In this document: positions 1-49,984 of the stretch, in pieces | How the letters are laid out: every line of letters starts with the position of its first letter | Numbering within the stretch: position 1 is the first letter of the stretch | Source: a virus | Reading direction: 5' to 3' (one strand) | Virus record (IMG/VR): IMGVR_UViG_3300030450_002208 | Coordinates: 1-49,984 of that record | Length of the DNA stretch: 49,984 nucleotides | The notes under the pieces: model-generated | Seen by the model: only the letters and a program-made list of their open reading frames with translations | Told to the model about the DNA's origin: nothing | Databases searched by the model: none | Program-made: the position numbers and the translations under genes

Positions 1-80
1 CGTGTTTCTGCTTATATAGCTGTTGTTAAAGGGGGCTTTATATAGCGTAGGTTATAGTTATATACCATAATAATACGTAA
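1..80. repeat. Left copy of the terminal direct repeat
   Basis: Bases 1-80 are found again at 49904-49984. The copies match throughout except for a G-run of five here and six at the right end. This is either an assembly overlap of a circular or circularly permuted genome, or a short true terminal repeat. The repeat lies inside the non-coding control region between the divergent arms. Confidence 0.95.
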
Positions 81-212
81 ATATTAAGCGTATATACTAC
101 TATAGTATAACTACTACGTAGTAAAATAGCATAAATAGGGGTAAAAGTCAAGTATTTTTTTATTTTTATTTTTTTACTTGTTTTTACTATAGTATTTGTT
201 TTATATTAAAAA
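81..212. promoter_or_regulatory. AT-rich control region with repeated palindromes
   Basis: This is the gene-free stretch before the first rightward gene. It holds the 10-base palindrome TACTATAGTA twice (98-107 and 185-194) and a 12-base palindrome TACTACGTAGTA at 112-123. A T-rich tract at about 150-180 is flanked by the inverted hexamers CAAGTA and TACTTG. Repeated palindromes upstream of an operon suggest operator or promoter sites, but no factor can be named. No gene is seen here. Confidence 0.45.
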
Positions 213-398
213 ATGATTATTTTAAGGGATTTAACAAGTAAAGTGTCAAATAGTATTAAATTTAAGAGTTCTTTCCGTAAAAGGCCTATTTTGGGCGAAA
301 AAAGGGCTAAACTGCTAGAAGCACAAAAGGTAGCTTTTAGCGATATGAACGCTATTGGGGTGTATATTCACCCTGAAATTGATAAATATGGCAAATAG
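213..398 (+). CDS. Hypothetical protein, 61 aa
   Basis: This is the first rightward ORF after the control region. It is a basic protein with a Lys/Arg-rich middle (RKRPILGEKRAKLLEAQK). No Shine-Dalgarno sequence is obvious upstream of the ATG, so the start is uncertain. The next gene begins inside its last codons, which suggests coupled translation. I recognise no family. Confidence 0.55.
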   Translation: MIILRDLTSKVSNSIKFKSSFRKRPILGEKRAKLLEAQKVAFSDMNAIGVYIHPEIDKYGK

Positions 399-549
399 TC
401 CTCAATTACTAAGCTTACAAGAGTGGGCAAGGAGATATGGGGTTAAAAACCCGTATGATAAGAGTGGATATGACTATATGTACGCATACAAGCATAATAT
501 TGCTCCTGATAAGCATGGTAATTGGCCAGAATTGGGAATTAATGAATAA
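388..549 (+). CDS. Hypothetical small protein, 53 aa
   Basis: The ATG at 388 overlaps the end of the preceding gene. An in-frame ATG lies upstream at 355, but the start at 388 (MANSPQLLSLQEW) fits the tight packing better. The C-terminal half (YDYMYAYKHNIAPDKHGNWP) resembles a short motif common in phage virion-region proteins, in which a DY..AYK segment is followed by PD..G.WP. That resemblance is from memory and no function follows from it. Its stop overlaps the next start. Confidence 0.6.
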   Translation: MANSPQLLSLQEWARRYGVKNPYDKSGYDYMYAYKHNIAPDKHGNWPELGINE

Positions 550-1171
550 AGATAATATAGTAATTAACACGTTCTTGGATAATCTGTACCAATCTGTGTC
601 AATGGCAGAGATGTCTCCTGATTATTATCAAAATGTACTGAAACAGCCGCATCCCTATATTCGTACATCAGTAGCTCCAGCAAGAGGTTCTACTGCATAT
701 GGGCCATTACAGCTTACAAGTGGTGCGGATAGTATGGTGCAAAATATACTTGGTGACGAATTTCATCCATTAAGGACAGGTAATAACTCTCAAGGGTTTA
801 AACTTACAGCTGATGAAATAGAATATATGAGTAAAATGGTTGAACAGGGTAAAAAGTTCTTATTATACGGCAGGGAGCCTAATAAACCAGGATATGACCC
901 TAAATATGATTATAGTAGCGTAATTCCCGGCAGTGGTCAAGGAGATTTAGCATCTAAAGACGATATGCTCTTATATGACTCAATGGGGAAGAAAATACTA
1001 GGATATGAATACTTTGACCAAGCAAAATCTAATCCCGAGATATTCTTAAAGAATTGGAAGATGGGAGCAGAGAAAACAATGGATGATTTTGAGAAGTGGG
1101 GAATAGGGGATAACGCAAAACAGTATATACAGCGCTTTCAGTCAAATTTAGCGCCAGAAATATTATTTTAA
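542..1171 (+). CDS. Putative lysozyme/transglycosylase-like protein, 209 aa
   Basis: The ORF is open from 437, but the ATG at 542 overlaps the previous stop and gives a sensible N-terminus (MNKDNIVINTF). Residues 21-60 read MAEMSPDYY...PYIRTS...GSTAYGPLQLT. This resembles the SLT/goose-lysozyme fold, with a candidate catalytic Glu at about residue 23 followed by a [ST]AYGPxQLT segment. It could be the lytic enzyme of the phage or a virion peptidoglycan hydrolase. It has no signal peptide, and the next gene is a tiny membrane protein. The family call is by motif memory only. Confidence 0.5.
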   Translation: MNKDNIVINTFLDNLYQSVSMAEMSPDYYQNVLKQPHPYIRTSVAPARGSTAYGPLQLTSGADSMVQNILGDEFHPLRTGNNSQGFKLTADEIEYMSKMVEQGKKFLLYGREPNKPGYDPKYDYSSVIPGSGQGDLASKDDMLLYDSMGKKILGYEYFDQAKSNPEIFLKNWKMGAEKTMDDFEKWGIGDNAKQYIQRFQSNLAPEILF

Positions 1172-1278
1172 TGACAGATTTACTAGTAACAATAGGCAGC
1201 GGAACAGTTGTATTAGTAGGAGTAGCAATAATATCTACGATATTGTTTTATTTGTTTGTAGATACAGATTGGGACTAA
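1171..1278 (+). CDS. Single-pass mini membrane protein, 35 aa
   Basis: The ATG overlaps the upstream TAA. The product has one continuous hydrophobic segment (about residues 4-30, including VVLVGVAIISTILFYLF) and a short acidic tail ending DTDWD. Its size and its place right after the lysozyme-like gene suggest a holin, antiholin or small inner-membrane lysis factor. The function is inferred from context only. Confidence 0.6.
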   Translation: MTDLLVTIGSGTVVLVGVAIISTILFYLFVDTDWD

Positions 1279-1279
1279 A

Positions 1280-1621
1280 ATGGCACAAAATGAATTATTT
1301 AATATATTAAACCCTAATGAAGCACCTTACATGAGTCTTCCTCCTGTAAGCAAAGGACCTATTGACTTAGCTAATATACCTAAGTTTCAAGATGAACCTA
1401 AGCTATATAGTGTTAATACGAATGCAATGGGCCTATTGGGTAAGGTTTTAAGTGATATAGTGCTAGAGAATCGAATTACTGATTATATTGATGATTTCTC
1501 TGCAGAATTAGAATTTCCTGGACCAGGTTCATCTAGAATGAGCTTAGGATATAATGTTCCTTCAGGATTAGGTTACAACAACGATTGGGAGATAGGGGCT
1601 TCGGTTCCTTTTGATTTTTAA
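1280..1621 (+). CDS. Hypothetical protein, 113 aa
   Basis: The ATG follows the previous stop by one base and the stop overlaps the next ATG. The protein has no membrane segment and no cysteine pattern. The C-terminus is rich in Gly, Pro and aromatics (PGPGSSRMSLGYNVPSG, ending SVPFDF), reminiscent of a beta-rich structural protein. It probably belongs with the virion operon. I do not recognise the family. Confidence 0.6.
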   Translation: MAQNELFNILNPNEAPYMSLPPVSKGPIDLANIPKFQDEPKLYSVNTNAMGLLGKVLSDIVLENRITDYIDDFSAELEFPGPGSSRMSLGYNVPSGLGYNNDWEIGASVPFDF

Positions 1622-3645
1622 TGGCTGGTAGACATTATAATAATAATTTATTAGACGAGGCTTCGAACTTCAATTATCGAAATCCATTCCCTAATGCAGG
1701 AACAGGTGGGTACCAATCAGGATTTGACTCAGTAACGGGGAACTACTACGGAAGTAAATATAAAGGGAACTACCTTGGAAATAATGCGGAAGAATATATA
1801 CTAGGTGGTGGGGACCCATTTATGGCTCCAGATGTGCTAAAAATGCATTATGGAGTTGATAATCGAGGTTTACCAATGAGCACTCAGTATATCAACGAAA
1901 TTCCAGGATTTACTCCTCCATTAACACAATTTGGTAATACTATGGCTATGTTTGGTCAAGAGGGTTTTAACTATGTCAAGAATGATATATTTGGCAAAGA
2001 TAATATTATAAGAGCTGCTAAAGATAGTTTTCTCCCATATCAAGCTTATAAACTTGCTAACTGGGTCAAAGGGGTTGATTGGACAGAGCCTCATAATTTT
2101 CTTCCAGCATTAGGTATGGGGGCTGATTACGTCGTCCCTGGACTTGGAATTCCTTTTGATTGGATGGATGGACGTTTATATCAAAAGGAAGGCGATGATG
2201 TAATGGCTGGTTTAGCATATGGCAGTGCTCTGTTACCTTATAGCTTAACTATGGGTAAAAAAGTAGGGGGTGGAATGTTAGATATGGCAACAGGTCATGC
2301 TAACACTGGTCAATACCTTAAAGCAGGTACCAGCAATCTATTAAATAACACTTCTCTAAAGAGTCAAAATATACTACGTGGCGGCAAGCCTTTAGTAGAT
2401 GATATGAGTACAACAGCGAAGGCTTCTTTAGATGATATAAGCAAGCTAGAAGATGATTTTGCTATGCCGAGATTTGAAGGGGAACTAGACCCTATGTTTA
2501 TTGGTAATCCAAATATTAGAATGCATGACATGTCTAATCTACCTAAGAACTTAGATGAAGCATATAATCTCGGGTATCAACAAACAATTGGATTTAAAAC
2601 TGGACCAGAAGCATTCATGCGTTTTAAGCATACATATCCTGAGTTAGCATCGCAATTTAAAAACGTAGGTGAATTTGATGCTTTTATTAAAGAATCATTA
2701 GAAGACCTTACTCAAGAAGGTAGAGTACAATTTTATGATACTCCCTTTACAAGAAGTACTCCATGGGGAGAAGGAAGAGCATCAGGCACTCATTACCCAG
2801 CAGGAATAGGTCAATATACTGATGCTAGTACTTACGGACAGCATAGAATGACTACTGACGTGGGTCAAGATATACTAGACCCAAGACTTGGTAATAATTT
2901 AAGTCATATTGGAGTATCAACTGTAGGTAGAAATACAGAACAGATAGCATCTACTTTGGGTCATGAACTTCATCATGGTTTAACCACTAAAATTTGGAAA
3001 GAGAACTTTAAACTGACTGATGACTATAAGGCATTTCTTAAAAGCGATGATTATTTACAGCATGTAGAAAAAGTTAAACATATGCCTGACCAATTCAGAG
3101 AGGGCTACTTAAAGCATCAGCAAGATAAATATATAAACAGTCTTTACTTTAAAAGCCGTCAACCTGGACCATGGAGCCAGGATTATCTTATGAATCAAGC
3201 TAGGGGCCCTGGCATAGCAGACCTTCCTCCAGAAACTGGTTATCCGCGTGGTATAGGTGATATACGAGCACAAAACGTGGAATATGGTAATGCATTCGGC
3301 TGGGATACCCCTGGAGGTCTAGAGCTAAGTAGGAACATAGATGCAACTACTGAGCTATGGAAGAAAAGATATAATTACATGAATCGTTCTGATGAAGTAG
3401 CCGCACGTGCACACGAAATACGTATGATGGATGATATGGCGAAGGCACGTTCAATGGAATACTATAGCCATCCATGGGGTACGTATGGACAAGATATTTT
3501 AGACTATCACCCTGACTTCTTTAAAAAGACAGATTTAGGTTATGGAAAAAGTATATTTGATATGATGTATGGTATGGCTCCAGTGGGATTAGGACTAGGT
3601 GCTATGAGAGGGGTTAATCTCTTAGATTACGCATCTGAAGAGTAA
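1621..3645 (+). CDS. Large protein with an HELHH zinc-peptidase motif, 674 aa
   Basis: The N-terminal third is rich in Gly, Asn and aromatics, followed by hydrophobic stretches around residues 160-215. The notable site is TLGHELHHGL, where His448-Glu449-x-x-His452 forms the HExxH signature of zincin metallopeptidases. A downstream SDEVAARAHEI segment could give a third, acidic ligand. Preceding the motif is a strand-like stretch (ISHIG-type, here SHIGVSTVG). It may be a virion-associated protease or an entry protein. The gene sits between the lysis-like genes and the terminase genes. Activity is inferred from the motif; the rest of the protein is unrecognised. Confidence 0.6.
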   Translation: MAGRHYNNNLLDEASNFNYRNPFPNAGTGGYQSGFDSVTGNYYGSKYKGNYLGNNAEEYILGGGDPFMAPDVLKMHYGVDNRGLPMSTQYINEIPGFTPPLTQFGNTMAMFGQEGFNYVKNDIFGKDNIIRAAKDSFLPYQAYKLANWVKGVDWTEPHNFLPALGMGADYVVPGLGIPFDWMDGRLYQKEGDDVMAGLAYGSALLPYSLTMGKKVGGGMLDMATGHANTGQYLKAGTSNLLNNTSLKSQNILRGGKPLVDDMSTTAKASLDDISKLEDDFAMPRFEGELDPMFIGNPNIRMHDMSNLPKNLDEAYNLGYQQTIGFKTGPEAFMRFKHTYPELASQFKNVGEFDAFIKESLEDLTQEGRVQFYDTPFTRSTPWGEGRASGTHYPAGIGQYTDASTYGQHRMTTDVGQDILDPRLGNNLSHIGVSTVGRNTEQIASTLGHELHHGLTTKIWKENFKLTDDYKAFLKSDDYLQHVEKVKHMPDQFREGYLKHQQDKYINSLYFKSRQPGPWSQDYLMNQARGPGIADLPPETGYPRGIGDIRAQNVEYGNAFGWDTPGGLELSRNIDATTELWKKRYNYMNRSDEVAARAHEIRMMDDMAKARSMEYYSHPWGTYGQDILDYHPDFFKKTDLGYGKSIFDMMYGMAPVGLGLGAMRGVNLLDYASEE

Positions 3646-3649
3646 TAAT

Positions 3650-4426
3650 ATGTATATAATTAAAATTAAACACAAGGGAGATAAGGATACTACGCATTAT
3701 CCGATTTATAAGGAGAAGGAGGCAAAAGAACGTGGAATGGGTTTTAAACCGTGGAAAGACGCTGATATTGGAGAAAATGCACTTACTGATGACAAGTATG
3801 TTGCCACAGTACTATCCCGTCGCGAATATACTGATAATACAGGTAGAAAGAATATTTATATAAGATTTCCTTTTGGATATACGTTTTTTAGTCCAAAACA
3901 TAAAACAAAACCTTTATTTGCTAAAGGACGTAAAACTAATGTAACTATGACAGGGAAATCATACTTGGAGGTTCAATCCAAGCAAAAGAAGATGAAAGCA
4001 CTTGCTATGATGTTCGCATTAAAGCCTGATTATGACCAGGCAATAGAATGGGCATTAGGAGAAGTTAATGATTCTCAGAAACGTAGGTGGAAGAGAACAA
4101 TGAAAACGGAGATATTTCAAGGTATGGTAAGAGATGAACTAGCAAAAAGATTAACAGAGCATGGTCTAGATGAAGACTATACGTTAGATTTATTAAAAGA
4201 AGCTATTGAGTTAGCTCAAAGCAAAAAAGATATATCAAATCTTTTAAAAGCAGTAGATAACCTGCAGGATATGCACGGAATGAAAGAGAAGCATTTGCTT
4301 AAAACTACTGATAAAATTGAAGCTTTTTCCAGCGTAAAACTTATCGATGAGTTGAAAGAGGAGGAAAAGAGCTTTATTGCGCAAAAAACAACAACAACGG
4401 AGCATAATGATAAAGGAGAAGTATAA
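3650..4426 (+). CDS. terS: Putative terminase small subunit, 258 aa
   Basis: It lies one gene upstream of the large terminase. The C-terminal half is helical and charged. It contains an ELAKRLTEHGLDEDYTL segment, then a helix and KAVDNLQDMHGM, a pattern like phage TerS proteins with a DNA-binding helix-turn-helix N-terminal part. The N-terminal half carries aromatic, basic strands (IYIRFPFGYTFF). By analogy it recognises phage DNA and hands it to the large subunit. The call rests on position and pattern, not on a diagnostic catalytic motif. Confidence 0.6.
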   Translation: MYIIKIKHKGDKDTTHYPIYKEKEAKERGMGFKPWKDADIGENALTDDKYVATVLSRREYTDNTGRKNIYIRFPFGYTFFSPKHKTKPLFAKGRKTNVTMTGKSYLEVQSKQKKMKALAMMFALKPDYDQAIEWALGEVNDSQKRRWKRTMKTEIFQGMVRDELAKRLTEHGLDEDYTLDLLKEAIELAQSKKDISNLLKAVDNLQDMHGMKEKHLLKTTDKIEAFSSVKLIDELKEEEKSFIAQKTTTTEHNDKGEV

Positions 4427-5139
4427 TGCCTTGGGGTAAAGGAACATATAACAATAAGGTGGGAAATACAAATCCAAACCCACCAGTAACAAAACCAGGT
4501 AAACAATATAAACAGAAACCGCCAAATCTAAAGGATAATAATCCGCCAGTTACTAAACCTGCGGAATCTAATAATCCATGGTGGCATCAAATAACACCTT
4601 GGAATGACAATTGGCTGTCAAACTTTAAGAGTAGTAATCCATGGATAGGCGATTTTGCTCGCGGTGGAATGATGGGTATGGGTCTCCCAATGACTGGTCT
4701 TTTCGGGCCATATCAACCCCCGATAGGCGGAGACCCGTTTAGTCCATATACTATAGGAGATGTTTTTGCTGGCGACAGTCTATTTGCTGGAGGAATGAAT
4801 GCAATGGGTCCAATGGGTAATGCACTTACTGGAGGTATTGGAGGTGTATTAGGTGGACAGTTTTTTGATAATCTTCCTGGACATATGGGAAGTACTCTTG
4901 GAGGAATGTTACCCTCAATGTTTATGAGTAATCCGTTAACTGGTGGACTTGGATTATTAGGTATGGGTATACTAAATAACAATTGGAATAACTGGTTTGG
5001 TGGTGGAGGCAATAATCAGCCTCAACACTTACCTCCTAGAGCATTACCACCTCAATCATTACCGCAGCAACCAACAGCGTTACCAGGAACGGCTACACCA
5101 AGACCGTATACATCAGGTAATTCTGTTAGAGCGTTTTAA
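4426..5139 (+). CDS. Gly/Pro/Asn/Trp-rich low-complexity virion-region protein, 237 aa
   Basis: The protein starts MPWGKGTYNNKVG, nearly the same opening as the tiny basic protein at 13433 (MPYGKGTYGSKRG). It then carries two PPVTKP repeats, a Trp-rich stretch (NPWWHQITPWNDNW), a Gly/Met-rich hydrophobic middle and a Pro/Gln-rich tail. PVTKP and NPW/PWD elements recur in the proteins at 21582, 22543 and 23830. It sits between the two terminase genes. Internal-virion or scaffold-binding roles are possible; nothing enzymatic is visible. Confidence 0.65.
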   Translation: MPWGKGTYNNKVGNTNPNPPVTKPGKQYKQKPPNLKDNNPPVTKPAESNNPWWHQITPWNDNWLSNFKSSNPWIGDFARGGMMGMGLPMTGLFGPYQPPIGGDPFSPYTIGDVFAGDSLFAGGMNAMGPMGNALTGGIGGVLGGQFFDNLPGHMGSTLGGMLPSMFMSNPLTGGLGLLGMGILNNNWNNWFGGGGNNQPQHLPPRALPPQSLPQQPTALPGTATPRPYTSGNSVRAF

Positions 5140-5149
5140 TAGGTAATTA

Positions 5150-6643
5150 TTGGACTTTGAGGAAAAATATGCTCAGATAGCTGCATTAAAGAAGATGCGG
5201 GGTAATATGGCTTTGTTCGGAAGATACTGCTTTCCTACAGCCCTCCGCAAACAAACACCCCCGTTCCATCATGAGGTGTACTCTTCTTTAAAAGATGACG
5301 ACACAAAAAGAGTGCTGATAGCTGCTCCTAGGGGAACGGCAAAGAGTACTGTTACCACTCTTATTTATCCATTGTGGCGTGCAGCTTTTAAATCTTCAAA
5401 CGAAGATTTATTTATAGTTATTGTGTCTGAATCACAAGCTCAGTCAATTAACTTCTTATCACGTATTAAATATCACTTAATACATTCAGAGAAGTTTAGA
5501 GCTGTGTTTGGGGACCTCGGACCCAATACTGCTGCTAGATGGACTAATACAGATGTACTACTTGCTAATGGTACTAGGATAATAGCTGTAGGTACAGGAC
5601 AAAGAGTACGTGGTTTTATTGAAGGAGATACAAGGCCTAACTTAATTATAGTTGATGACTTTGAGTCAGAACTTAATGCGTATACGCCAGAAGCACGTGC
5701 TAAGAATAGAAAGTGGATGACAGAGGCTGTGATACCTTCTTTATCAGATGATGGTAAGATATGCATGATTGGAACGGTTATATCAGAAGATTGCTTTTTA
5801 TATTGGGCTAAAGATAGTAGTGCATGGAAAACACTATGGTATTCTATATGGGATGAGAATCAAAAGTCTATATGGCCAGAGCGATTTCCAAAAGAACGTA
5901 TTTTAGGGATTAAGGATGAATTTGCATCTGTAGGAAACTTAAACGGATTTTATCAAGAGTACATGAATATTGCTCAATCCCCTGATAATGCACCGTTTCA
6001 ACCACAATGGATAAAAATGCATCATTATCAATTTGAACGTAGAGGAGGGCAAGGATGCTTAGTAAGGAGCGTAGGAGATGAAGAACAGATTATACCAGTT
6101 GATGTGTATTGTGGGGTTGACCCTGCTAGTTCTCTATCAAGGCGGGCTGACTTTTTTGTCATCGCTACCATTGCTGTTGATGGGAATAATAAGAAGTATT
6201 TCATCGATTGTGTACAAAAGCGTATTTCACCTGCAGAACAACCTGCTGAAATTATACGTGTATTTAAAAAGTTTAAACCTAGGAGGATGAAGATTGAAAC
6301 CGTAGGATATCAGGAAGCACTAAGGACAGCAACTAAGCAATTAATGCAAGAAGAGAATCTATATATTCCAGGTTTAGAAAAAGGTGTTAAGCCTAGAAAT
6401 GCTAAATCAGAACGATTGCTTTCTTTAGTACCAATCTTTGCTAAAGGTGATTTTTACTTTAGACCTGAAGATATAAATGCACAAAAAGAGTTTTTGTCTT
6501 ATCCGAAAGGTAAGCATGATGATATCATGGATGCTGTATGGACTGCTTTAGATGGTCATAAGCCATGTAGAACTAAAGAATATATAGCTCAAGATGATGA
6601 TAGTAAATTAATTAAAAAATTCCTTGACTGGAAGCTAATGTAG
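5150..6643 (+). CDS. terL: Terminase large subunit (packaging ATPase-nuclease), 497 aa
   Basis: This is the DNA-packaging motor. The N-terminal ATPase has a Walker A variant AAPRGTAKST (Lys65) and a Walker B LIIVDDFE near residue 168. The C-terminal RNase H-like nuclease shows its acidic residues in CGVDPASS (about 322), IETVGYQ (about 380) and KHDDIMDAVW (about 456). The length is typical of the family. The start is TTG at 5150, preceded by a weak AGG; an ATG start would remove part of the N-terminal domain. TerS-like, portal and scaffold genes surround it. Confidence 0.95.
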   Translation: MDFEEKYAQIAALKKMRGNMALFGRYCFPTALRKQTPPFHHEVYSSLKDDDTKRVLIAAPRGTAKSTVTTLIYPLWRAAFKSSNEDLFIVIVSESQAQSINFLSRIKYHLIHSEKFRAVFGDLGPNTAARWTNTDVLLANGTRIIAVGTGQRVRGFIEGDTRPNLIIVDDFESELNAYTPEARAKNRKWMTEAVIPSLSDDGKICMIGTVISEDCFLYWAKDSSAWKTLWYSIWDENQKSIWPERFPKERILGIKDEFASVGNLNGFYQEYMNIAQSPDNAPFQPQWIKMHHYQFERRGGQGCLVRSVGDEEQIIPVDVYCGVDPASSLSRRADFFVIATIAVDGNNKKYFIDCVQKRISPAEQPAEIIRVFKKFKPRRMKIETVGYQEALRTATKQLMQEENLYIPGLEKGVKPRNAKSERLLSLVPIFAKGDFYFRPEDINAQKEFLSYPKGKHDDIMDAVWTALDGHKPCRTKEYIAQDDDSKLIKKFLDWKLM

Positions 6644-6660
6644 GATGTATATTAACTAAT

Positions 6661-8889
6661 ATGCCAGAAGAGAATAAACCATATAATCAATTAACCGATA
6701 AAGAAGCTGTCAATAAAGTACATGATTTATGGCGTACTTACTCTAAAAATAGAGAGAAATGGGCTCAACACGCTCAGGAAGATAGAGAATTTAGGTTAGG
6801 TAAGCAGTGGACTCAAGAGCAGAAATCTATTTTGGAAGCTAGGGGACAGGCTCCTATAGTGGTAAATAGAATACATCCTGCTGTAGAAGCGGCTAAGTCT
6901 ATGATTACTGCTAATAGGCCTTCCTTTAGATGTGCTGCTAGAGAAGACTCTGATAATAAAGTTGCACAGGTTTTAAGCCATTTATTGTCATATATGTATG
7001 ACATATCGGATGGACGTTCTATAATTAGAGAAGTGGTTGATGATTATTATGTTACTGGCTTGGGATATATTCACGTATATCAAGACCCTATGATGGACAT
7101 GGGCAAAGGAGAGGTATGTATGCATAGCGTTGACCCTCTCGATGTATACGTCGACCCTAACTCTAGGAGTCGATTTTTTGATGATGCCGAAAATATTATA
7201 ATTTCTCGGTTTTTTACACGTGACCAAGCCAAAAAATTATATCCAATGTATGAAGGTGCTATACACAATGCTGCAACTGACATGCTTTCTGATAGACCAA
7301 TCACAGATAGGGTTGACGACGGAGAGACAATTTTCCCTGAAGATACTGAGACTAAGACACAGCATGGTACATTTGGAGAAAGTGATGAATATGTGCGCGG
7401 ATATGAATGGTATTCTAAAGAAATGGTTAATAGGTATAGAATATTTGAAACATTCAATGGTAAGGAAGATTTATTAGATGAAGAGCAGTTTCAAGAATAT
7501 CAACAAAAACCAGCATGGATAATAGAAGGTCAACCTGTTACAGACCCTCAGCAAGCACAACAAATCATGATGCAAATGCAACAACAAATGGCTCAGCAAT
7601 ATGAGCAAATGGTTAGGGAGTATGGTGAAGCAGGTATTGCTCTTGAAGATATGCCTCAGCCTCCAGAACCTAATATACAAGAAACTACATATGAAGGCTT
7701 AATGCAACAAAAATTAATAGAAGTTGCTCAAGTACAAGTATCTAGGATACATCAATGTGTAGTAGTTGGTGATAAAAAATTATATAGCAGAACGCTTCCT
7801 ACTGACCAATATCCGATTGTACCATTTGTCAATATACATACTAGAACTCCATATCCAGTATCTGATGTACGTATGGTAAAAAATATGCAAGAATATATTA
7901 ATAAAACACGTTCTTTAATAGTAGCTCATGCTACAACAAGTACTAATACTAAAATATTAGTTCCAGAAGGCAGTGTAGATATGAAGGTGTTTGAAGAGAA
8001 GTGGGCTCAACCTGGGGTTGCAATACCAGTTGATATGGATGCTGGTGTGCCTATGCCAGTTCAACCTATGGCTCTTCCTAATGAATTATATAAAAATGAA
8101 ATGGATGCTAAGAATGATATAGACCATCAATTAGGTTTATATGAAATGATGATGGGTAATTCACAAGTTGCCCCACAAACATATAAAGCCACTATATCAT
8201 TAGATGAATTTGGGCAAAGAAAAATTAAATCAAAATTAGCTGATATTGAAGCTGCTCTTACGCGTGTAGCGCAAGTAGCAATACCTTTAATGCAGCAATT
8301 ATACACTATTCAAAAGACATTTAGGATTGTTCAGCCTAATAACTCAATGTCAGAATATGTAGTAAATAAACAGCTTTATGATGATAAAACAGAAGAAGTT
8401 AAGATAATTAACAATATCACTATTGGTAAATACGATGTAGTTGTAGTAGCAGGTTCAACCTTACCTACTAATCGATTTGCTGAACTTGAGTTTTATATGG
8501 ATGCTTATCAAAAAGGACTTATCGATAGAGAAGAAGTTCTTAAGAAAACAGAAGTATTCGATATTGAAGGTGTTATGCAAAGAACCGATATGGTTGCTAA
8601 ATTGCAAAATGCTTTAAAACAATCTCAAGAACAAATTAAACAATTACGTGGTGATTTACAAACTAGAGATAGAGAAGCAGTTAATCTTCGTAAAAAGGTT
8701 GAAGTTGAGAAGTTTAAAACCGATATGGATAAAATGAGTACTAGAGCAGAAGCTGCAGGTACTTTATTTGAAAAACGACTCGATGACAGCCTATCTACCG
8801 TTAAGACCGATATACGTCGGTCTATCAAAGAACAAGGGACACCCTCTCAAGGTAGTAAAGAGGCTCCTAAAAAAGAAGGAAAGAAATAA
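6661..8889 (+). CDS. Portal protein, P22-type, 742 aa
   Basis: It forms the dodecameric portal ring at the packaging vertex. The N-terminal part carries the P22-like portal pattern: FRLGKQW, then APIVVNRIHPAVEAAKSM, then DDYYVTGLGYIHVY and SVDPLDVYVDPNS. A Gln/Met-rich insertion lies around residues 290-340. The C-terminus (about 640-742) is charged and helical, likely a coiled-coil barrel extension. It follows terL by 17 bases and its stop overlaps the next start. P22-type portals go with podovirus tails. Confidence 0.9.
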   Translation: MPEENKPYNQLTDKEAVNKVHDLWRTYSKNREKWAQHAQEDREFRLGKQWTQEQKSILEARGQAPIVVNRIHPAVEAAKSMITANRPSFRCAAREDSDNKVAQVLSHLLSYMYDISDGRSIIREVVDDYYVTGLGYIHVYQDPMMDMGKGEVCMHSVDPLDVYVDPNSRSRFFDDAENIIISRFFTRDQAKKLYPMYEGAIHNAATDMLSDRPITDRVDDGETIFPEDTETKTQHGTFGESDEYVRGYEWYSKEMVNRYRIFETFNGKEDLLDEEQFQEYQQKPAWIIEGQPVTDPQQAQQIMMQMQQQMAQQYEQMVREYGEAGIALEDMPQPPEPNIQETTYEGLMQQKLIEVAQVQVSRIHQCVVVGDKKLYSRTLPTDQYPIVPFVNIHTRTPYPVSDVRMVKNMQEYINKTRSLIVAHATTSTNTKILVPEGSVDMKVFEEKWAQPGVAIPVDMDAGVPMPVQPMALPNELYKNEMDAKNDIDHQLGLYEMMMGNSQVAPQTYKATISLDEFGQRKIKSKLADIEAALTRVAQVAIPLMQQLYTIQKTFRIVQPNNSMSEYVVNKQLYDDKTEEVKIINNITIGKYDVVVVAGSTLPTNRFAELEFYMDAYQKGLIDREEVLKKTEVFDIEGVMQRTDMVAKLQNALKQSQEQIKQLRGDLQTRDREAVNLRKKVEVEKFKTDMDKMSTRAEAAGTLFEKRLDDSLSTVKTDIRRSIKEQGTPSQGSKEAPKKEGKK

Positions 8890-9812
8890 TGGAAGACGCA
8901 AATGTACAGGATACTCCACAAAACGAAGGGCAATCTTTTGATGCCCCACAGGACTCCTCAGGCGAATTGTCCGTTGATGATATTATATTAGGTACTGTAG
9001 AAGACGATAAGGCTACCTCCGCATTCGGAGCTCCTCAAGAACCGGCTCCTCCAGTAGAGGCAAAAAACGACGATACTCGTTATGAGTATTGGCAATCTCA
9101 AGCATCAAAAAGGGAAAATGAATTAAATCAATTGAAAGCTCAGCAGCAACAAGCTATGGCGATGCAGCAACAACAAGCAATGATGGCGCAGCAACAACAA
9201 ATGGCTCAAGCTCAACCTGAGCAAGATAAATTCCCGGGAGCGCCTGAGAAGCCTAAAAAACCACGAACTTACTCAAGGGAAGAGGCTTATGCTGACCCAA
9301 ATAGTGAGAGTGCTCGTTACCTAGACGAGGTGGAAGAATGGCGGGATAACATGGACGAATATAAGGATTTGAAACATCAGTATGATATCGCTGTAGTTGA
9401 GGATAGAATGGTGCAACAAGAAAGAGCACGTCTTCAAGATGCTCAACGACAACAATATGTTCAACAACGAAGAGGCCAGTTAAATCAGGTTAATCAAGTT
9501 GTTCAACAGAAATATGGACTATCACCTGATGAATCAAAGAAATTTATAACTGACATGTCATCCAATAATTCATTAACTATGGATAATTTGGTGCAATTGT
9601 GGAGGATGAAGCAAGGGCAAGGAAATCCAGTAGGAACTCCTGCTCAACCAACTCCGTCTCCTGAGTTTCAACAAACGAAGAGAGCACAGCAAGTACCTTC
9701 TCCTATGGGTGTAATGCCAACTAGTGGCAATCAATCTCATGGCTCCACGGAAGACCAGATTATAAACAAAATGATATCGGATTTAGATAGTAAGAATCCG
9801 TTTAAAATATAA
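8889..9812 (+). CDS. Putative capsid scaffolding protein, 307 aa
   Basis: It sits between portal and major capsid genes, the classic scaffold position. The N-terminus is acidic and disordered. Residues about 65-110 are a Gln/Ala/Met-rich helix with QQQQ runs, followed by charged helices (EEWRDNMDEYKDLKHQYD) and a Gln/Pro-rich linker. No enzymatic motif is present. This composition and position match P22-like scaffolds, which nucleate capsid assembly and leave before maturation. Confidence 0.8.
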   Translation: MEDANVQDTPQNEGQSFDAPQDSSGELSVDDIILGTVEDDKATSAFGAPQEPAPPVEAKNDDTRYEYWQSQASKRENELNQLKAQQQQAMAMQQQQAMMAQQQQMAQAQPEQDKFPGAPEKPKKPRTYSREEAYADPNSESARYLDEVEEWRDNMDEYKDLKHQYDIAVVEDRMVQQERARLQDAQRQQYVQQRRGQLNQVNQVVQQKYGLSPDESKKFITDMSSNNSLTMDNLVQLWRMKQGQGNPVGTPAQPTPSPEFQQTKRAQQVPSPMGVMPTSGNQSHGSTEDQIINKMISDLDSKNPFKI

Positions 9813-9872
9813 ACAATATCCTACTTGAAGGCCTAGGCAGTTGATAGAGGATAAATTGGAATAGAGGTTGAA

Positions 9873-11276
9873 ATGGCAGACGCAACAATATGGTCTAGCT
9901 CTACTGGAAACACCGCTCAAGGAGTCTCTCTTGATAATACAAGAAGAGTCTTTAACTTTGGTGAACGAGTAGCAGAGTTAGCCCCTCAACAAAGTCCATT
10001 TTTCGTATATTTATCGAAAGTGGCAAAAAAGGCTACTAATGACCCTGTGTTCAAATTTTTAGAACAAAGACATCAGTGGCAAAGACGTAATTTTGAACTC
10101 CAAACTGCATTAACTGCAGGTGAAGAGTTTGCAGCAAATGAGATACTAGGTGCAGGTTATGATATTCATGCAACATGTAAATACGATGAGTATGGTAAAG
10201 TAGCAAGTGCATCTGAATGTACTTTCTTATTACCAGGCCAAGTATTAGCACTTAAAGCAGATGATGGTGAAGTGTATAACTTCAAAGTATCTGCAAGTGC
10301 TGTAGTGAATAGTAGTGCATCAACAGTGCACGATGGAACTGATATTGCTCATATGACTACTACTAATAAAACTGAGATTTCTGGTGAAATGTTAAGTGTT
10401 GTAGGTAAAGTTGTTCCTAATGGTACAGTATTTAGTATTGGTAACAAAGGTCAAGTTGTTGGTTCAGCTTGGGCTGAGGGTACTGATAGTCCTCTTGGTT
10501 GGGAAGACAAAATGTGGGATAGAGAAGGATATACACAGATTTTTAAAACTGGTATGAATATCTTCTCAGGAACATCTATGGCTACTGAATATAGAGGCAA
10601 TAAAGATGAGTATCAAAGAATATGGCAAGATAAGTTAATGGAACATAAAATGGATTTAGAGCACGCTTTCTTATATGGAAGAGGTTCTAATGATATTAAT
10701 GCTTCTGCTGACGGTTCTGCTGCTGGAGGTGCTCCAACTAGAAGTACTTGGGGTATTGTACCTTATACAGAATCATATGGTAAAGTATATGCTATGTCAT
10801 ATGCTTCATCTGGATATGATGCTTTCTTAGATGCAATGGAAGATTTCTTTGCAACAGAAAGTGGCAATTCAGGAGAAAAACTAGTATTAGCTTCAAGAAA
10901 AGTAATCACGTATTTAAATAAATTAGGTGCTGGTTCTTTCATGAATAATTCTGTTGGTTCTTCTCAATATCGACTAGATATCAATACAATCCCTGGTGCT
11001 TTCGGGCATACAGTAACAGTTGTAAATACTATATTTGGTAATTTACACTTTGTTGCTGAACCTTTACTAAGAGGTCCTTGGGAAGATTATTGTGTAGCAG
11101 TTGATTTAAGCAATGTTGCTTATCGTCCGTTAGTGGGTAATGGTGTAAGTCGTGACACCTTTATTGAGACAAATGTGCAAGACCCTGGTGTAGATGGTCG
11201 ACAAGACCAAATCTTAACTGAGGCTGGTCTTGAAATAAGTCTTCCCGAAACTCACGCAATACTTAAATTCAGTTAA
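9873..11276 (+). CDS. Major capsid protein, 467 aa
   Basis: Position after the scaffold, length and composition identify the HK97-fold shell protein. The N-terminus (MADATIWSSSTGNTAQGVSL) is followed by an APQQSPFFVYLSKV segment and a long RRNFELQTALTAGEEF stretch. The C-terminal part (about 340-467) contains TVTVVNTIFGNLHF and ends in ETHAILKFS. The pattern resembles SU10-like capsid proteins (DUF5309 type), recalled rather than searched. The gene has a GAGGTTGAA ribosome site and 60 bases of upstream non-coding sequence. Confidence 0.85.
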   Translation: MADATIWSSSTGNTAQGVSLDNTRRVFNFGERVAELAPQQSPFFVYLSKVAKKATNDPVFKFLEQRHQWQRRNFELQTALTAGEEFAANEILGAGYDIHATCKYDEYGKVASASECTFLLPGQVLALKADDGEVYNFKVSASAVVNSSASTVHDGTDIAHMTTTNKTEISGEMLSVVGKVVPNGTVFSIGNKGQVVGSAWAEGTDSPLGWEDKMWDREGYTQIFKTGMNIFSGTSMATEYRGNKDEYQRIWQDKLMEHKMDLEHAFLYGRGSNDINASADGSAAGGAPTRSTWGIVPYTESYGKVYAMSYASSGYDAFLDAMEDFFATESGNSGEKLVLASRKVITYLNKLGAGSFMNNSVGSSQYRLDINTIPGAFGHTVTVVNTIFGNLHFVAEPLLRGPWEDYCVAVDLSNVAYRPLVGNGVSRDTFIETNVQDPGVDGRQDQILTEAGLEISLPETHAILKFS

Positions 11277-11289
11277 GGGGGATAGATAA

Positions 11290-11808
11290 ATGGCTTGGAC
11301 AAAAACAAGTAAAAACGGTTATGATATATTTTCTGAATCAGGTTTAGTTCTTGATGATAATGAAAGTGCATCAGCTGAAATAGTAACTGTTACTAGTGCT
11401 TTTCCAGATGGTTTAGATTGGGAAAATACTAAGTTTCCTTTGACTGTTGATATGACAACAGCATCTGGTGCAGCAGTTGTTTGTGATGCAATATTGCAAA
11501 CATCTACAACTGGTGTAGTTACTGATGATGTAATGGGTGCAAGTTCAGCTACTCCTAGTTGGGTAGATTCAGCAGATATTGATATCAATGTAACATCTAA
11601 TACTACTACTAATTACAGTAAAGAAGTTGATGCTTCAAGTGTATATGCTCCTTATGCGAGATTTGCACTAAAAACAGCTGCAACTGATTTGACTAATGGT
11701 GATGGTAGATGTACGATATCATTTGCTGTTAAATCAACAAATGCTAGCTTACAAGGAAATGAAATAGGCGGTGATGGAACTACAGGTATAGGTTCAGACC
11801 CATCATAA
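11290..11808 (+). CDS. Beta-rich capsid surface (decoration-like) protein, 172 aa
   Basis: A Ser/Thr/Ala/Asp-rich protein follows the capsid gene by 13 bases with a GGGGGATAG ribosome site. It contains strand-like segments ending in YAPYARFALK, which parallel the MPYMRLEIT and MPYMRLKIT segments of the next two genes. This suggests a family of related beta-sandwich proteins. Decoration or head-fibre proteins are usual at this position. No enzymatic residues are visible. Confidence 0.65.
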   Translation: MAWTKTSKNGYDIFSESGLVLDDNESASAEIVTVTSAFPDGLDWENTKFPLTVDMTTASGAAVVCDAILQTSTTGVVTDDVMGASSATPSWVDSADIDINVTSNTTTNYSKEVDASSVYAPYARFALKTAATDLTNGDGRCTISFAVKSTNASLQGNEIGGDGTTGIGSDPS

Positions 11809-11826
11809 TAGGTTGATTAATAATGT

Positions 11827-11850
11827 AATGGGGAGCTTCGGCTCCCTATT
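11827..11850 (+). terminator. GC-rich UUCG tetraloop hairpin
   Basis: A 10 bp stem with one G-U pair (11827-11836 with 11841-11850) is closed by a TTCG tetraloop. No U-tract follows, so it may be a partial terminator or an mRNA-stabilising end behind the highly expressed capsid genes. It is by far the most stable hairpin seen in the structural arm. Confidence 0.6.
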
Positions 11851-11874
11851 GCTACAAATTTAAGGAAAGAAGAT

Positions 11875-12348
11875 ATGGCTCTTACAGCAACAAAATGGAG
11901 TAGAAAAGCAGATTATGCTGGGTTTGGACCAGATGATACAGCTCCAATAGGAGATACGCCTGGAGGTGCAATAGCCAATGGTGGAGAAACTTCTACTATG
12001 GGATATTATTGCGTGTTTGATATGGGTAGTGATACAAGCGTAAATGTATCGCATCCTTTTGACTTCCCTATTATGGGAGATTTTACAGTTATAGTTAATT
12101 CTACTGGTGAAGATTTAGGTGGTGGACAGTCACCAAATGTTAGTGTTCAAGGTTCTGTAGATGGCATATCTACAAATTATATAGATTTACATGATAATCT
12201 GATTACTGGAACAGATATAGATGATAACGCTGCGGCTGCAGTATATGACTATGATGCAAAAGGTAGAATGCCTTATATGCGTCTTGAAATTACACAAACA
12301 AGTTCAGCACGTGATAAAGCAATTATAGTTAATGTGGTGCCTCACTAG
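11875..12348 (+). CDS. Beta-rich capsid surface protein, 157 aa
   Basis: It starts after the tetraloop hairpin with an AAGGAAAGAAG ribosome site. The C-terminal half reads VQGSVDGISTNYIDL...GRMPYMRLEIT, closely parallel to the C-terminal domain of the next protein (LEGSIDGATDSWVEI...EPMPYMRLKIT). The two therefore look like paralogues built on one beta-sandwich. The stop TAG overlaps the next GTG start. A decoration or head-fibre role is inferred. Confidence 0.65.
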   Translation: MALTATKWSRKADYAGFGPDDTAPIGDTPGGAIANGGETSTMGYYCVFDMGSDTSVNVSHPFDFPIMGDFTVIVNSTGEDLGGGQSPNVSVQGSVDGISTNYIDLHDNLITGTDIDDNAAAAVYDYDAKGRMPYMRLEITQTSSARDKAIIVNVVPH

Positions 12349-13313
12349 TGGCTACTAATTCAGGTATCCCATGGTGTATGCCATGGAAGAATTATAGGTA
12401 TCCTTTAACACGCCTAGAACCAAGTGTTATTACTAGAGATACTGTAACTGGTCAATTTGCAACTAATGCTTTAGATATTTGGATTGAGGATGATTACATA
12501 CATAAATCCGACAATAAAAGTTTTCGTGTTATTATGACCAGCGGGCTTCCAGATGAATGTAATACAATATATCGTCCAAATTATTTTGTAGACGGGACAA
12601 CTGGATTATGCGATGCAACTGCTGCAACTGGTGAAAGCTCAAAACCATGGTTTATACTTCATAATAACTCTGTAGGTGCTGGATTAGCTGGTGGAGATGC
12701 TGGCGATAATCAGTTTGGATTAAACGTAGAAGATAGTGATAGAGCTACTCAAAGCTCAGTAGGTAATAATCAAAGTTTATATATGATTGCGCCTGGCCTA
12801 TATATTGGATTTATTGGGACCAGTCGTACTGCATATAGTACTAATGATGAATTTGCATTTACAATAAAAGACAATGCATTAGACGGCATTCCAAAAGTTA
12901 TAGATAATACTTATACAACGTATTGCAAAATGCCTAAAACAGCCGGAGATATAATATATACACATAATTTTCCATCGATAGTAAATAGCAAATCTTTAAA
13001 CTTCACATTTCATTTAGCACCTGATTATCCAAAAGTACAAGAAGCTACTATTGCGAATTTTAATAATGCTATTAGTTGTAGCTTAGAGGGAAGTATAGAT
13101 GGGGCAACTGATTCTTGGGTAGAGATTAAAGACTTAGTAAGTGATTGGGATTGGAGAAATGATGGCAGACATTTTAATGCCGTCTATGAATTAAACGCGC
13201 TAGGAGAGCCTATGCCTTATATGAGATTAAAAATTACACATCCTGATGGCTCTGGAAGCGAAGCAGAATTACAACCACATAATTGGATAAAATTGGCAAT
13301 TACGCCATTTTAA
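12348..13313 (+). CDS. Two-part beta-rich surface protein, 321 aa
   Basis: The GTG start overlaps the previous TAG. Residues about 230-321 repeat the domain of the preceding gene (LEGSIDGATDSW, then MPYMRLKIT), so this is a paralogue with an extra N-terminal domain of about 200 residues. That domain opens with Pro/Trp-rich sequence (GIPWCMPWKNYRYP). It is probably displayed on the capsid, with the extra domain as a fibre or binding module. No catalytic pattern is seen. Confidence 0.6.
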   Translation: MATNSGIPWCMPWKNYRYPLTRLEPSVITRDTVTGQFATNALDIWIEDDYIHKSDNKSFRVIMTSGLPDECNTIYRPNYFVDGTTGLCDATAATGESSKPWFILHNNSVGAGLAGGDAGDNQFGLNVEDSDRATQSSVGNNQSLYMIAPGLYIGFIGTSRTAYSTNDEFAFTIKDNALDGIPKVIDNTYTTYCKMPKTAGDIIYTHNFPSIVNSKSLNFTFHLAPDYPKVQEATIANFNNAISCSLEGSIDGATDSWVEIKDLVSDWDWRNDGRHFNAVYELNALGEPMPYMRLKITHPDGSGSEAELQPHNWIKLAITPF

Positions 13314-13328
13314 ATAAAGGAGATAGAA

Positions 13329-13433
13329 ATGTCTATTAGAAGAAGAAAAAAATCAACAAAATCAAGGTCTAGAAAATCAAGTCGTATAGCTAAAACTGCA
13401 CCAAAAAGACGTGTTACTCGTAGAGGTAGATAA
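13329..13433 (+). CDS. Tiny SR/K-rich protamine-like protein, 34 aa
   Basis: A start at 13329 follows AAGGAGATAGAA, a strong ribosome site. The product is almost wholly basic with Ser (RRRKKSTKSRSRKSSR, then RRVTRRGR) and has no acidic residue. It is the first of three overlapping tiny basic genes. Such composition fits binding or condensing DNA inside the capsid, or a basic anchor in the virion. The function is inference from composition. Confidence 0.7.
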   Translation: MSIRRRKKSTKSRSRKSSRIAKTAPKRRVTRRGR

Positions 13434-13537
13434 TGCCTTACGGTAAAGGTACATATGGCAGTAAAAGAGGGAGACCTAAAAAGAAGAATAAGAATGGGTC
13501 TCCTAAGCGTCGAAAGACCAAGAGAGGCAAAAGATAG
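13433..13537 (+). CDS. Tiny basic protein, MPYGKGTYGS family, 34 aa
   Basis: The ATG overlaps the TAA of the gene before and its TAG overlaps the next GTG. It opens with MPYGKGTYGSKRGRPKKK and ends KRRKTKRGKR, an AT-hook-like GRP core within a Lys/Arg tract. The opening matches that of the 237-residue protein at 4426. DNA binding in the virion is plausible, but nothing in the sequence proves it. Confidence 0.7.
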   Translation: MPYGKGTYGSKRGRPKKKNKNGSPKRRKTKRGKR

Positions 13538-13647
13538 TGTCTCAAAAAAAACCAGTATATAGTGATAGTATAGGTAATCCTTGGAATAGTGGTGTTAAGC
13601 CTAATACTAGACGAAAATTAAATGTTAAGAAAAAAGGTAAAAAATAG
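13537..13647 (+). CDS. Tiny basic protein, 36 aa
   Basis: The GTG start overlaps the upstream TAG, and its own TAG overlaps the next GTG. The N-terminal half is neutral with a GNPWNSG segment, echoing the NPW motifs of other virion-region proteins. The C-terminal half is basic (RRKLNVKKKGKK). It completes a trio of stop/start-coupled basic proteins. Function unknown. Confidence 0.65.
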   Translation: MSQKKPVYSDSIGNPWNSGVKPNTRRKLNVKKKGKK

Positions 13648-14432
13648 TGGCATTAGTAACGAATTTTAAAGATAGAATTGCTGATTTAGCAGGAGTACAA
13701 ATTACTACTGATGATAATGCTATTGAGCAATTTGTCATAAATGGATGTTATGATGTTGTTCAGAAAATGACTAAAGCTCATCCTGATACATTGCAGGAAT
13801 TTGCAATTCAATCAAGTGCGTTTAATACTGATGGCTCTGGTGAAGATATGGATACTAAAAGACAGATAGTACTTGTTGAGCGTAATTCTATTCCATGTAG
13901 AAAAATACCTGCAAAACAAAGACATTTTGTTAGCGATGTAGGCTCTATATATGAAGTTACTAACGAAGACCCTGGTTGGCTTATATTTAATAATAAAATG
14001 TTTATATATCCAACTCCAGGTAATAATGAGGGTTATTTTTATTATATACCAGAATACGCCGTCTCTTCTATGACAAGTAACTCATCAATTGATAATTTTC
14101 CTAAACAATATTATGAAGCCGTTATAATATATGCTTCGTATATGGCGTTAGGAAAGCAATTAATAAATTTAATACAAGACGGAACAGATGCATCTTTATC
14201 AATGGACGTAATATCTAAAATGATGAATGCCAATAAGCCTGATTCAGGTGGAGATGTTTGGGACTATTTAGTAGATGAAGATTCAGAGATGGTACAAAGC
14301 ACTATAGCTGCAATACAAGCGGCAAGTGGAATAACTAAGCAGAAATACGAATGGTATGCTATGAGAATGAAAGAATTAGCGGCAATGTATTTAACTATGA
14401 TAGGAGTACAACCTCCTAAAGGACAAGGATAA
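13647..14432 (+). CDS. Putative head-tail adaptor protein, 261 aa
   Basis: It begins with GTG overlapping the previous TAG. The protein is mainly helical at both ends (FKDRIADLAGVQITTDD..., PKQYYEAVIIYASYMALGKQL), with a strand-rich centre (PGWLIFNNKMFIYPTPG). This layout is typical of adaptor/connector proteins that bind below the portal. It resembles the adaptor-type gene at 14928 in size and position. The assignment is by layout rather than a unique motif. Confidence 0.5.
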   Translation: MALVTNFKDRIADLAGVQITTDDNAIEQFVINGCYDVVQKMTKAHPDTLQEFAIQSSAFNTDGSGEDMDTKRQIVLVERNSIPCRKIPAKQRHFVSDVGSIYEVTNEDPGWLIFNNKMFIYPTPGNNEGYFYYIPEYAVSSMTSNSSIDNFPKQYYEAVIIYASYMALGKQLINLIQDGTDASLSMDVISKMMNANKPDSGGDVWDYLVDEDSEMVQSTIAAIQAASGITKQKYEWYAMRMKELAAMYLTMIGVQPPKGQG

Positions 14433-14435
14433 AGT

Positions 14436-14924
14436 ATGGCTACTTTAAAAGATACAGCAATTAGCTCAACATATAGTATGTTATTAAAAATAGCTAGTGG
14501 AACACTAGGTAGTTCTATGGTAAGCGTAGAGAGTGGAGATGGCGTTTCTAGTCCACTGCAAGTTTCTACTACAGGGATTAACGTTAATGGGGCCGCTTCT
14601 TTCTCTGGAACCAGCGGAACATTTATTACTATGGCTGAAAGTGATACTAACCCAGATGTATCTGGTGGTAATATATTTAAATCACATTCTACTGGAGTTA
14701 CTATAGACCAGTTTGATGGTGGTGTTTGCGGACAAATTATAATTATAATATCAGGAGGGGCTACTGTTTATGATGTAACAACTTCTGAATTAAAAGGCGG
14801 AACTACTAATATAACAACGGCAGCAGGAGATGTGACTATGTGGGTTTGTGAATCTCCTACAGTATGGCATTTATTGTCATGGATGGATTTAAGTGCGAAT
14901 TTATCTGGCGCGGGAGGGTTCTAA
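14436..14924 (+). CDS. Fibre- or spike-like protein, 162 aa
   Basis: Residues 1-60 carry a pattern common at the start of fibre modules (DTAISSTYSMLLKIASG, then DGVSSPLQVSTTGINVNG). The rest is Gly/Ser/Thr-rich beta sequence with IIIIISGGATVYDV and a C-terminal WHLLSWMDLS. It has the look of a small trimeric fibre or head-spike subunit. It lies between two adaptor-like genes. The role is inferred. Confidence 0.55.
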   Translation: MATLKDTAISSTYSMLLKIASGTLGSSMVSVESGDGVSSPLQVSTTGINVNGAASFSGTSGTFITMAESDTNPDVSGGNIFKSHSTGVTIDQFDGGVCGQIIIIISGGATVYDVTTSELKGGTTNITTAAGDVTMWVCESPTVWHLLSWMDLSANLSGAGGF

Positions 14925-14927
14925 CAT

Positions 14928-15599
14928 ATGACTCAGAAGTCTTTAATAGAATTAATACAACAACATCATCCTGGAGCTGGACATAAGCAAATTAGAATGG
15001 CTCTTAACAGGGCTCAAGACGATTATTGCGCTAGAACAGAATTAATGAAGAAAACATTTACTCAACTTTCTGTTGCCGGCAGAAGGTATTATGATTTAAA
15101 TTCAGATATACTAAAGATTTTACGTGTTCAAATTAATGATGTAGATATACCACGCTTAATAGGCAGTCCTATAATAGATGATGATGAGTGGGATGGAGAT
15201 GAAGGATTAACTGCTCCTGCCACATCTACTAATGATAGATATTGGTATATAGATTCTGGTAGATTGGGAGTTGTTGAAAAAGTTAAAAGCTCTGTAACAC
15301 GTGATGATAAAACAAGTAATTATCAATCAATTTCTGAGTCCGATAAAGAGATGAGAATCTATGCAATTTCACAAGCTAATGATTTTATGGGCACATTAAC
15401 ACAACAGTCAGAATTACCCAATCAATTTCATACAGCTTTAAGCGATAAAGTAATATCGGATTTATATTTATTAGGGCAAGCAAATATGGAATCTCATAAA
15501 ATATTCTATGCTAAATATATGGACATGGTTAAGCAAGGTAGAAAATATGCTAGGTCAAATTATATCCAATCCGGTTATATAAAACAGGTGCACTTTTAA
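14928..15599 (+). CDS. Putative tail adaptor/connector protein (gp4-like), 223 aa
   Basis: The N-terminus (SLIELIQQHHPGAGHKQIRM) is a helical segment followed by ALNRAQDDYCARTEL, then strands (GRRYYDLNSDILKILRVQI). This resembles phage adaptor proteins that sit between portal and nozzle. The C-terminus is helical with a conserved-looking LPNQFHTALSDKVISDLY. The next gene starts immediately at its stop. I am fairly confident of the class, not of the exact family. Confidence 0.6.
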   Translation: MTQKSLIELIQQHHPGAGHKQIRMALNRAQDDYCARTELMKKTFTQLSVAGRRYYDLNSDILKILRVQINDVDIPRLIGSPIIDDDEWDGDEGLTAPATSTNDRYWYIDSGRLGVVEKVKSSVTRDDKTSNYQSISESDKEMRIYAISQANDFMGTLTQQSELPNQFHTALSDKVISDLYLLGQANMESHKIFYAKYMDMVKQGRKYARSNYIQSGYIKQVHF

Positions 15600-16139
15600 A
15601 TGGCATTAAGTAGATGGAAAGAAGAAATACGCCAAAGACATACTTTTGGTGAGACTGATAATCTTAGCGGGTTCGTTGTATCGGGAAAAGACTACTTTAA
15701 AGATGCTGTAGAATTTGGTTATCCTGGTAAAAAAGCAGTTCCAATAACATATTCAGAGGCTAATGGTACTATTGAGCAATCTGTTAAATCTGGAACATTT
15801 GCTCGCATTGTACCTACCGATACAAGTGTGCTTACCTCAGGCTGGATGACTGATAAATGGTGGGATGTAGATACTGTGAACCTTGACTGGATTAAGGTCT
15901 TAGATTATGCTACTGATAAAAATGATAATAAAGATTATCTAATACTTGATGTAACCCATACTGGTGGACCTGTACTTATAGGTTTAGGTCTCGATGCCCA
16001 TACTGGAGGAGCAGGTGTTACTTTTATACCTCATTTTGGTACATGGAATAATACAAAATTTGATTGGAACTCATTTTCGCATTGGCATGCACAAGGTACT
16101 AATGCTTGGGTTGAAGAAGTTATAACAGACTTTAGATAA
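15600..16139 (+). CDS. Tail/virion structural protein, 179 aa
   Basis: It begins directly after the adaptor stop. The basic N-terminus (SRWKEEIRQRHTFGE) is followed by a beta-rich body ending in Trp-rich sequence (WNNTKFDWNSFSHWHAQG). It contains no enzymatic motif. Position among adaptor and tail genes suggests a tail-completion or stopper-like component. I do not recognise the family. Confidence 0.5.
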   Translation: MALSRWKEEIRQRHTFGETDNLSGFVVSGKDYFKDAVEFGYPGKKAVPITYSEANGTIEQSVKSGTFARIVPTDTSVLTSGWMTDKWWDVDTVNLDWIKVLDYATDKNDNKDYLILDVTHTGGPVLIGLGLDAHTGGAGVTFIPHFGTWNNTKFDWNSFSHWHAQGTNAWVEEVITDFR

Positions 16140-16151
16140 GGAAGATAAATA

Positions 16152-16301
16152 ATGATAAATGATACTTTGAAAACAACATTAATTGGAAGTAGTTCGGCAG
16201 GAGTGATTTTAACAGGATGGCTGCCTGATACAGTTGCTGTAGTAGTCGGATTATTAACTGCAGTACATTTAATTATTAAAATAAAAAACGAGTTAAAGTA
16301 A
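16152..16301 (+). CDS. Holin-like small membrane protein, 49 aa
   Basis: The ATG at 16152 follows an AAGGAAGATAAATA ribosome site. The product has two hydrophobic stretches (about 8-23 and 27-42, including VAVVVGLLTAVHLII) separated by a short Pro/Asp turn, and a basic C-terminus. This is a small class II-like holin layout. Other holin candidates lie at 1171 and 17970, so which one acts in lysis is open. Confidence 0.6.
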   Translation: MINDTLKTTLIGSSSAGVILTGWLPDTVAVVVGLLTAVHLIIKIKNELK

Positions 16302-16307
16302 AGGAGT

Positions 16308-16466
16308 ATGATGAGTACAATAGTAGGTTTTATAATGAAGAATGTTATGACTGAAAAGTTGATTAAAAATATAGTTGGTGTTTTAGGTGACTATTTAGTA
16401 TCTTCTTCTAAAAATAAATTAGATGATAAATTATGGAGTAGTGTTAAAAAAAGTTTAAATATTTGA
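16308..16466 (+). CDS. Hypothetical small protein, 52 aa
   Basis: Two adjacent ATG codons (16308 and 16311) follow AAGGAG; the second has the better spacing. The protein has an amphipathic, mildly hydrophobic N-terminus (STIVGFIMKNVM) and a basic C-terminus (SSVKKSLNI). It is one of few genes here ending in TGA. It could be membrane associated and act with the upstream holin-like protein. Function unknown. Confidence 0.55.
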   Translation: MMSTIVGFIMKNVMTEKLIKNIVGVLGDYLVSSSKNKLDDKLWSSVKKSLNI

Positions 16467-16474
16467 GGCACAGT

Positions 16475-16780
16475 ATGATATTATTAGAGGACCTTATTGT
16501 GGATAATCAAGCAGATAGCGTGGTAGAATCTATAGGAGTTGAAAATGATGAATCATTCTCAGAAAAACCTAAAAGGTGTCTACATTGTAAATCACGTGAT
16601 GTGGAAGCAATAGAGGTATTAGGAGCAACAGATGAACCGATATTATGGGCATGCTTAAAATGCGATGCTTTATTTTTGAAGTTTTCACGAAGCGAAACAG
16701 AAGTTTTGCTTGCTAATGCAAAAGGACTCTGGACATCCCCTCTTGATTGGGGATTTAAAGAAAGAGACCTTTTCAGTTAG
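16475..16780 (+). CDS. Zinc-ribbon-like small protein, 101 aa
   Basis: The ATG at 16475 is preceded by GAGG at a six-base distance, better than the upstream in-frame TTG. Two CxxC knuckles are present (RCLHCKSRD and WACLKCDALF, 27 residues apart), the pattern of a zinc ribbon. The N-terminus is acidic. It lies between holin-like genes and the phosphoesterase. It may bind nucleic acid or protein. Confidence 0.6.
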   Translation: MILLEDLIVDNQADSVVESIGVENDESFSEKPKRCLHCKSRDVEAIEVLGATDEPILWACLKCDALFLKFSRSETEVLLANAKGLWTSPLDWGFKERDLFS

Positions 16781-16792
16781 GAGTTTTTTGAT

Positions 16793-17569
16793 ATGGCTAG
16801 TAGCGACAAAGGTGTCGTCAAGCGTGCAATTGTCACGCCTGATAAACACGCACCTATACACGATAGAAAAGCAATCAGCGTAGTAAAGCAAGCGATTGAG
16901 ATAGTTAAACCTGATATATACGTTGATTTAGGGGATTTAGGTGAATTTGCAGGATGTTCACATTGGCAATGGAAAAGAAAGAAAAAACCGCCATTGGAAT
17001 TTATATTACCTCAAGTAGAGGAAGATATAAAAGGTGTGAATGAACTGTTAGACGATATTGATGAATCGTTGGATAAAGCAAATGTAAAGACGAAGCATAT
17101 ATGTGCCGGTAATCATGATGAGTGGTTAGATTTCTTTAATGCAGAACATCCTTATTTAGATTTATCATTTGAGAAAGCTGGCAAGTTTAAAGAGCGTGGT
17201 TATAAATATCATGCACCAGGTGAATACCTTAAGATAGGTAAGTTATATTACTATCATGGACATCACTTTGGAGGACAGTATCACGCTTCTAATCATCTTC
17301 GTAAATTAGGATGTAATATAATATATGGTCATCATCATGCTTTACAACAAGATACAGTGACACATATGGATGGTCCAAAGTCTGCATGGAGTTTGGGTTG
17401 TTTAAAAGATATGAGTTCTGAGAAGAATAAATGGTTAGGTGGAAGACAGCATAAGTGGGCACATGCCTTCGCTGTAGTAGATTATTATACAGGCGGTAAT
17501 TTCACTGTCCATATAATACAAATAATAGATGGTAAAGCCTCTTTGTGGGGAGAGCTATTAAAAGGATAG
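16793..17569 (+). CDS. Calcineurin-like metallophosphoesterase, 258 aa
   Basis: All metal-ligand motifs of the family are in order: DKH (Asp17, His19), LGD (Asp48), AGNHDEW (Asn107-His108), HGHH and YGHHHA. The enzyme should hydrolyse phosphomono- or diesters with two metal ions; the substrate cannot be read from sequence. It is unusual to find it inside a virion operon, between a zinc-ribbon protein and a holin-like protein. The start at 16793 has TTAGGAG upstream. Confidence 0.9.
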   Translation: MASSDKGVVKRAIVTPDKHAPIHDRKAISVVKQAIEIVKPDIYVDLGDLGEFAGCSHWQWKRKKKPPLEFILPQVEEDIKGVNELLDDIDESLDKANVKTKHICAGNHDEWLDFFNAEHPYLDLSFEKAGKFKERGYKYHAPGEYLKIGKLYYYHGHHFGGQYHASNHLRKLGCNIIYGHHHALQQDTVTHMDGPKSAWSLGCLKDMSSEKNKWLGGRQHKWAHAFAVVDYYTGGNFTVHIIQIIDGKASLWGELLKG

Positions 17570-17571
17570 AT

Positions 17572-17967
17572 ATGTTTAAAGAAATAGTAAATATGATAAA
17601 AATGAAGAATGGCCAGAAAAAAGCCAATCAAGAAGCATTTCAAAAAGAAGTGGAGCAAATGTTCCCTACATTGGCGCATGCTAATGCTGCTCAAAATATG
17701 TATGGAGTCCTAGACCCTTCTCAAGGGCATGGTATGAACAATGCTCAATGGAGATGGATGCAGAATCAAAACATTACACATCCTTGGCAATTAAAGCCTA
17801 ATGCGTTTCATGATATGTTATATAGCGCTGAAGGCATGCCTCAAGAGACTCAAAATGCAATGTGGCGTGATTATTATAAAATGAATAATCTTCCTGATAT
17901 AATGAATACGCAGAAGAATATTGATATATTAATTAAAGCGGCTGACTTAGATATGTCGCCATATTAA
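17572..17967 (+). CDS. Hypothetical virion-region protein, 131 aa
   Basis: The ORF is open from 17545, but the ATG at 17572 with AAAGGATAG upstream, just after the phosphoesterase stop, is the better start. The N-terminus is basic and helical (KEIVNMIKMKNGQKKANQ). The rest is rich in Asn, Gln, Met and Trp (MNNAQWRWMQNQN) with a HPWQL segment. No membrane segment or catalytic pattern is visible. Confidence 0.6.
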   Translation: MFKEIVNMIKMKNGQKKANQEAFQKEVEQMFPTLAHANAAQNMYGVLDPSQGHGMNNAQWRWMQNQNITHPWQLKPNAFHDMLYSAEGMPQETQNAMWRDYYKMNNLPDIMNTQKNIDILIKAADLDMSPY

Positions 17968-17969
17968 AT

Positions 17970-18236
17970 ATGGACCCAATCCAAATATTAGAAAAGTTTG
18001 GGGTTCCAATAGCGTTTTGCTTAGGCTTAGCGTGGTTTATTTACAAACAAAATAAGTATATTCAAGATGATTTAACTAAAGATATACATCAGAAGTTTAA
18101 TAGGTTAGAAGGAATAATAATAAAATTGATTGACCAACAAAAAAAGATGCAAATAGAACAACGTGGTATTGTTAAATCATATCAAACCTTAATTGATATA
18201 ATAACACGTTTATTTAAAGGTAATAAAGATGCCTAA
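17970..18236 (+). CDS. Holin-like (BhlA/UviB-type) membrane protein, 88 aa
   Basis: The N-terminus MDPIQILEKFGVPIAFCLGL starts a single membrane segment (about residues 10-25), followed by a charged coiled coil (about 30-75). This is the layout of BhlA/UviB-type holins. The last eight bases overlap the start of the large tail protein, so the two are translated together. A structural role, such as a coiled-coil tail anchor, is the alternative. Confidence 0.6.
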   Translation: MDPIQILEKFGVPIAFCLGLAWFIYKQNKYIQDDLTKDIHQKFNRLEGIIIKLIDQQKKMQIEQRGIVKSYQTLIDIITRLFKGNKDA

Positions 18237-21200
18237 ACAGCTACATAAGAAAATACAATTTCATGGCGGTTTTAATGAAGGTGTTGATAAGAAAGACTTA
18301 CAAGACAATGAGTTTGCAAAGGTTGTTAATGCGGATTTAGAGACTATTGGTACAGTTCGTCTTATAGGTTCTTTCCCTTACCATGAATCTAATAGTATGA
18401 CTGGTATGCCAGCTAACACCAATAACCCTCCTGAAGGTGGTACTGGGCTATTTACATTTAACACTGACATGCAAATCATTGATGGTAGTAGTGGGGCTTT
18501 TTTAACTGATGGAACTTCGGATATATCAAATCCATGTAATATTATTTTAATGGGTATTGCTGGAGATGTTTACGTATTTCAAAAGATAATTTCTGGTGGA
18601 ACTCCTCGATGGTCTGCTACTGATTTAGACTTAGGAGGAGGTGTAAACCTACTGCTTAAATATTATCTTGCAAATGGCGCTGTCAGGGTATATGATAAAG
18701 ATGGAGCGGTTCCGTTTAAATGGCTAGGTCCAATTACTCCAAAGATTTATGGCGGAGTAACGCCTATTACATCTAGTGGTACTACTACATATAATCAATA
18801 TGGTAATAATGTTTATTTTACACGACAAGAAGCGTCTGTATATAGAACTTCTCAAGCTAGTGGAGATTCTATAGGGGGAACTAATCAAAATTATCAATTT
18901 TTAAATGCTGAAATCGCAGGAGCATTTCCTACACAAACTATTGATGGTTATGACATTTGTAAAAATGCAACTATGATGACTACTGTTAATGGAGCTGTAT
19001 GGGGGAATATTCGCCCTCAAGAGAAAGGTAATGAAAGTACATTAACTTATACGCCTGCATCTCTTCCTTCCTCTGATACGATTTCATGCGGCGCTGGGGA
19101 TAATGTATTTGCAAATTGGGAGATAGGCTATAGATTCACTTCTCATGGATGGAGTAATACAGATTTTAGATTTACTGATGATGCTGTAAATGTTACGAAT
19201 ATTACTAGTAGTGGTGACGTAATTCATTTCGCTAATGCTGAGACTAGCGGGTCAGACGCTGCAGAATCTTCTTCTTCTTCTAGTGTTTTTGTAAGAGGTT
19301 TTAGCGGAGTTCAATCTCATCATGGATTGGCAAAAGAAAATAGCGATTTAGGGAATCATGACCACGATAATAAATTAAGCGATTGGTTAGCTGATTCAGG
19401 TACGTATTGGGGGATGGGTTTAGATTATAGAGAAGGTGTTAGTAATAGCGGGACATGGATGCCTACAACTAATACAAAATATAAATTCTATATTACTACT
19501 TTATATGATGATGGAACCCAAGAAAGTCTGCCACAATTATTGGCGATGTATAGTACTTTAGGTATAGTCCCAGATTATTCAAGTGATACTATTGGATATG
19601 TAAATGATTCTACTGGAGGTGTGGCTGGTGCAGATTATTTAACCGATTCTGCTAATGACTTTTTAAGAAATGGGTTTGCCAGGGGCCAGAAACTTGATAT
19701 AAGCGGGTTTGATGATGATACTGATAATAATCCTGGAATATACGATTCTTCTACTGGTACATGGGCTGGTTTAGTTACTGTTACCGAGGTAGAGGAGGGT
19801 AAACTTTATTTTACAGGTGGTGGAAGCGGAGCTAGTGATGAGACCGCGGAATCAGATAATATTATCAGGGTTAAAGTGGAAGGCACGGATGGCACTGATG
19901 ATAAGTGGAATAATGCTAATATTTTTGAAAGAGCGAGTGAACATGGCGCTCAGACTCATGCTTTTCATTTAAACTGTAGTCAAAAATTCGCTGAGACAGA
20001 AATATCTATGTGTAATGGGGATACTATTCACGAAACAGGACAAAATGTTAGAATGTGGTTTTTACCTAAGTTTAAAATCAATGGCGCTCAACATGGGACT
20101 GCTGATTCAGCGGCAACTCCTACTAATTCTAATAAATTTGTTTTTGGAAATGGAGATAATACTAGCACTAATTATGGAAATCCAAGAATATCTGGATGTA
20201 AAATATATTGGGCTTCTAATGAAGATGGGTATTCTACGTTATGGGAAATGATGGACTGTGATTTTGCAAAAGGAGTAAGAGCGTTTGGATTAGATGGTAT
20301 ATCAGGGCAATCAGGATATGCTCCATGGAGACATTGGAGTGATTTTCCAGGGTCGGGTATATCAGGTACTGAGTCTGCAACTACTAATACTGCGGGTCAT
20401 TATTTAACTCCAGATATGCATGACCAATACAATAATAGATGGTTGCATCCTCCGAAATATAGGACATATTTTGAAAATAATTTTCATAATCACGATGACG
20501 TAATAACTTTAGATACTGCTCAATCTATAGTAATAGCGAACGGAAGAGCATATGCAGGGAATGTAACACAAACTATTGATGGTATTAAACAGCATTTTCC
20601 TGATAGAATTTTAATATCTCCTCCTGGTCAATATGATAAATTTCCAAGTCAATCATTTTTAGAAACTGGTATAAATGATGGCGATGAAATTATTCATTTA
20701 GCTTCATTTGCTGACAGACTTTTACGTTTTGATAAGAATAAACTACATATCATTAATATCTCTCAAGATGCAGCATATATAGAGGATACTTATAAATTTA
20801 AAGGAGTTTTAAATTCTTCATCAGTATGTACTACTGATAGGGGTGTAAGTTGGGCTAATCAGCATGGTGTTTTTCATTATGATGGCCGAGAAGTTGTGGA
20901 TTTACTTGAAGCTAAAGGTGTTAAAAAAATATTAGATACTACATGGTCGACATTTGCAGGCACTCCAATGCTAGGTTATCTCCCTGATACCAAGCAATTG
21001 GTGGTTTTTGACGATGTTGGTGATGCTAAAAGTGGCAATGGCTATATGTATAGCTTTTTAACAAAAGCATGGGTAGAATGTCCTGCGCTAGGTACAGATG
21101 CGGTGAAATCAAATTTTATTAATGACTACGACAATACTTTAACGTATTGGCAATGGGATTCTGCTGGAAGCGAACTGATAAGAGGATGGAGTGGCACTAA

Positions 21201-21567
21201 AGTTACTAATTCAACATTTAATTTAGAATTAAAGGACGAAGATTTTGGAGAACCAGCATTACGTAAAAAGCTATACAAAATATATATTACGTATAAATGC
21301 TCTGCCGATACAAATGTAAAAGCTGTATACGCCACTAATGGTGGTAGTAGTTTTGGCTTTGATTTTGCAGCCGGTACTAACTATGCATCTAATAATTTAC
21401 AAAGCACAAGTAGTGAATGGGCTCAGGCAGAGCTAATTCCTGATGATAAGTCAGAAGCGAATAATATTTATTCAATTCAACTAAAACTATATGCGACTGG
21501 GGCTGTCCCAGCTAATTTTGAAATTAATGACATAACATATGTCTATAGAAAAAAATCAATAAAATAG
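18229..21567 (+). CDS. Large tail hub/nozzle-like protein, 1112 aa
   Basis: The N-terminus (FHGGFNEGVDKKDLQDNEFA, then NADLETIGTVRLIG) is the pattern of podovirus tail stabilisation/nozzle proteins, which plug the tail below the adaptor. The body is long, beta-rich and Ser/Thr/Gly/Asp-rich. A propeller-like part sits at about 800-1000 (LASFADRLLRFDKNKLHIIN, VSWANQHGVFHYDG), and a terminal beta domain ends in YVYRKKSIK. It is longer than the P22 or T7 counterparts. It overlaps the upstream holin-like gene. Confidence 0.75.
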   Translation: MPKQLHKKIQFHGGFNEGVDKKDLQDNEFAKVVNADLETIGTVRLIGSFPYHESNSMTGMPANTNNPPEGGTGLFTFNTDMQIIDGSSGAFLTDGTSDISNPCNIILMGIAGDVYVFQKIISGGTPRWSATDLDLGGGVNLLLKYYLANGAVRVYDKDGAVPFKWLGPITPKIYGGVTPITSSGTTTYNQYGNNVYFTRQEASVYRTSQASGDSIGGTNQNYQFLNAEIAGAFPTQTIDGYDICKNATMMTTVNGAVWGNIRPQEKGNESTLTYTPASLPSSDTISCGAGDNVFANWEIGYRFTSHGWSNTDFRFTDDAVNVTNITSSGDVIHFANAETSGSDAAESSSSSSVFVRGFSGVQSHHGLAKENSDLGNHDHDNKLSDWLADSGTYWGMGLDYREGVSNSGTWMPTTNTKYKFYITTLYDDGTQESLPQLLAMYSTLGIVPDYSSDTIGYVNDSTGGVAGADYLTDSANDFLRNGFARGQKLDISGFDDDTDNNPGIYDSSTGTWAGLVTVTEVEEGKLYFTGGGSGASDETAESDNIIRVKVEGTDGTDDKWNNANIFERASEHGAQTHAFHLNCSQKFAETEISMCNGDTIHETGQNVRMWFLPKFKINGAQHGTADSAATPTNSNKFVFGNGDNTSTNYGNPRISGCKIYWASNEDGYSTLWEMMDCDFAKGVRAFGLDGISGQSGYAPWRHWSDFPGSGISGTESATTNTAGHYLTPDMHDQYNNRWLHPPKYRTYFENNFHNHDDVITLDTAQSIVIANGRAYAGNVTQTIDGIKQHFPDRILISPPGQYDKFPSQSFLETGINDGDEIIHLASFADRLLRFDKNKLHIINISQDAAYIEDTYKFKGVLNSSSVCTTDRGVSWANQHGVFHYDGREVVDLLEAKGVKKILDTTWSTFAGTPMLGYLPDTKQLVVFDDVGDAKSGNGYMYSFLTKAWVECPALGTDAVKSNFINDYDNTLTYWQWDSAGSELIRGWSGTKVTNSTFNLELKDEDFGEPALRKKLYKIYITYKCSADTNVKAVYATNGGSSFGFDFAAGTNYASNNLQSTSSEWAQAELIPDDKSEANNIYSIQLKLYATGAVPANFEINDITYVYRKKSIK

Positions 21568-21581
21568 AATGGAGAAATATA

Positions 21582-22016
21582 ATGTGGGGAAATAACAATA
21601 TGAATAACTTTGGCGGTGGTTTTAGCGGAAGCCCATTAGGTGCTTTTTTAGACCAAGTACAACCACAAACGCCACCAAATATACATCCTAGCCAACCTGT
21701 AACAAAGCCTGGAATGAAACCTAGCCCTTTGCCTGGACAAGGCTTAGGCGGCGGTAATGGATGGAATCTTAATGATTCGTGGTTCGCTAGATTTACACCA
21801 TGGGATGACCAACATGCTGGCAATATATGGGATAATACTTACGGAAAACACGGTTTAGGTGGTAAAATAGGTGATATTTGGGATAGTCAATTTGGAGCGG
21901 GCGACCAAGGTAGTTGGCAAAATATGAGTCAATGGAATATGCAGCATAATCCTATAGCTAATATGTGGGATAATACAATAGGTGGTCTAGGCAAGAGTAT
22001 TGGTAATTGGTTTTAA
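21582..22016 (+). CDS. Trp/Asn/Gly-rich protein with WDxTIG repeats, 144 aa
   Basis: It is a low-complexity protein with a PVTKP segment shared with the 237-residue protein at 4426. It has repeated modules (GNIWDNTYG, GDIWDSQFG, NPIANMWDNTIGG). The last module recurs in the protein at 23830 (NPIANAWDETIG and NPVADVWDATGG). This shared tag suggests that several virion-region proteins bind the same partner. Ribosome site GGAGAAATATA. Function unknown. Confidence 0.65.
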   Translation: MWGNNNMNNFGGGFSGSPLGAFLDQVQPQTPPNIHPSQPVTKPGMKPSPLPGQGLGGGNGWNLNDSWFARFTPWDDQHAGNIWDNTYGKHGLGGKIGDIWDSQFGAGDQGSWQNMSQWNMQHNPIANMWDNTIGGLGKSIGNWF

Positions 22017-22531
22017 TGCCAATAGATAAACATATACTAGAGGTGATGCGTAGAGCACGTAATAATTACCACCAAAAGAATAAACGTACTTTTCAAGGGA
22101 TTGGTATTCCTGCTCAAAATGATGGAAATAATGGAGATATTCGCTTGCAAAGTACACAAACAGGTGTTAAATTATATGCAAAGCATGAGGGTAAATGGTA
22201 TGGTTTTACACCTGATGATGTTGGTGGAATAAATAGTAATTTGACAGTTGATGATGGTGGTTTTATAGCAAATACTGGTACCGCTAATTTTGGAAATGGT
22301 TTAATATTAAAATGGGGTTATGAAAGCACTACTGGAACTTCTCAAAATATTACATTTCCAACACCTTTTGAGAATAAGTGCTTTACTGTGTTTTTAGTAG
22401 GGCATGATAGTGGTAATACTGGAGGTAGTGCTAATTCTCCAGAATTAAAAAGTTTAGCAACAAAAACAGGTTTTTCAATAAGTATGGCTAGTGATACAGA
22501 TACAGTGTACTGGCTAGCAATAGGTAATTAA
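22016..22531 (+). CDS. Short tail fibre with gp53-like C-terminal domain, 171 aa
   Basis: The ATG at 22016 overlaps the previous TAA. The N-terminal 25 residues are basic and probably anchor the protein to the tail. Next comes a GDIRLQSTQTGVKLYAKHEG module seen in fibre proteins. The C-terminus has the pattern of the tail fibre gp53-like domain: ITFPTPFENKCFTVFLVG, then TGFSISM and VYWLAIGN. It is a candidate receptor-binding protein. Confidence 0.7.
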   Translation: MPIDKHILEVMRRARNNYHQKNKRTFQGIGIPAQNDGNNGDIRLQSTQTGVKLYAKHEGKWYGFTPDDVGGINSNLTVDDGGFIANTGTANFGNGLILKWGYESTTGTSQNITFPTPFENKCFTVFLVGHDSGNTGGSANSPELKSLATKTGFSISMASDTDTVYWLAIGN

Positions 22532-22542
22532 AGGATGAAGAT

Positions 22543-23820
22543 ATGTTAGATTTAGGCGCAGCATTATTAGATAGAGATTATAATAGAGACGTTAGAGGAG
22601 CTAGTCAACATGCTCAAGCTAAAGGTGCTTCTCAAGACATTTGGAGTCAAGTAGGTGGTTATTCGGCACAAGGCTTATTAACTCTTCTCTTATCTAGTAC
22701 GTTAGGGCCTGCTGGAATGGCTATTGCGGGTGGTCTTGCAAATGCTGCGGGTCGTTATGCTGGAGGTACTATAGCAGGTGCTCAACATGGAGATTATAAA
22801 GGTCAATTTGCTTTAGATACTGCTCAAGAATTAGAATCAAATTTATCAGATTCTTTATTTATAGACTCATTAATAGGCGGTGCTTCAGGAGGAATTGGTA
22901 GTTTTAAAGCAGGAATAGGTGCTGGAAAAGAAGCTGTAGGTAAAGTGAGTGAGGAGGCAGTACAAAGTAAATTGGCAGACACAATGGCTAATATTAATAT
23001 TAAAGATTTAAGTCTAGAGCATGGTATATTAGGCACAGACCCAACTACATGGGATACTGTAATTAGTGCTGAACTTGCAGATGGAACACGTGAAGAATTG
23101 GGTTCTACTTTGAAAGCTACTTTATTGCGAGGAGACAAATTACCTGATAAATTCAATGATGCTAGCTTTATAGCTAATGTTAATGGTACAAGTATTGATT
23201 TTGATATGTATAAAGAGTCTTTGGATTTGTTGGAATTAGGACAATCAGCAGGAGTTGGTAGAGAGTATTTAGATAATTACTTACAAGCAGAGTCTCTGAA
23301 AAATGTTGGTCTTGACCCTTATTCTATAGTAGGTCAACATCCATCTGGAGCTCCTATGTCGCTTGTAGATGCAGAGTTTAGTGGATTAGATTTAGAAGGT
23401 CGATTAGACTATTTAAAAAACGCATATAGTACTACAGCTGAGCAGGGTATTAGGGAAAATGCTGCATTTTACGGTTTAGATTTTAATGACCAAGGAATAG
23501 CTGATTATCTTGTAAGTGACCCTAGTGAACTAGGTGTAGAGACTTGGGGTAAAAAATGGCAAGACATCCAGACAATGGGCGGTTTATTTGGAGGAGGTTT
23601 TGAAAAATCAGGAGGAATGGAGGGTTTATTTGGCGAAGGTTTTGGTCTTCACTTCCAAGACCCATCAGATACTATGCCTGTATATGACCCTGCTACAAAT
23701 ACATGGACTACTCCTACAAGTAAAAATTTCAATCCATGGGGTTGGGTACAAGATAATCCGTGGAAGTCTGCTTTAGGCGGCGCGGGATTGCTAACATTGT
23801 TAGGGACTCAGGGTATATAA
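22543..23820 (+). CDS. Putative internal virion protein, 425 aa
   Basis: The N-terminal 100 residues include a glycine-zipper-like hydrophobic stretch (STLGPAGMAIAGGLANAAGR), typical of phage proteins that insert into the host envelope. The middle is acidic and helical. The C-terminus repeats the Trp-rich theme (NFNPWGWVQDNPWKSALGG) and ends in a hydrophobic segment. It is followed by two further proteins of like type and the giant protein, an arrangement seen for ejection proteins. Confidence 0.55.
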   Translation: MLDLGAALLDRDYNRDVRGASQHAQAKGASQDIWSQVGGYSAQGLLTLLLSSTLGPAGMAIAGGLANAAGRYAGGTIAGAQHGDYKGQFALDTAQELESNLSDSLFIDSLIGGASGGIGSFKAGIGAGKEAVGKVSEEAVQSKLADTMANINIKDLSLEHGILGTDPTTWDTVISAELADGTREELGSTLKATLLRGDKLPDKFNDASFIANVNGTSIDFDMYKESLDLLELGQSAGVGREYLDNYLQAESLKNVGLDPYSIVGQHPSGAPMSLVDAEFSGLDLEGRLDYLKNAYSTTAEQGIRENAAFYGLDFNDQGIADYLVSDPSELGVETWGKKWQDIQTMGGLFGGGFEKSGGMEGLFGEGFGLHFQDPSDTMPVYDPATNTWTTPTSKNFNPWGWVQDNPWKSALGGAGLLTLLGTQGI

Positions 23821-23829
23821 GGAGATAAA

Positions 23830-25047
23830 ATGGCAAATAATTGGCAACAATATCAAGATATAGATGCAGCAACTTTTGCAGGATACGATGATGATTATTT
23901 ACAAACATTAGCAGAAAATTTAGTAGATGTAGATATATCTGCTGAAGATTTAGCTAAATATATGCCACAATATGACCAGCGTGGTGAGGATAATATTCGC
24001 CAAGAAATGAAATGGTTACGTGATGACCGTGCTTTTAATAAGTTGCAGCAAGTTCAAGAATTAGGTGGTATTGGACAAAGCAGACAAGACGAATTATTAG
24101 GAATGGCTCAAGATAGATTTGGAGCTAGCGTAGGTAGTGGATTTACTAGTACAGGGAATCCTATGATTGATAGACAAAGACGTAATATTTATCAAGATAT
24201 TTCAGAGCAAACTGGAACAGCATGGGCTGGAATCCAAGAAGATGACCGTGGGCTATCTAGAGACTTATGGCGTAGTGAAGAAGATATATACCAATTACAA
24301 GAAGACTATCAGCAAAAGTTTGCTGAAAGATTAATAAAGTATGAAGATAGGATAGAGGCGGAAGAAGCTGCAGAAGCTGCAGCAGCACGCCCGGACCACT
24401 TCAATACTTGGACATGGCAAAATAATCCTATTGCTAATGCCTGGGATGAAACAATTGGAGTAGGGGGAATTGTTGGTGGTATTAATGATATATTCGATGG
24501 CGGTAGTATGCCTTGGGATGATTGGACATTGACTAGTAATCCAGTAGCGGATGTATGGGATGCAACTGGTGGAAAAATTGGAAAAGCCGTTGGTGATTTA
24601 ACGTGGATTTGTGGTGCTATTAAGAAGGCAAAAAATCTAACTAAGGTTGAGTCTTTAAAAATGGCTAAATTTATGTTAAAAGCCGCACTTACTTATCCAT
24701 TATTTATATATTGGTATATGGTGAATGGTAAAGCTATACGTGATGCTGGAAATAAACTTAACTTTAATTGGGGTGGTAAAAGAGTTAAAAATAATTTTGT
24801 TACCAAAGTATTGAAATTAGAAGAAAGTGGTAATCATGAAAAAGCTTGTAGACATTATTATAATAGTTTTGTTAAATTAGCAAAACAGTTTAAACTAGAT
24901 ATTGAGATTCCATTATTAAATGATACAATAATTGACAGAATCATTGGCTATCGCTCTATATTGAATAACAAAAAAATACGTAAAGCATTAAATAATAAAC
25001 AATTAGCAATTGATAAAAATCAAAAACTAATAGAAGAAAGAATTTAG
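23830..25047 (+). CDS. Putative internal virion protein with WDxT modules, 405 aa
   Basis: The N-terminal half is charged and helical (an EEAAEAAAA run near residue 180). The middle carries two copies of the Trp module (NPIANAWDETIGVGG and NPVADVWDATGGKIG) also present in the protein at 21582. The C-terminal third differs: it has a CGAIKKAKN segment, a hydrophobic stretch (YPLFIYWYMV) and a basic helical tail. The change in composition suggests a domain fusion. Ribosome site AAGGAGATAAA. Confidence 0.55.
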   Translation: MANNWQQYQDIDAATFAGYDDDYLQTLAENLVDVDISAEDLAKYMPQYDQRGEDNIRQEMKWLRDDRAFNKLQQVQELGGIGQSRQDELLGMAQDRFGASVGSGFTSTGNPMIDRQRRNIYQDISEQTGTAWAGIQEDDRGLSRDLWRSEEDIYQLQEDYQQKFAERLIKYEDRIEAEEAAEAAAARPDHFNTWTWQNNPIANAWDETIGVGGIVGGINDIFDGGSMPWDDWTLTSNPVADVWDATGGKIGKAVGDLTWICGAIKKAKNLTKVESLKMAKFMLKAALTYPLFIYWYMVNGKAIRDAGNKLNFNWGGKRVKNNFVTKVLKLEESGNHEKACRHYYNSFVKLAKQFKLDIEIPLLNDTIIDRIIGYRSILNNKKIRKALNNKQLAIDKNQKLIEERI

Positions 25048-25056
25048 GAGAGTAAT

Positions 25057-26406
25057 ATGGCAGTTTATGAACAAAGCGCATTAGGAACAGCATTATCATC
25101 TTTGCCAGGGGCAATAACTGATGCTATGGCCTCTAATCAGCAAAGACAAATGAATCAACAGGTTATGGCTCAAAACATGCAAGCTATGCAACAATCCCAA
25201 ATGCAGTTAGAAATGCAGAAAAAGCAAATGGGAATGGATAGAGGTGGTTACGGAAATCAAATGCTTTCAGAGTACTTTACTGGACTTATGATGGCTCCTG
25301 GAACATTAGCGACTAATGCAGATGGAAATTTTGAATGGTCATTAGCTCCTGAACAAGCTATGCCTACTCAAGCAGAAGCTTGGGCAAGATATCAGACTAT
25401 TGTAGGGCCTGCTAATATTACTGAAGCTGATAGTACTTATTTCATGACTCAATTATGGCCTGAATTAGTGAAATCACGTGCTGGGAAAGTTATTAGCGAG
25501 ATAAATAAATTAGAGCAAGCCGGTTATGACCCAAGTGATATGCAGACTATATTATATAATAACCCAACATTAAAAAGCGATATGAGTGTTTTAATGCCTT
25601 ATATTGCAGAAATATCGCCTGAAATGAATGCAAAATTCGCAGGATATATGCCTCAGAAACCCGTTGAATTTATGGAAAGAATGGCTGATTTAGCGCCTGG
25701 TATTGGAACTACCGCTATGGTAGGCGGAGCTGGGTATAATTGGATGCAAAAAACTCCACAGAAGTATATAGATGAAGCTACAAAGAAATTTGAAGGCAAG
25801 CTAACTAGGCGTGGTCTTGACCCTGTAACTAGAACAACAGATAAACTAACTAAGGCTCAAACAAAATTAGATGAAGCTACCAAAAGAAATCCAAGAACAC
25901 CTAAAGGGTGGAATAACCGTGCAGATGATATGGACGCCGCTAGAAAAACTATTGGTAAGGAAAAAGATAAGATTAAAACAATTCTTGATAAGGCCAGAGA
26001 TATTAGAACCAAAGATGTGGCTAAAAATACTAGATGGCGTCGTGCTATGGAGAGGTTACCAAAAAATAAAGTGTTAAATATGCCTGTAGCCGCATTTGCC
26101 CCAACAGTACTTGGTGCAGGTGGTCAAATGATAGCAGGAGATAAAGGTGAAGCATTAGGCAGGGGACTTGGAGGAGGAGTACAGACTGCATATGGTGCTG
26201 CTAAAGGCATGTCTTTAGCCAAATGGTTAATGAAGCGTGTTCCTAGTATTGTAAGTAAAAAGGCAGCTGGTGCAGGTACAATGGCATTGGCTGATGCAGC
26301 TCTTCCAGTTGGAGATATTTTAGGAGCAGCATGGGGTCTTGGTACAGGTGGATACGAAATATATAACGCAATACAAGAATGGCGAAAAGCTAATCAAAGC
26401 TATTAA
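25057..26406 (+). CDS. Putative internal virion/ejection protein, 449 aa
   Basis: Residues 30-70 are Gln/Met-rich and helical (QQRQMNQQVMAQNMQAMQQS). The middle has a Lys-rich charged segment (about 225-330). The C-terminus is a Gly/Ala-rich hydrophobic region (about 345-440), as in proteins that form a conduit through the host envelope. It lies immediately before the giant gene with an 11-base gap and a GGAG site. No catalytic motif is visible. Confidence 0.55.
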   Translation: MAVYEQSALGTALSSLPGAITDAMASNQQRQMNQQVMAQNMQAMQQSQMQLEMQKKQMGMDRGGYGNQMLSEYFTGLMMAPGTLATNADGNFEWSLAPEQAMPTQAEAWARYQTIVGPANITEADSTYFMTQLWPELVKSRAGKVISEINKLEQAGYDPSDMQTILYNNPTLKSDMSVLMPYIAEISPEMNAKFAGYMPQKPVEFMERMADLAPGIGTTAMVGGAGYNWMQKTPQKYIDEATKKFEGKLTRRGLDPVTRTTDKLTKAQTKLDEATKRNPRTPKGWNNRADDMDAARKTIGKEKDKIKTILDKARDIRTKDVAKNTRWRRAMERLPKNKVLNMPVAAFAPTVLGAGGQMIAGDKGEALGRGLGGGVQTAYGAAKGMSLAKWLMKRVPSIVSKKAAGAGTMALADAALPVGDILGAAWGLGTGGYEIYNAIQEWRKANQSY

Positions 26407-26416
26407 GGAGTAAAAT

Positions 26417-29400
26417 ATGTCATTGTTTACCTCGCCTACAGTGGGGCAGCCTGAGGAGCAACAGCAGGCACAACAACAACAGTTTCAACCTCAGTGGGAT
26501 GAAAAAACACTTCGTAGATTAATTAAAGAATACGAAAAGAATCCTACTCATTATCCTGTTGAATTAAAAGAATCTATAAAGCAACATGCAGCGTATTATA
26601 ATATGCCTATGTATGAAGGTGAGTTTGATTTATTAGACGCCTTTAAACACGCAGGAGCAGGGTTTTTCGAAGGTTTTACAACCTTTAACCTTATGGAACC
26701 TGCTGATAACGAATATGAGCAAATATTCCGTAATTTAGGGCATTTAGCAGGATTTGCTCCAGGTCTATTAGCTGTTCCAGCTAGAGCATTAACAAAATTA
26801 GGCGTTAAAAGCAGTGCATTAAAAAGTTGGGCAAGAACAGCTTCTGCATTAAATGATAAATCAGTTCCTATGGCTGGTGCTAAATGGTTAACAGGTAAGG
26901 CTAAGAATATAGTACAGCCAGCTATTAAAGCAGCTGGGTTGCATAGAGGCGCCTCAACCAATGTTGCAGTTGATTTCTTAATGGGTAACAGAGCACGTCA
27001 TATGATGGAAGGGGCTTTCCACTTAGGAGCAGCTTCTGCAATTTCATCATGGCAGGGTGGTGTTGATGAGATGATGCATTCCTTTATGGGAGGTGCTGTT
27101 GCTGGTGGAGTATTTAGAGGAGTAGGTAACTTAAAATTTGCTGAAACAGAAACTGGCAATAAAGTTATTAGAGGTATGGCAGGCTCATTATTTATGGGGC
27201 TACCTTCTACTATGAGAGGAGCTACAACTCCAGAGCAAATCTATGAATACGTGTTAGGTGCGTATTTTGGTAAGGGAGAGAAGCCTTGGAGAGAAGCAAA
27301 GGCTCATAAGTTCGTTATGCAAGATATGCCTAAACGTGCACAAACTGACCCTAAATTTAGAAATTCAATGGACCCAGAGATTCATCCTAAATGGGAGGAT
27401 TTACCTCCTGAAGTACAGCCATTAGTAAAGAAATGGGCATTAAACGGTATTCCTGGAACTGAATTTAAAGGATATGGTCCTCCTGCCGTAAGAGAGTTTA
27501 TGAACTCCGTAGTCGCAGAAATTAACCCTGAGAAATTAAAAGAAATTCCTGCTGAGGTTGATGGCTTTCAAGTTGAGCAAGTTAAAGGTGAAGGGGGTGA
27601 ACCCCAACTAGTTATTAAAAAAGGTGTATTAGATAAGTATAAACATATACATATATCGGGAGCTGCAGAAGGACCAGATAGATGGTTCGCTGAAATAGCT
27701 TTTGAAAAAGGCATGCCTAGTATACATTATACCTTTGGTGCTGATATGGCTGATGCTCAATATGCTAAAGGATTTAAAAGGCCTTTACGTCAAACAGAAT
27801 TAGATGAAGCTAATCCTAAATTAGCTAGAGCAAGTGCACGTTTAGATAGACCTACAGAAAATTTATCTCAAAGACAATTAAATTATATATTACGTGATTG
27901 GTATCAAGTTAAGCACAGTAGTGCTATATATGCAGTCGCTCCAATAGAAACTGAAGGACCTTTGCGACATAAAGCTGTAAAGGGCGGTACTGGATGGACA
28001 GTTGAAATGGCTATTTCAAATAAGAAATCTCCTATATACGTATTTGATGAACCTACTACTAAATGGTGGAAATATGATAGAGGTGCTGGATTCTTTAAAC
28101 CTTTAAAGGGATTACCTCCTAAACCTCCTCGTCAATTTGCTGGTATTGGCTCTAGACAATCTACAGAGGTAGGTAAACAAGCTATAAGAGAATTTATGGA
28201 TGCTAAATTCCCAGAAGGAGTTAGATTAAAGCCAACTAAAGAACAGCTTAAAGAAATAGAAGATGCTGAGAAGACAGGTAAAAAAGTACTTAAACCTTAT
28301 CGAAAAGAGCTTGAAGTAGAATTAGATGAATTAAATATTAATATGGAGAATGTTAGAACGCAATTAATTGATATTTATAAAGAAGTTAATCCTAACTTTA
28401 ATCCAGAAAAAGGAATTCCAATCCCAACTAATGAGCTTTCAGCACAACATAAAGATGCTGTAATACGTCTAGAAAATGAAGGGGAAGCTATTAGAGGGCG
28501 TATGAAAGAGGTTTTAGAAGAGATTAATACAATAGATAATTCAGGTGAAATTCCTATGTTAGATGCTGCTACAGGCGAGATTATTGTAACTCCTGAAATA
28601 GCTAAAGAAATGACTTCAGAGGGAACTGGAGATGTTAGTCAAGGCAATGTTGGTACAAGAGTTAAAGCGACTATGCCTATATTAGAATTTGTTGATACTA
28701 AATTAAAAGGAATATGGGGAACTGCTCCTACTTCTTTTGAACGTAATCAAATGAAAGCAGACTTATCGGAGCAAATTGCAGCAAAGTTAATGGAAGTCTC
28801 TGTATCACGTAAAAACAAGTTTGATAATCAATCTGATAAATTTATTGAATGGATTAATGATTTTGCTATTAAGCAAGGTATCGAAGAAGGATTTGGATTA
28901 GACCAAGAGAGTAGAGGTACAGCAAGACAATGGATAGCAGCTCAAAATTGGAATAAGCAAGTTACACATTTTGGAGCAGGATGGGTTAAAGGCGGATTTG
29001 ATATTGTAGAACTTAATCCGATAAAAGATGATGCTGTTCCATTTAGTATGGGTGGAGAAAGTAAACAACAAAGAGAACCAATGAAAATCATCGAAAGAAT
29101 GATGAGGGAAGAGTTAGGCTTTTCTAAAAAAGATGGTGTAATTTTTGGAGTGTTAGACCATATCACAATGACTGAACCTGGTGGCAAGAAAGTTGATATG
29201 GAATTTGCTAGATTTGAAGACCACTTATATAATAAATATAGATTCGACGGAAGTACTAAGACTAACGAAGCAGCTCGTGCAAAAGCACAGATAAAAATGT
29301 ATGAATATAAATCACGTATTCAAAAGAAAATGTTAGAAAAAGGCATGCATTATTTCAGTGGTCGTGGTGAGTCTGATAGAATGTATTTTATTAAATTTAA

Positions 29401-32400
29401 TCCTTTAATGGAAAGATTGAAATCTTCAGAACGTAAACCTCTCTTGAATGAAATGTTAAGAATAGGTAAGCTAGGCGATGGCTATAGAGAGATGCGAAAG
29501 CGTTTTATTAGCGACTATACAGAGAAACAAAGAGGTTTAACAAGTCAGCAAGCAGGTGAATTATTTGATAAAGCTTATTTATCTAGCATTATTTACGACA
29601 TTCAACTAAATGGCTTTGAGCCTCAAAATACAGCACAACTAATGAAAGATGCTGCAAAATTCTTTAGTCCTGAATATGATATCATTAGCGAATCAAAAGC
29701 TTTTAATAAACGTTCTCAAGTATGGCATACAAATGGTTATCCTGGAGATGCTGTATTTATAGCTAATAGAATGGCTAAAGGGGCTAATGATTTATATTTT
29801 GATTCAGCAGCTCCCACAGACCAATTAAATCTTTTTGCAGATAAAAAGATTGGTAAATTGAATTATATCCTTGTAAATGATTTGCCAGAAGAGATTAGAA
29901 GTAAATCTCCTAAATGGTTTACAGAGGTAATAAGAAAATCTACTGAATTACCTGAGCATGTAGATGGAGCCATTATAACACGTGATGATGTTATACGTAT
30001 TAATAATGAAGATGCTGGTATGCCTGAGTTATTTACTCAAAACAAATCATTTATAGCATCTCGTAAAGAGAAAGATACTAATGGAAATCCTTTAGGAGGA
30101 CTTTTAGGTAAATATATGATGCATCCTGCTGGTAAAAGATTAAGTAAATATATGGAAGATTATGTAGACCCGAAGACAGGTGTAAAAGGTTTACACTATA
30201 TTATGATGGGTTCTTCAGTAAAACAAAGAGGAATGCGTGAAGCAGGGGATTATTCAATAGGTCGTAACAAGCTTATGGTAAAAGATGCGCCTATGTATCA
30301 TCTTAATCCACATGATATTTACTATAATTACTCAGTTAAAAATCACAGTGAAATGTTAAGCGATGCAAGGATTGCTAAGCAATTGCTGTCTGCATTTTTA
30401 GATAATCAAAAAAGCCCCGTGCCAAAAGAAATTATTGATGATATGTTGTCAACTATTATGGGAAGAAGATTTAATGGCACAGAGTATGGTAATAAGCTGT
30501 TTTCTGAGTTCAAAACATCTACTTTAGCGCAGAAACAACAAAGTATCGATAAATTGATGAAAAATTGGAATAAACTCTCTATACCAGATATTTTAGAAGG
30601 AATACGTAATCCTGATATGGAGATGTTTGCTGAACGTGCTTTTGAACGAATGATATTTGGATATCGTAAAGAATTAAATGAATCTCTTGAGCGAGGAGAA
30701 TTAACTGAATCAGAATTTGCTCTAGAAAAAGCAAGATTAGAAGCTACTGAGAAAGATTATGATAGAAAGATTAAATCAGCTGAATTAGCTAAAAAACAAG
30801 CTAAAAAAGATGGTGTTGATTTAAATACTTTAGGGGTATATTTTGACCCTGCAGTACGAAGATATAGAGAGCAAGTAATTAGAAGCTTTGTTGTGAGAGA
30901 GATTACAAAGCCTAGAACTAGTAATTCAGCTGTTGCTAGAATGCGTCCTTATGATAAAGCATTACAAATGGATTTAGATGGTTCTAATCCTAATCTTAAG
31001 CGTCTTGATAAAGATGAGTTTATGTTTGTTTTAGACAATGCTTATAAAGATATGAAGATTAAAACAGACAATAATCACTTAGGTAAGGATGGAGAAATTA
31101 CATTAGGCGAATTATGGAAATTAAAAGAACAAAAAAGTGAACTACTGAAAAATGTAGATATTAATAATCTACTTAGAGCAACTGTATTACGTGTTCCTAT
31201 GTCATCAATGTCTGGAGCACGTGTTTTAAATTTCGGAGGATTTAGTGGTAGAGAGGGTCATGGAGTACTTTTACATAGTCGTGTAATGCGTAACTTGGGA
31301 GGTGCTGATTTAGATGCAGATGAAGCATGGGTATTCTTTGGTGGTGAAAAACATGGTTTTAAAAAGAAATGGCAAGATGCTATTGATGCTAATCGTAAAG
31401 AGTTTTTCACTGAAGATGGCAAATATTTTATCGATGCTAAAGAGTCGGAAATTCCTAAAGAAATACGTGAATCTTTAGGTTTAAGGAATAAGCCTAAAAT
31501 TAAAACTATGCGTGATTTTTTAACTGTATCAGGTGAATTTACAGAAGCAGAAAAGAATCTTTTAAAGTCTCGTGGAGCTATGTATTCTTTACATGAACGA
31601 ATGCGTCAAGCAGATGCTGCAATTCGAGGTAGAAATCAATTAGGTGAAGCTGCTGTAAACCCTAAGCAATTAATGATGTTAACACATTCTATGGTGTCTA
31701 ATAACAAAGACCAAAATGAATGGATTGATGTTAGCCGACCAGTATGGGGTCCTAATAAATTACCTGGAGAACCACCTGAGATTATTAATTACAGATTGCT
31801 TGTTAAAGCAAGAACTAGTGATAAATGGAGGAATTGGGCTCGCCAAATAGGTAGAGCTCAAATCGAGTTTTCTGCTGACCCTATGGATGAATTAGGAATG
31901 AAATCAACTGATTTTTGGTTTAAAGAATTATTTAGGGCTCATTTTAATGTCGTTAAGGTGATTGATAAGGATAATCCAAAACGTAAATTACCAGCATATG
32001 AATTTAAGAATCTAACATATGATAAGTTAAAAGCTTATGAATTAAAGCGTGGTACTTATAATGTTGTGCGTGAAATGAATAATGCTTTTTGGGGCAAGGA
32101 TTGGTCAACTAATCGAGGGTTTCTACCTTCTGAGATTAAGGACTTAGCTTCAAAAGTATATCAATTGTCAGAAAATCAGCAACACAATTTCTTAAGTCAA
32201 GTTGGAATAAAATTAGGTTCTGTAAATTTCTCAGATAACTTATTAACACGTGTTGATTATAATAAAGTAACAGATATGTATAATCAGTATAATGAAATAG
32301 TTAAGAAATACGATGGAATCAAGAAATTACTTGGAAGAAGTAGTTTATCATCGCCAATGTGGGTAGGTATTAGAAAGACTTTGCGACCTTTAGGCAAGGA

Positions 32401-35400
32401 TAGTGATGCTACATTATTAAATCCAGACCATATTATTTCTATAGCTAATGATATGAGGGCATTTAAAAAGGCAGTAACTATCAATGGTGATTGGAAAAGT
32501 ATTAATAAAAAACATGGTTTAAAAATTGATGAAATATTATTAGGAGAAGCAAGGGGAGGTAAATTTTATTCTTTAGATACTTCGGTTAAAGCAAGAATTA
32601 AGATATTATCTAAAATTGCTCGAACTGCAGAAGAGTATTTTATTCAAAACGTAGGTGATATGGCATCTTTTGATGTTATACAAAGATTAGTACGTAAAAT
32701 GGAGACTGATGGTGAAACTATTGATAATGCAAAAATTGCTGATTTGCATAAATTTGCAGAAAAATTAAAGAAAGATAATTACTTATCAGCTAAAGTGCGT
32801 AAACAAACAGCTGCATTTGATTGGTCGGATTTAAGCCCTAAACATTTAAAAATGATGAAAGCTGCTGCAGAAGACCCGGACTTCCAAAGATTAGGACTTC
32901 TTCCTCCTGGTGTAAAAATATTACAACAAAAACCTAGTGCTTATTCAGATAGAATGAAAGTAGATAGGGCGATTAGAAAGAAAAAAGAAAATTTAACTAC
33001 TAATGAGAAGATGTTTTTGGATTATTTAATATTAGGAACATTTAGAAGAGGAGCATACAATAAGATTGTTGAGCTTGAAGCAGCATTAGAAGCTGAAGGA
33101 GAACTTCCAAGTGCATTGGCAGACGTATTAAGTAATTTAAAGCGTGATGCATCTAAAACTAATTTAGGTAGACTTGGTATTAATTCAAAAGCTGTTAATG
33201 ATAAATCACTTACTGATTTTACTCGCTCTCAATTAGAGCACTTAGATACATCGTGGAAAGCTCCAAAGCAAGAAGAATTAAATAATGCACATAAAAAGAT
33301 TGATAATGTAAAAGAGACTATTAAAAGAGATAATAATGGCGATAAAATTATGGAAGATGAATTTGAGCCATGGGTCAATACTACTACTGGGTATGAAGGT
33401 TTGAAGGAAGGTGTACAGATTACTGATGTTCCAGAAGCATATAGAGCACGTGTTATTGAATTAGTGACTAATATTAAAGGAGAGAATCCTAAATTTAGAA
33501 AGAATCTTAATGAAGTTATTAGAAGTCTTATTGGTAAAGATTTAAATGCTTTAAATGCCAATGATTATACTATTTTAAACAATTGGTTTAAAGAAGTTAA
33601 AAGAGGAACTTGGTTGCAAAGATTCTTTAGCAAAGAGGGTGTTACAGAATTATCAAAACGTCATCATTGGTTCTTCCCAAAAACAGTTAATAGAGAATTA
33701 ATGCGTGACGAAATTAGATTAATGGAAGAAGAGGGTTTATATCTTACTAACACAGGGGAAGTATTAACAGGTAAATTAATGCGTCCTACTCATTTTGTAG
33801 ATATGGCTCAAAGTTGGATAGCTCGTACCTTAGACTCAGCTTCAGAGGTTAGTGATAAGTGGGTTAATGAAATTAAAGAGCGTCTTTTATTTGTTAATTC
33901 CGTTAAAGAGGGAGATGTATTACGTCAAATTGCTGTTAGAGAACGTGAGTTAGGCTATTTTACAGAATATATTCCATCTTCATTACAAAGAAAGCTTACT
34001 GTAGATGAGAGAGTAGCATTACGTGAATATCAGGCTCGTCATGATGAGTTAATAAAACATCATTCTGATAAGTTAGATAAAATTTATACTATTGAAGTAG
34101 ATGGTAAGCGAGTAGAATTAACTGGAAAAGAGTTTATTAAGCGTATTAATAATGAATATACAACTTTCTTTGAAAAAATGCATAGATTTATTATTGGTGA
34201 AAAGACAGATGAATCTGGTATTAATCACGCTCTTGAACAATATAGGGTTGGATGGCGTGATAGAAAGAATCAAAAAGGTGCTATTTATAAACATGAACAA
34301 TTTATCGAAGATTTAAGAGCTGATTGGAGAAAGGGTAAAAAGCTAGTAACAGATATTGGGATTGATGGATTGCGTGCTATGGCCCGCTCTATGATGATTG
34401 AAATGTCAGGTAAACATCCTGATTTTCAAAAAGAATTAAAAATGTATGATGTTAATACAACTGGTAAAATGCCTTTTAAACACTATTTCCCTCATATGTT
34501 CTTCAACAAGAAGATTGCTGGTGAAGGTATGAAAAAACATTGGGACGCTTTAGCTAAAATGGATTGGAAAGAATTTCATCCTACTGATAGAAAGAAAGCT
34601 GAAAAAATTAGAACACGTAAAATGAATGGTTTAATTTGGAAAAATCATACATTAACAGGTGACTGGACATTTGAAGATGCCGAAGAATGGAAGGTATTTG
34701 ACCAACGTATTCAAGAGTTTGCTGAAGGTAAAGCAAATAAAAGTGATAAAGTCGATTGGTTTAGTAATAGAAGTAAAGCTGGTTCTATGCATAGTAGGAA
34801 AGGTCATATACCAGGCTGGTCTGTAGATGCTACTGTTGTTGAGGGCTATTCTCGTGCCTTAGTCAATACGTATCATAGACAATTAGCTCAAATCTTGGGT
34901 CGTGATATTATTAATAGAATGAATAAAATGGGTGACCATTATGTTGAAAATAAAGCTGGGCGTAAAGTTAAGGTAAAAGGTAAATGGAATAAAGACCAAG
35001 TTGAGGCTTGGCAGAAATTTATGAAGCTATATATTCAAGATGCTATTGGTAATCCTTCTGTAATTCCAGAGGATTATTATAAAGACCCTAAAATGAAGTT
35101 GCAAGGAACTCCTTATGCCTGGTGGGCTGATAATAGAGTAGAGAAGAAGATTAATAAAGTATTAGATAATTTTGGACTATCTTCAAAAGATTTGCCAAAA
35201 GAATTACGTGGTGTTGATATGCAACAGTTGAGACATTGGTCTAATCTTGAAGCTCAATATGAAATGGCTTCTCTGTTAGCTCATCCTAAATCTATGGTTA
35301 CTAATATATTTGGTGGTACTATGCATACAGTTGAATCTGCGGGTTGGAGAAGCTGGAAGAATGCACGTAATATTGACTGGTTAAAACAAAATATTAATTC

Positions 35401-36427
35401 CAAATGGAACTCAATGGAAGATGTTATGAAGTTTGTGGTGCGTTCCGGTGTTTATCCTGAATATATGATATATGAAGCGGGTTTAAATAAGGAGATGAAA
35501 CAAGCACGTAATAAAGAATTTATTGAAGATATTGCTAAGCGATTAACTAAAGACCCTGAAATGAAGGATACTACTTTAAAAGAGATTGCTAAACAATACG
35601 GTGTTAAAGATAGAGTTGTGCAATTTGCTGCTAAGTTTATGACTGTACCTGAGCGTATGATACGTCGTGATGCTTTTATGTCTCACTATATACAAGCTTG
35701 GGAGCGTTGGGGTGGCGCTATTAAAGACCCAGAACATCCATTTTTAATAGAGCAAGCTAAAAAAGGTGTTAGAGCTACGCAATTCCTATATAACGCTCCA
35801 TTTAGACCTGCATTTGCGCGTACTGCACTTGGTAAAGTTATGACACGTTTCCAATTATGGTCTTGGAATGCTGTTCGTTTTAGGAATGATGTGGCTAGAC
35901 AAGCTAAAATCTATGGAATCACTCCTGGCACTGAAGCTTATGAACGATATGCAAGAATGATGCAAATGGATGTTTTTGTATTTGCTTTAGCTAATATGTT
36001 TGCTTATTCATTATTTGAGACTGCATTACCTGCTCCATGGAATTGGTTACAAGATACTGCTGATTGGATATTTGGTAATGAAGAAGAGCGTGATAGAGCT
36101 TTCTTTGGGCAATGGCCGAAACAACTTGCTCCGTTGCAGATGGTAACTCCTCCCATCTTACGGCTGTTGCCCTCATCTATGCGAGCTATGGTAGATGATG
36201 ATTGGTCTAAAGTTGGTAAATATTATGTATGGACTATGTTCCCGTTTGGAAGAATGGCGAGAGATGTGGTTGGTCCTGGTAATTTAATTGAGAATCCTAT
36301 TAGAGTCTTAGAGAAGACTACTGGATTTCCTTTGCTACAACTTCAGAAAAAAGGTACTGAATATAAGAAAGAGCAAGAAGAAGGAACTAGAATCCCTTCT
36401 CCTTCTCCAGGTAAAAGTATATTTTAA
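26417..36427 (+). CDS. Giant polyvalent protein with double-psi-barrel RNA polymerase signatures, 3336 aa
   Basis: One ORF fills a fifth of the genome. The N-terminus (about 80-290) is Gly/Ala-rich and amphipathic. Residues about 405-600 look like a SLOG (YpsA/YspA-type) domain (HISGAAEGPDRW, SPIYVFDEPTTKWW, AGIGSRQSTE). A first barrel-like region has VDGAIITRDD (Asp1183) with Lys1210 and Lys1232. A second has VLRVPMSSMSG (Arg1592), then His1620 and GGADLDADEAW (Asp1631, 1633, 1635), matching the R..P...H...ADFDGD order of beta-prime RNA polymerase and the DxDxD loop of crAss-like phage polymerases. The remaining 1,500 residues are charged and helical, with a hydrophobic patch near 3190. It ends the virion operon, so packaging and ejection are likely. 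No T7-type polymerase motif was noticed. Confidence 0.75.
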   Translation: MSLFTSPTVGQPEEQQQAQQQQFQPQWDEKTLRRLIKEYEKNPTHYPVELKESIKQHAAYYNMPMYEGEFDLLDAFKHAGAGFFEGFTTFNLMEPADNEYEQIFRNLGHLAGFAPGLLAVPARALTKLGVKSSALKSWARTASALNDKSVPMAGAKWLTGKAKNIVQPAIKAAGLHRGASTNVAVDFLMGNRARHMMEGAFHLGAASAISSWQGGVDEMMHSFMGGAVAGGVFRGVGNLKFAETETGNKVIRGMAGSLFMGLPSTMRGATTPEQIYEYVLGAYFGKGEKPWREAKAHKFVMQDMPKRAQTDPKFRNSMDPEIHPKWEDLPPEVQPLVKKWALNGIPGTEFKGYGPPAVREFMNSVVAEINPEKLKEIPAEVDGFQVEQVKGEGGEPQLVIKKGVLDKYKHIHISGAAEGPDRWFAEIAFEKGMPSIHYTFGADMADAQYAKGFKRPLRQTELDEANPKLARASARLDRPTENLSQRQLNYILRDWYQVKHSSAIYAVAPIETEGPLRHKAVKGGTGWTVEMAISNKKSPIYVFDEPTTKWWKYDRGAGFFKPLKGLPPKPPRQFAGIGSRQSTEVGKQAIREFMDAKFPEGVRLKPTKEQLKEIEDAEKTGKKVLKPYRKELEVELDELNINMENVRTQLIDIYKEVNPNFNPEKGIPIPTNELSAQHKDAVIRLENEGEAIRGRMKEVLEEINTIDNSGEIPMLDAATGEIIVTPEIAKEMTSEGTGDVSQGNVGTRVKATMPILEFVDTKLKGIWGTAPTSFERNQMKADLSEQIAAKLMEVSVSRKNKFDNQSDKFIEWINDFAIKQGIEEGFGLDQESRGTARQWIAAQNWNKQVTHFGAGWVKGGFDIVELNPIKDDAVPFSMGGESKQQREPMKIIERMMREELGFSKKDGVIFGVLDHITMTEPGGKKVDMEFARFEDHLYNKYRFDGSTKTNEAARAKAQIKMYEYKSRIQKKMLEKGMHYFSGRGESDRMYFIKFNPLMERLKSSERKPLLNEMLRIGKLGDGYREMRKRFISDYTEKQRGLTSQQAGELFDKAYLSSIIYDIQLNGFEPQNTAQLMKDAAKFFSPEYDIISESKAFNKRSQVWHTNGYPGDAVFIANRMAKGANDLYFDSAAPTDQLNLFADKKIGKLNYILVNDLPEEIRSKSPKWFTEVIRKSTELPEHVDGAIITRDDVIRINNEDAGMPELFTQNKSFIASRKEKDTNGNPLGGLLGKYMMHPAGKRLSKYMEDYVDPKTGVKGLHYIMMGSSVKQRGMREAGDYSIGRNKLMVKDAPMYHLNPHDIYYNYSVKNHSEMLSDARIAKQLLSAFLDNQKSPVPKEIIDDMLSTIMGRRFNGTEYGNKLFSEFKTSTLAQKQQSIDKLMKNWNKLSIPDILEGIRNPDMEMFAERAFERMIFGYRKELNESLERGELTESEFALEKARLEATEKDYDRKIKSAELAKKQAKKDGVDLNTLGVYFDPAVRRYREQVIRSFVVREITKPRTSNSAVARMRPYDKALQMDLDGSNPNLKRLDKDEFMFVLDNAYKDMKIKTDNNHLGKDGEITLGELWKLKEQKSELLKNVDINNLLRATVLRVPMSSMSGARVLNFGGFSGREGHGVLLHSRVMRNLGGADLDADEAWVFFGGEKHGFKKKWQDAIDANRKEFFTEDGKYFIDAKESEIPKEIRESLGLRNKPKIKTMRDFLTVSGEFTEAEKNLLKSRGAMYSLHERMRQADAAIRGRNQLGEAAVNPKQLMMLTHSMVSNNKDQNEWIDVSRPVWGPNKLPGEPPEIINYRLLVKARTSDKWRNWARQIGRAQIEFSADPMDELGMKSTDFWFKELFRAHFNVVKVIDKDNPKRKLPAYEFKNLTYDKLKAYELKRGTYNVVREMNNAFWGKDWSTNRGFLPSEIKDLASKVYQLSENQQHNFLSQVGIKLGSVNFSDNLLTRVDYNKVTDMYNQYNEIVKKYDGIKKLLGRSSLSSPMWVGIRKTLRPLGKDSDATLLNPDHIISIANDMRAFKKAVTINGDWKSINKKHGLKIDEILLGEARGGKFYSLDTSVKARIKILSKIARTAEEYFIQNVGDMASFDVIQRLVRKMETDGETIDNAKIADLHKFAEKLKKDNYLSAKVRKQTAAFDWSDLSPKHLKMMKAAAEDPDFQRLGLLPPGVKILQQKPSAYSDRMKVDRAIRKKKENLTTNEKMFLDYLILGTFRRGAYNKIVELEAALEAEGELPSALADVLSNLKRDASKTNLGRLGINSKAVNDKSLTDFTRSQLEHLDTSWKAPKQEELNNAHKKIDNVKETIKRDNNGDKIMEDEFEPWVNTTTGYEGLKEGVQITDVPEAYRARVIELVTNIKGENPKFRKNLNEVIRSLIGKDLNALNANDYTILNNWFKEVKRGTWLQRFFSKEGVTELSKRHHWFFPKTVNRELMRDEIRLMEEEGLYLTNTGEVLTGKLMRPTHFVDMAQSWIARTLDSASEVSDKWVNEIKERLLFVNSVKEGDVLRQIAVRERELGYFTEYIPSSLQRKLTVDERVALREYQARHDELIKHHSDKLDKIYTIEVDGKRVELTGKEFIKRINNEYTTFFEKMHRFIIGEKTDESGINHALEQYRVGWRDRKNQKGAIYKHEQFIEDLRADWRKGKKLVTDIGIDGLRAMARSMMIEMSGKHPDFQKELKMYDVNTTGKMPFKHYFPHMFFNKKIAGEGMKKHWDALAKMDWKEFHPTDRKKAEKIRTRKMNGLIWKNHTLTGDWTFEDAEEWKVFDQRIQEFAEGKANKSDKVDWFSNRSKAGSMHSRKGHIPGWSVDATVVEGYSRALVNTYHRQLAQILGRDIINRMNKMGDHYVENKAGRKVKVKGKWNKDQVEAWQKFMKLYIQDAIGNPSVIPEDYYKDPKMKLQGTPYAWWADNRVEKKINKVLDNFGLSSKDLPKELRGVDMQQLRHWSNLEAQYEMASLLAHPKSMVTNIFGGTMHTVESAGWRSWKNARNIDWLKQNINSKWNSMEDVMKFVVRSGVYPEYMIYEAGLNKEMKQARNKEFIEDIAKRLTKDPEMKDTTLKEIAKQYGVKDRVVQFAAKFMTVPERMIRRDAFMSHYIQAWERWGGAIKDPEHPFLIEQAKKGVRATQFLYNAPFRPAFARTALGKVMTRFQLWSWNAVRFRNDVARQAKIYGITPGTEAYERYARMMQMDVFVFALANMFAYSLFETALPAPWNWLQDTADWIFGNEEERDRAFFGQWPKQLAPLQMVTPPILRLLPSSMRAMVDDDWSKVGKYYVWTMFPFGRMARDVVGPGNLIENPIRVLEKTTGFPLLQLQKKGTEYKKEQEEGTRIPSPSPGKSIF

Positions 36428-36765
36428 TCTTCGAATGGACTTTCGATAGTGCCTAGTATTTTACTATCGTTTTCAACCATTCCCCAGAATAACATTAAAT
36501 ATACTATTATGTCGGTAATACGTCCTGTAACATCTTCTCTTTGAGAGCGATGCCCATTAACGTAGGCTGTAATGCCATCTACGTGTTTTAATAGATAAGT
36601 TAATAATACCTTTTCTCTGGTAGTATTTAATGCTTTTGCTACTCTGTCAAAGTTAGCAAATACATTATCCTTATCATGAGCGTATTCATTCTGCCCCGAC
36701 TTCCTCGTTTTTGACACTTCCTCCAGTATCTTTTTCATTAGCTGACTCATTTTCTTTCTGTCCAT
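36424..36765 (-). CDS. DUF1599/MazG-like small protein, 113 aa
   Basis: Its stop overlaps the stop of the giant gene tail to tail. It contains NVFANFDRVAKALN, then YLLKHVDGI, then REDVTGRITDIIVYLMLFWG. This is the pattern of small phage proteins near the DUF1599 (nucleotide modification-associated) or MazG-like helical folds, with conserved Lys-His and an Asp in the last helix. It may act on nucleotides. It is the last gene of the leftward arm. The start at 36765 has AAGGAAG upstream. Confidence 0.55.
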   Translation of the reverse strand: MDRKKMSQLMKKILEEVSKTRKSGQNEYAHDKDNVFANFDRVAKALNTTREKVLLTYLLKHVDGITAYVNGHRSQREDVTGRITDIIVYLMLFWGMVENDSKILGTIESPFED

Positions 36766-36979
36766 CTGCTACTTCCTTTTGTTTTGCTTCTACAGTTTCT
36801 TGAACGTACTTTAAAAATTCCTCTGAATCTCCTTTCCAGGAAATATACAATTCAAATAAACTAAAGTAATCTCTCATTTGATGCTGAGTATTAATCAATT
36901 GATGTGTTATTACTTTCGATTCATTTGCTAGAACTTTTACTGCGTCACTTGTAGACATTTTGTTTTTTCTTTTAGCCAT
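36686..36979 (-). CDS. Hypothetical helical protein, 97 aa
   Basis: The product is charged and helical throughout. The basic start (AKRKNKMSTSD) is followed by a mixed helix with an aromatic patch (YFSLFELYISW) and a Glu/Lys-rich tail. An AAGGAG site lies nine bases upstream. The 3' end overlaps the next gene by 80 bases in another frame. No family is recognised. Confidence 0.65.
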   Translation of the reverse strand: MAKRKNKMSTSDAVKVLANESKVITHQLINTQHQMRDYFSLFELYISWKGDSEEFLKYVQETVEAKQKEVADGQKENESANEKDTGGSVKNEEVGAE

Positions 36980-36981
36980 TA

Positions 36982-37086
36982 CTAGCTCCTTTTTTTAAAG
37001 TTTTTACCTACTAATTGAGGCATTCTTTTCATCGCATCTTCCCAATCCCTATTTATTCGCTCTGCAACTGAGCTTTCTTTAGGCTT
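36982..37086 (-). other. In-frame coding-like extension behind a TGA stop
   Basis: Directly after the TGA that ends the next gene upstream (37087), the same frame stays open for 34 codons to a TAG. It reads like protein (KPKESSVAERINRDWEDAMK, ending KNFKKRS). No suitable start codon with a ribosome site lies near its beginning. Stop-codon readthrough, a point mutation that split a longer gene, or a sequencing error could explain it. TGA is a true stop elsewhere in this genome. Confidence 0.4.
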
Positions 37087-37335
37087 TCATGTATAAGGCG
37101 TTTTTTCTACCTTTACAGGCGTTATTATTGCTTCTATGGGGGTAGTATCTATTTCTACACTTTCTGCCATATTATGCCCATTTAAGCACGCTGCTCTGAA
37201 ATCGTGTTTATTGAAGTTTTCATCTTCTCCTTCAAAATATTTAGATAAACTATTAACTAGCATGTCTAATTTACTATCTCCAAGCATATTTCCACCTATT
37301 ATTTTAGCTATAGCATTATAATGTTTAATTTCCAT
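37087..37335 (-). CDS. Hypothetical protein, 82 aa
   Basis: The ORF is open from 37362, but the ATG at 37335 has AAAGGA six bases upstream and gives MEIKHYNAIAKIIGGN. The product is helical with an acidic middle (KYFEGEDENFNKHDF) and a single Cys-Leu-Asn-Gly segment. The pattern reminds me of small early proteins common in phages, without a known role. A possible 34-residue extension lies beyond its TGA. Confidence 0.6.
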   Translation of the reverse strand: MEIKHYNAIAKIIGGNMLGDSKLDMLVNSLSKYFEGEDENFNKHDFRAACLNGHNMAESVEIDTTPIEAIITPVKVEKTPYT

Positions 37336-37447
37336 GATTTTTCCTTTTAGCATATCTTCCATTTTTTCTTCTCGGTTTCTTTCCCAATACGTCTACTTCC
37401 CAATTCTTGCGTATTTCTTTTAATAAAGCTTTAATCTCCTTTATCAC
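37325..37447 (-). CDS. Small basic protein, 40 aa, GTG start
   Basis: The GTG at 37447 overlaps the upstream TAG and has GAGGAG six bases before it. The product is a basic helix followed by a Lys/Arg-rich tail (NWEVDVLGKKPRRKNGRYAK). Overlap with both neighbours supports translation. Function unknown. Confidence 0.6.
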   Translation of the reverse strand: MIKEIKALLKEIRKNWEVDVLGKKPRRKNGRYAKRKNHGN

Positions 37448-37617
37448 TACATACTCCTCTTGTTTTCTAATTTAGTAATACGTTCTTCAAGTTTATCCAG
37501 ACGACCTTCAGACCCCTGTACGAGGTCTGTTAGGTCATCGACAATTTTAAACTTTTTACCTATAGTATTGTCAACTATCTTTAGTACTTTGTTTAATATT
37601 ATGTCTTGTAAGCCCAT
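37447..37617 (-). CDS. Small coiled-coil protein, 56 aa
   Basis: The ATG at 37617 begins MGLQDIILNKVLKIVDN and the protein ends in a strong heptad helix (RLDKLEERITKLENK). Its stop overlaps the next GTG start by one base. It could oligomerise or lie at the membrane through the amphipathic N-terminus. No family is recognised. Confidence 0.6.
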   Translation of the reverse strand: MGLQDIILNKVLKIVDNTIGKKFKIVDDLTDLVQGSEGRLDKLEERITKLENKRSM

Positions 37618-37619
37618 AG

Positions 37620-37853
37620 TTATATATTAGTTCCTGGTGAAACTGTTGTTTTAATAATATAATCATGTATCCACCAACATCTACCATTATCTGAGGCTTT
37701 TAATGCACTTTTCCTAATCCTTTGCTGCCATGTCATATTCACATAATCAGGGGCAAATTTTGTATGACCTCCAATATTTTTACGAGATGCTTTAATGGAT
37801 TCTTGAGATATTTTATTGTATTTTCTTTCTTTATTGTAATATTTTTCTATCAT
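37620..37853 (-). CDS. Hypothetical basic protein, 77 aa
   Basis: It is rich in Lys, Tyr and Arg, with a GGHTKFAPDY segment and an RCWWIHDYI segment near the C-terminus. An AAGGAG site lies upstream of the ATG at 37853. The composition suggests nucleic-acid binding. No known motif is visible. Confidence 0.6.
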   Translation of the reverse strand: MIEKYYNKERKYNKISQESIKASRKNIGGHTKFAPDYVNMTWQQRIRKSALKASDNGRCWWIHDYIIKTTVSPGTNI

Positions 37854-37865
37854 TGTTAATACTCC

Positions 37866-38636
37866 TTATAATAACTTTTCTAATTCATCTTGTTTAATGC
37901 CTAGTTTGAAGTTATTTGGTAACTTCATACTCTCTTTAGGCCTAGGATTGCCTCCTCTATAGTCGCTGTTTAACCAGTACCATAAATCTGCAACTCCTTC
38001 TACTACCTTGGGTAAGAATTTTAATTGCTTGAATGTTGGATTTGGTTTCTTTTTCCATTTATCATTAAGATATAATCCATACATTTCATCAATCATAAAT
38101 TCACTGCCAGCGCTTTCATTTTCCGCGATAGTGTCCCATAGTATCTTATACATAGTAGCTTGTAAATCATGTGTTTTATAGTAACCACCTGTTTTTATAT
38201 CTATAAGCACGTTCTTATTATCAATACGTGCTAAGATATCAAATCTACCTGCAAATCGTACTCCAGGGAATGCTAGCATTATTTCTTGAGCAATTATTTC
38301 GGGATTATATTCATTATACCATTCCTCTAGACACATAACTCTTTTGATAATTTCTGGTCCTGCATCTAGTATTAACTCTTCTCCATTAAGAAGGTCTTCT
38401 GATATTTCATGAACAATCGTTCCTCTTGTAGCTGCTTCATCTCTAACTTTGCAAGCATTTTCCCAGCTACCTTGATTAGCTAGCCATTTATCGAAATACT
38501 TACCTTTTCCTGCTGCTGATAATATTGATGTTACGGATGGTACCCATTGATGACTACCTGCTATTGAATACCATCTAGTGTCACCTTCTTTACAAACTAT
38601 TTTATTGTTTTTTAAGTATTTAAGAATTGGATTCAT
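37866..38636 (-). CDS. RecB/Cas4-like PD-(D/E)XK exonuclease, 256 aa
   Basis: The nuclease core is readable: GTIVHEISEDLL (His76), QEIMLAFPGVRFAGRFD (Glu118, Asp133), VLIDIKTG (Asp146, Lys148) and LQATMY (Gln159, Tyr163). These are the metal-binding and QxxxY elements of RecB-family nucleases. It likely resects or processes DNA ends for the Sak4-like recombination protein encoded in the same operon. Its start overlaps the upstream gene by 17 bases. Confidence 0.85.
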   Translation of the reverse strand: MNPILKYLKNNKIVCKEGDTRWYSIAGSHQWVPSVTSILSAAGKGKYFDKWLANQGSWENACKVRDEAATRGTIVHEISEDLLNGEELILDAGPEIIKRVMCLEEWYNEYNPEIIAQEIMLAFPGVRFAGRFDILARIDNKNVLIDIKTGGYYKTHDLQATMYKILWDTIAENESAGSEFMIDEMYGLYLNDKWKKKPNPTFKQLKFLPKVVEGVADLWYWLNSDYRGGNPRPKESMKLPNNFKLGIKQDELEKLL

Positions 38637-39078
38637 ATCCGAATATCTCCTTTATTGGAATTAATGCTAATTCACTAGCTTTGAAGTCTCCACCCATTTT
38701 GAGACATCCTTTACCACTATGTATTATCTCTTTAACGCGCTTTTTTAAATCAGAGACTGGTAATATATGTATACTTTTAACTCTATAGTCATCTACTAAT
38801 ATAGTAGCCCAATAATCAGCTTTAGTTACAGATAATCCACTTGGCTTGTTACTATTATGATTATGTAATTCAATAGCAATATTACCTGTTTTTACCCATG
38901 TATCACGTTCTGTTTTTACTTCTAACTTTTTATCTTGAAGTATTAATGCTAATGCTTTTTCAAAGATTTCTCCAAACTTTAAATCTAAATCAAAGGCATT
39001 AGTTTTATTAAACATTTTATCGTTTAGTTTTGATTGAAAATACTCATGTATTTTTGTTATTGCGTCTTTAGCACTCAT
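38620..39078 (-). CDS. Putative PD-(D/E)XK-type nuclease, 152 aa
   Basis: The ORF is open from 39144, but the ATG at 39078 with AAAGGAGC just upstream (MSAKDAITKIHEYF) is the better start. The middle reads FEKALALILQDKKLEVKTERD, a candidate ExK active site, followed by TGNIAIELH and PSGLSVTKADYW. This resembles small restriction-fold nucleases of phages, perhaps resolvase-like. It is preceded by a structured intergenic element. Confidence 0.6.
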   Translation of the reverse strand: MSAKDAITKIHEYFQSKLNDKMFNKTNAFDLDLKFGEIFEKALALILQDKKLEVKTERDTWVKTGNIAIELHNHNSNKPSGLSVTKADYWATILVDDYRVKSIHILPVSDLKKRVKEIIHSGKGCLKMGGDFKASELALIPIKEIFGYESNS

Positions 39079-39100
39079 GATGCTCCTTTCTTTATAATAA

Positions 39101-39181
39101 ATGAGAGAGTTTAACCAGGCTAAGGATGCAGTTTTTGTCTGCAAAAGCCTTGCTGCCCTCGCGGTTACAGCACTCTCTCAT
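39101..39181 (-). ncRNA. Structured intergenic element 1
   Basis: A perfect 10 bp stem (39101-39110 with 39172-39181) closes a 61-base loop. Inside are a 5 bp/7-base-loop hairpin (39127-39131 with 39139-39143) and a GCTG/CAGC stem (39152-39155 with 39068+100, i.e. 39168-39171) whose loop holds TCGCG. It lies about 12 bases upstream of the ribosome site of the nuclease gene. A 29-codon ORF (minus) and a 30-codon ORF (plus) cross it, but neither has a ribosome site. Confidence 0.55.
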
Positions 39182-39189
39182 TTGATTGA

Positions 39190-39570
39190 TTAAAATCCAG
39201 GTATTCCTGGTATTATTTGTTTTACTTTTTCTTCAACTTGTTCTTCTGCTTTGTCTAATGATTTAGATGCAAAAGATTCTATCTTATCATTGATTATATT
39301 CGTTTCTATTTTTAATGAATTAATTTCGCTTAATACACTATCTGCTTGAGCCAGACCATCATTAATCGCGCTATTAAATTCATCTTGCAATTTATTTATA
39401 CGTGTTTGAATAGAATTGACATCATTTTGTATGCCATCTATTGTTTCATTAACTGTAGTAATGACGCCTTGTGCTGCTTTAACTGATTCCTGTAAGTTCT
39501 TATAAATAGGGTAGTTAGCTACAATAGCCATTACGATTATTACTAGATAATTGATGATTTTATTTTTCAT
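39190..39570 (-). CDS. Membrane-anchored coiled-coil protein, 126 aa
   Basis: An N-terminal membrane anchor (about residues 5-20, IINYLVIIVMAIVANYPIY) is followed by a long heptad-rich helix (about 35-110) and a PGIPGF end. The layout resembles a spanin-like or membrane-tethered spacer protein, although it is encoded in the early arm and not next to lysis genes. It directly abuts the HNH gene. Confidence 0.6.
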   Translation of the reverse strand: MKNKIINYLVIIVMAIVANYPIYKNLQESVKAAQGVITTVNETIDGIQNDVNSIQTRINKLQDEFNSAINDGLAQADSVLSEINSLKIETNIINDKIESFASKSLDKAEEQVEEKVKQIIPGIPGF

Positions 39571-40053
39571 CTATCCTCCCATCACATCTGATTTTGAAAG
39601 TTTACGTAATATGTAATCCTGAGCTGGTTTAGCAATTTTACCTAAAAACTTTAATAAGCTTGAATATTGTTTATGTGTTAATGGGCCTTTACGCCTATTA
39701 CATCTATCACAAATCATCTTTAAGTTTTCTTTAGTAGAATCGCCACCTAAGCTAAGTGGAATAACATGGTCGCAAACCATATTATTAATATCGAGTTTTT
39801 TAACACAATATCTGCATTTGCGACCATATTCTTTTAGTAGGATATCACGTATTTCTTTAAGACTCATGCTAAATTCAACCTCATATTCTTTACTACGTCT
39901 TTTTAACGTAGTTTTTAATGTGGATGATTTTTTCATAAGTCGATGAAATACATTTTTCCAATGATTTCCATGTAACTTTTTAAGTTTCTGTTGAAACTTA
40001 TGTTGCCATTCAGAAATTACCTTTGTTTGTCTTCTGTTTTTATGATATACCAT
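39571..40053 (-). CDS. HNH endonuclease, 160 aa
   Basis: The ORF is open from 40119; the ATG at 40053, overlapping the end of the upstream small gene, is the likely start. The C-terminal half holds CRYCVKKLD, CDHVIPLSLGGDS, ENLKMICDRCNRRKG: two CxxC zinc knuckles around the His-rich beta-beta-alpha metal site. The N-terminal half is strongly basic. It may be a homing-type nuclease or a phage replication/packaging nuclease. Confidence 0.85.
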   Translation of the reverse strand: MVYHKNRRQTKVISEWQHKFQQKLKKLHGNHWKNVFHRLMKKSSTLKTTLKRRSKEYEVEFSMSLKEIRDILLKEYGRKCRYCVKKLDINNMVCDHVIPLSLGGDSTKENLKMICDRCNRRKGPLTHKQYSSLLKFLGKIAKPAQDYILRKLSKSDVMGG

Positions 40054-40237
40054 GACGCTCAAATGATTTGTTACTACTGTATGTGAAAGATATTGAAGTA
40101 AAGAATCTCCATACTCCAACTCTAAATGTTACAGTGCTCCATTCATTGTCTTTGGCAAATTGAAATTTAAATATATTTAATATTCTCATTGCAAAAGCAT
40201 CTTTATTAAATGATATATCTATTAGTCCTCTAGTCAT
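40040..40237 (-). CDS. Hypothetical small protein, 65 aa
   Basis: It starts inside the end of the primase-helicase gene and overlaps the HNH gene by 14 bases. The sequence is aromatic and strand-like (FKFQFAKDNEWSTVTFRVGV, then RFFTSISFTYSS). Overlap with both neighbours supports translation. No family is recognised. Confidence 0.5.
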   Translation of the reverse strand: MTRGLIDISFNKDAFAMRILNIFKFQFAKDNEWSTVTFRVGVWRFFTSISFTYSSNKSFERHGIS

Positions 40238-42005
40238 ATGTTCTCCTAAGTCTAAAACTATCTGTCCATTCTACATCGCACTCCCAATTGGAGTCGCCGT
40301 CTGTATTTTTAAGCATTTTTATTTTCTTCTTAGGGACATCTGCTTGTCCATCAACTGAAATAACTTTTCTACTAGCATTCTCTATGGCTCCCGAGCCTTT
40401 AGCTGCATATAATGACAGCTCATCTGATTTACTATGTTCTCTGCCAACTTGAGATACTTGTATAATGATTACATCCATGTTTACTGCAATATTGGACAAG
40501 CTATGAGAAATATATTTGATTTTCTCATGTTCGCTTCTTCCATTACCACGTGTATCTATTAAATCGATATAATCTACTATTACTAGTGATGGTTGTAACT
40601 CTTTTATCTTTTGTTGTATCTGGTCAATTGTAGGCGATATTGTTTGAAATGTGATATGAGCTAAATCATCTTTATGTTTCTCAAATACACTTTCAAAATT
40701 ACTATTTACTTCATCCTTATTTAATCCTGATACAATCTGTAATCCACGTCTATGCATATACCAATCTGCTAATTCTAATGATAAGAATAATGTTGGAATT
40801 TGCCATTCTGGATTAATTGAGTCACTTGCAAAGTCTACTCCTAATGCTAAATTTTGAACAAATGTACTTTTGTTTGAACCTGTTCGTCCAAATACAGTAA
40901 TTAGTTCTCCCGGATATATATCACAATCAATATGATTCATACCCAGCATTTGAGATAGATTAATTGTTCTACCACTAAAATCGGTAGTTAATCTTTCTTT
41001 TAATTTAGATTGAAGCGTTTCTACTGATGCTGTTTCTATCATGTAATCTTTGCGCTGGAAATGTATACACTTTGTTTTACAATGCTTTTCCATTATCTCA
41101 TCTTTACATCCATATTGATAACCTGCATTATAAACACGTTCTACTATTCCATTTAGGACTTCTTTATTTAACTGATTCTGATTCCATTCTGATAATACAG
41201 CTTTTGCATAATAGCTAGGTACACCATTTCTTCTTAAATGGCTAACAATTCTCATTGCTGTTGTATTTCTACAACCGTCTTGAGGTCCTTGCATGAGCAT
41301 CTGCTGTACACAAGGAACAATTGTTAATGGTTCTCTAACTTTATTCAAGTTATCTATTTTTGGAACAGAAGTTTGCACGTATTCTGATAATTCCCCTTCT
41401 CCTAATAAAGATTGATACGGGTAGTCTACTCTTGGATTTTTAGCCATCTCTAGAATAGACTCTGGTTTTTCATTCATTATCTCTTTTATAGTTAAAGGGA
41501 TTTTATACAGTCCTGTTTTTTGATTTAGAGTATGCTGTACTCTATAAAGAGCAGTACGAATATATACCATATAATCAGCAAGCGGAAACAACTTCTTCAT
41601 AGTATTCTTCACAATGTATGGTAAATCGGAAGAAGTTGCAAATTCAAATGTATCATTTGATAATACAATATGGTATCCACTACCTGAAAAGTATGATTGT
41701 ATGCCTTTATGAGTACAGCCTAACTCTTCTAAGTCAAATATAATACTACGTGCTAAGTTGAGAGTATGCTCATCTGTATTATCTTGTTTATCAATATCAA
41801 TTAATACTTTATCTATACTACGTTCTCCATAATAGTTCTTTAACGTATTGCCATTTTTTCTAGCGAATATCACGGCTTGTTCGTCATAAGTATATGCAGA
41901 GCGATATAAAGTACTATTCATATCAATATACTGAAATAATTCATTGATTGGAACTAAGGTACCACGATTAAATGGCGTTCCTTGTGCTATCTCAACATAT
42001 TTCAT
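40230..42005 (-). CDS. Primase-helicase fusion (AEP primase + DnaB/RecA-like helicase), 591 aa
   Basis: The N-terminal half looks like an archaeo-eukaryotic-type primase. It has VLIDIDKQD (Asp70, Asp72), YFSGSGYHIVLS (His112), and an R..HTLN.KTGLYKIPL segment. A PriCT-like region follows (PCVQQMLMQGPQDGCRN, then a Cys300/Cys309/Cys313 cluster). The C-terminal half is a replicative-helicase-type ATPase with Walker A FGRTGSNKST (Lys379) and Walker B SLVIVDYIDLI (Asp478). It would unwind and prime phage DNA. No phage DNA polymerase was found, so the host polymerase is probably recruited. Confidence 0.85.
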   Translation of the reverse strand: MKYVEIAQGTPFNRGTLVPINELFQYIDMNSTLYRSAYTYDEQAVIFARKNGNTLKNYYGERSIDKVLIDIDKQDNTDEHTLNLARSIIFDLEELGCTHKGIQSYFSGSGYHIVLSNDTFEFATSSDLPYIVKNTMKKLFPLADYMVYIRTALYRVQHTLNQKTGLYKIPLTIKEIMNEKPESILEMAKNPRVDYPYQSLLGEGELSEYVQTSVPKIDNLNKVREPLTIVPCVQQMLMQGPQDGCRNTTAMRIVSHLRRNGVPSYYAKAVLSEWNQNQLNKEVLNGIVERVYNAGYQYGCKDEIMEKHCKTKCIHFQRKDYMIETASVETLQSKLKERLTTDFSGRTINLSQMLGMNHIDCDIYPGELITVFGRTGSNKSTFVQNLALGVDFASDSINPEWQIPTLFLSLELADWYMHRRGLQIVSGLNKDEVNSNFESVFEKHKDDLAHITFQTISPTIDQIQQKIKELQPSLVIVDYIDLIDTRGNGRSEHEKIKYISHSLSNIAVNMDVIIIQVSQVGREHSKSDELSLYAAKGSGAIENASRKVISVDGQADVPKKKIKMLKNTDGDSNWECDVEWTDSFRLRRTYD

Positions 42006-42613
42006 TATAGATTATCTAAAGCAAGTGATGATAAGTCTTCAAGAGCTACCTCTTTTACTTCTTCATCATATTCTTTAATATAACCTTTTGACTTCATCCA
42101 GTCTATGTCGTTTTGCAACTTATTCTTGTTGTCTCCGCCTACTGGATAGAACTTATAATGAGCTTTATTGTAAGCTGTTTTACCAGGCTTTTTAGGTTGC
42201 TCTTTATAGAAATATGCTAAATATTTACCATCTGAACCTGAAGACTCTCCGTCCCATTTAGTTACAAATTGATTAAGATATTCAACAATACTATCTATTT
42301 TATCACCGTTAGCTTCTTCCCACTCACCTTTAATATTAATGCCAGCATGACAGTTAATAGCATTAAAGAATGTATACATTCTTTTGATAACACTACCTCC
42401 TGTAATATTGCCATTAGGGTCTTTGTCGAATCCACCTACAATATTAGCATTTCTAGTATATTTACTTCCGTTTTGTAATAATACTATTTCTAGATAAATA
42501 TCAGCCCAATCAAACATATCTGACTTATCATTTATCTCTACTATATTACATTCGCATATACCAGAAAAGTTACTATTTGTTGTTGTATTTACTTCGGGTT
42601 TAAATAATGCCAT
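42005..42613 (-). CDS. Putative ssDNA-binding protein, 202 aa
   Basis: The start ATG at 42613 (MALFKPEVN) has AAAGGAG upstream and lies one base past the Sak4-like stop. The N-terminal two thirds are strand-rich with aromatics (DMFDWADIYLEIVLL), as in OB-fold proteins. The C-terminus is acidic and ends in EDLSSLALDNL, like the tails of single-strand binding proteins. Its place between a Sak4-like ATPase and the primase-helicase supports this. No diagnostic motif proves it. Confidence 0.5.
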   Translation of the reverse strand: MALFKPEVNTTTNSNFSGICECNIVEINDKSDMFDWADIYLEIVLLQNGSKYTRNANIVGGFDKDPNGNITGGSVIKRMYTFFNAINCHAGINIKGEWEEANGDKIDSIVEYLNQFVTKWDGESSGSDGKYLAYFYKEQPKKPGKTAYNKAHYKFYPVGGDNKNKLQNDIDWMKSKGYIKEYDEEVKEVALEDLSSLALDNL

Positions 42614-42614
42614 A

Positions 42615-43286
42615 TTATTTATTCTCCTTTTTATATATGTTTTTCCAATCAAATGGTAATATTTTACCACGTAAATGAGGACTTCTTGAACCTGCTTCTA
42701 AAGCATCGTCCGATTTAAATGAAATCATTAACTTTTCATCTTCGTCTCTAAATACGTAGCCTATTGCATCACTATCTGACATTATCATGTTCTTTAAGCG
42801 TCCAGTAATATCAAGACTTTCAGGCTCTACTGTTGCCTGTCCTTCTACTACTGCTTTAGCTGTCTTTCTATGACCAACTATAATAAGATGGTCGCATACG
42901 TCTTTAAACGCATGTATAGTATTCATAACTTTATCACGTGCTAATCCCCATCCTTTTCCGAAAGGTAAATCAGCTAAAGCTTGAACACTATTTTCTTCAC
43001 ATACTGCTGCTTCTGCCCATTGTACTACTTTATCGATAGTATCAATAGCTATATATTTAAACTCGTGTCCTTCACGTGCTTGTTTTAATATATCTATTAA
43101 TTCTTTACGATTATTAGCATTAAGTATATGACCCTCTATCATATTAGAACCAGACTCTGTATCAATGATAAGACAATTGTCTAGACTGGATAACATTGTA
43201 GTTTTACCTATTTTAGGGGGACCATACATTAATAATGTACTTGGATTTTGAGAAACAGCTTTTCTCTTGGCTACTTTAAGTACCAT
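42615..43286 (-). CDS. Sak4-like RecA-fold ATPase, 223 aa
   Basis: The ATG at 43286 has GAGGAGT upstream, better than the in-frame start at 43319. The N-terminus carries Walker A MYGPPKIGKTTM (Lys28) and CLIIDTESGS, then IAIDTIDKVVQWAE as Walker B region and HLIIVGHRK as sensor strand. This is the pattern of phage Sak4/AAA_24 ATPases linked to single-strand annealing. It is preceded by a structured intergenic element. Confidence 0.8.
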   Translation of the reverse strand: MVLKVAKRKAVSQNPSTLLMYGPPKIGKTTMLSSLDNCLIIDTESGSNMIEGHILNANNRKELIDILKQAREGHEFKYIAIDTIDKVVQWAEAAVCEENSVQALADLPFGKGWGLARDKVMNTIHAFKDVCDHLIIVGHRKTAKAVVEGQATVEPESLDITGRLKNMIMSDSDAIGYVFRDEDEKLMISFKSDDALEAGSRSPHLRGKILPFDWKNIYKKENK

Positions 43287-43304
43287 TTTACTCCTCTTCT
43301 GAAA

Positions 43305-43397
43305 TATCAAGAGTCTCACATATGTTCTGCCTACGTTATCGCGTTGAACGCTAAGTGTCTTCTCGGGACTTCTGAACCCAGCTATTGACTCTTGATA
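43305..43397 (-). ncRNA. Structured intergenic element 2
   Basis: An 11 bp stem (43305-43315 with 43387-43397) closes a 71-base loop. The loop contains a CGTT/AACG mini-stem around TCGCG (43339-43343), a GGG/CCC hairpin and an ACATATGT palindrome. It ends about 7 bases upstream of the ribosome site of the Sak4-like gene. The GC content is visibly higher than the flanks. Confidence 0.5.
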
Positions 43398-43437
43398 ATT
43401 CTATTTTGTTAAATAACGACTGTATAATCTATAACAA

Positions 43438-44094
43438 TTATTCTGTTTTTCCAAGAACTAATCCTGGAAATGTAAAGAAGAATTGCTTTGGACATGGTTC
43501 ATTATTTAACGTTTTCTTTATAGCATTTGCTATAAAAGCTCCACTCATATTTGAACAGTAGGAAGTCGCTTTAGCGTTACATGGTTCATCTTCAGCGTTT
43601 TCATCTGAATACCAAGTGTCTTTGTATTGCTTAAGAGTTGGATTCTTCAGAGTGAACTGATGATATTCCTCCGCACCCATACGACCATCTATCAATAGAT
43701 GAGGCTTATTAGGTCTCTTCAAGGCCGCTTCTGCTGCTTCTAAGCGACTATCCATACTGTCAAATCCCAAAACTACTATGTCACCTTCTCCTAAGGGTTT
43801 AACAAATTCAGTAAATCTACCAAATTGTTCATGAGCACGTATTTCTGGGTTTATATTGTTTAAATGTTCACGTAATGCTACTACTTTAGGTTTTTGTATA
43901 TCCTGATATATATAGTAACTTACGCCTACATTTTGAACCTCAACTTTATCTAAATCATAGAGCACAAATTCATTTGCTCCCATTCTAGCAAGTTGAGTAG
44001 CTGCGGAACTACCAATAGCTCCGCAACCTAGAATATGAAAGATTTTATTGTCAAAATCTTCTATTAATCCTGAACTTCTTTCATTAATTCGCAT
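43438..44094 (-). CDS. ThiF/E1-like ubiquitin-activating enzyme, 218 aa
   Basis: The Rossmann adenylation core is clear. HILGCGAIGSSAATQLARMG gives the GxGxxG loop (Gly23-Gly28), followed by FVLYDLDKVEVQNVG (Asp47, Asn55) and DIQKPKVVALREHL. It should adenylate the C-terminal glycine of a ubiquitin-like protein. The length fits a single adenylation domain without extra modules. Cysteines in EPCNAKATSYCSN are candidates for the thioester site. The usual NxxRQ arginine is not evident (NVGVSYY). It overlaps the JAB gene by 11 bases and has a strong GGAGGT site. Confidence 0.9.
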   Translation of the reverse strand: MRINERSSGLIEDFDNKIFHILGCGAIGSSAATQLARMGANEFVLYDLDKVEVQNVGVSYYIYQDIQKPKVVALREHLNNINPEIRAHEQFGRFTEFVKPLGEGDIVVLGFDSMDSRLEAAEAALKRPNKPHLLIDGRMGAEEYHQFTLKNPTLKQYKDTWYSDENAEDEPCNAKATSYCSNMSGAFIANAIKKTLNNEPCPKQFFFTFPGLVLGKTE

Positions 44095-45001
44095 TTACAT
44101 TACCTCCTTCGATGTTTTCAAAGAAGTCAATAGGATTACTATATAAGCATTCATCTTCTATTGATTCTTTACTACCTTTGTATAATTTATCACTGATTTT
44201 TATATTATATTGCTTAAGCTTTTCATTTAAAGATTTAACACCTTTACGAAATGCTTTTACTTTAATACTACCATCAGTTAAATCATCTGATAATTTATCT
44301 ACTTGTTCTACACATTGTTCAAAGAAGTCTATTGGTACTCCTGTCATTTCAAGCTCATCAGTATCATTGAGCCATCCATAATTATTATAACCATTATATA
44401 TTCTTGGTTGAGTCCATAAATTACCTTGAGTAGCTTTTATACCATGTCCACCATATGATGTAATAACACGTGTTTCTTTGGTACATAGTTCTTCTACTTC
44501 TTTGTCAATTGCATTGTCAACATCGTATTCTTCTTGAAGGAAGTTTAATTCTACATTTTCTTCGTGCATAAATGGACTAAAGAATTGAATACGTAACTTA
44601 TATTCTTTCTTTAGATTTACGACTAAAGATAATGTCCAGTCATTAGCAGGATGGCTTAATATAGTAGCATCATCAGTACCTGACCAAAATGCTCCCATTG
44701 TATGATGACTATGCCACCAACAATGTCTTACATTATTACCATGTTTACCTATCATCTTAGAATAGTGAATAGCTAATTGTTCTCCATCTAATTCACAGTT
44801 TCCTGATGATATTTCTTGTTTTAAAATTACTGGGTCTTCTAATATATAATCCCCGTCTGCATCTTCTAAAACAACTAGCTGACCACCTATTTCAGACTTA
44901 TATTGCCTATAAGCTGATTCAGCATATGCTATAACTTTATTCCAGTTCTCGCGTGATATCCAGAACTTTTTATTTTTGTTTTGTTCAGGTTTAGCTGTCA
45001 T
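44084..45001 (-). CDS. JAB/JAMM isopeptidase (deubiquitinase-like), 305 aa
   Basis: The zinc-protease motif is complete: Glu37 in SEIGGQLVV, then HCWWHSHHTMGAFWSGTDD with His97, His99, Ser107 and Asp110 in exact H-x-H-x7-S-x2-D spacing. It should cleave a ubiquitin-like protein, either to expose its GG end or to remove it from targets. The C-terminal 150 residues are helical and of unknown role. It overlaps the genes on both sides by 11 bases, so E2-like, JAB and E1 proteins are translated together. Confidence 0.92.
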   Translation of the reverse strand: MTAKPEQNKNKKFWISRENWNKVIAYAESAYRQYKSEIGGQLVVLEDADGDYILEDPVILKQEISSGNCELDGEQLAIHYSKMIGKHGNNVRHCWWHSHHTMGAFWSGTDDATILSHPANDWTLSLVVNLKKEYKLRIQFFSPFMHEENVELNFLQEEYDVDNAIDKEVEELCTKETRVITSYGGHGIKATQGNLWTQPRIYNGYNNYGWLNDTDELEMTGVPIDFFEQCVEQVDKLSDDLTDGSIKVKAFRKGVKSLNEKLKQYNIKISDKLYKGSKESIEDECLYSNPIDFFENIEGGNVNAN

Positions 45002-46805
45002 ATCTAATACCTTCCTTTCTGCCTTTTAGCATGTTAATATATGTCCAATATTCACTTCTTGTATTTATATATCCATTAGCAAATAGCCAAGAATAGTGAG
45101 TATTTTCTATATCTCTTGTGGTTAATATTTTAATTGCCTGATTATAATTCAAGCCTTTAGTTTTTGAAGTTAACTCATCAAACATTGCTCCATTATCATT
45201 GTATATTTTACCTAATGCAAAATTTCTTTCACATACTTCAAATATTTTAATGATATTGTCTCCCGTTGGACCAGATATTATAAAGCTATCAAGATATTCA
45301 TAACAATCAGTATAATCAACTGTGCTAGTATTTGAATTAAATATACGCATTAAGTTTACTATTGTTAATTTCTTTGATTTATAGAAATAATATAAATCAG
45401 CAAATATCTCATATACTTGTTTAGTATCTACTTCATTAGATAAGTGTATACATAGCTTATTATATGCTTGAATCCAATTTTCATCAACTTCATCCATCCA
45501 TGATACTTTATCTACATTTAGCTTTTCATAAATCTTGCATTTATCTTTAATAGCACATCCTGTACAAAACTTTTCAGCAAATGCTATTTTAGATTCATGA
45601 TTATCGCATGATTTAATATGAGATTTACATGGCTCATTACTACCTGATACTAAAGCTCTAGTAACATCATTCCATTCTTCACGTACTCCAAATGATAATT
45701 GATTGAGTCCATTTAATGGAGATGTAGTTCCTGCTGAGAATGAATTAGCCCATATATATAGATGTGATTTTAATAACTCTATATTACCTGATAATAAAGC
45801 ATTGAATATATCGTTAGTTAATTCACCTAAACATATGTTGCCATTACTATAACTATTATAGTAACTTAGAGCATTTGTTGTACTTCTTCCTCTGTATATA
45901 AATGGATGCTGAGTTCCTTGATATAAGGGATATCCTTGTGCTACAGTTCCAATAAACTCAGTTTTTACTGTATGTTGCTTTTTTGTTATTCTACGATAAT
46001 TAGTTAATAAAGTAACAAAATCTATTGTAAATGTAACAACAATATCCCCATAAGGAAGTTTAGCGTATTCTATACTCATAGCTGAATTAGTTAAATTAAT
46101 AACTACATCTTTAAGTAATACGCTTATATTAACAAACCATTTGCGTGGATTAGGTTCTTTAGAAGAAGTTGTTAATTGTTGATAATAATCATCTAAATCA
46201 TTATACATTTCACGATTATAAGAGCCTATTACTTTATTATCTTGATTAATTATAGGATATAATCTTGGTACACAACCACCATATGTTCCTGCATAATCAC
46301 TATTATGATAACCTCTTAAACGTCTTCCAAAGTAAGGTACTGGGCTAATAGATACTTCAACATTATTATATTCTTCTAGGAACTTTTGTAATACTTCATT
46401 TAAAAGCTCTTTTGATTTATCTAAATCATCATCATTAAATAGCTCTATACCTTCTTTTCTATAATTATATAGCATGCTATCTAATTTCTCTAGATTATCT
46501 GAAAAGTTATTATAATTCCATTGATTCCTTTCTAATAGTTTATGAATACTATTAGCACCTCTTCTTTTCTTCCAGTGTGGATACAGTACATTATCTACAC
46601 TAGCTTTTATTTTATCATATGTACCTGGTTGCCATCTTGAACTTTTAGTAGCAACTAAATCCATATCATATCTTTCATTAAAATTTGCTAATTTCTCAGC
46701 AAATTCTGCATATCCTGATAACTCTTTATAATCTAAATGATTTAAACTCAATTCAGGTAATTCAGATGTTTCAGTCTTTTCGTTAAATTCGAATGAATAT
46801 TGCAT
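44991..46805 (-). CDS. Putative E2-like conjugating protein, 604 aa
   Basis: The key site is QHPFIYRG (His300-Pro301), followed by SNGNICLGELTNDIF (Cys325), a hydrophobic helix, W353 and TTSPLNGL. This is the order of ubiquitin E2 active sites (HPN...G.ICL...W......PLN) and of prokaryotic E2 proteins with HPxV...G.ICLG. Strands around 220-275 (VVINLTN, DIVVTFTIDF) could form the UBC sheet. The spacing from HP to Cys is about 25, longer than in eukaryotic E2. A Cys cluster (FCTGCAIKDKCKIY) follows near 414, perhaps a zinc or Fe-S site. The first 150 residues are helical. Context with JAB, E1 and a beta-grasp gene supports the call. Confidence 0.6.
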   Translation of the reverse strand: MQYSFEFNEKTETSELPELSLNHLDYKELSGYAEFAEKLANFNERYDMDLVATKSSRWQPGTYDKIKASVDNVLYPHWKKRRGANSIHKLLERNQWNYNNFSDNLEKLDSMLYNYRKEGIELFNDDDLDKSKELLNEVLQKFLEEYNNVEVSISPVPYFGRRLRGYHNSDYAGTYGGCVPRLYPIINQDNKVIGSYNREMYNDLDDYYQQLTTSSKEPNPRKWFVNISVLLKDVVINLTNSAMSIEYAKLPYGDIVVTFTIDFVTLLTNYRRITKKQHTVKTEFIGTVAQGYPLYQGTQHPFIYRGRSTTNALSYYNSYSNGNICLGELTNDIFNALLSGNIELLKSHLYIWANSFSAGTTSPLNGLNQLSFGVREEWNDVTRALVSGSNEPCKSHIKSCDNHESKIAFAEKFCTGCAIKDKCKIYEKLNVDKVSWMDEVDENWIQAYNKLCIHLSNEVDTKQVYEIFADLYYFYKSKKLTIVNLMRIFNSNTSTVDYTDCYEYLDSFIISGPTGDNIIKIFEVCERNFALGKIYNDNGAMFDELTSKTKGLNYNQAIKILTTRDIENTHYSWLFANGYINTRSEYWTYINMLKGRKEGIRYDS

Positions 46806-46822
46806 TTTTATTTACCTCTTTT

Positions 46823-46889
46823 TATATAAGGGGAGATTGTATCACACATCTCGCTGTTTGAGGAAAGGATAAGTATCCCCCCTTATGTA
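46823..46889 (-). ncRNA. Structured intergenic element 5
   Basis: An 11 bp stem with one G-T pair (46823-46833 with 46879-46889, core ATAAGGGG/CCCCTTAT) closes a 45-base loop that contains CAGCGAG on the minus strand. It lies immediately upstream of the ribosome site of the E2-like gene. It resembles the other boundary elements in size and placement. Confidence 0.5.
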
Positions 46890-46897
46890 TTCTAGTA

Positions 46898-47026
46898 TTA
46901 ATCAAATAAGCTGATTAGGAATTGAGGAAGTGACTTGACGTCTATTGCTAATTTCCCGATAAATCGGCCCATAGCTTCACCGTACTGTGCTTTTTCTCTA
47001 CCTAAAAGAACCTTATTTGTACTCAA
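46898..47026 (-). CDS. Small ORF between the beta-grasp and E2-like genes, 42 aa
   Basis: The likely start is TTG at 47026; no good ribosome site is at proper distance. The product reads like protein (STNKVLLGREKAQYGEAM, then a helix ending FLISLFD). It lies in the same frame as the beta-grasp gene, directly after its TAA plus three codons. It is thus either a separate small protein of the cassette or a readthrough extension. Function unknown. Confidence 0.5.
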   Translation of the reverse strand: MSTNKVLLGREKAQYGEAMGRFIGKLAIDVKSLPQFLISLFD

Positions 47027-47035
47027 TGTGATAAT

Positions 47036-47287
47036 TTACTGATTACCACCTCTTTTATTGCCTGCAACATGTACTACTCTGTCATCTGCTGCTACTGGTG
47101 TTGCATCTGAAGCAATTACATCATTAACAGTAACGTGTCCTGTTAATCCTAGTTCTGCTTTTAATGCACCAACTGTATTAGCTGCGTGCTCTTCTGTTGC
47201 TGCCATTACAACTCTAGTTGGTTCTAGAGTCATACTTCCATTCATTAGTTGTATCACCACTTCAGTGATTACTGTTTCTGTAGCCAT
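47036..47287 (-). CDS. Putative ubiquitin-like beta-grasp protein ending GG-NQ, 83 aa
   Basis: The order strand (EVVIQLMNGS), strand (PTRVVMAAT), helix (TVGALKAELGLTG), strand (HVTVNDVIA), strand (VAADDRVVHVAG) and a KRGG end fits the ThiS/MoaD/ubiquitin beta-grasp fold. In that fold a VxVN strand precedes a DGDxV turn. Two residues (Asn-Gln) follow the double glycine, so a protease such as the neighbouring JAB protein would be needed to free the GG terminus. It is the first cassette gene, with an AAAGGTAGG site. The fold is inferred from pattern, not search. Confidence 0.6.
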   Translation of the reverse strand: MATETVITEVVIQLMNGSMTLEPTRVVMAATEEHAANTVGALKAELGLTGHVTVNDVIASDATPVAADDRVVHVAGNKRGGNQ

Positions 47288-47464
47288 TTAAGACCTACCT
47301 TTCTCGTCCTTCGACGAATTGTGAGAACTCTTGTTCTCGTGATTAATCATTAATATGCTCTCAACCATAGAGACCATATTCACGTGTTCTTTCTCTTCAT
47401 TATATTTTAACTGTTTTAGTAATTTCTTACCCTTTTCAGTTAACTTATATAATCTTTCTGCCAT
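47288..47464 (-). CDS. Small basic protein with helical N-terminus, 58 aa
   Basis: The ATG at 47464 follows GAGGAGGACTAAGT. The N-terminus (MAERLYKLTEKGKKLLKQLK) resembles the recognition/wing part of small winged-helix regulators; the C-terminus is Ser/Lys-rich. Its last 60 bases encode two perfect small hairpins (GAGAAC/GTTCTC and TCGTC/GACGA) just before the ribosome site of the beta-grasp gene. A regulatory role is possible but unproven. Confidence 0.6.
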   Translation of the reverse strand: MAERLYKLTEKGKKLLKQLKYNEEKEHVNMVSMVESILMINHENKSSHNSSKDEKGRS

Positions 47465-47466
47465 AC

Positions 47467-47664
47467 TTAGTCCTCCTCTAATATATGTATGTTCATTTTA
47501 TCTACTAAAAATAGCAATTCTGCTATTTCAAAGAAATCCTCATGAGTAACACCTTCAGCATTATCTATAATAATTAATGCTAGTTGTAGTGTTTTATTAT
47601 TCATTTGCATTACTTTCTTTTTAAATAGCTCATATTTAGCCATTACTTGTTCTACTTTTTCCAA
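47467..47664 (-). CDS. Hypothetical helical protein, 65 aa
   Basis: The TTG at 47664 has GGAAGGAG just upstream; an in-frame ATG at 47643 is the alternative. The product is helical with a Lys-rich first part (KYELFKKKVMQMNNK) and an acidic hydrophobic second part (DFFEIAELLFLVDKM). It follows structured element 3. No family is recognised. Confidence 0.6.
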   Translation of the reverse strand: MEKVEQVMAKYELFKKKVMQMNNKTLQLALIIIDNAEGVTHEDFFEIAELLFLVDKMNIHILEED

Positions 47665-47686
47665 AGTATCTCCTTCCTATGTTTAT

Positions 47687-47775
47687 ATTAATTAAATAGT
47701 TCCTGCAACTTCCAGCCAGGCAATGTGAACTGTTGGGTCGGTATATAAGAGTTTTTATGCTACTATTTAATTAAT
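47687..47775 (-). ncRNA. Structured intergenic element 3
   Basis: A perfect 14 bp stem (47687-47700 with 47762-47775) closes a 61-base, GC-richer loop. It lies about 10 bases upstream of the ribosome site of the 65-residue gene. A 14 bp perfect match over this distance is unlikely by chance even in AT-rich DNA. The loop contains GGTCGG (plus strand) but not the TCGCG seen in elements 1, 2, 4 and 6. Confidence 0.55.
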
Positions 47776-47789
47776 TGTTTAATTGAGGT

Positions 47790-47828
47790 AGAGAGCCAGA
47801 TAGTAGTTAATTATCTAGCTCTCTTTTT
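47790..47828 (+). terminator. Candidate plus-strand intrinsic terminator in the leftward arm
   Basis: A 7 + 5 bp stem with one mismatch (47790-47802 with 47812-47824, nine-base loop) is followed on the + strand by a run of five T. Its direction opposes the genes around it. It could end a small antisense transcript or shield the operon from opposite transcription. On the minus strand it lacks a U-tract. Confidence 0.4.
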
Positions 47829-47919
47829 CAGAGTATCAAAGGAGTGGAATGAAAGGTTGTATATCAATAAAAGACCTATTACCACTCGGCATGTCTCGCG
47901 ATGAATGCTCTCTACTCTG
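47829..47919 (-). ncRNA. Structured intergenic element 6
   Basis: A 7 bp stem (47829-47835 with 47913-47919) closes the element. Inside are GAGTGG/CCACTC (47842-47847 with 47882-47887) and GCAT/ATGC (47889-47892 with 47905-47908), the latter around TCGCG (47896-47900). It lies behind the stop of the gene at 47929. A 25-codon + strand ORF overlaps it. Confidence 0.45.
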
Positions 47920-47926
47920 TCAGTAA
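47849..47926 (+). CDS. Possible antisense mini-ORF, 25 aa
   Basis: On the + strand, AAAGGAG lies four bases before an ATG that opens MKGCISIKDLLPLGMSRDEC and stops at TAA after 25 codons. It runs against the flanking genes and overlaps structured element 6. The ribosome site is perfect, but so short an ORF can arise by chance. Listed with low confidence. Confidence 0.2.
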   Translation: MKGCISIKDLLPLGMSRDECSLLCQ

Positions 47927-47928
47927 GT

Positions 47929-48450
47929 TTACATGAAGAATGGCCATAATATTATTTCACAGACCATTCCTACTATTCTTGGTTCTTGCGTTACTACCAA
48001 TCCTAATAATAGATATAAATATATTATCCAGAATGATACGTATTGCTTTTCGCCTAATGTCATCTTTTTCCACCAAGGCATTTTATTAAACTTTGATGAC
48101 ATTTTATCATATTCATCATTAATACGAGAGCGCTCTTTTTCCGACCCTATTTTATCAAATAATTTCTCTTCAAAGTCGTGTGGAACTTTTAACGCTTTAC
48201 CTTCTTTTAATAACTTTTGGAAAGTTTTCTCCCATTTTTCCACTTCTTCATCAGTTAATGGTGCAAATGTTAATGTATCCATGTATTCTGCCTCTTCAGG
48301 CGGATAATCAGGTGACCAATTATCATCTATTACACAATCACTAACATCAACTCCATTTTCTCTTAATTCACGTACTGCATCATCCATAGTTTCAGGAATA
48401 TTATCACATTCCTCTACTAATTTACCTTTTCTATAATATTTCCAGCTCAT
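47929..48450 (-). CDS. Acidic protein with C-terminal membrane segments, 173 aa
   Basis: The first 130 residues are soluble, acidic and helical (TDEEVEKWEKTFQKLLKEGK). The C-terminal 40 residues hold two hydrophobic segments (VSFWIIYLYLLLGLVV and IVGMVCEIILWPFFM). It may be a tail-anchored early protein acting at the host membrane, for example in takeover or superinfection exclusion. No family is recognised. Confidence 0.65.
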   Translation of the reverse strand: MSWKYYRKGKLVEECDNIPETMDDAVRELRENGVDVSDCVIDDNWSPDYPPEEAEYMDTLTFAPLTDEEVEKWEKTFQKLLKEGKALKVPHDFEEKLFDKIGSEKERSRINDEYDKMSSKFNKMPWWKKMTLGEKQYVSFWIIYLYLLLGLVVTQEPRIVGMVCEIILWPFFM

Positions 48451-48588
48451 TTATTTATCCTCGCTTTCTTTATTTATACTATCATTATCATAACGTGGTA
48501 TTTCACATTTACATTTTAATCTTTGAGATACATCACCATAAATTATTGTTTGATGACCATCTTTACATTTAGTACATTTTGTATTCAT
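48451..48588 (-). CDS. Small Cys-rich zinc-finger-like protein, 45 aa
   Basis: The ATG at 48588 follows AAGAGGTAGTAAG. The product opens MNTKCTKCKDGHQTI and continues to KCKCEI, giving a CxxC...CxC set suited to one zinc ion. The tail is acidic. Its stop overlaps the region just before the next ATG, so the pair may be coupled. Preceded by structured element 4. Confidence 0.6.
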   Translation of the reverse strand: MNTKCTKCKDGHQTIIYGDVSQRLKCKCEIPRYDNDSINKESEDK

Positions 48589-48636
48589 CTTACTACCTCT
48601 TTTCTTTATTTTACGTGTTTATTATTAAAAAATTTA

Positions 48637-48765
48637 AAACTACCTAAAAGTATCTACAGCAGTTACTGTCGCGACTCTGCCTCTATGACATCACCCATAT
48701 AATGCCTTTCGTTATACTGCTTGGACTTACATATATGTTTGTTAATAGTCTCTTTTAGGTAGTTT
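48637..48765 (-). ncRNA. Structured intergenic element 4
   Basis: A perfect 14 bp stem (48637-48650 with 48752-48765) closes a 101-base loop. A GCAG/CTGC stem (48659-48662 with 48677-48680) carries TCGCG (48669-48673) in its loop. It lies about 37 bases upstream of the ribosome site of the 45-residue zinc-finger-like gene. It is the longest member of the boundary elements. Confidence 0.55.
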
Positions 48766-48974
48766 ATTTAATGCGGATGCATGAAGCAAATTCACTATTC
48801 AGGAGCGACCTGTAATAGCTATATGAATCAGTCCATACATCACTTTTGTCAATCAAAATTTTATAGATATGTCTATTAGCTAGCCTTTGTTTATTTTATA
48901 CAGAGTATTACATCTGAGCTAATTTATCACTAATAGTAAAGATGTGTACATCATCACCATATCTAATTACGTGT
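48766..48974 (-). other. Gene-poor stretch with cryptic coding-like fragments
   Basis: No gene with a normal start is seen. One minus-strand frame holds two protein-like runs separated by TAA codons. The first (about 48917-48990) includes VIRYGDDVHIFTISDKLAQM. The second (about 48770-48900) includes IYKILIDKSDVWTDSYSYY and could start at a TTG. They may be decayed genes or chance open frames. TTACGTGTTTATT occurs at 48611 and in nearly the same form near 48967. Confidence 0.3.
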
Positions 48975-49109
48975 TTATTTAGTATTAAAGTAAATTGCTT
49001 TTAACTGCCTTTTACTCTTTTTATTAAAAAAACTTTTACTTCTATTAAACCTAGAGCTTGCCCAATCGACAAGCTCATATTTATACTTATAAGGACAATA
49101 ATTATACAT
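48975..49109 (-). CDS. Small basic protein, 44 aa
   Basis: The ATG at 49109 overlaps the end of the upstream gene. The product (MYNYCPYKYKYELVDWASSR, then SKSFFNKKSKRQLKAIYFNT) resembles a small early phage protein type with a RFNRSK..NKKSK.QL core that I have seen without known function. Overlap and sequence quality support it as real. Confidence 0.6.
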   Translation of the reverse strand: MYNYCPYKYKYELVDWASSRFNRSKSFFNKKSKRQLKAIYFNTK

Positions 49110-49245
49110 AATTAAGGCACTCCTTATCATTGCAATCAACTTTACAATCATCAATATGATTTAACTCTTTATTAGCTAAATCTATTTGACAAGTTTCACA
49201 TAAAGTATCATAATATAACTCTGCTATATCAGCATTATTTATCAT
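49102..49245 (-). CDS. Small Cys-rich protein, 47 aa
   Basis: The ATG at 49245 has AAAAGGAG upstream. The product carries five cysteines (LCETCQID, then DDCKVDCNDKECLN), a CxxC followed by CxxxC and CxxxxC, which suits metal binding. It is acidic overall. It is the first gene after the minus-strand terminator, so it may have its own promoter in 49246-49307. Function unknown. Confidence 0.6.
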   Translation of the reverse strand: MINNADIAELYYDTLCETCQIDLANKELNHIDDCKVDCNDKECLNYV

Positions 49246-49307
49246 TTTTAACTCCTTTTTATTTAAATAAAATCTGTTTCACACGCAGTTATGTGTGTGG
49301 TATAAAT

Positions 49308-49355
49308 AAAAAAAGCCTTACTTACCCTGCTGATTGAAACAAGGTAAGTAAGGCT
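49308..49355 (-). terminator. Strong minus-strand intrinsic terminator
   Basis: A perfect 13 bp stem (49314-49326 with 49343-49355) and 16-base loop are followed on the minus strand by seven U. It lies 25 bases behind the stop of the first leftward gene and separates it from the rest of the arm. The first gene may thus be expressed alone or at a higher level, with read-through or anti-termination controlling the genes beyond. Confidence 0.85.
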
Positions 49356-49379
49356 AATATGCTTAAATGCAAAGAATGG

Positions 49380-49664
49380 TTAGTTTGTACCAAACGCTCC
49401 AAGCATTTCATCATCAGAAGTCTCACGAGGAGGCATTATGATGAAATGTGCATCGTTACAAACTTGTTTCCCAGTAACACTATCAAAAGATGTTTCAGCG
49501 GGAAAAAGTTTACAAACTAATCCATTTTCAGCGGCTAAGTTTTGGATTTCTTGCAAGTCAGAATTGGTAGATTGCTGATTGCGAAGTATAAAATACCAAT
49601 TGGAATTCTTAGAAACTCCAAAACTCGTTGCTAAACCTTTGCATTTTGTTAATAATAATTTCAT
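49380..49664 (-). CDS. First leftward early protein, 94 aa, unknown
   Basis: This is the promoter-proximal gene of the leftward arm with an AAAGGAAAA site before the ATG. It is a mixed alpha/beta protein (SNWYFILRNQQSTNSDLQEI, then HFIIMPPRETSDDEMLG) with three cysteines and no known motif. Isolation by a strong terminator and first place in the arm suggest an abundant, immediate-early host-takeover or anti-defence protein. That role is inference. Confidence 0.65.
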   Translation of the reverse strand: MKLLLTKCKGLATSFGVSKNSNWYFILRNQQSTNSDLQEIQNLAAENGLVCKLFPAETSFDSVTGKQVCNDAHFIIMPPRETSDDEMLGAFGTN

Positions 49665-49716
49665 TTGCTTTTCCTTTCTATTTGGTTAATGATTAATTAA
49701 ATTATTATGTTGGCTT

Positions 49717-49744
49717 TTTATAGCCGAAGGCGAATAGTGGTAAA
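49717..49744 (-). promoter_or_regulatory. Candidate leftward sigma70-like promoter
   Basis: On the minus strand TTTACC (49739-49744) and TATAAA (49717-49722) are separated by 16 bases, upstream of the first leftward gene. The match to the host-type consensus is fair only. It overlaps the end of the large stem-loop. Confidence 0.35.
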
Positions 49745-49850
49745 CGTTACCGCAGCCGTATTAAGTGCTGTTGCTTGAGGGTCGGCAGCAGAGAAAATTT
49801 CAACGAAAAGCCGACCCCACAGCAGTTAATGTTCACGGGGGCGGTAGCGT
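49744..49850. promoter_or_regulatory. Large five-segment stem-loop in the divergent control region
   Basis: Five collinear paired segments nest in one long hairpin: 49744-49753 with 49841-49850 (10 bp, one G-T), 49756-49759 with 49835-49838, 49760-49764 with 49826-49830, 49766-49771 with 49819-49824, and 49779-49786 with 49810-49817 (8 bp). The apical loop is 23 bases. It is GC-richer than its surroundings. It could be an origin, a packaging site, a structured RNA or a promoter element. No gene overlaps it. Confidence 0.65.
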
Positions 49851-49893
49851 ATATATCTCGTGCACGCATTCTAAGGCAATTTTTTGAAAAGGC

Positions 49894-49921
49894 TTGTTTT
49901 CAACGTGTTTCTGCTTATATA
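49894..49921 (+). promoter_or_regulatory. Candidate rightward sigma70-like promoter
   Basis: TTGTTT (49894-49899) and TATATA (49916-49921) lie 16 bases apart on the + strand. In the circular genome this points into the rightward arm about 200 bases before its first gene. The consensus match is fair only. Its -10 part lies in the terminal repeat. Confidence 0.3.
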
Positions 49922-49984
49922 GCTGTTGTTAAAGGGGGGCTTTATATAGCGTAGGTTATAGTTATATACCATAATAATACGTAA
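49904..49984. repeat. Right copy of the terminal direct repeat
   Basis: This repeats bases 1-80 with one extra G in the G-run (six instead of five). A homopolymer length difference is typical of sequencing error or of natural variation in a circularly permuted population. Confidence 0.95.

Follow-up and report, generated by a model that had tools for sequence, protein, structure and literature searches.

Four open reading frames lie on the minus strand at positions 43438-47287 of the window, that is, the whole stretch of 49,984 nucleotides analysed here (IMG/VR record IMGVR_UViG_3300030450_002208). They are arranged in the order ubiquitin-like modifier (Ubl), E2-like protein, JAB protease and E1, and the E2/JAB and JAB/E1 reading frames overlap by 11 bp each. 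An earlier note on this DNA had counted five adjacent frames; the four main ones are real, but the fifth (42 amino acids, 46898-47026) was rejected as a coding sequence because its frame is not maintained in relatives. The gap around it is non-coding and contains a conserved RNA hairpin (46826..46886, minus strand), directly upstream of the E2 gene. This hairpin displays 15 consensus pairs, 7 of them with compensatory changes among 8 sequences; its single-sequence z-score is only -1.55 and it corresponds to no known RNA family in Rfam. It possibly controls the expression of the E2 gene.

The cassette was said in the earlier note to sit among phage replication genes, and its neighbours bear this out. 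They encode, also on the minus strand, a Sak4-like ssDNA annealing protein (42615..43319; PHROG 124, 2.4e-35) and a DnaB-like replicative helicase with a primase-like N-terminal half (40230..42005; PHROG 19, 7.7e-31). Relatives of the helicase are located about 1-3 kb past the E1 gene in related loci. Where the sequence extends far enough (89 loci, duplicates not removed), a Sak4-like gene follows E1 in 70. In the other 19 none was detected at this place, and the idea that the cassette always comes with Sak4 was rejected.

The Ubl precursor (47036..47287, minus strand) comprises 83 residues and ends in RGGNQ, Gly80 and Gly81 (47045-47050) being directly followed by Asn-Gln. The alignment of 29 relatives reveals that the GG pair, already remarked on in the earlier reading, is invariant. 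The tails past GG consist of 0-5 residues or of long extensions, and some homologues end exactly at GG; to judge from these sequences, this variety is the pattern of processed Ubl precursors. The AlphaFold model (pLDDT 77) has the beta-beta-alpha-beta order of a beta-grasp fold. Its best PDB neighbours are ubiquitin-fold proteins, MoaD, SAMP1, ThiS, NEDD8 and TGS domains, each with weak support (E at least about 0.03), and the ThiS profile matches 13 of the 29 Ubls, also weakly (best 7e-4). The protein thus qualifies, on its predicted structure, as a beta-grasp modifier with a C-terminal glycine.

The E2-like protein (44991..46805, minus strand; 604 residues) is a candidate UBC-type conjugating enzyme. 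It contains the motif H300-P301 ... S-N-G-N-I-C325-L-G, in which Cys325 (45831-45833) is the candidate catalytic residue. The motif had been pointed out before, and it holds in the family: P301, C325, W352 and P363 are present in all 43 relatives. About 10 of them have Phe or Tyr in place of the His of HP, and the spacing from HP to Cys is long (25); both points count against an E2. Downstream of Cys325, each residue of the four-cysteine cluster C393-C414-C417-C423 is found in 42 of the 43 sequences. The AlphaFold model (pLDDT 84) displays the order helix-strand-[insert]-strands-HP-Cys-helix, and from this order and the motifs we infer a UBC-like fold. Variable regions are localized between strands 1 and 2 and in the helical C-terminal third. 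In one pair of phages the E2 proteins agree at 55% and the E1 proteins at 91%; the E2 is the fastest-diverging part of the cassette, which fits the expectation for a target-facing component.

The JAB/JAMM metallo-isopeptidase (44084..45001, minus strand; 305 residues) carries the motif E37, H97-S-H99-x7-S107-x2-D110, reported as complete in the earlier note; every JAMM residue (Glu37, His97, His99, Ser107 and Asp110) proved invariant in 17 relatives. The window protein by itself, at 0.0015, does not reach the Pfam cutoff, while all 17 relatives match Prok-JAB, and weak PDB profile matches were obtained with CSN5 and Rpn11-like proteins. The E1-like adenylating enzyme (43438..44094, minus strand; 218 residues) is composed of a single ThiF domain with the sequence GCGAIGS. 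Its match to Pfam ThiF (E=1.2e-21) makes the earlier assignment certain, and PDB profile matches include MccB, UBA5, ThiF, MoeB, Cap2 and BubCD. The residues C172, K175, T177 and Y179 are invariant, one crAss-like relative included, and the thioester would most likely form on Cys172 (43579-43581), a catalytic role suggested by this conservation.

A relative of the E1 is encoded on 355 stretches in a scan of viral contigs, from which 29 distinct loci with enough sequence upstream were retained. The four-gene order is kept in 28 of these 29, a recurrence far beyond chance. Loci with JAB and E1 but without their partners would speak against the earlier note; on this check the note stands, with all four genes present in 28 of the 29. 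The cassette genes are under purifying selection (dN/dS 0.13-0.43). The cassette is dispensable in the lineage, because one related 54.5-kb contig (n=1) contains neither E1 nor JAB. The phages carrying the window-type cassette are probably marine bacterial viruses; few relatives turned up for the L116-type cassette. A scan of 84,980 prokaryote genomes with two short patterns, which does not prove absence, recovered no close relative, its sole match being one distant archaeal ThiF. No published description of this gene set in phages was found in a literature search covering few subscription papers.

An equivalent gene order was detected in crAss-like phages (Steigviridae), including gp79-gp76 of the cultured phage crAss001, and in Flavobacterium Fpv phages: Ubl-like protein, protein in the E2 slot, JAB and E1, as in the window. 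These sets adjoin replication genes as well, namely primase, UDG and Sak4 in crAss-like phages. Their genes are currently labelled "thiamine biosynthesis" or "metalloprotease", and the literature searched contained no reading of them as a Ubl conjugation set. Their E1 and JAB are clearly homologous to those of the window (hhalign probability 100% and 97.6%). On the other hand, the E2-slot protein shows HSH...C-x-G where the window E2 shows HP...C-L-G, and the Ubl, unlike that of the window, ends in KSG(A) or KSGG plus a long C-terminal extension. The profile-profile alignment of the two E2 families places HP over HSH and C-L-G over C-L/T-G and is not significant (E 0.13-0.43); by structure, in a Foldseek comparison, the window E2 model matches crAss-like phage proteins from the equivalent operon slot. 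No group I intron was found in the JAB gene of Fpv1.

The earlier note had compared the cassette with bacterial BilABCD. The likeness is genuine for the order Ubl, E2, JAB, E1, for the JAMM protease and for the Ubl tail past the C-terminal glycine. In Bil operons, BilA has two tandem Ubl domains, BilB a CEHH motif (Cys, then Glu at +6, His at +8 and His at +13) and BilD two adenylation domains, of which one is inactive, together with a Cys domain (PMC11354881). The window Ubl is a single beta-grasp domain of 83 residues; N331, I333 and L338 stand at the CEHH positions after Cys325, and no conserved Glu or His follows the E2 Cys in the 43 relatives; the E1 is one 218-residue ThiF domain without inactive half or Cys domain. 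The E2 also differs from that of Bil by its 604 residues and its four-cysteine cluster, and the cassette is phage-borne and adjoins replication genes. With the tandem Ubl, the CEHH motif and the two-domain E1 with Cys domain all absent, membership in the Bil operons was rejected.

The PRTRC system of plasmids also combines JAB, E2-type, Ubl and ThiF parts (proteins A, B, C and ThiF). PRTRC_A matches the window JAB only over a 17-residue JAMM stretch, PRTRC_ThiF matches the E1 far under the cutoff and the B and C models gave no match; the assignment to PRTRC was rejected, these matches being trivial. Type II CBASS (Cap2/Cap3) and Bub possess an E1 domain from the superfamily of the window E1. 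Their architecture differs: Cap2 is an E1-E2 fusion, and CBASS is not known to include a stand-alone Ubl gene. In the window, a gene of its own encodes each of E1 and E2, and inspection of the ORF listing revealed no CD-NTase-like gene, so that the cassette does not fall within type II CBASS. Further precedents in kind are predicted bacterial operons with Ubl, JAB, E1-like and E2-like proteins, some on ICEs or plasmids, for which a Ubl relay with the same kinds of enzymes was proposed (Iyer et al. 2006, PMC1779556). In the E2 of their group 6d the Cys is followed by a conserved His that the window E2 does not have, and the phage cases reported there, tail genes of lambdoid phages and T1, comprise no more than Ubl and JAB (PMC1779556).

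Gene content and order, catalytic-type residues, the predicted Ubl fold and purifying selection support the view that the cassette is a complete, self-contained and reversible pathway of Ubl conjugation and deconjugation, used during infection at replication or recombination, a reading to which we give a probability of roughly three in four. In this pathway, the JAB protease would cut off the two residues past Gly81. The single-domain E1 would then adenylate the C-terminal glycine, take the Ubl as a thioester, probably on Cys172, and hand it on to Cys325 of the E2-like protein. Targets would be chosen without a separate E3, likely by the variable regions of the E2-like protein and its four-cysteine cluster, and the tag would be removed again by JAB. 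The proteins modified may be of phage or host origin and act at replication and recombination; since the cassette usually lies close to the replicative helicase gene, replication proteins, or host factors that act on these, are the suggested targets, a link that comes from gene neighbourhood only. The identity of the E2, each chemical step, the target and the timing are what we infer from the features described above.

The best Ubl profile matches (ThiS and MoaD) and the single-domain ThiF type of the E1 would also suit a sulfur carrier, thiocarboxylated by the E1 for the thiolation of tRNA, nucleotides or a cofactor, with JAB only processing the precursor. This is unlikely given the constant presence of an E2-like partner with an invariant Cys. 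Moreover, no rhodanese or cysteine desulfurase was seen on inspection of the window ORF listing, and the window E1 is devoid of the paired Cys-X2-Cys zinc motifs that are usual in ThiF/MoeB.

The 604-residue protein could instead be the main substrate, a scaffold or an effector, modified directly from the E1. No UBC match was obtained by sequence search, and the whole model recovered no PDB fold, its Foldseek output being noise; the fold check named in the earlier note thus gave a UBC-like order of elements around Cys325 and no UBC match in the PDB. The protein is also large and fast-evolving, and its conserved cysteine cluster suggests a metal site. We nevertheless hold this role to be quite improbable, since HP...GN-C-G lies between the run of strands and a helix, the placement seen in UBC proteins, and since HPHIQSGKPCWGG, from a divergent protein encoded in this operon slot, shows the canonical distance of 9 from H to C, the motif NGNICWGGF of L069 being an intermediate form. 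Counter-defence, in which a competing Ubl, E2 or JAB would strip or misdirect host Ubls of Bil or type II CBASS, systems that hosts deploy against phages (PMC11354881, PMC10097602) and whose Cap2, with BubCD, is a distant relative of the E1, seems very unlikely because a full set, equipped with a Ubl and an E1 of its own, exceeds the needs of an inhibitor, the two-pattern prokaryote scan found no close relative and the cassette adjoins replication genes.

Bacterial Ubl conjugation has so far been known mainly as a host defence against phages. A complete and conserved set of this kind, owned by phages and present on hundreds of viral contigs, implies that viruses may use Ubl chemistry themselves, and two standard crAss001 annotations, "thiamine biosynthesis ThiF" and "metalloprotease", are re-read accordingly. 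More tentatively, two distinct groups of tailed phages might run a Ubl code of their own within the infected bacterium, attaching tags to phage or host proteins of replication or recombination, removing them again and so controlling genome replication; we regard this wider proposal as conceivable rather than probable. The question is testable, as crAss-like phages from the human gut with the cassette are culturable. If true, the control of phage genome replication by a Ubl would resemble that exerted by SUMO and ubiquitin in eukaryotes.

The window is a linear contig of 49,984 bases from a tailed phage. It encodes a large terminase, a portal, a major head protein, an exonuclease and HNH genes, as well as a Sak4-type annealing protein and a DnaB-like helicase, one half of which is primase-like. 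A giant ORF of 3,336 amino acids (26417-36427, plus strand) possibly encodes an injected virion protein. Upstream of the Sak4 gene, a leftward row on the minus strand comprises the genes of a ubiquitin-like modifier (Ubl, 47036-47287), a 604-residue E2-like protein (44991-46805), a JAB isopeptidase (44084-45001) and an E1-like adenylating enzyme (43438-44094). The E2-like/JAB and JAB/E1 junctions both overlap by 11 bases, and translational coupling of these three genes is therefore suggested. Between the Ubl and E2 genes, just 5' of the E2 start, lies a conserved RNA hairpin (46826-46886, minus strand) with compensatory changes at 7 of 15 consensus pairs (8 relatives) and no match in Rfam; it may set the Ubl:enzyme ratio.

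The E1 search of viral contigs gave 43 loci, and its profile version 355 stretches encoding an E1 relative, 80 of which were retrieved for analysis. Four protein profiles were run across all reading frames of 108 sequences. The set of four genes in this order, recognized in the window by the earlier note, was confirmed there and found complete, in the same order and strand, in 28 of 29 distinct loci, counting the window, for which 5 kb or more ahead of E1 was available; the remaining one, L091, is missing nothing but a recognisable Ubl. Pairwise dN/dS values between the window and two relatives are 0.13-0.14 for E1, 0.18-0.22 for Ubl, 0.30-0.33 for JAB and 0.37-0.43 for the E2-like gene. A replicative helicase usually occurs within a few kb after the cassette, and Sak4 follows E1 in 70 of 89 loci (duplicates retained). 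In contig G002 (L014/L109), the E1 gene is interrupted at both contig ends (2-628 and 47212-47520), which suggests that the assembled genome is circular or permuted.

The cassette is an exchangeable module, because a 54.5-kb relative of the window (G008, terminase 72% identical) has no E1 and JAB, and a locus of the same phage lineage (L116, 17-2922) carries a very divergent E2/JAB/E1 set at the usual place. G008 (L122, 14000-17500) has the same terminase and helicase without cassette and Sak4; different genes stand upstream of its helicase, and on inspection one of them encodes an ERF-like annealing protein. The L116-type E2 carries HPHIQSGKPCWGG with canonical spacing. In its relative L140 (set at 1859-3608), a 78-residue ORF ending in NKSG, perhaps a Ubl, directly precedes E2.

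The E1 is clearly a ThiF-family protein, whose solved relatives include MccB, UBA5, ThiF, MoeB, Cap2 and BubCD; Cys172 and the pattern C-x2-K-x-T-x-Y are invariant, crAss-like relative included. Every JAMM residue is invariant across 17 JAB relatives, all of which match Prok-JAB (best 2.8e-5). The window Ubl matches ThiS weakly (E=0.054), 13 of 29 relatives match ThiS (top E 7e-4), and the Ubl profile matches E. coli MoaD at E 0.047. Its model (pLDDT 77) displays strand-strand-helix-strands with a disordered Gly-Gly tail; the PDB neighbours listed score no better than E about 0.03 each, and almost all of them are ubiquitin-fold, NEDD8, MoaD, SAMP1, ThiS or TGS domains. The Gly-Gly is invariant, and is followed by nothing in L085, L093, L101, L103 and L104, by 1-5 residues in most relatives and by about 60 to over 100 residues in L023, L075, L079, L082, L092 and L095, a pattern that would be expected of precursors trimmed by a JAB protease. 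The extensions of L075, L079 and L082 (>100 residues) are mutually similar with similar end motifs, and are possibly a fused cargo or propeptide.

All 43 relatives of the E2-like protein keep P301, C325, W352 and P363, and C393, C414, C417 and C423 are each conserved in 42 of them. The window's motif around Cys325 is S-N-G-N-I-C-L-G, the eukaryotic UBE2D equivalent being S-N-G-S-I-C-L-D. About ten members have Phe or Tyr instead of the His preceding P301, and the distance from His to Cys is highly variable (14 to 45). The model (pLDDT 84) predicts helix 125-143, strand 149-154, an insert, long strands 224-239 and 246-262, a helix, strand 285-293, HP, Cys325 and finally a pair of helices. Elements are arranged in this way in a UBC domain that carries insertions. 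This order favours the earlier assignment as E2, whereas Foldseek against the PDB returned only noise; the protein is likely an E2. Among viral models, six proteins matched at E <1e-13; weaker matches were CrAss-like virus ctDAq1 (8e-3) and cr128_1 (0.19; 435 residues, the length of its gene in the E2 position, or E2-slot), both identified by organism and length, and a 420-residue protein (0.06) with the length of the E2-slot gene of Flavobacterium phage Fpv1, identified by length only. The E2-like protein is the fastest-diverging of the cassette, most of all at 121-222 and beyond 431, as would be in keeping with a target surface that changes.

By tblastn in 50,697 phage records, E1 relatives were detected in 78 records and relatives of the crAss-like E2-slot query in 74, with concordant organism tallies except for four odd records. 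The inspected genomes of crAss001, cr111, cr85, cr128, cr126, bajarodcaudo, Dulem 41 and Fpv1 have the order Ubl-like, E2-slot, JAB, E1; in crAss-like records, one more protein and a uracil-DNA glycosylase follow E1, and a DNA primase lies upstream. The first protein has an N-terminal Ubl-like domain and a long extension, with the junction KSG-A in crAss-like phages and KSGG in Fpv1. GenBank names for these genes include thiamine biosynthesis protein and metalloprotease. Between the window and crAss-like groups, profile homology is found for E1 (probability 100%) and JAB (97.6%); the Ubl comparison (E 2.5e-4, probability 43%) is suggestive, and sequence profiles give no significant link for E2. 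The cognate row is present in cultured crAss001 (L132, gp79-gp76) and in its relatives L045, L047 and L133-L138. In Fpv1 (L131, 4397-5146), the JAB gene is interrupted just ahead of the catalytic HSH motif by an ORF on the opposite strand that looks like a homing endonuclease of LAGLIDADG type; Rfam detected no group I intron there.

The likeness to bacterial Bil proposed earlier holds for gene order but not for Ubl domain number, E2 motif or E1 build, with the Bil features as given in PMC11354881. Iyer et al. 2006 (PMC1779556) predicted several such operons in bacteria, combining Ubl, E1, E2 and JAB and lying in part on mobile elements, and also phage tail genes that comprise Ubl and JAB only. 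We found no description of the full set in phages in a literature search covering few subscription journals.

From family knowledge and the conserved residues, JAB would trim the Ubl precursor, E1 would activate the Ubl and it would pass to the E2 cysteine, conjugation would proceed without a separate E3, and JAB would take the tag off again. This succession is the simplest account of the cassette, and its gene neighbourhood weakly suggests targets in replication or recombination.
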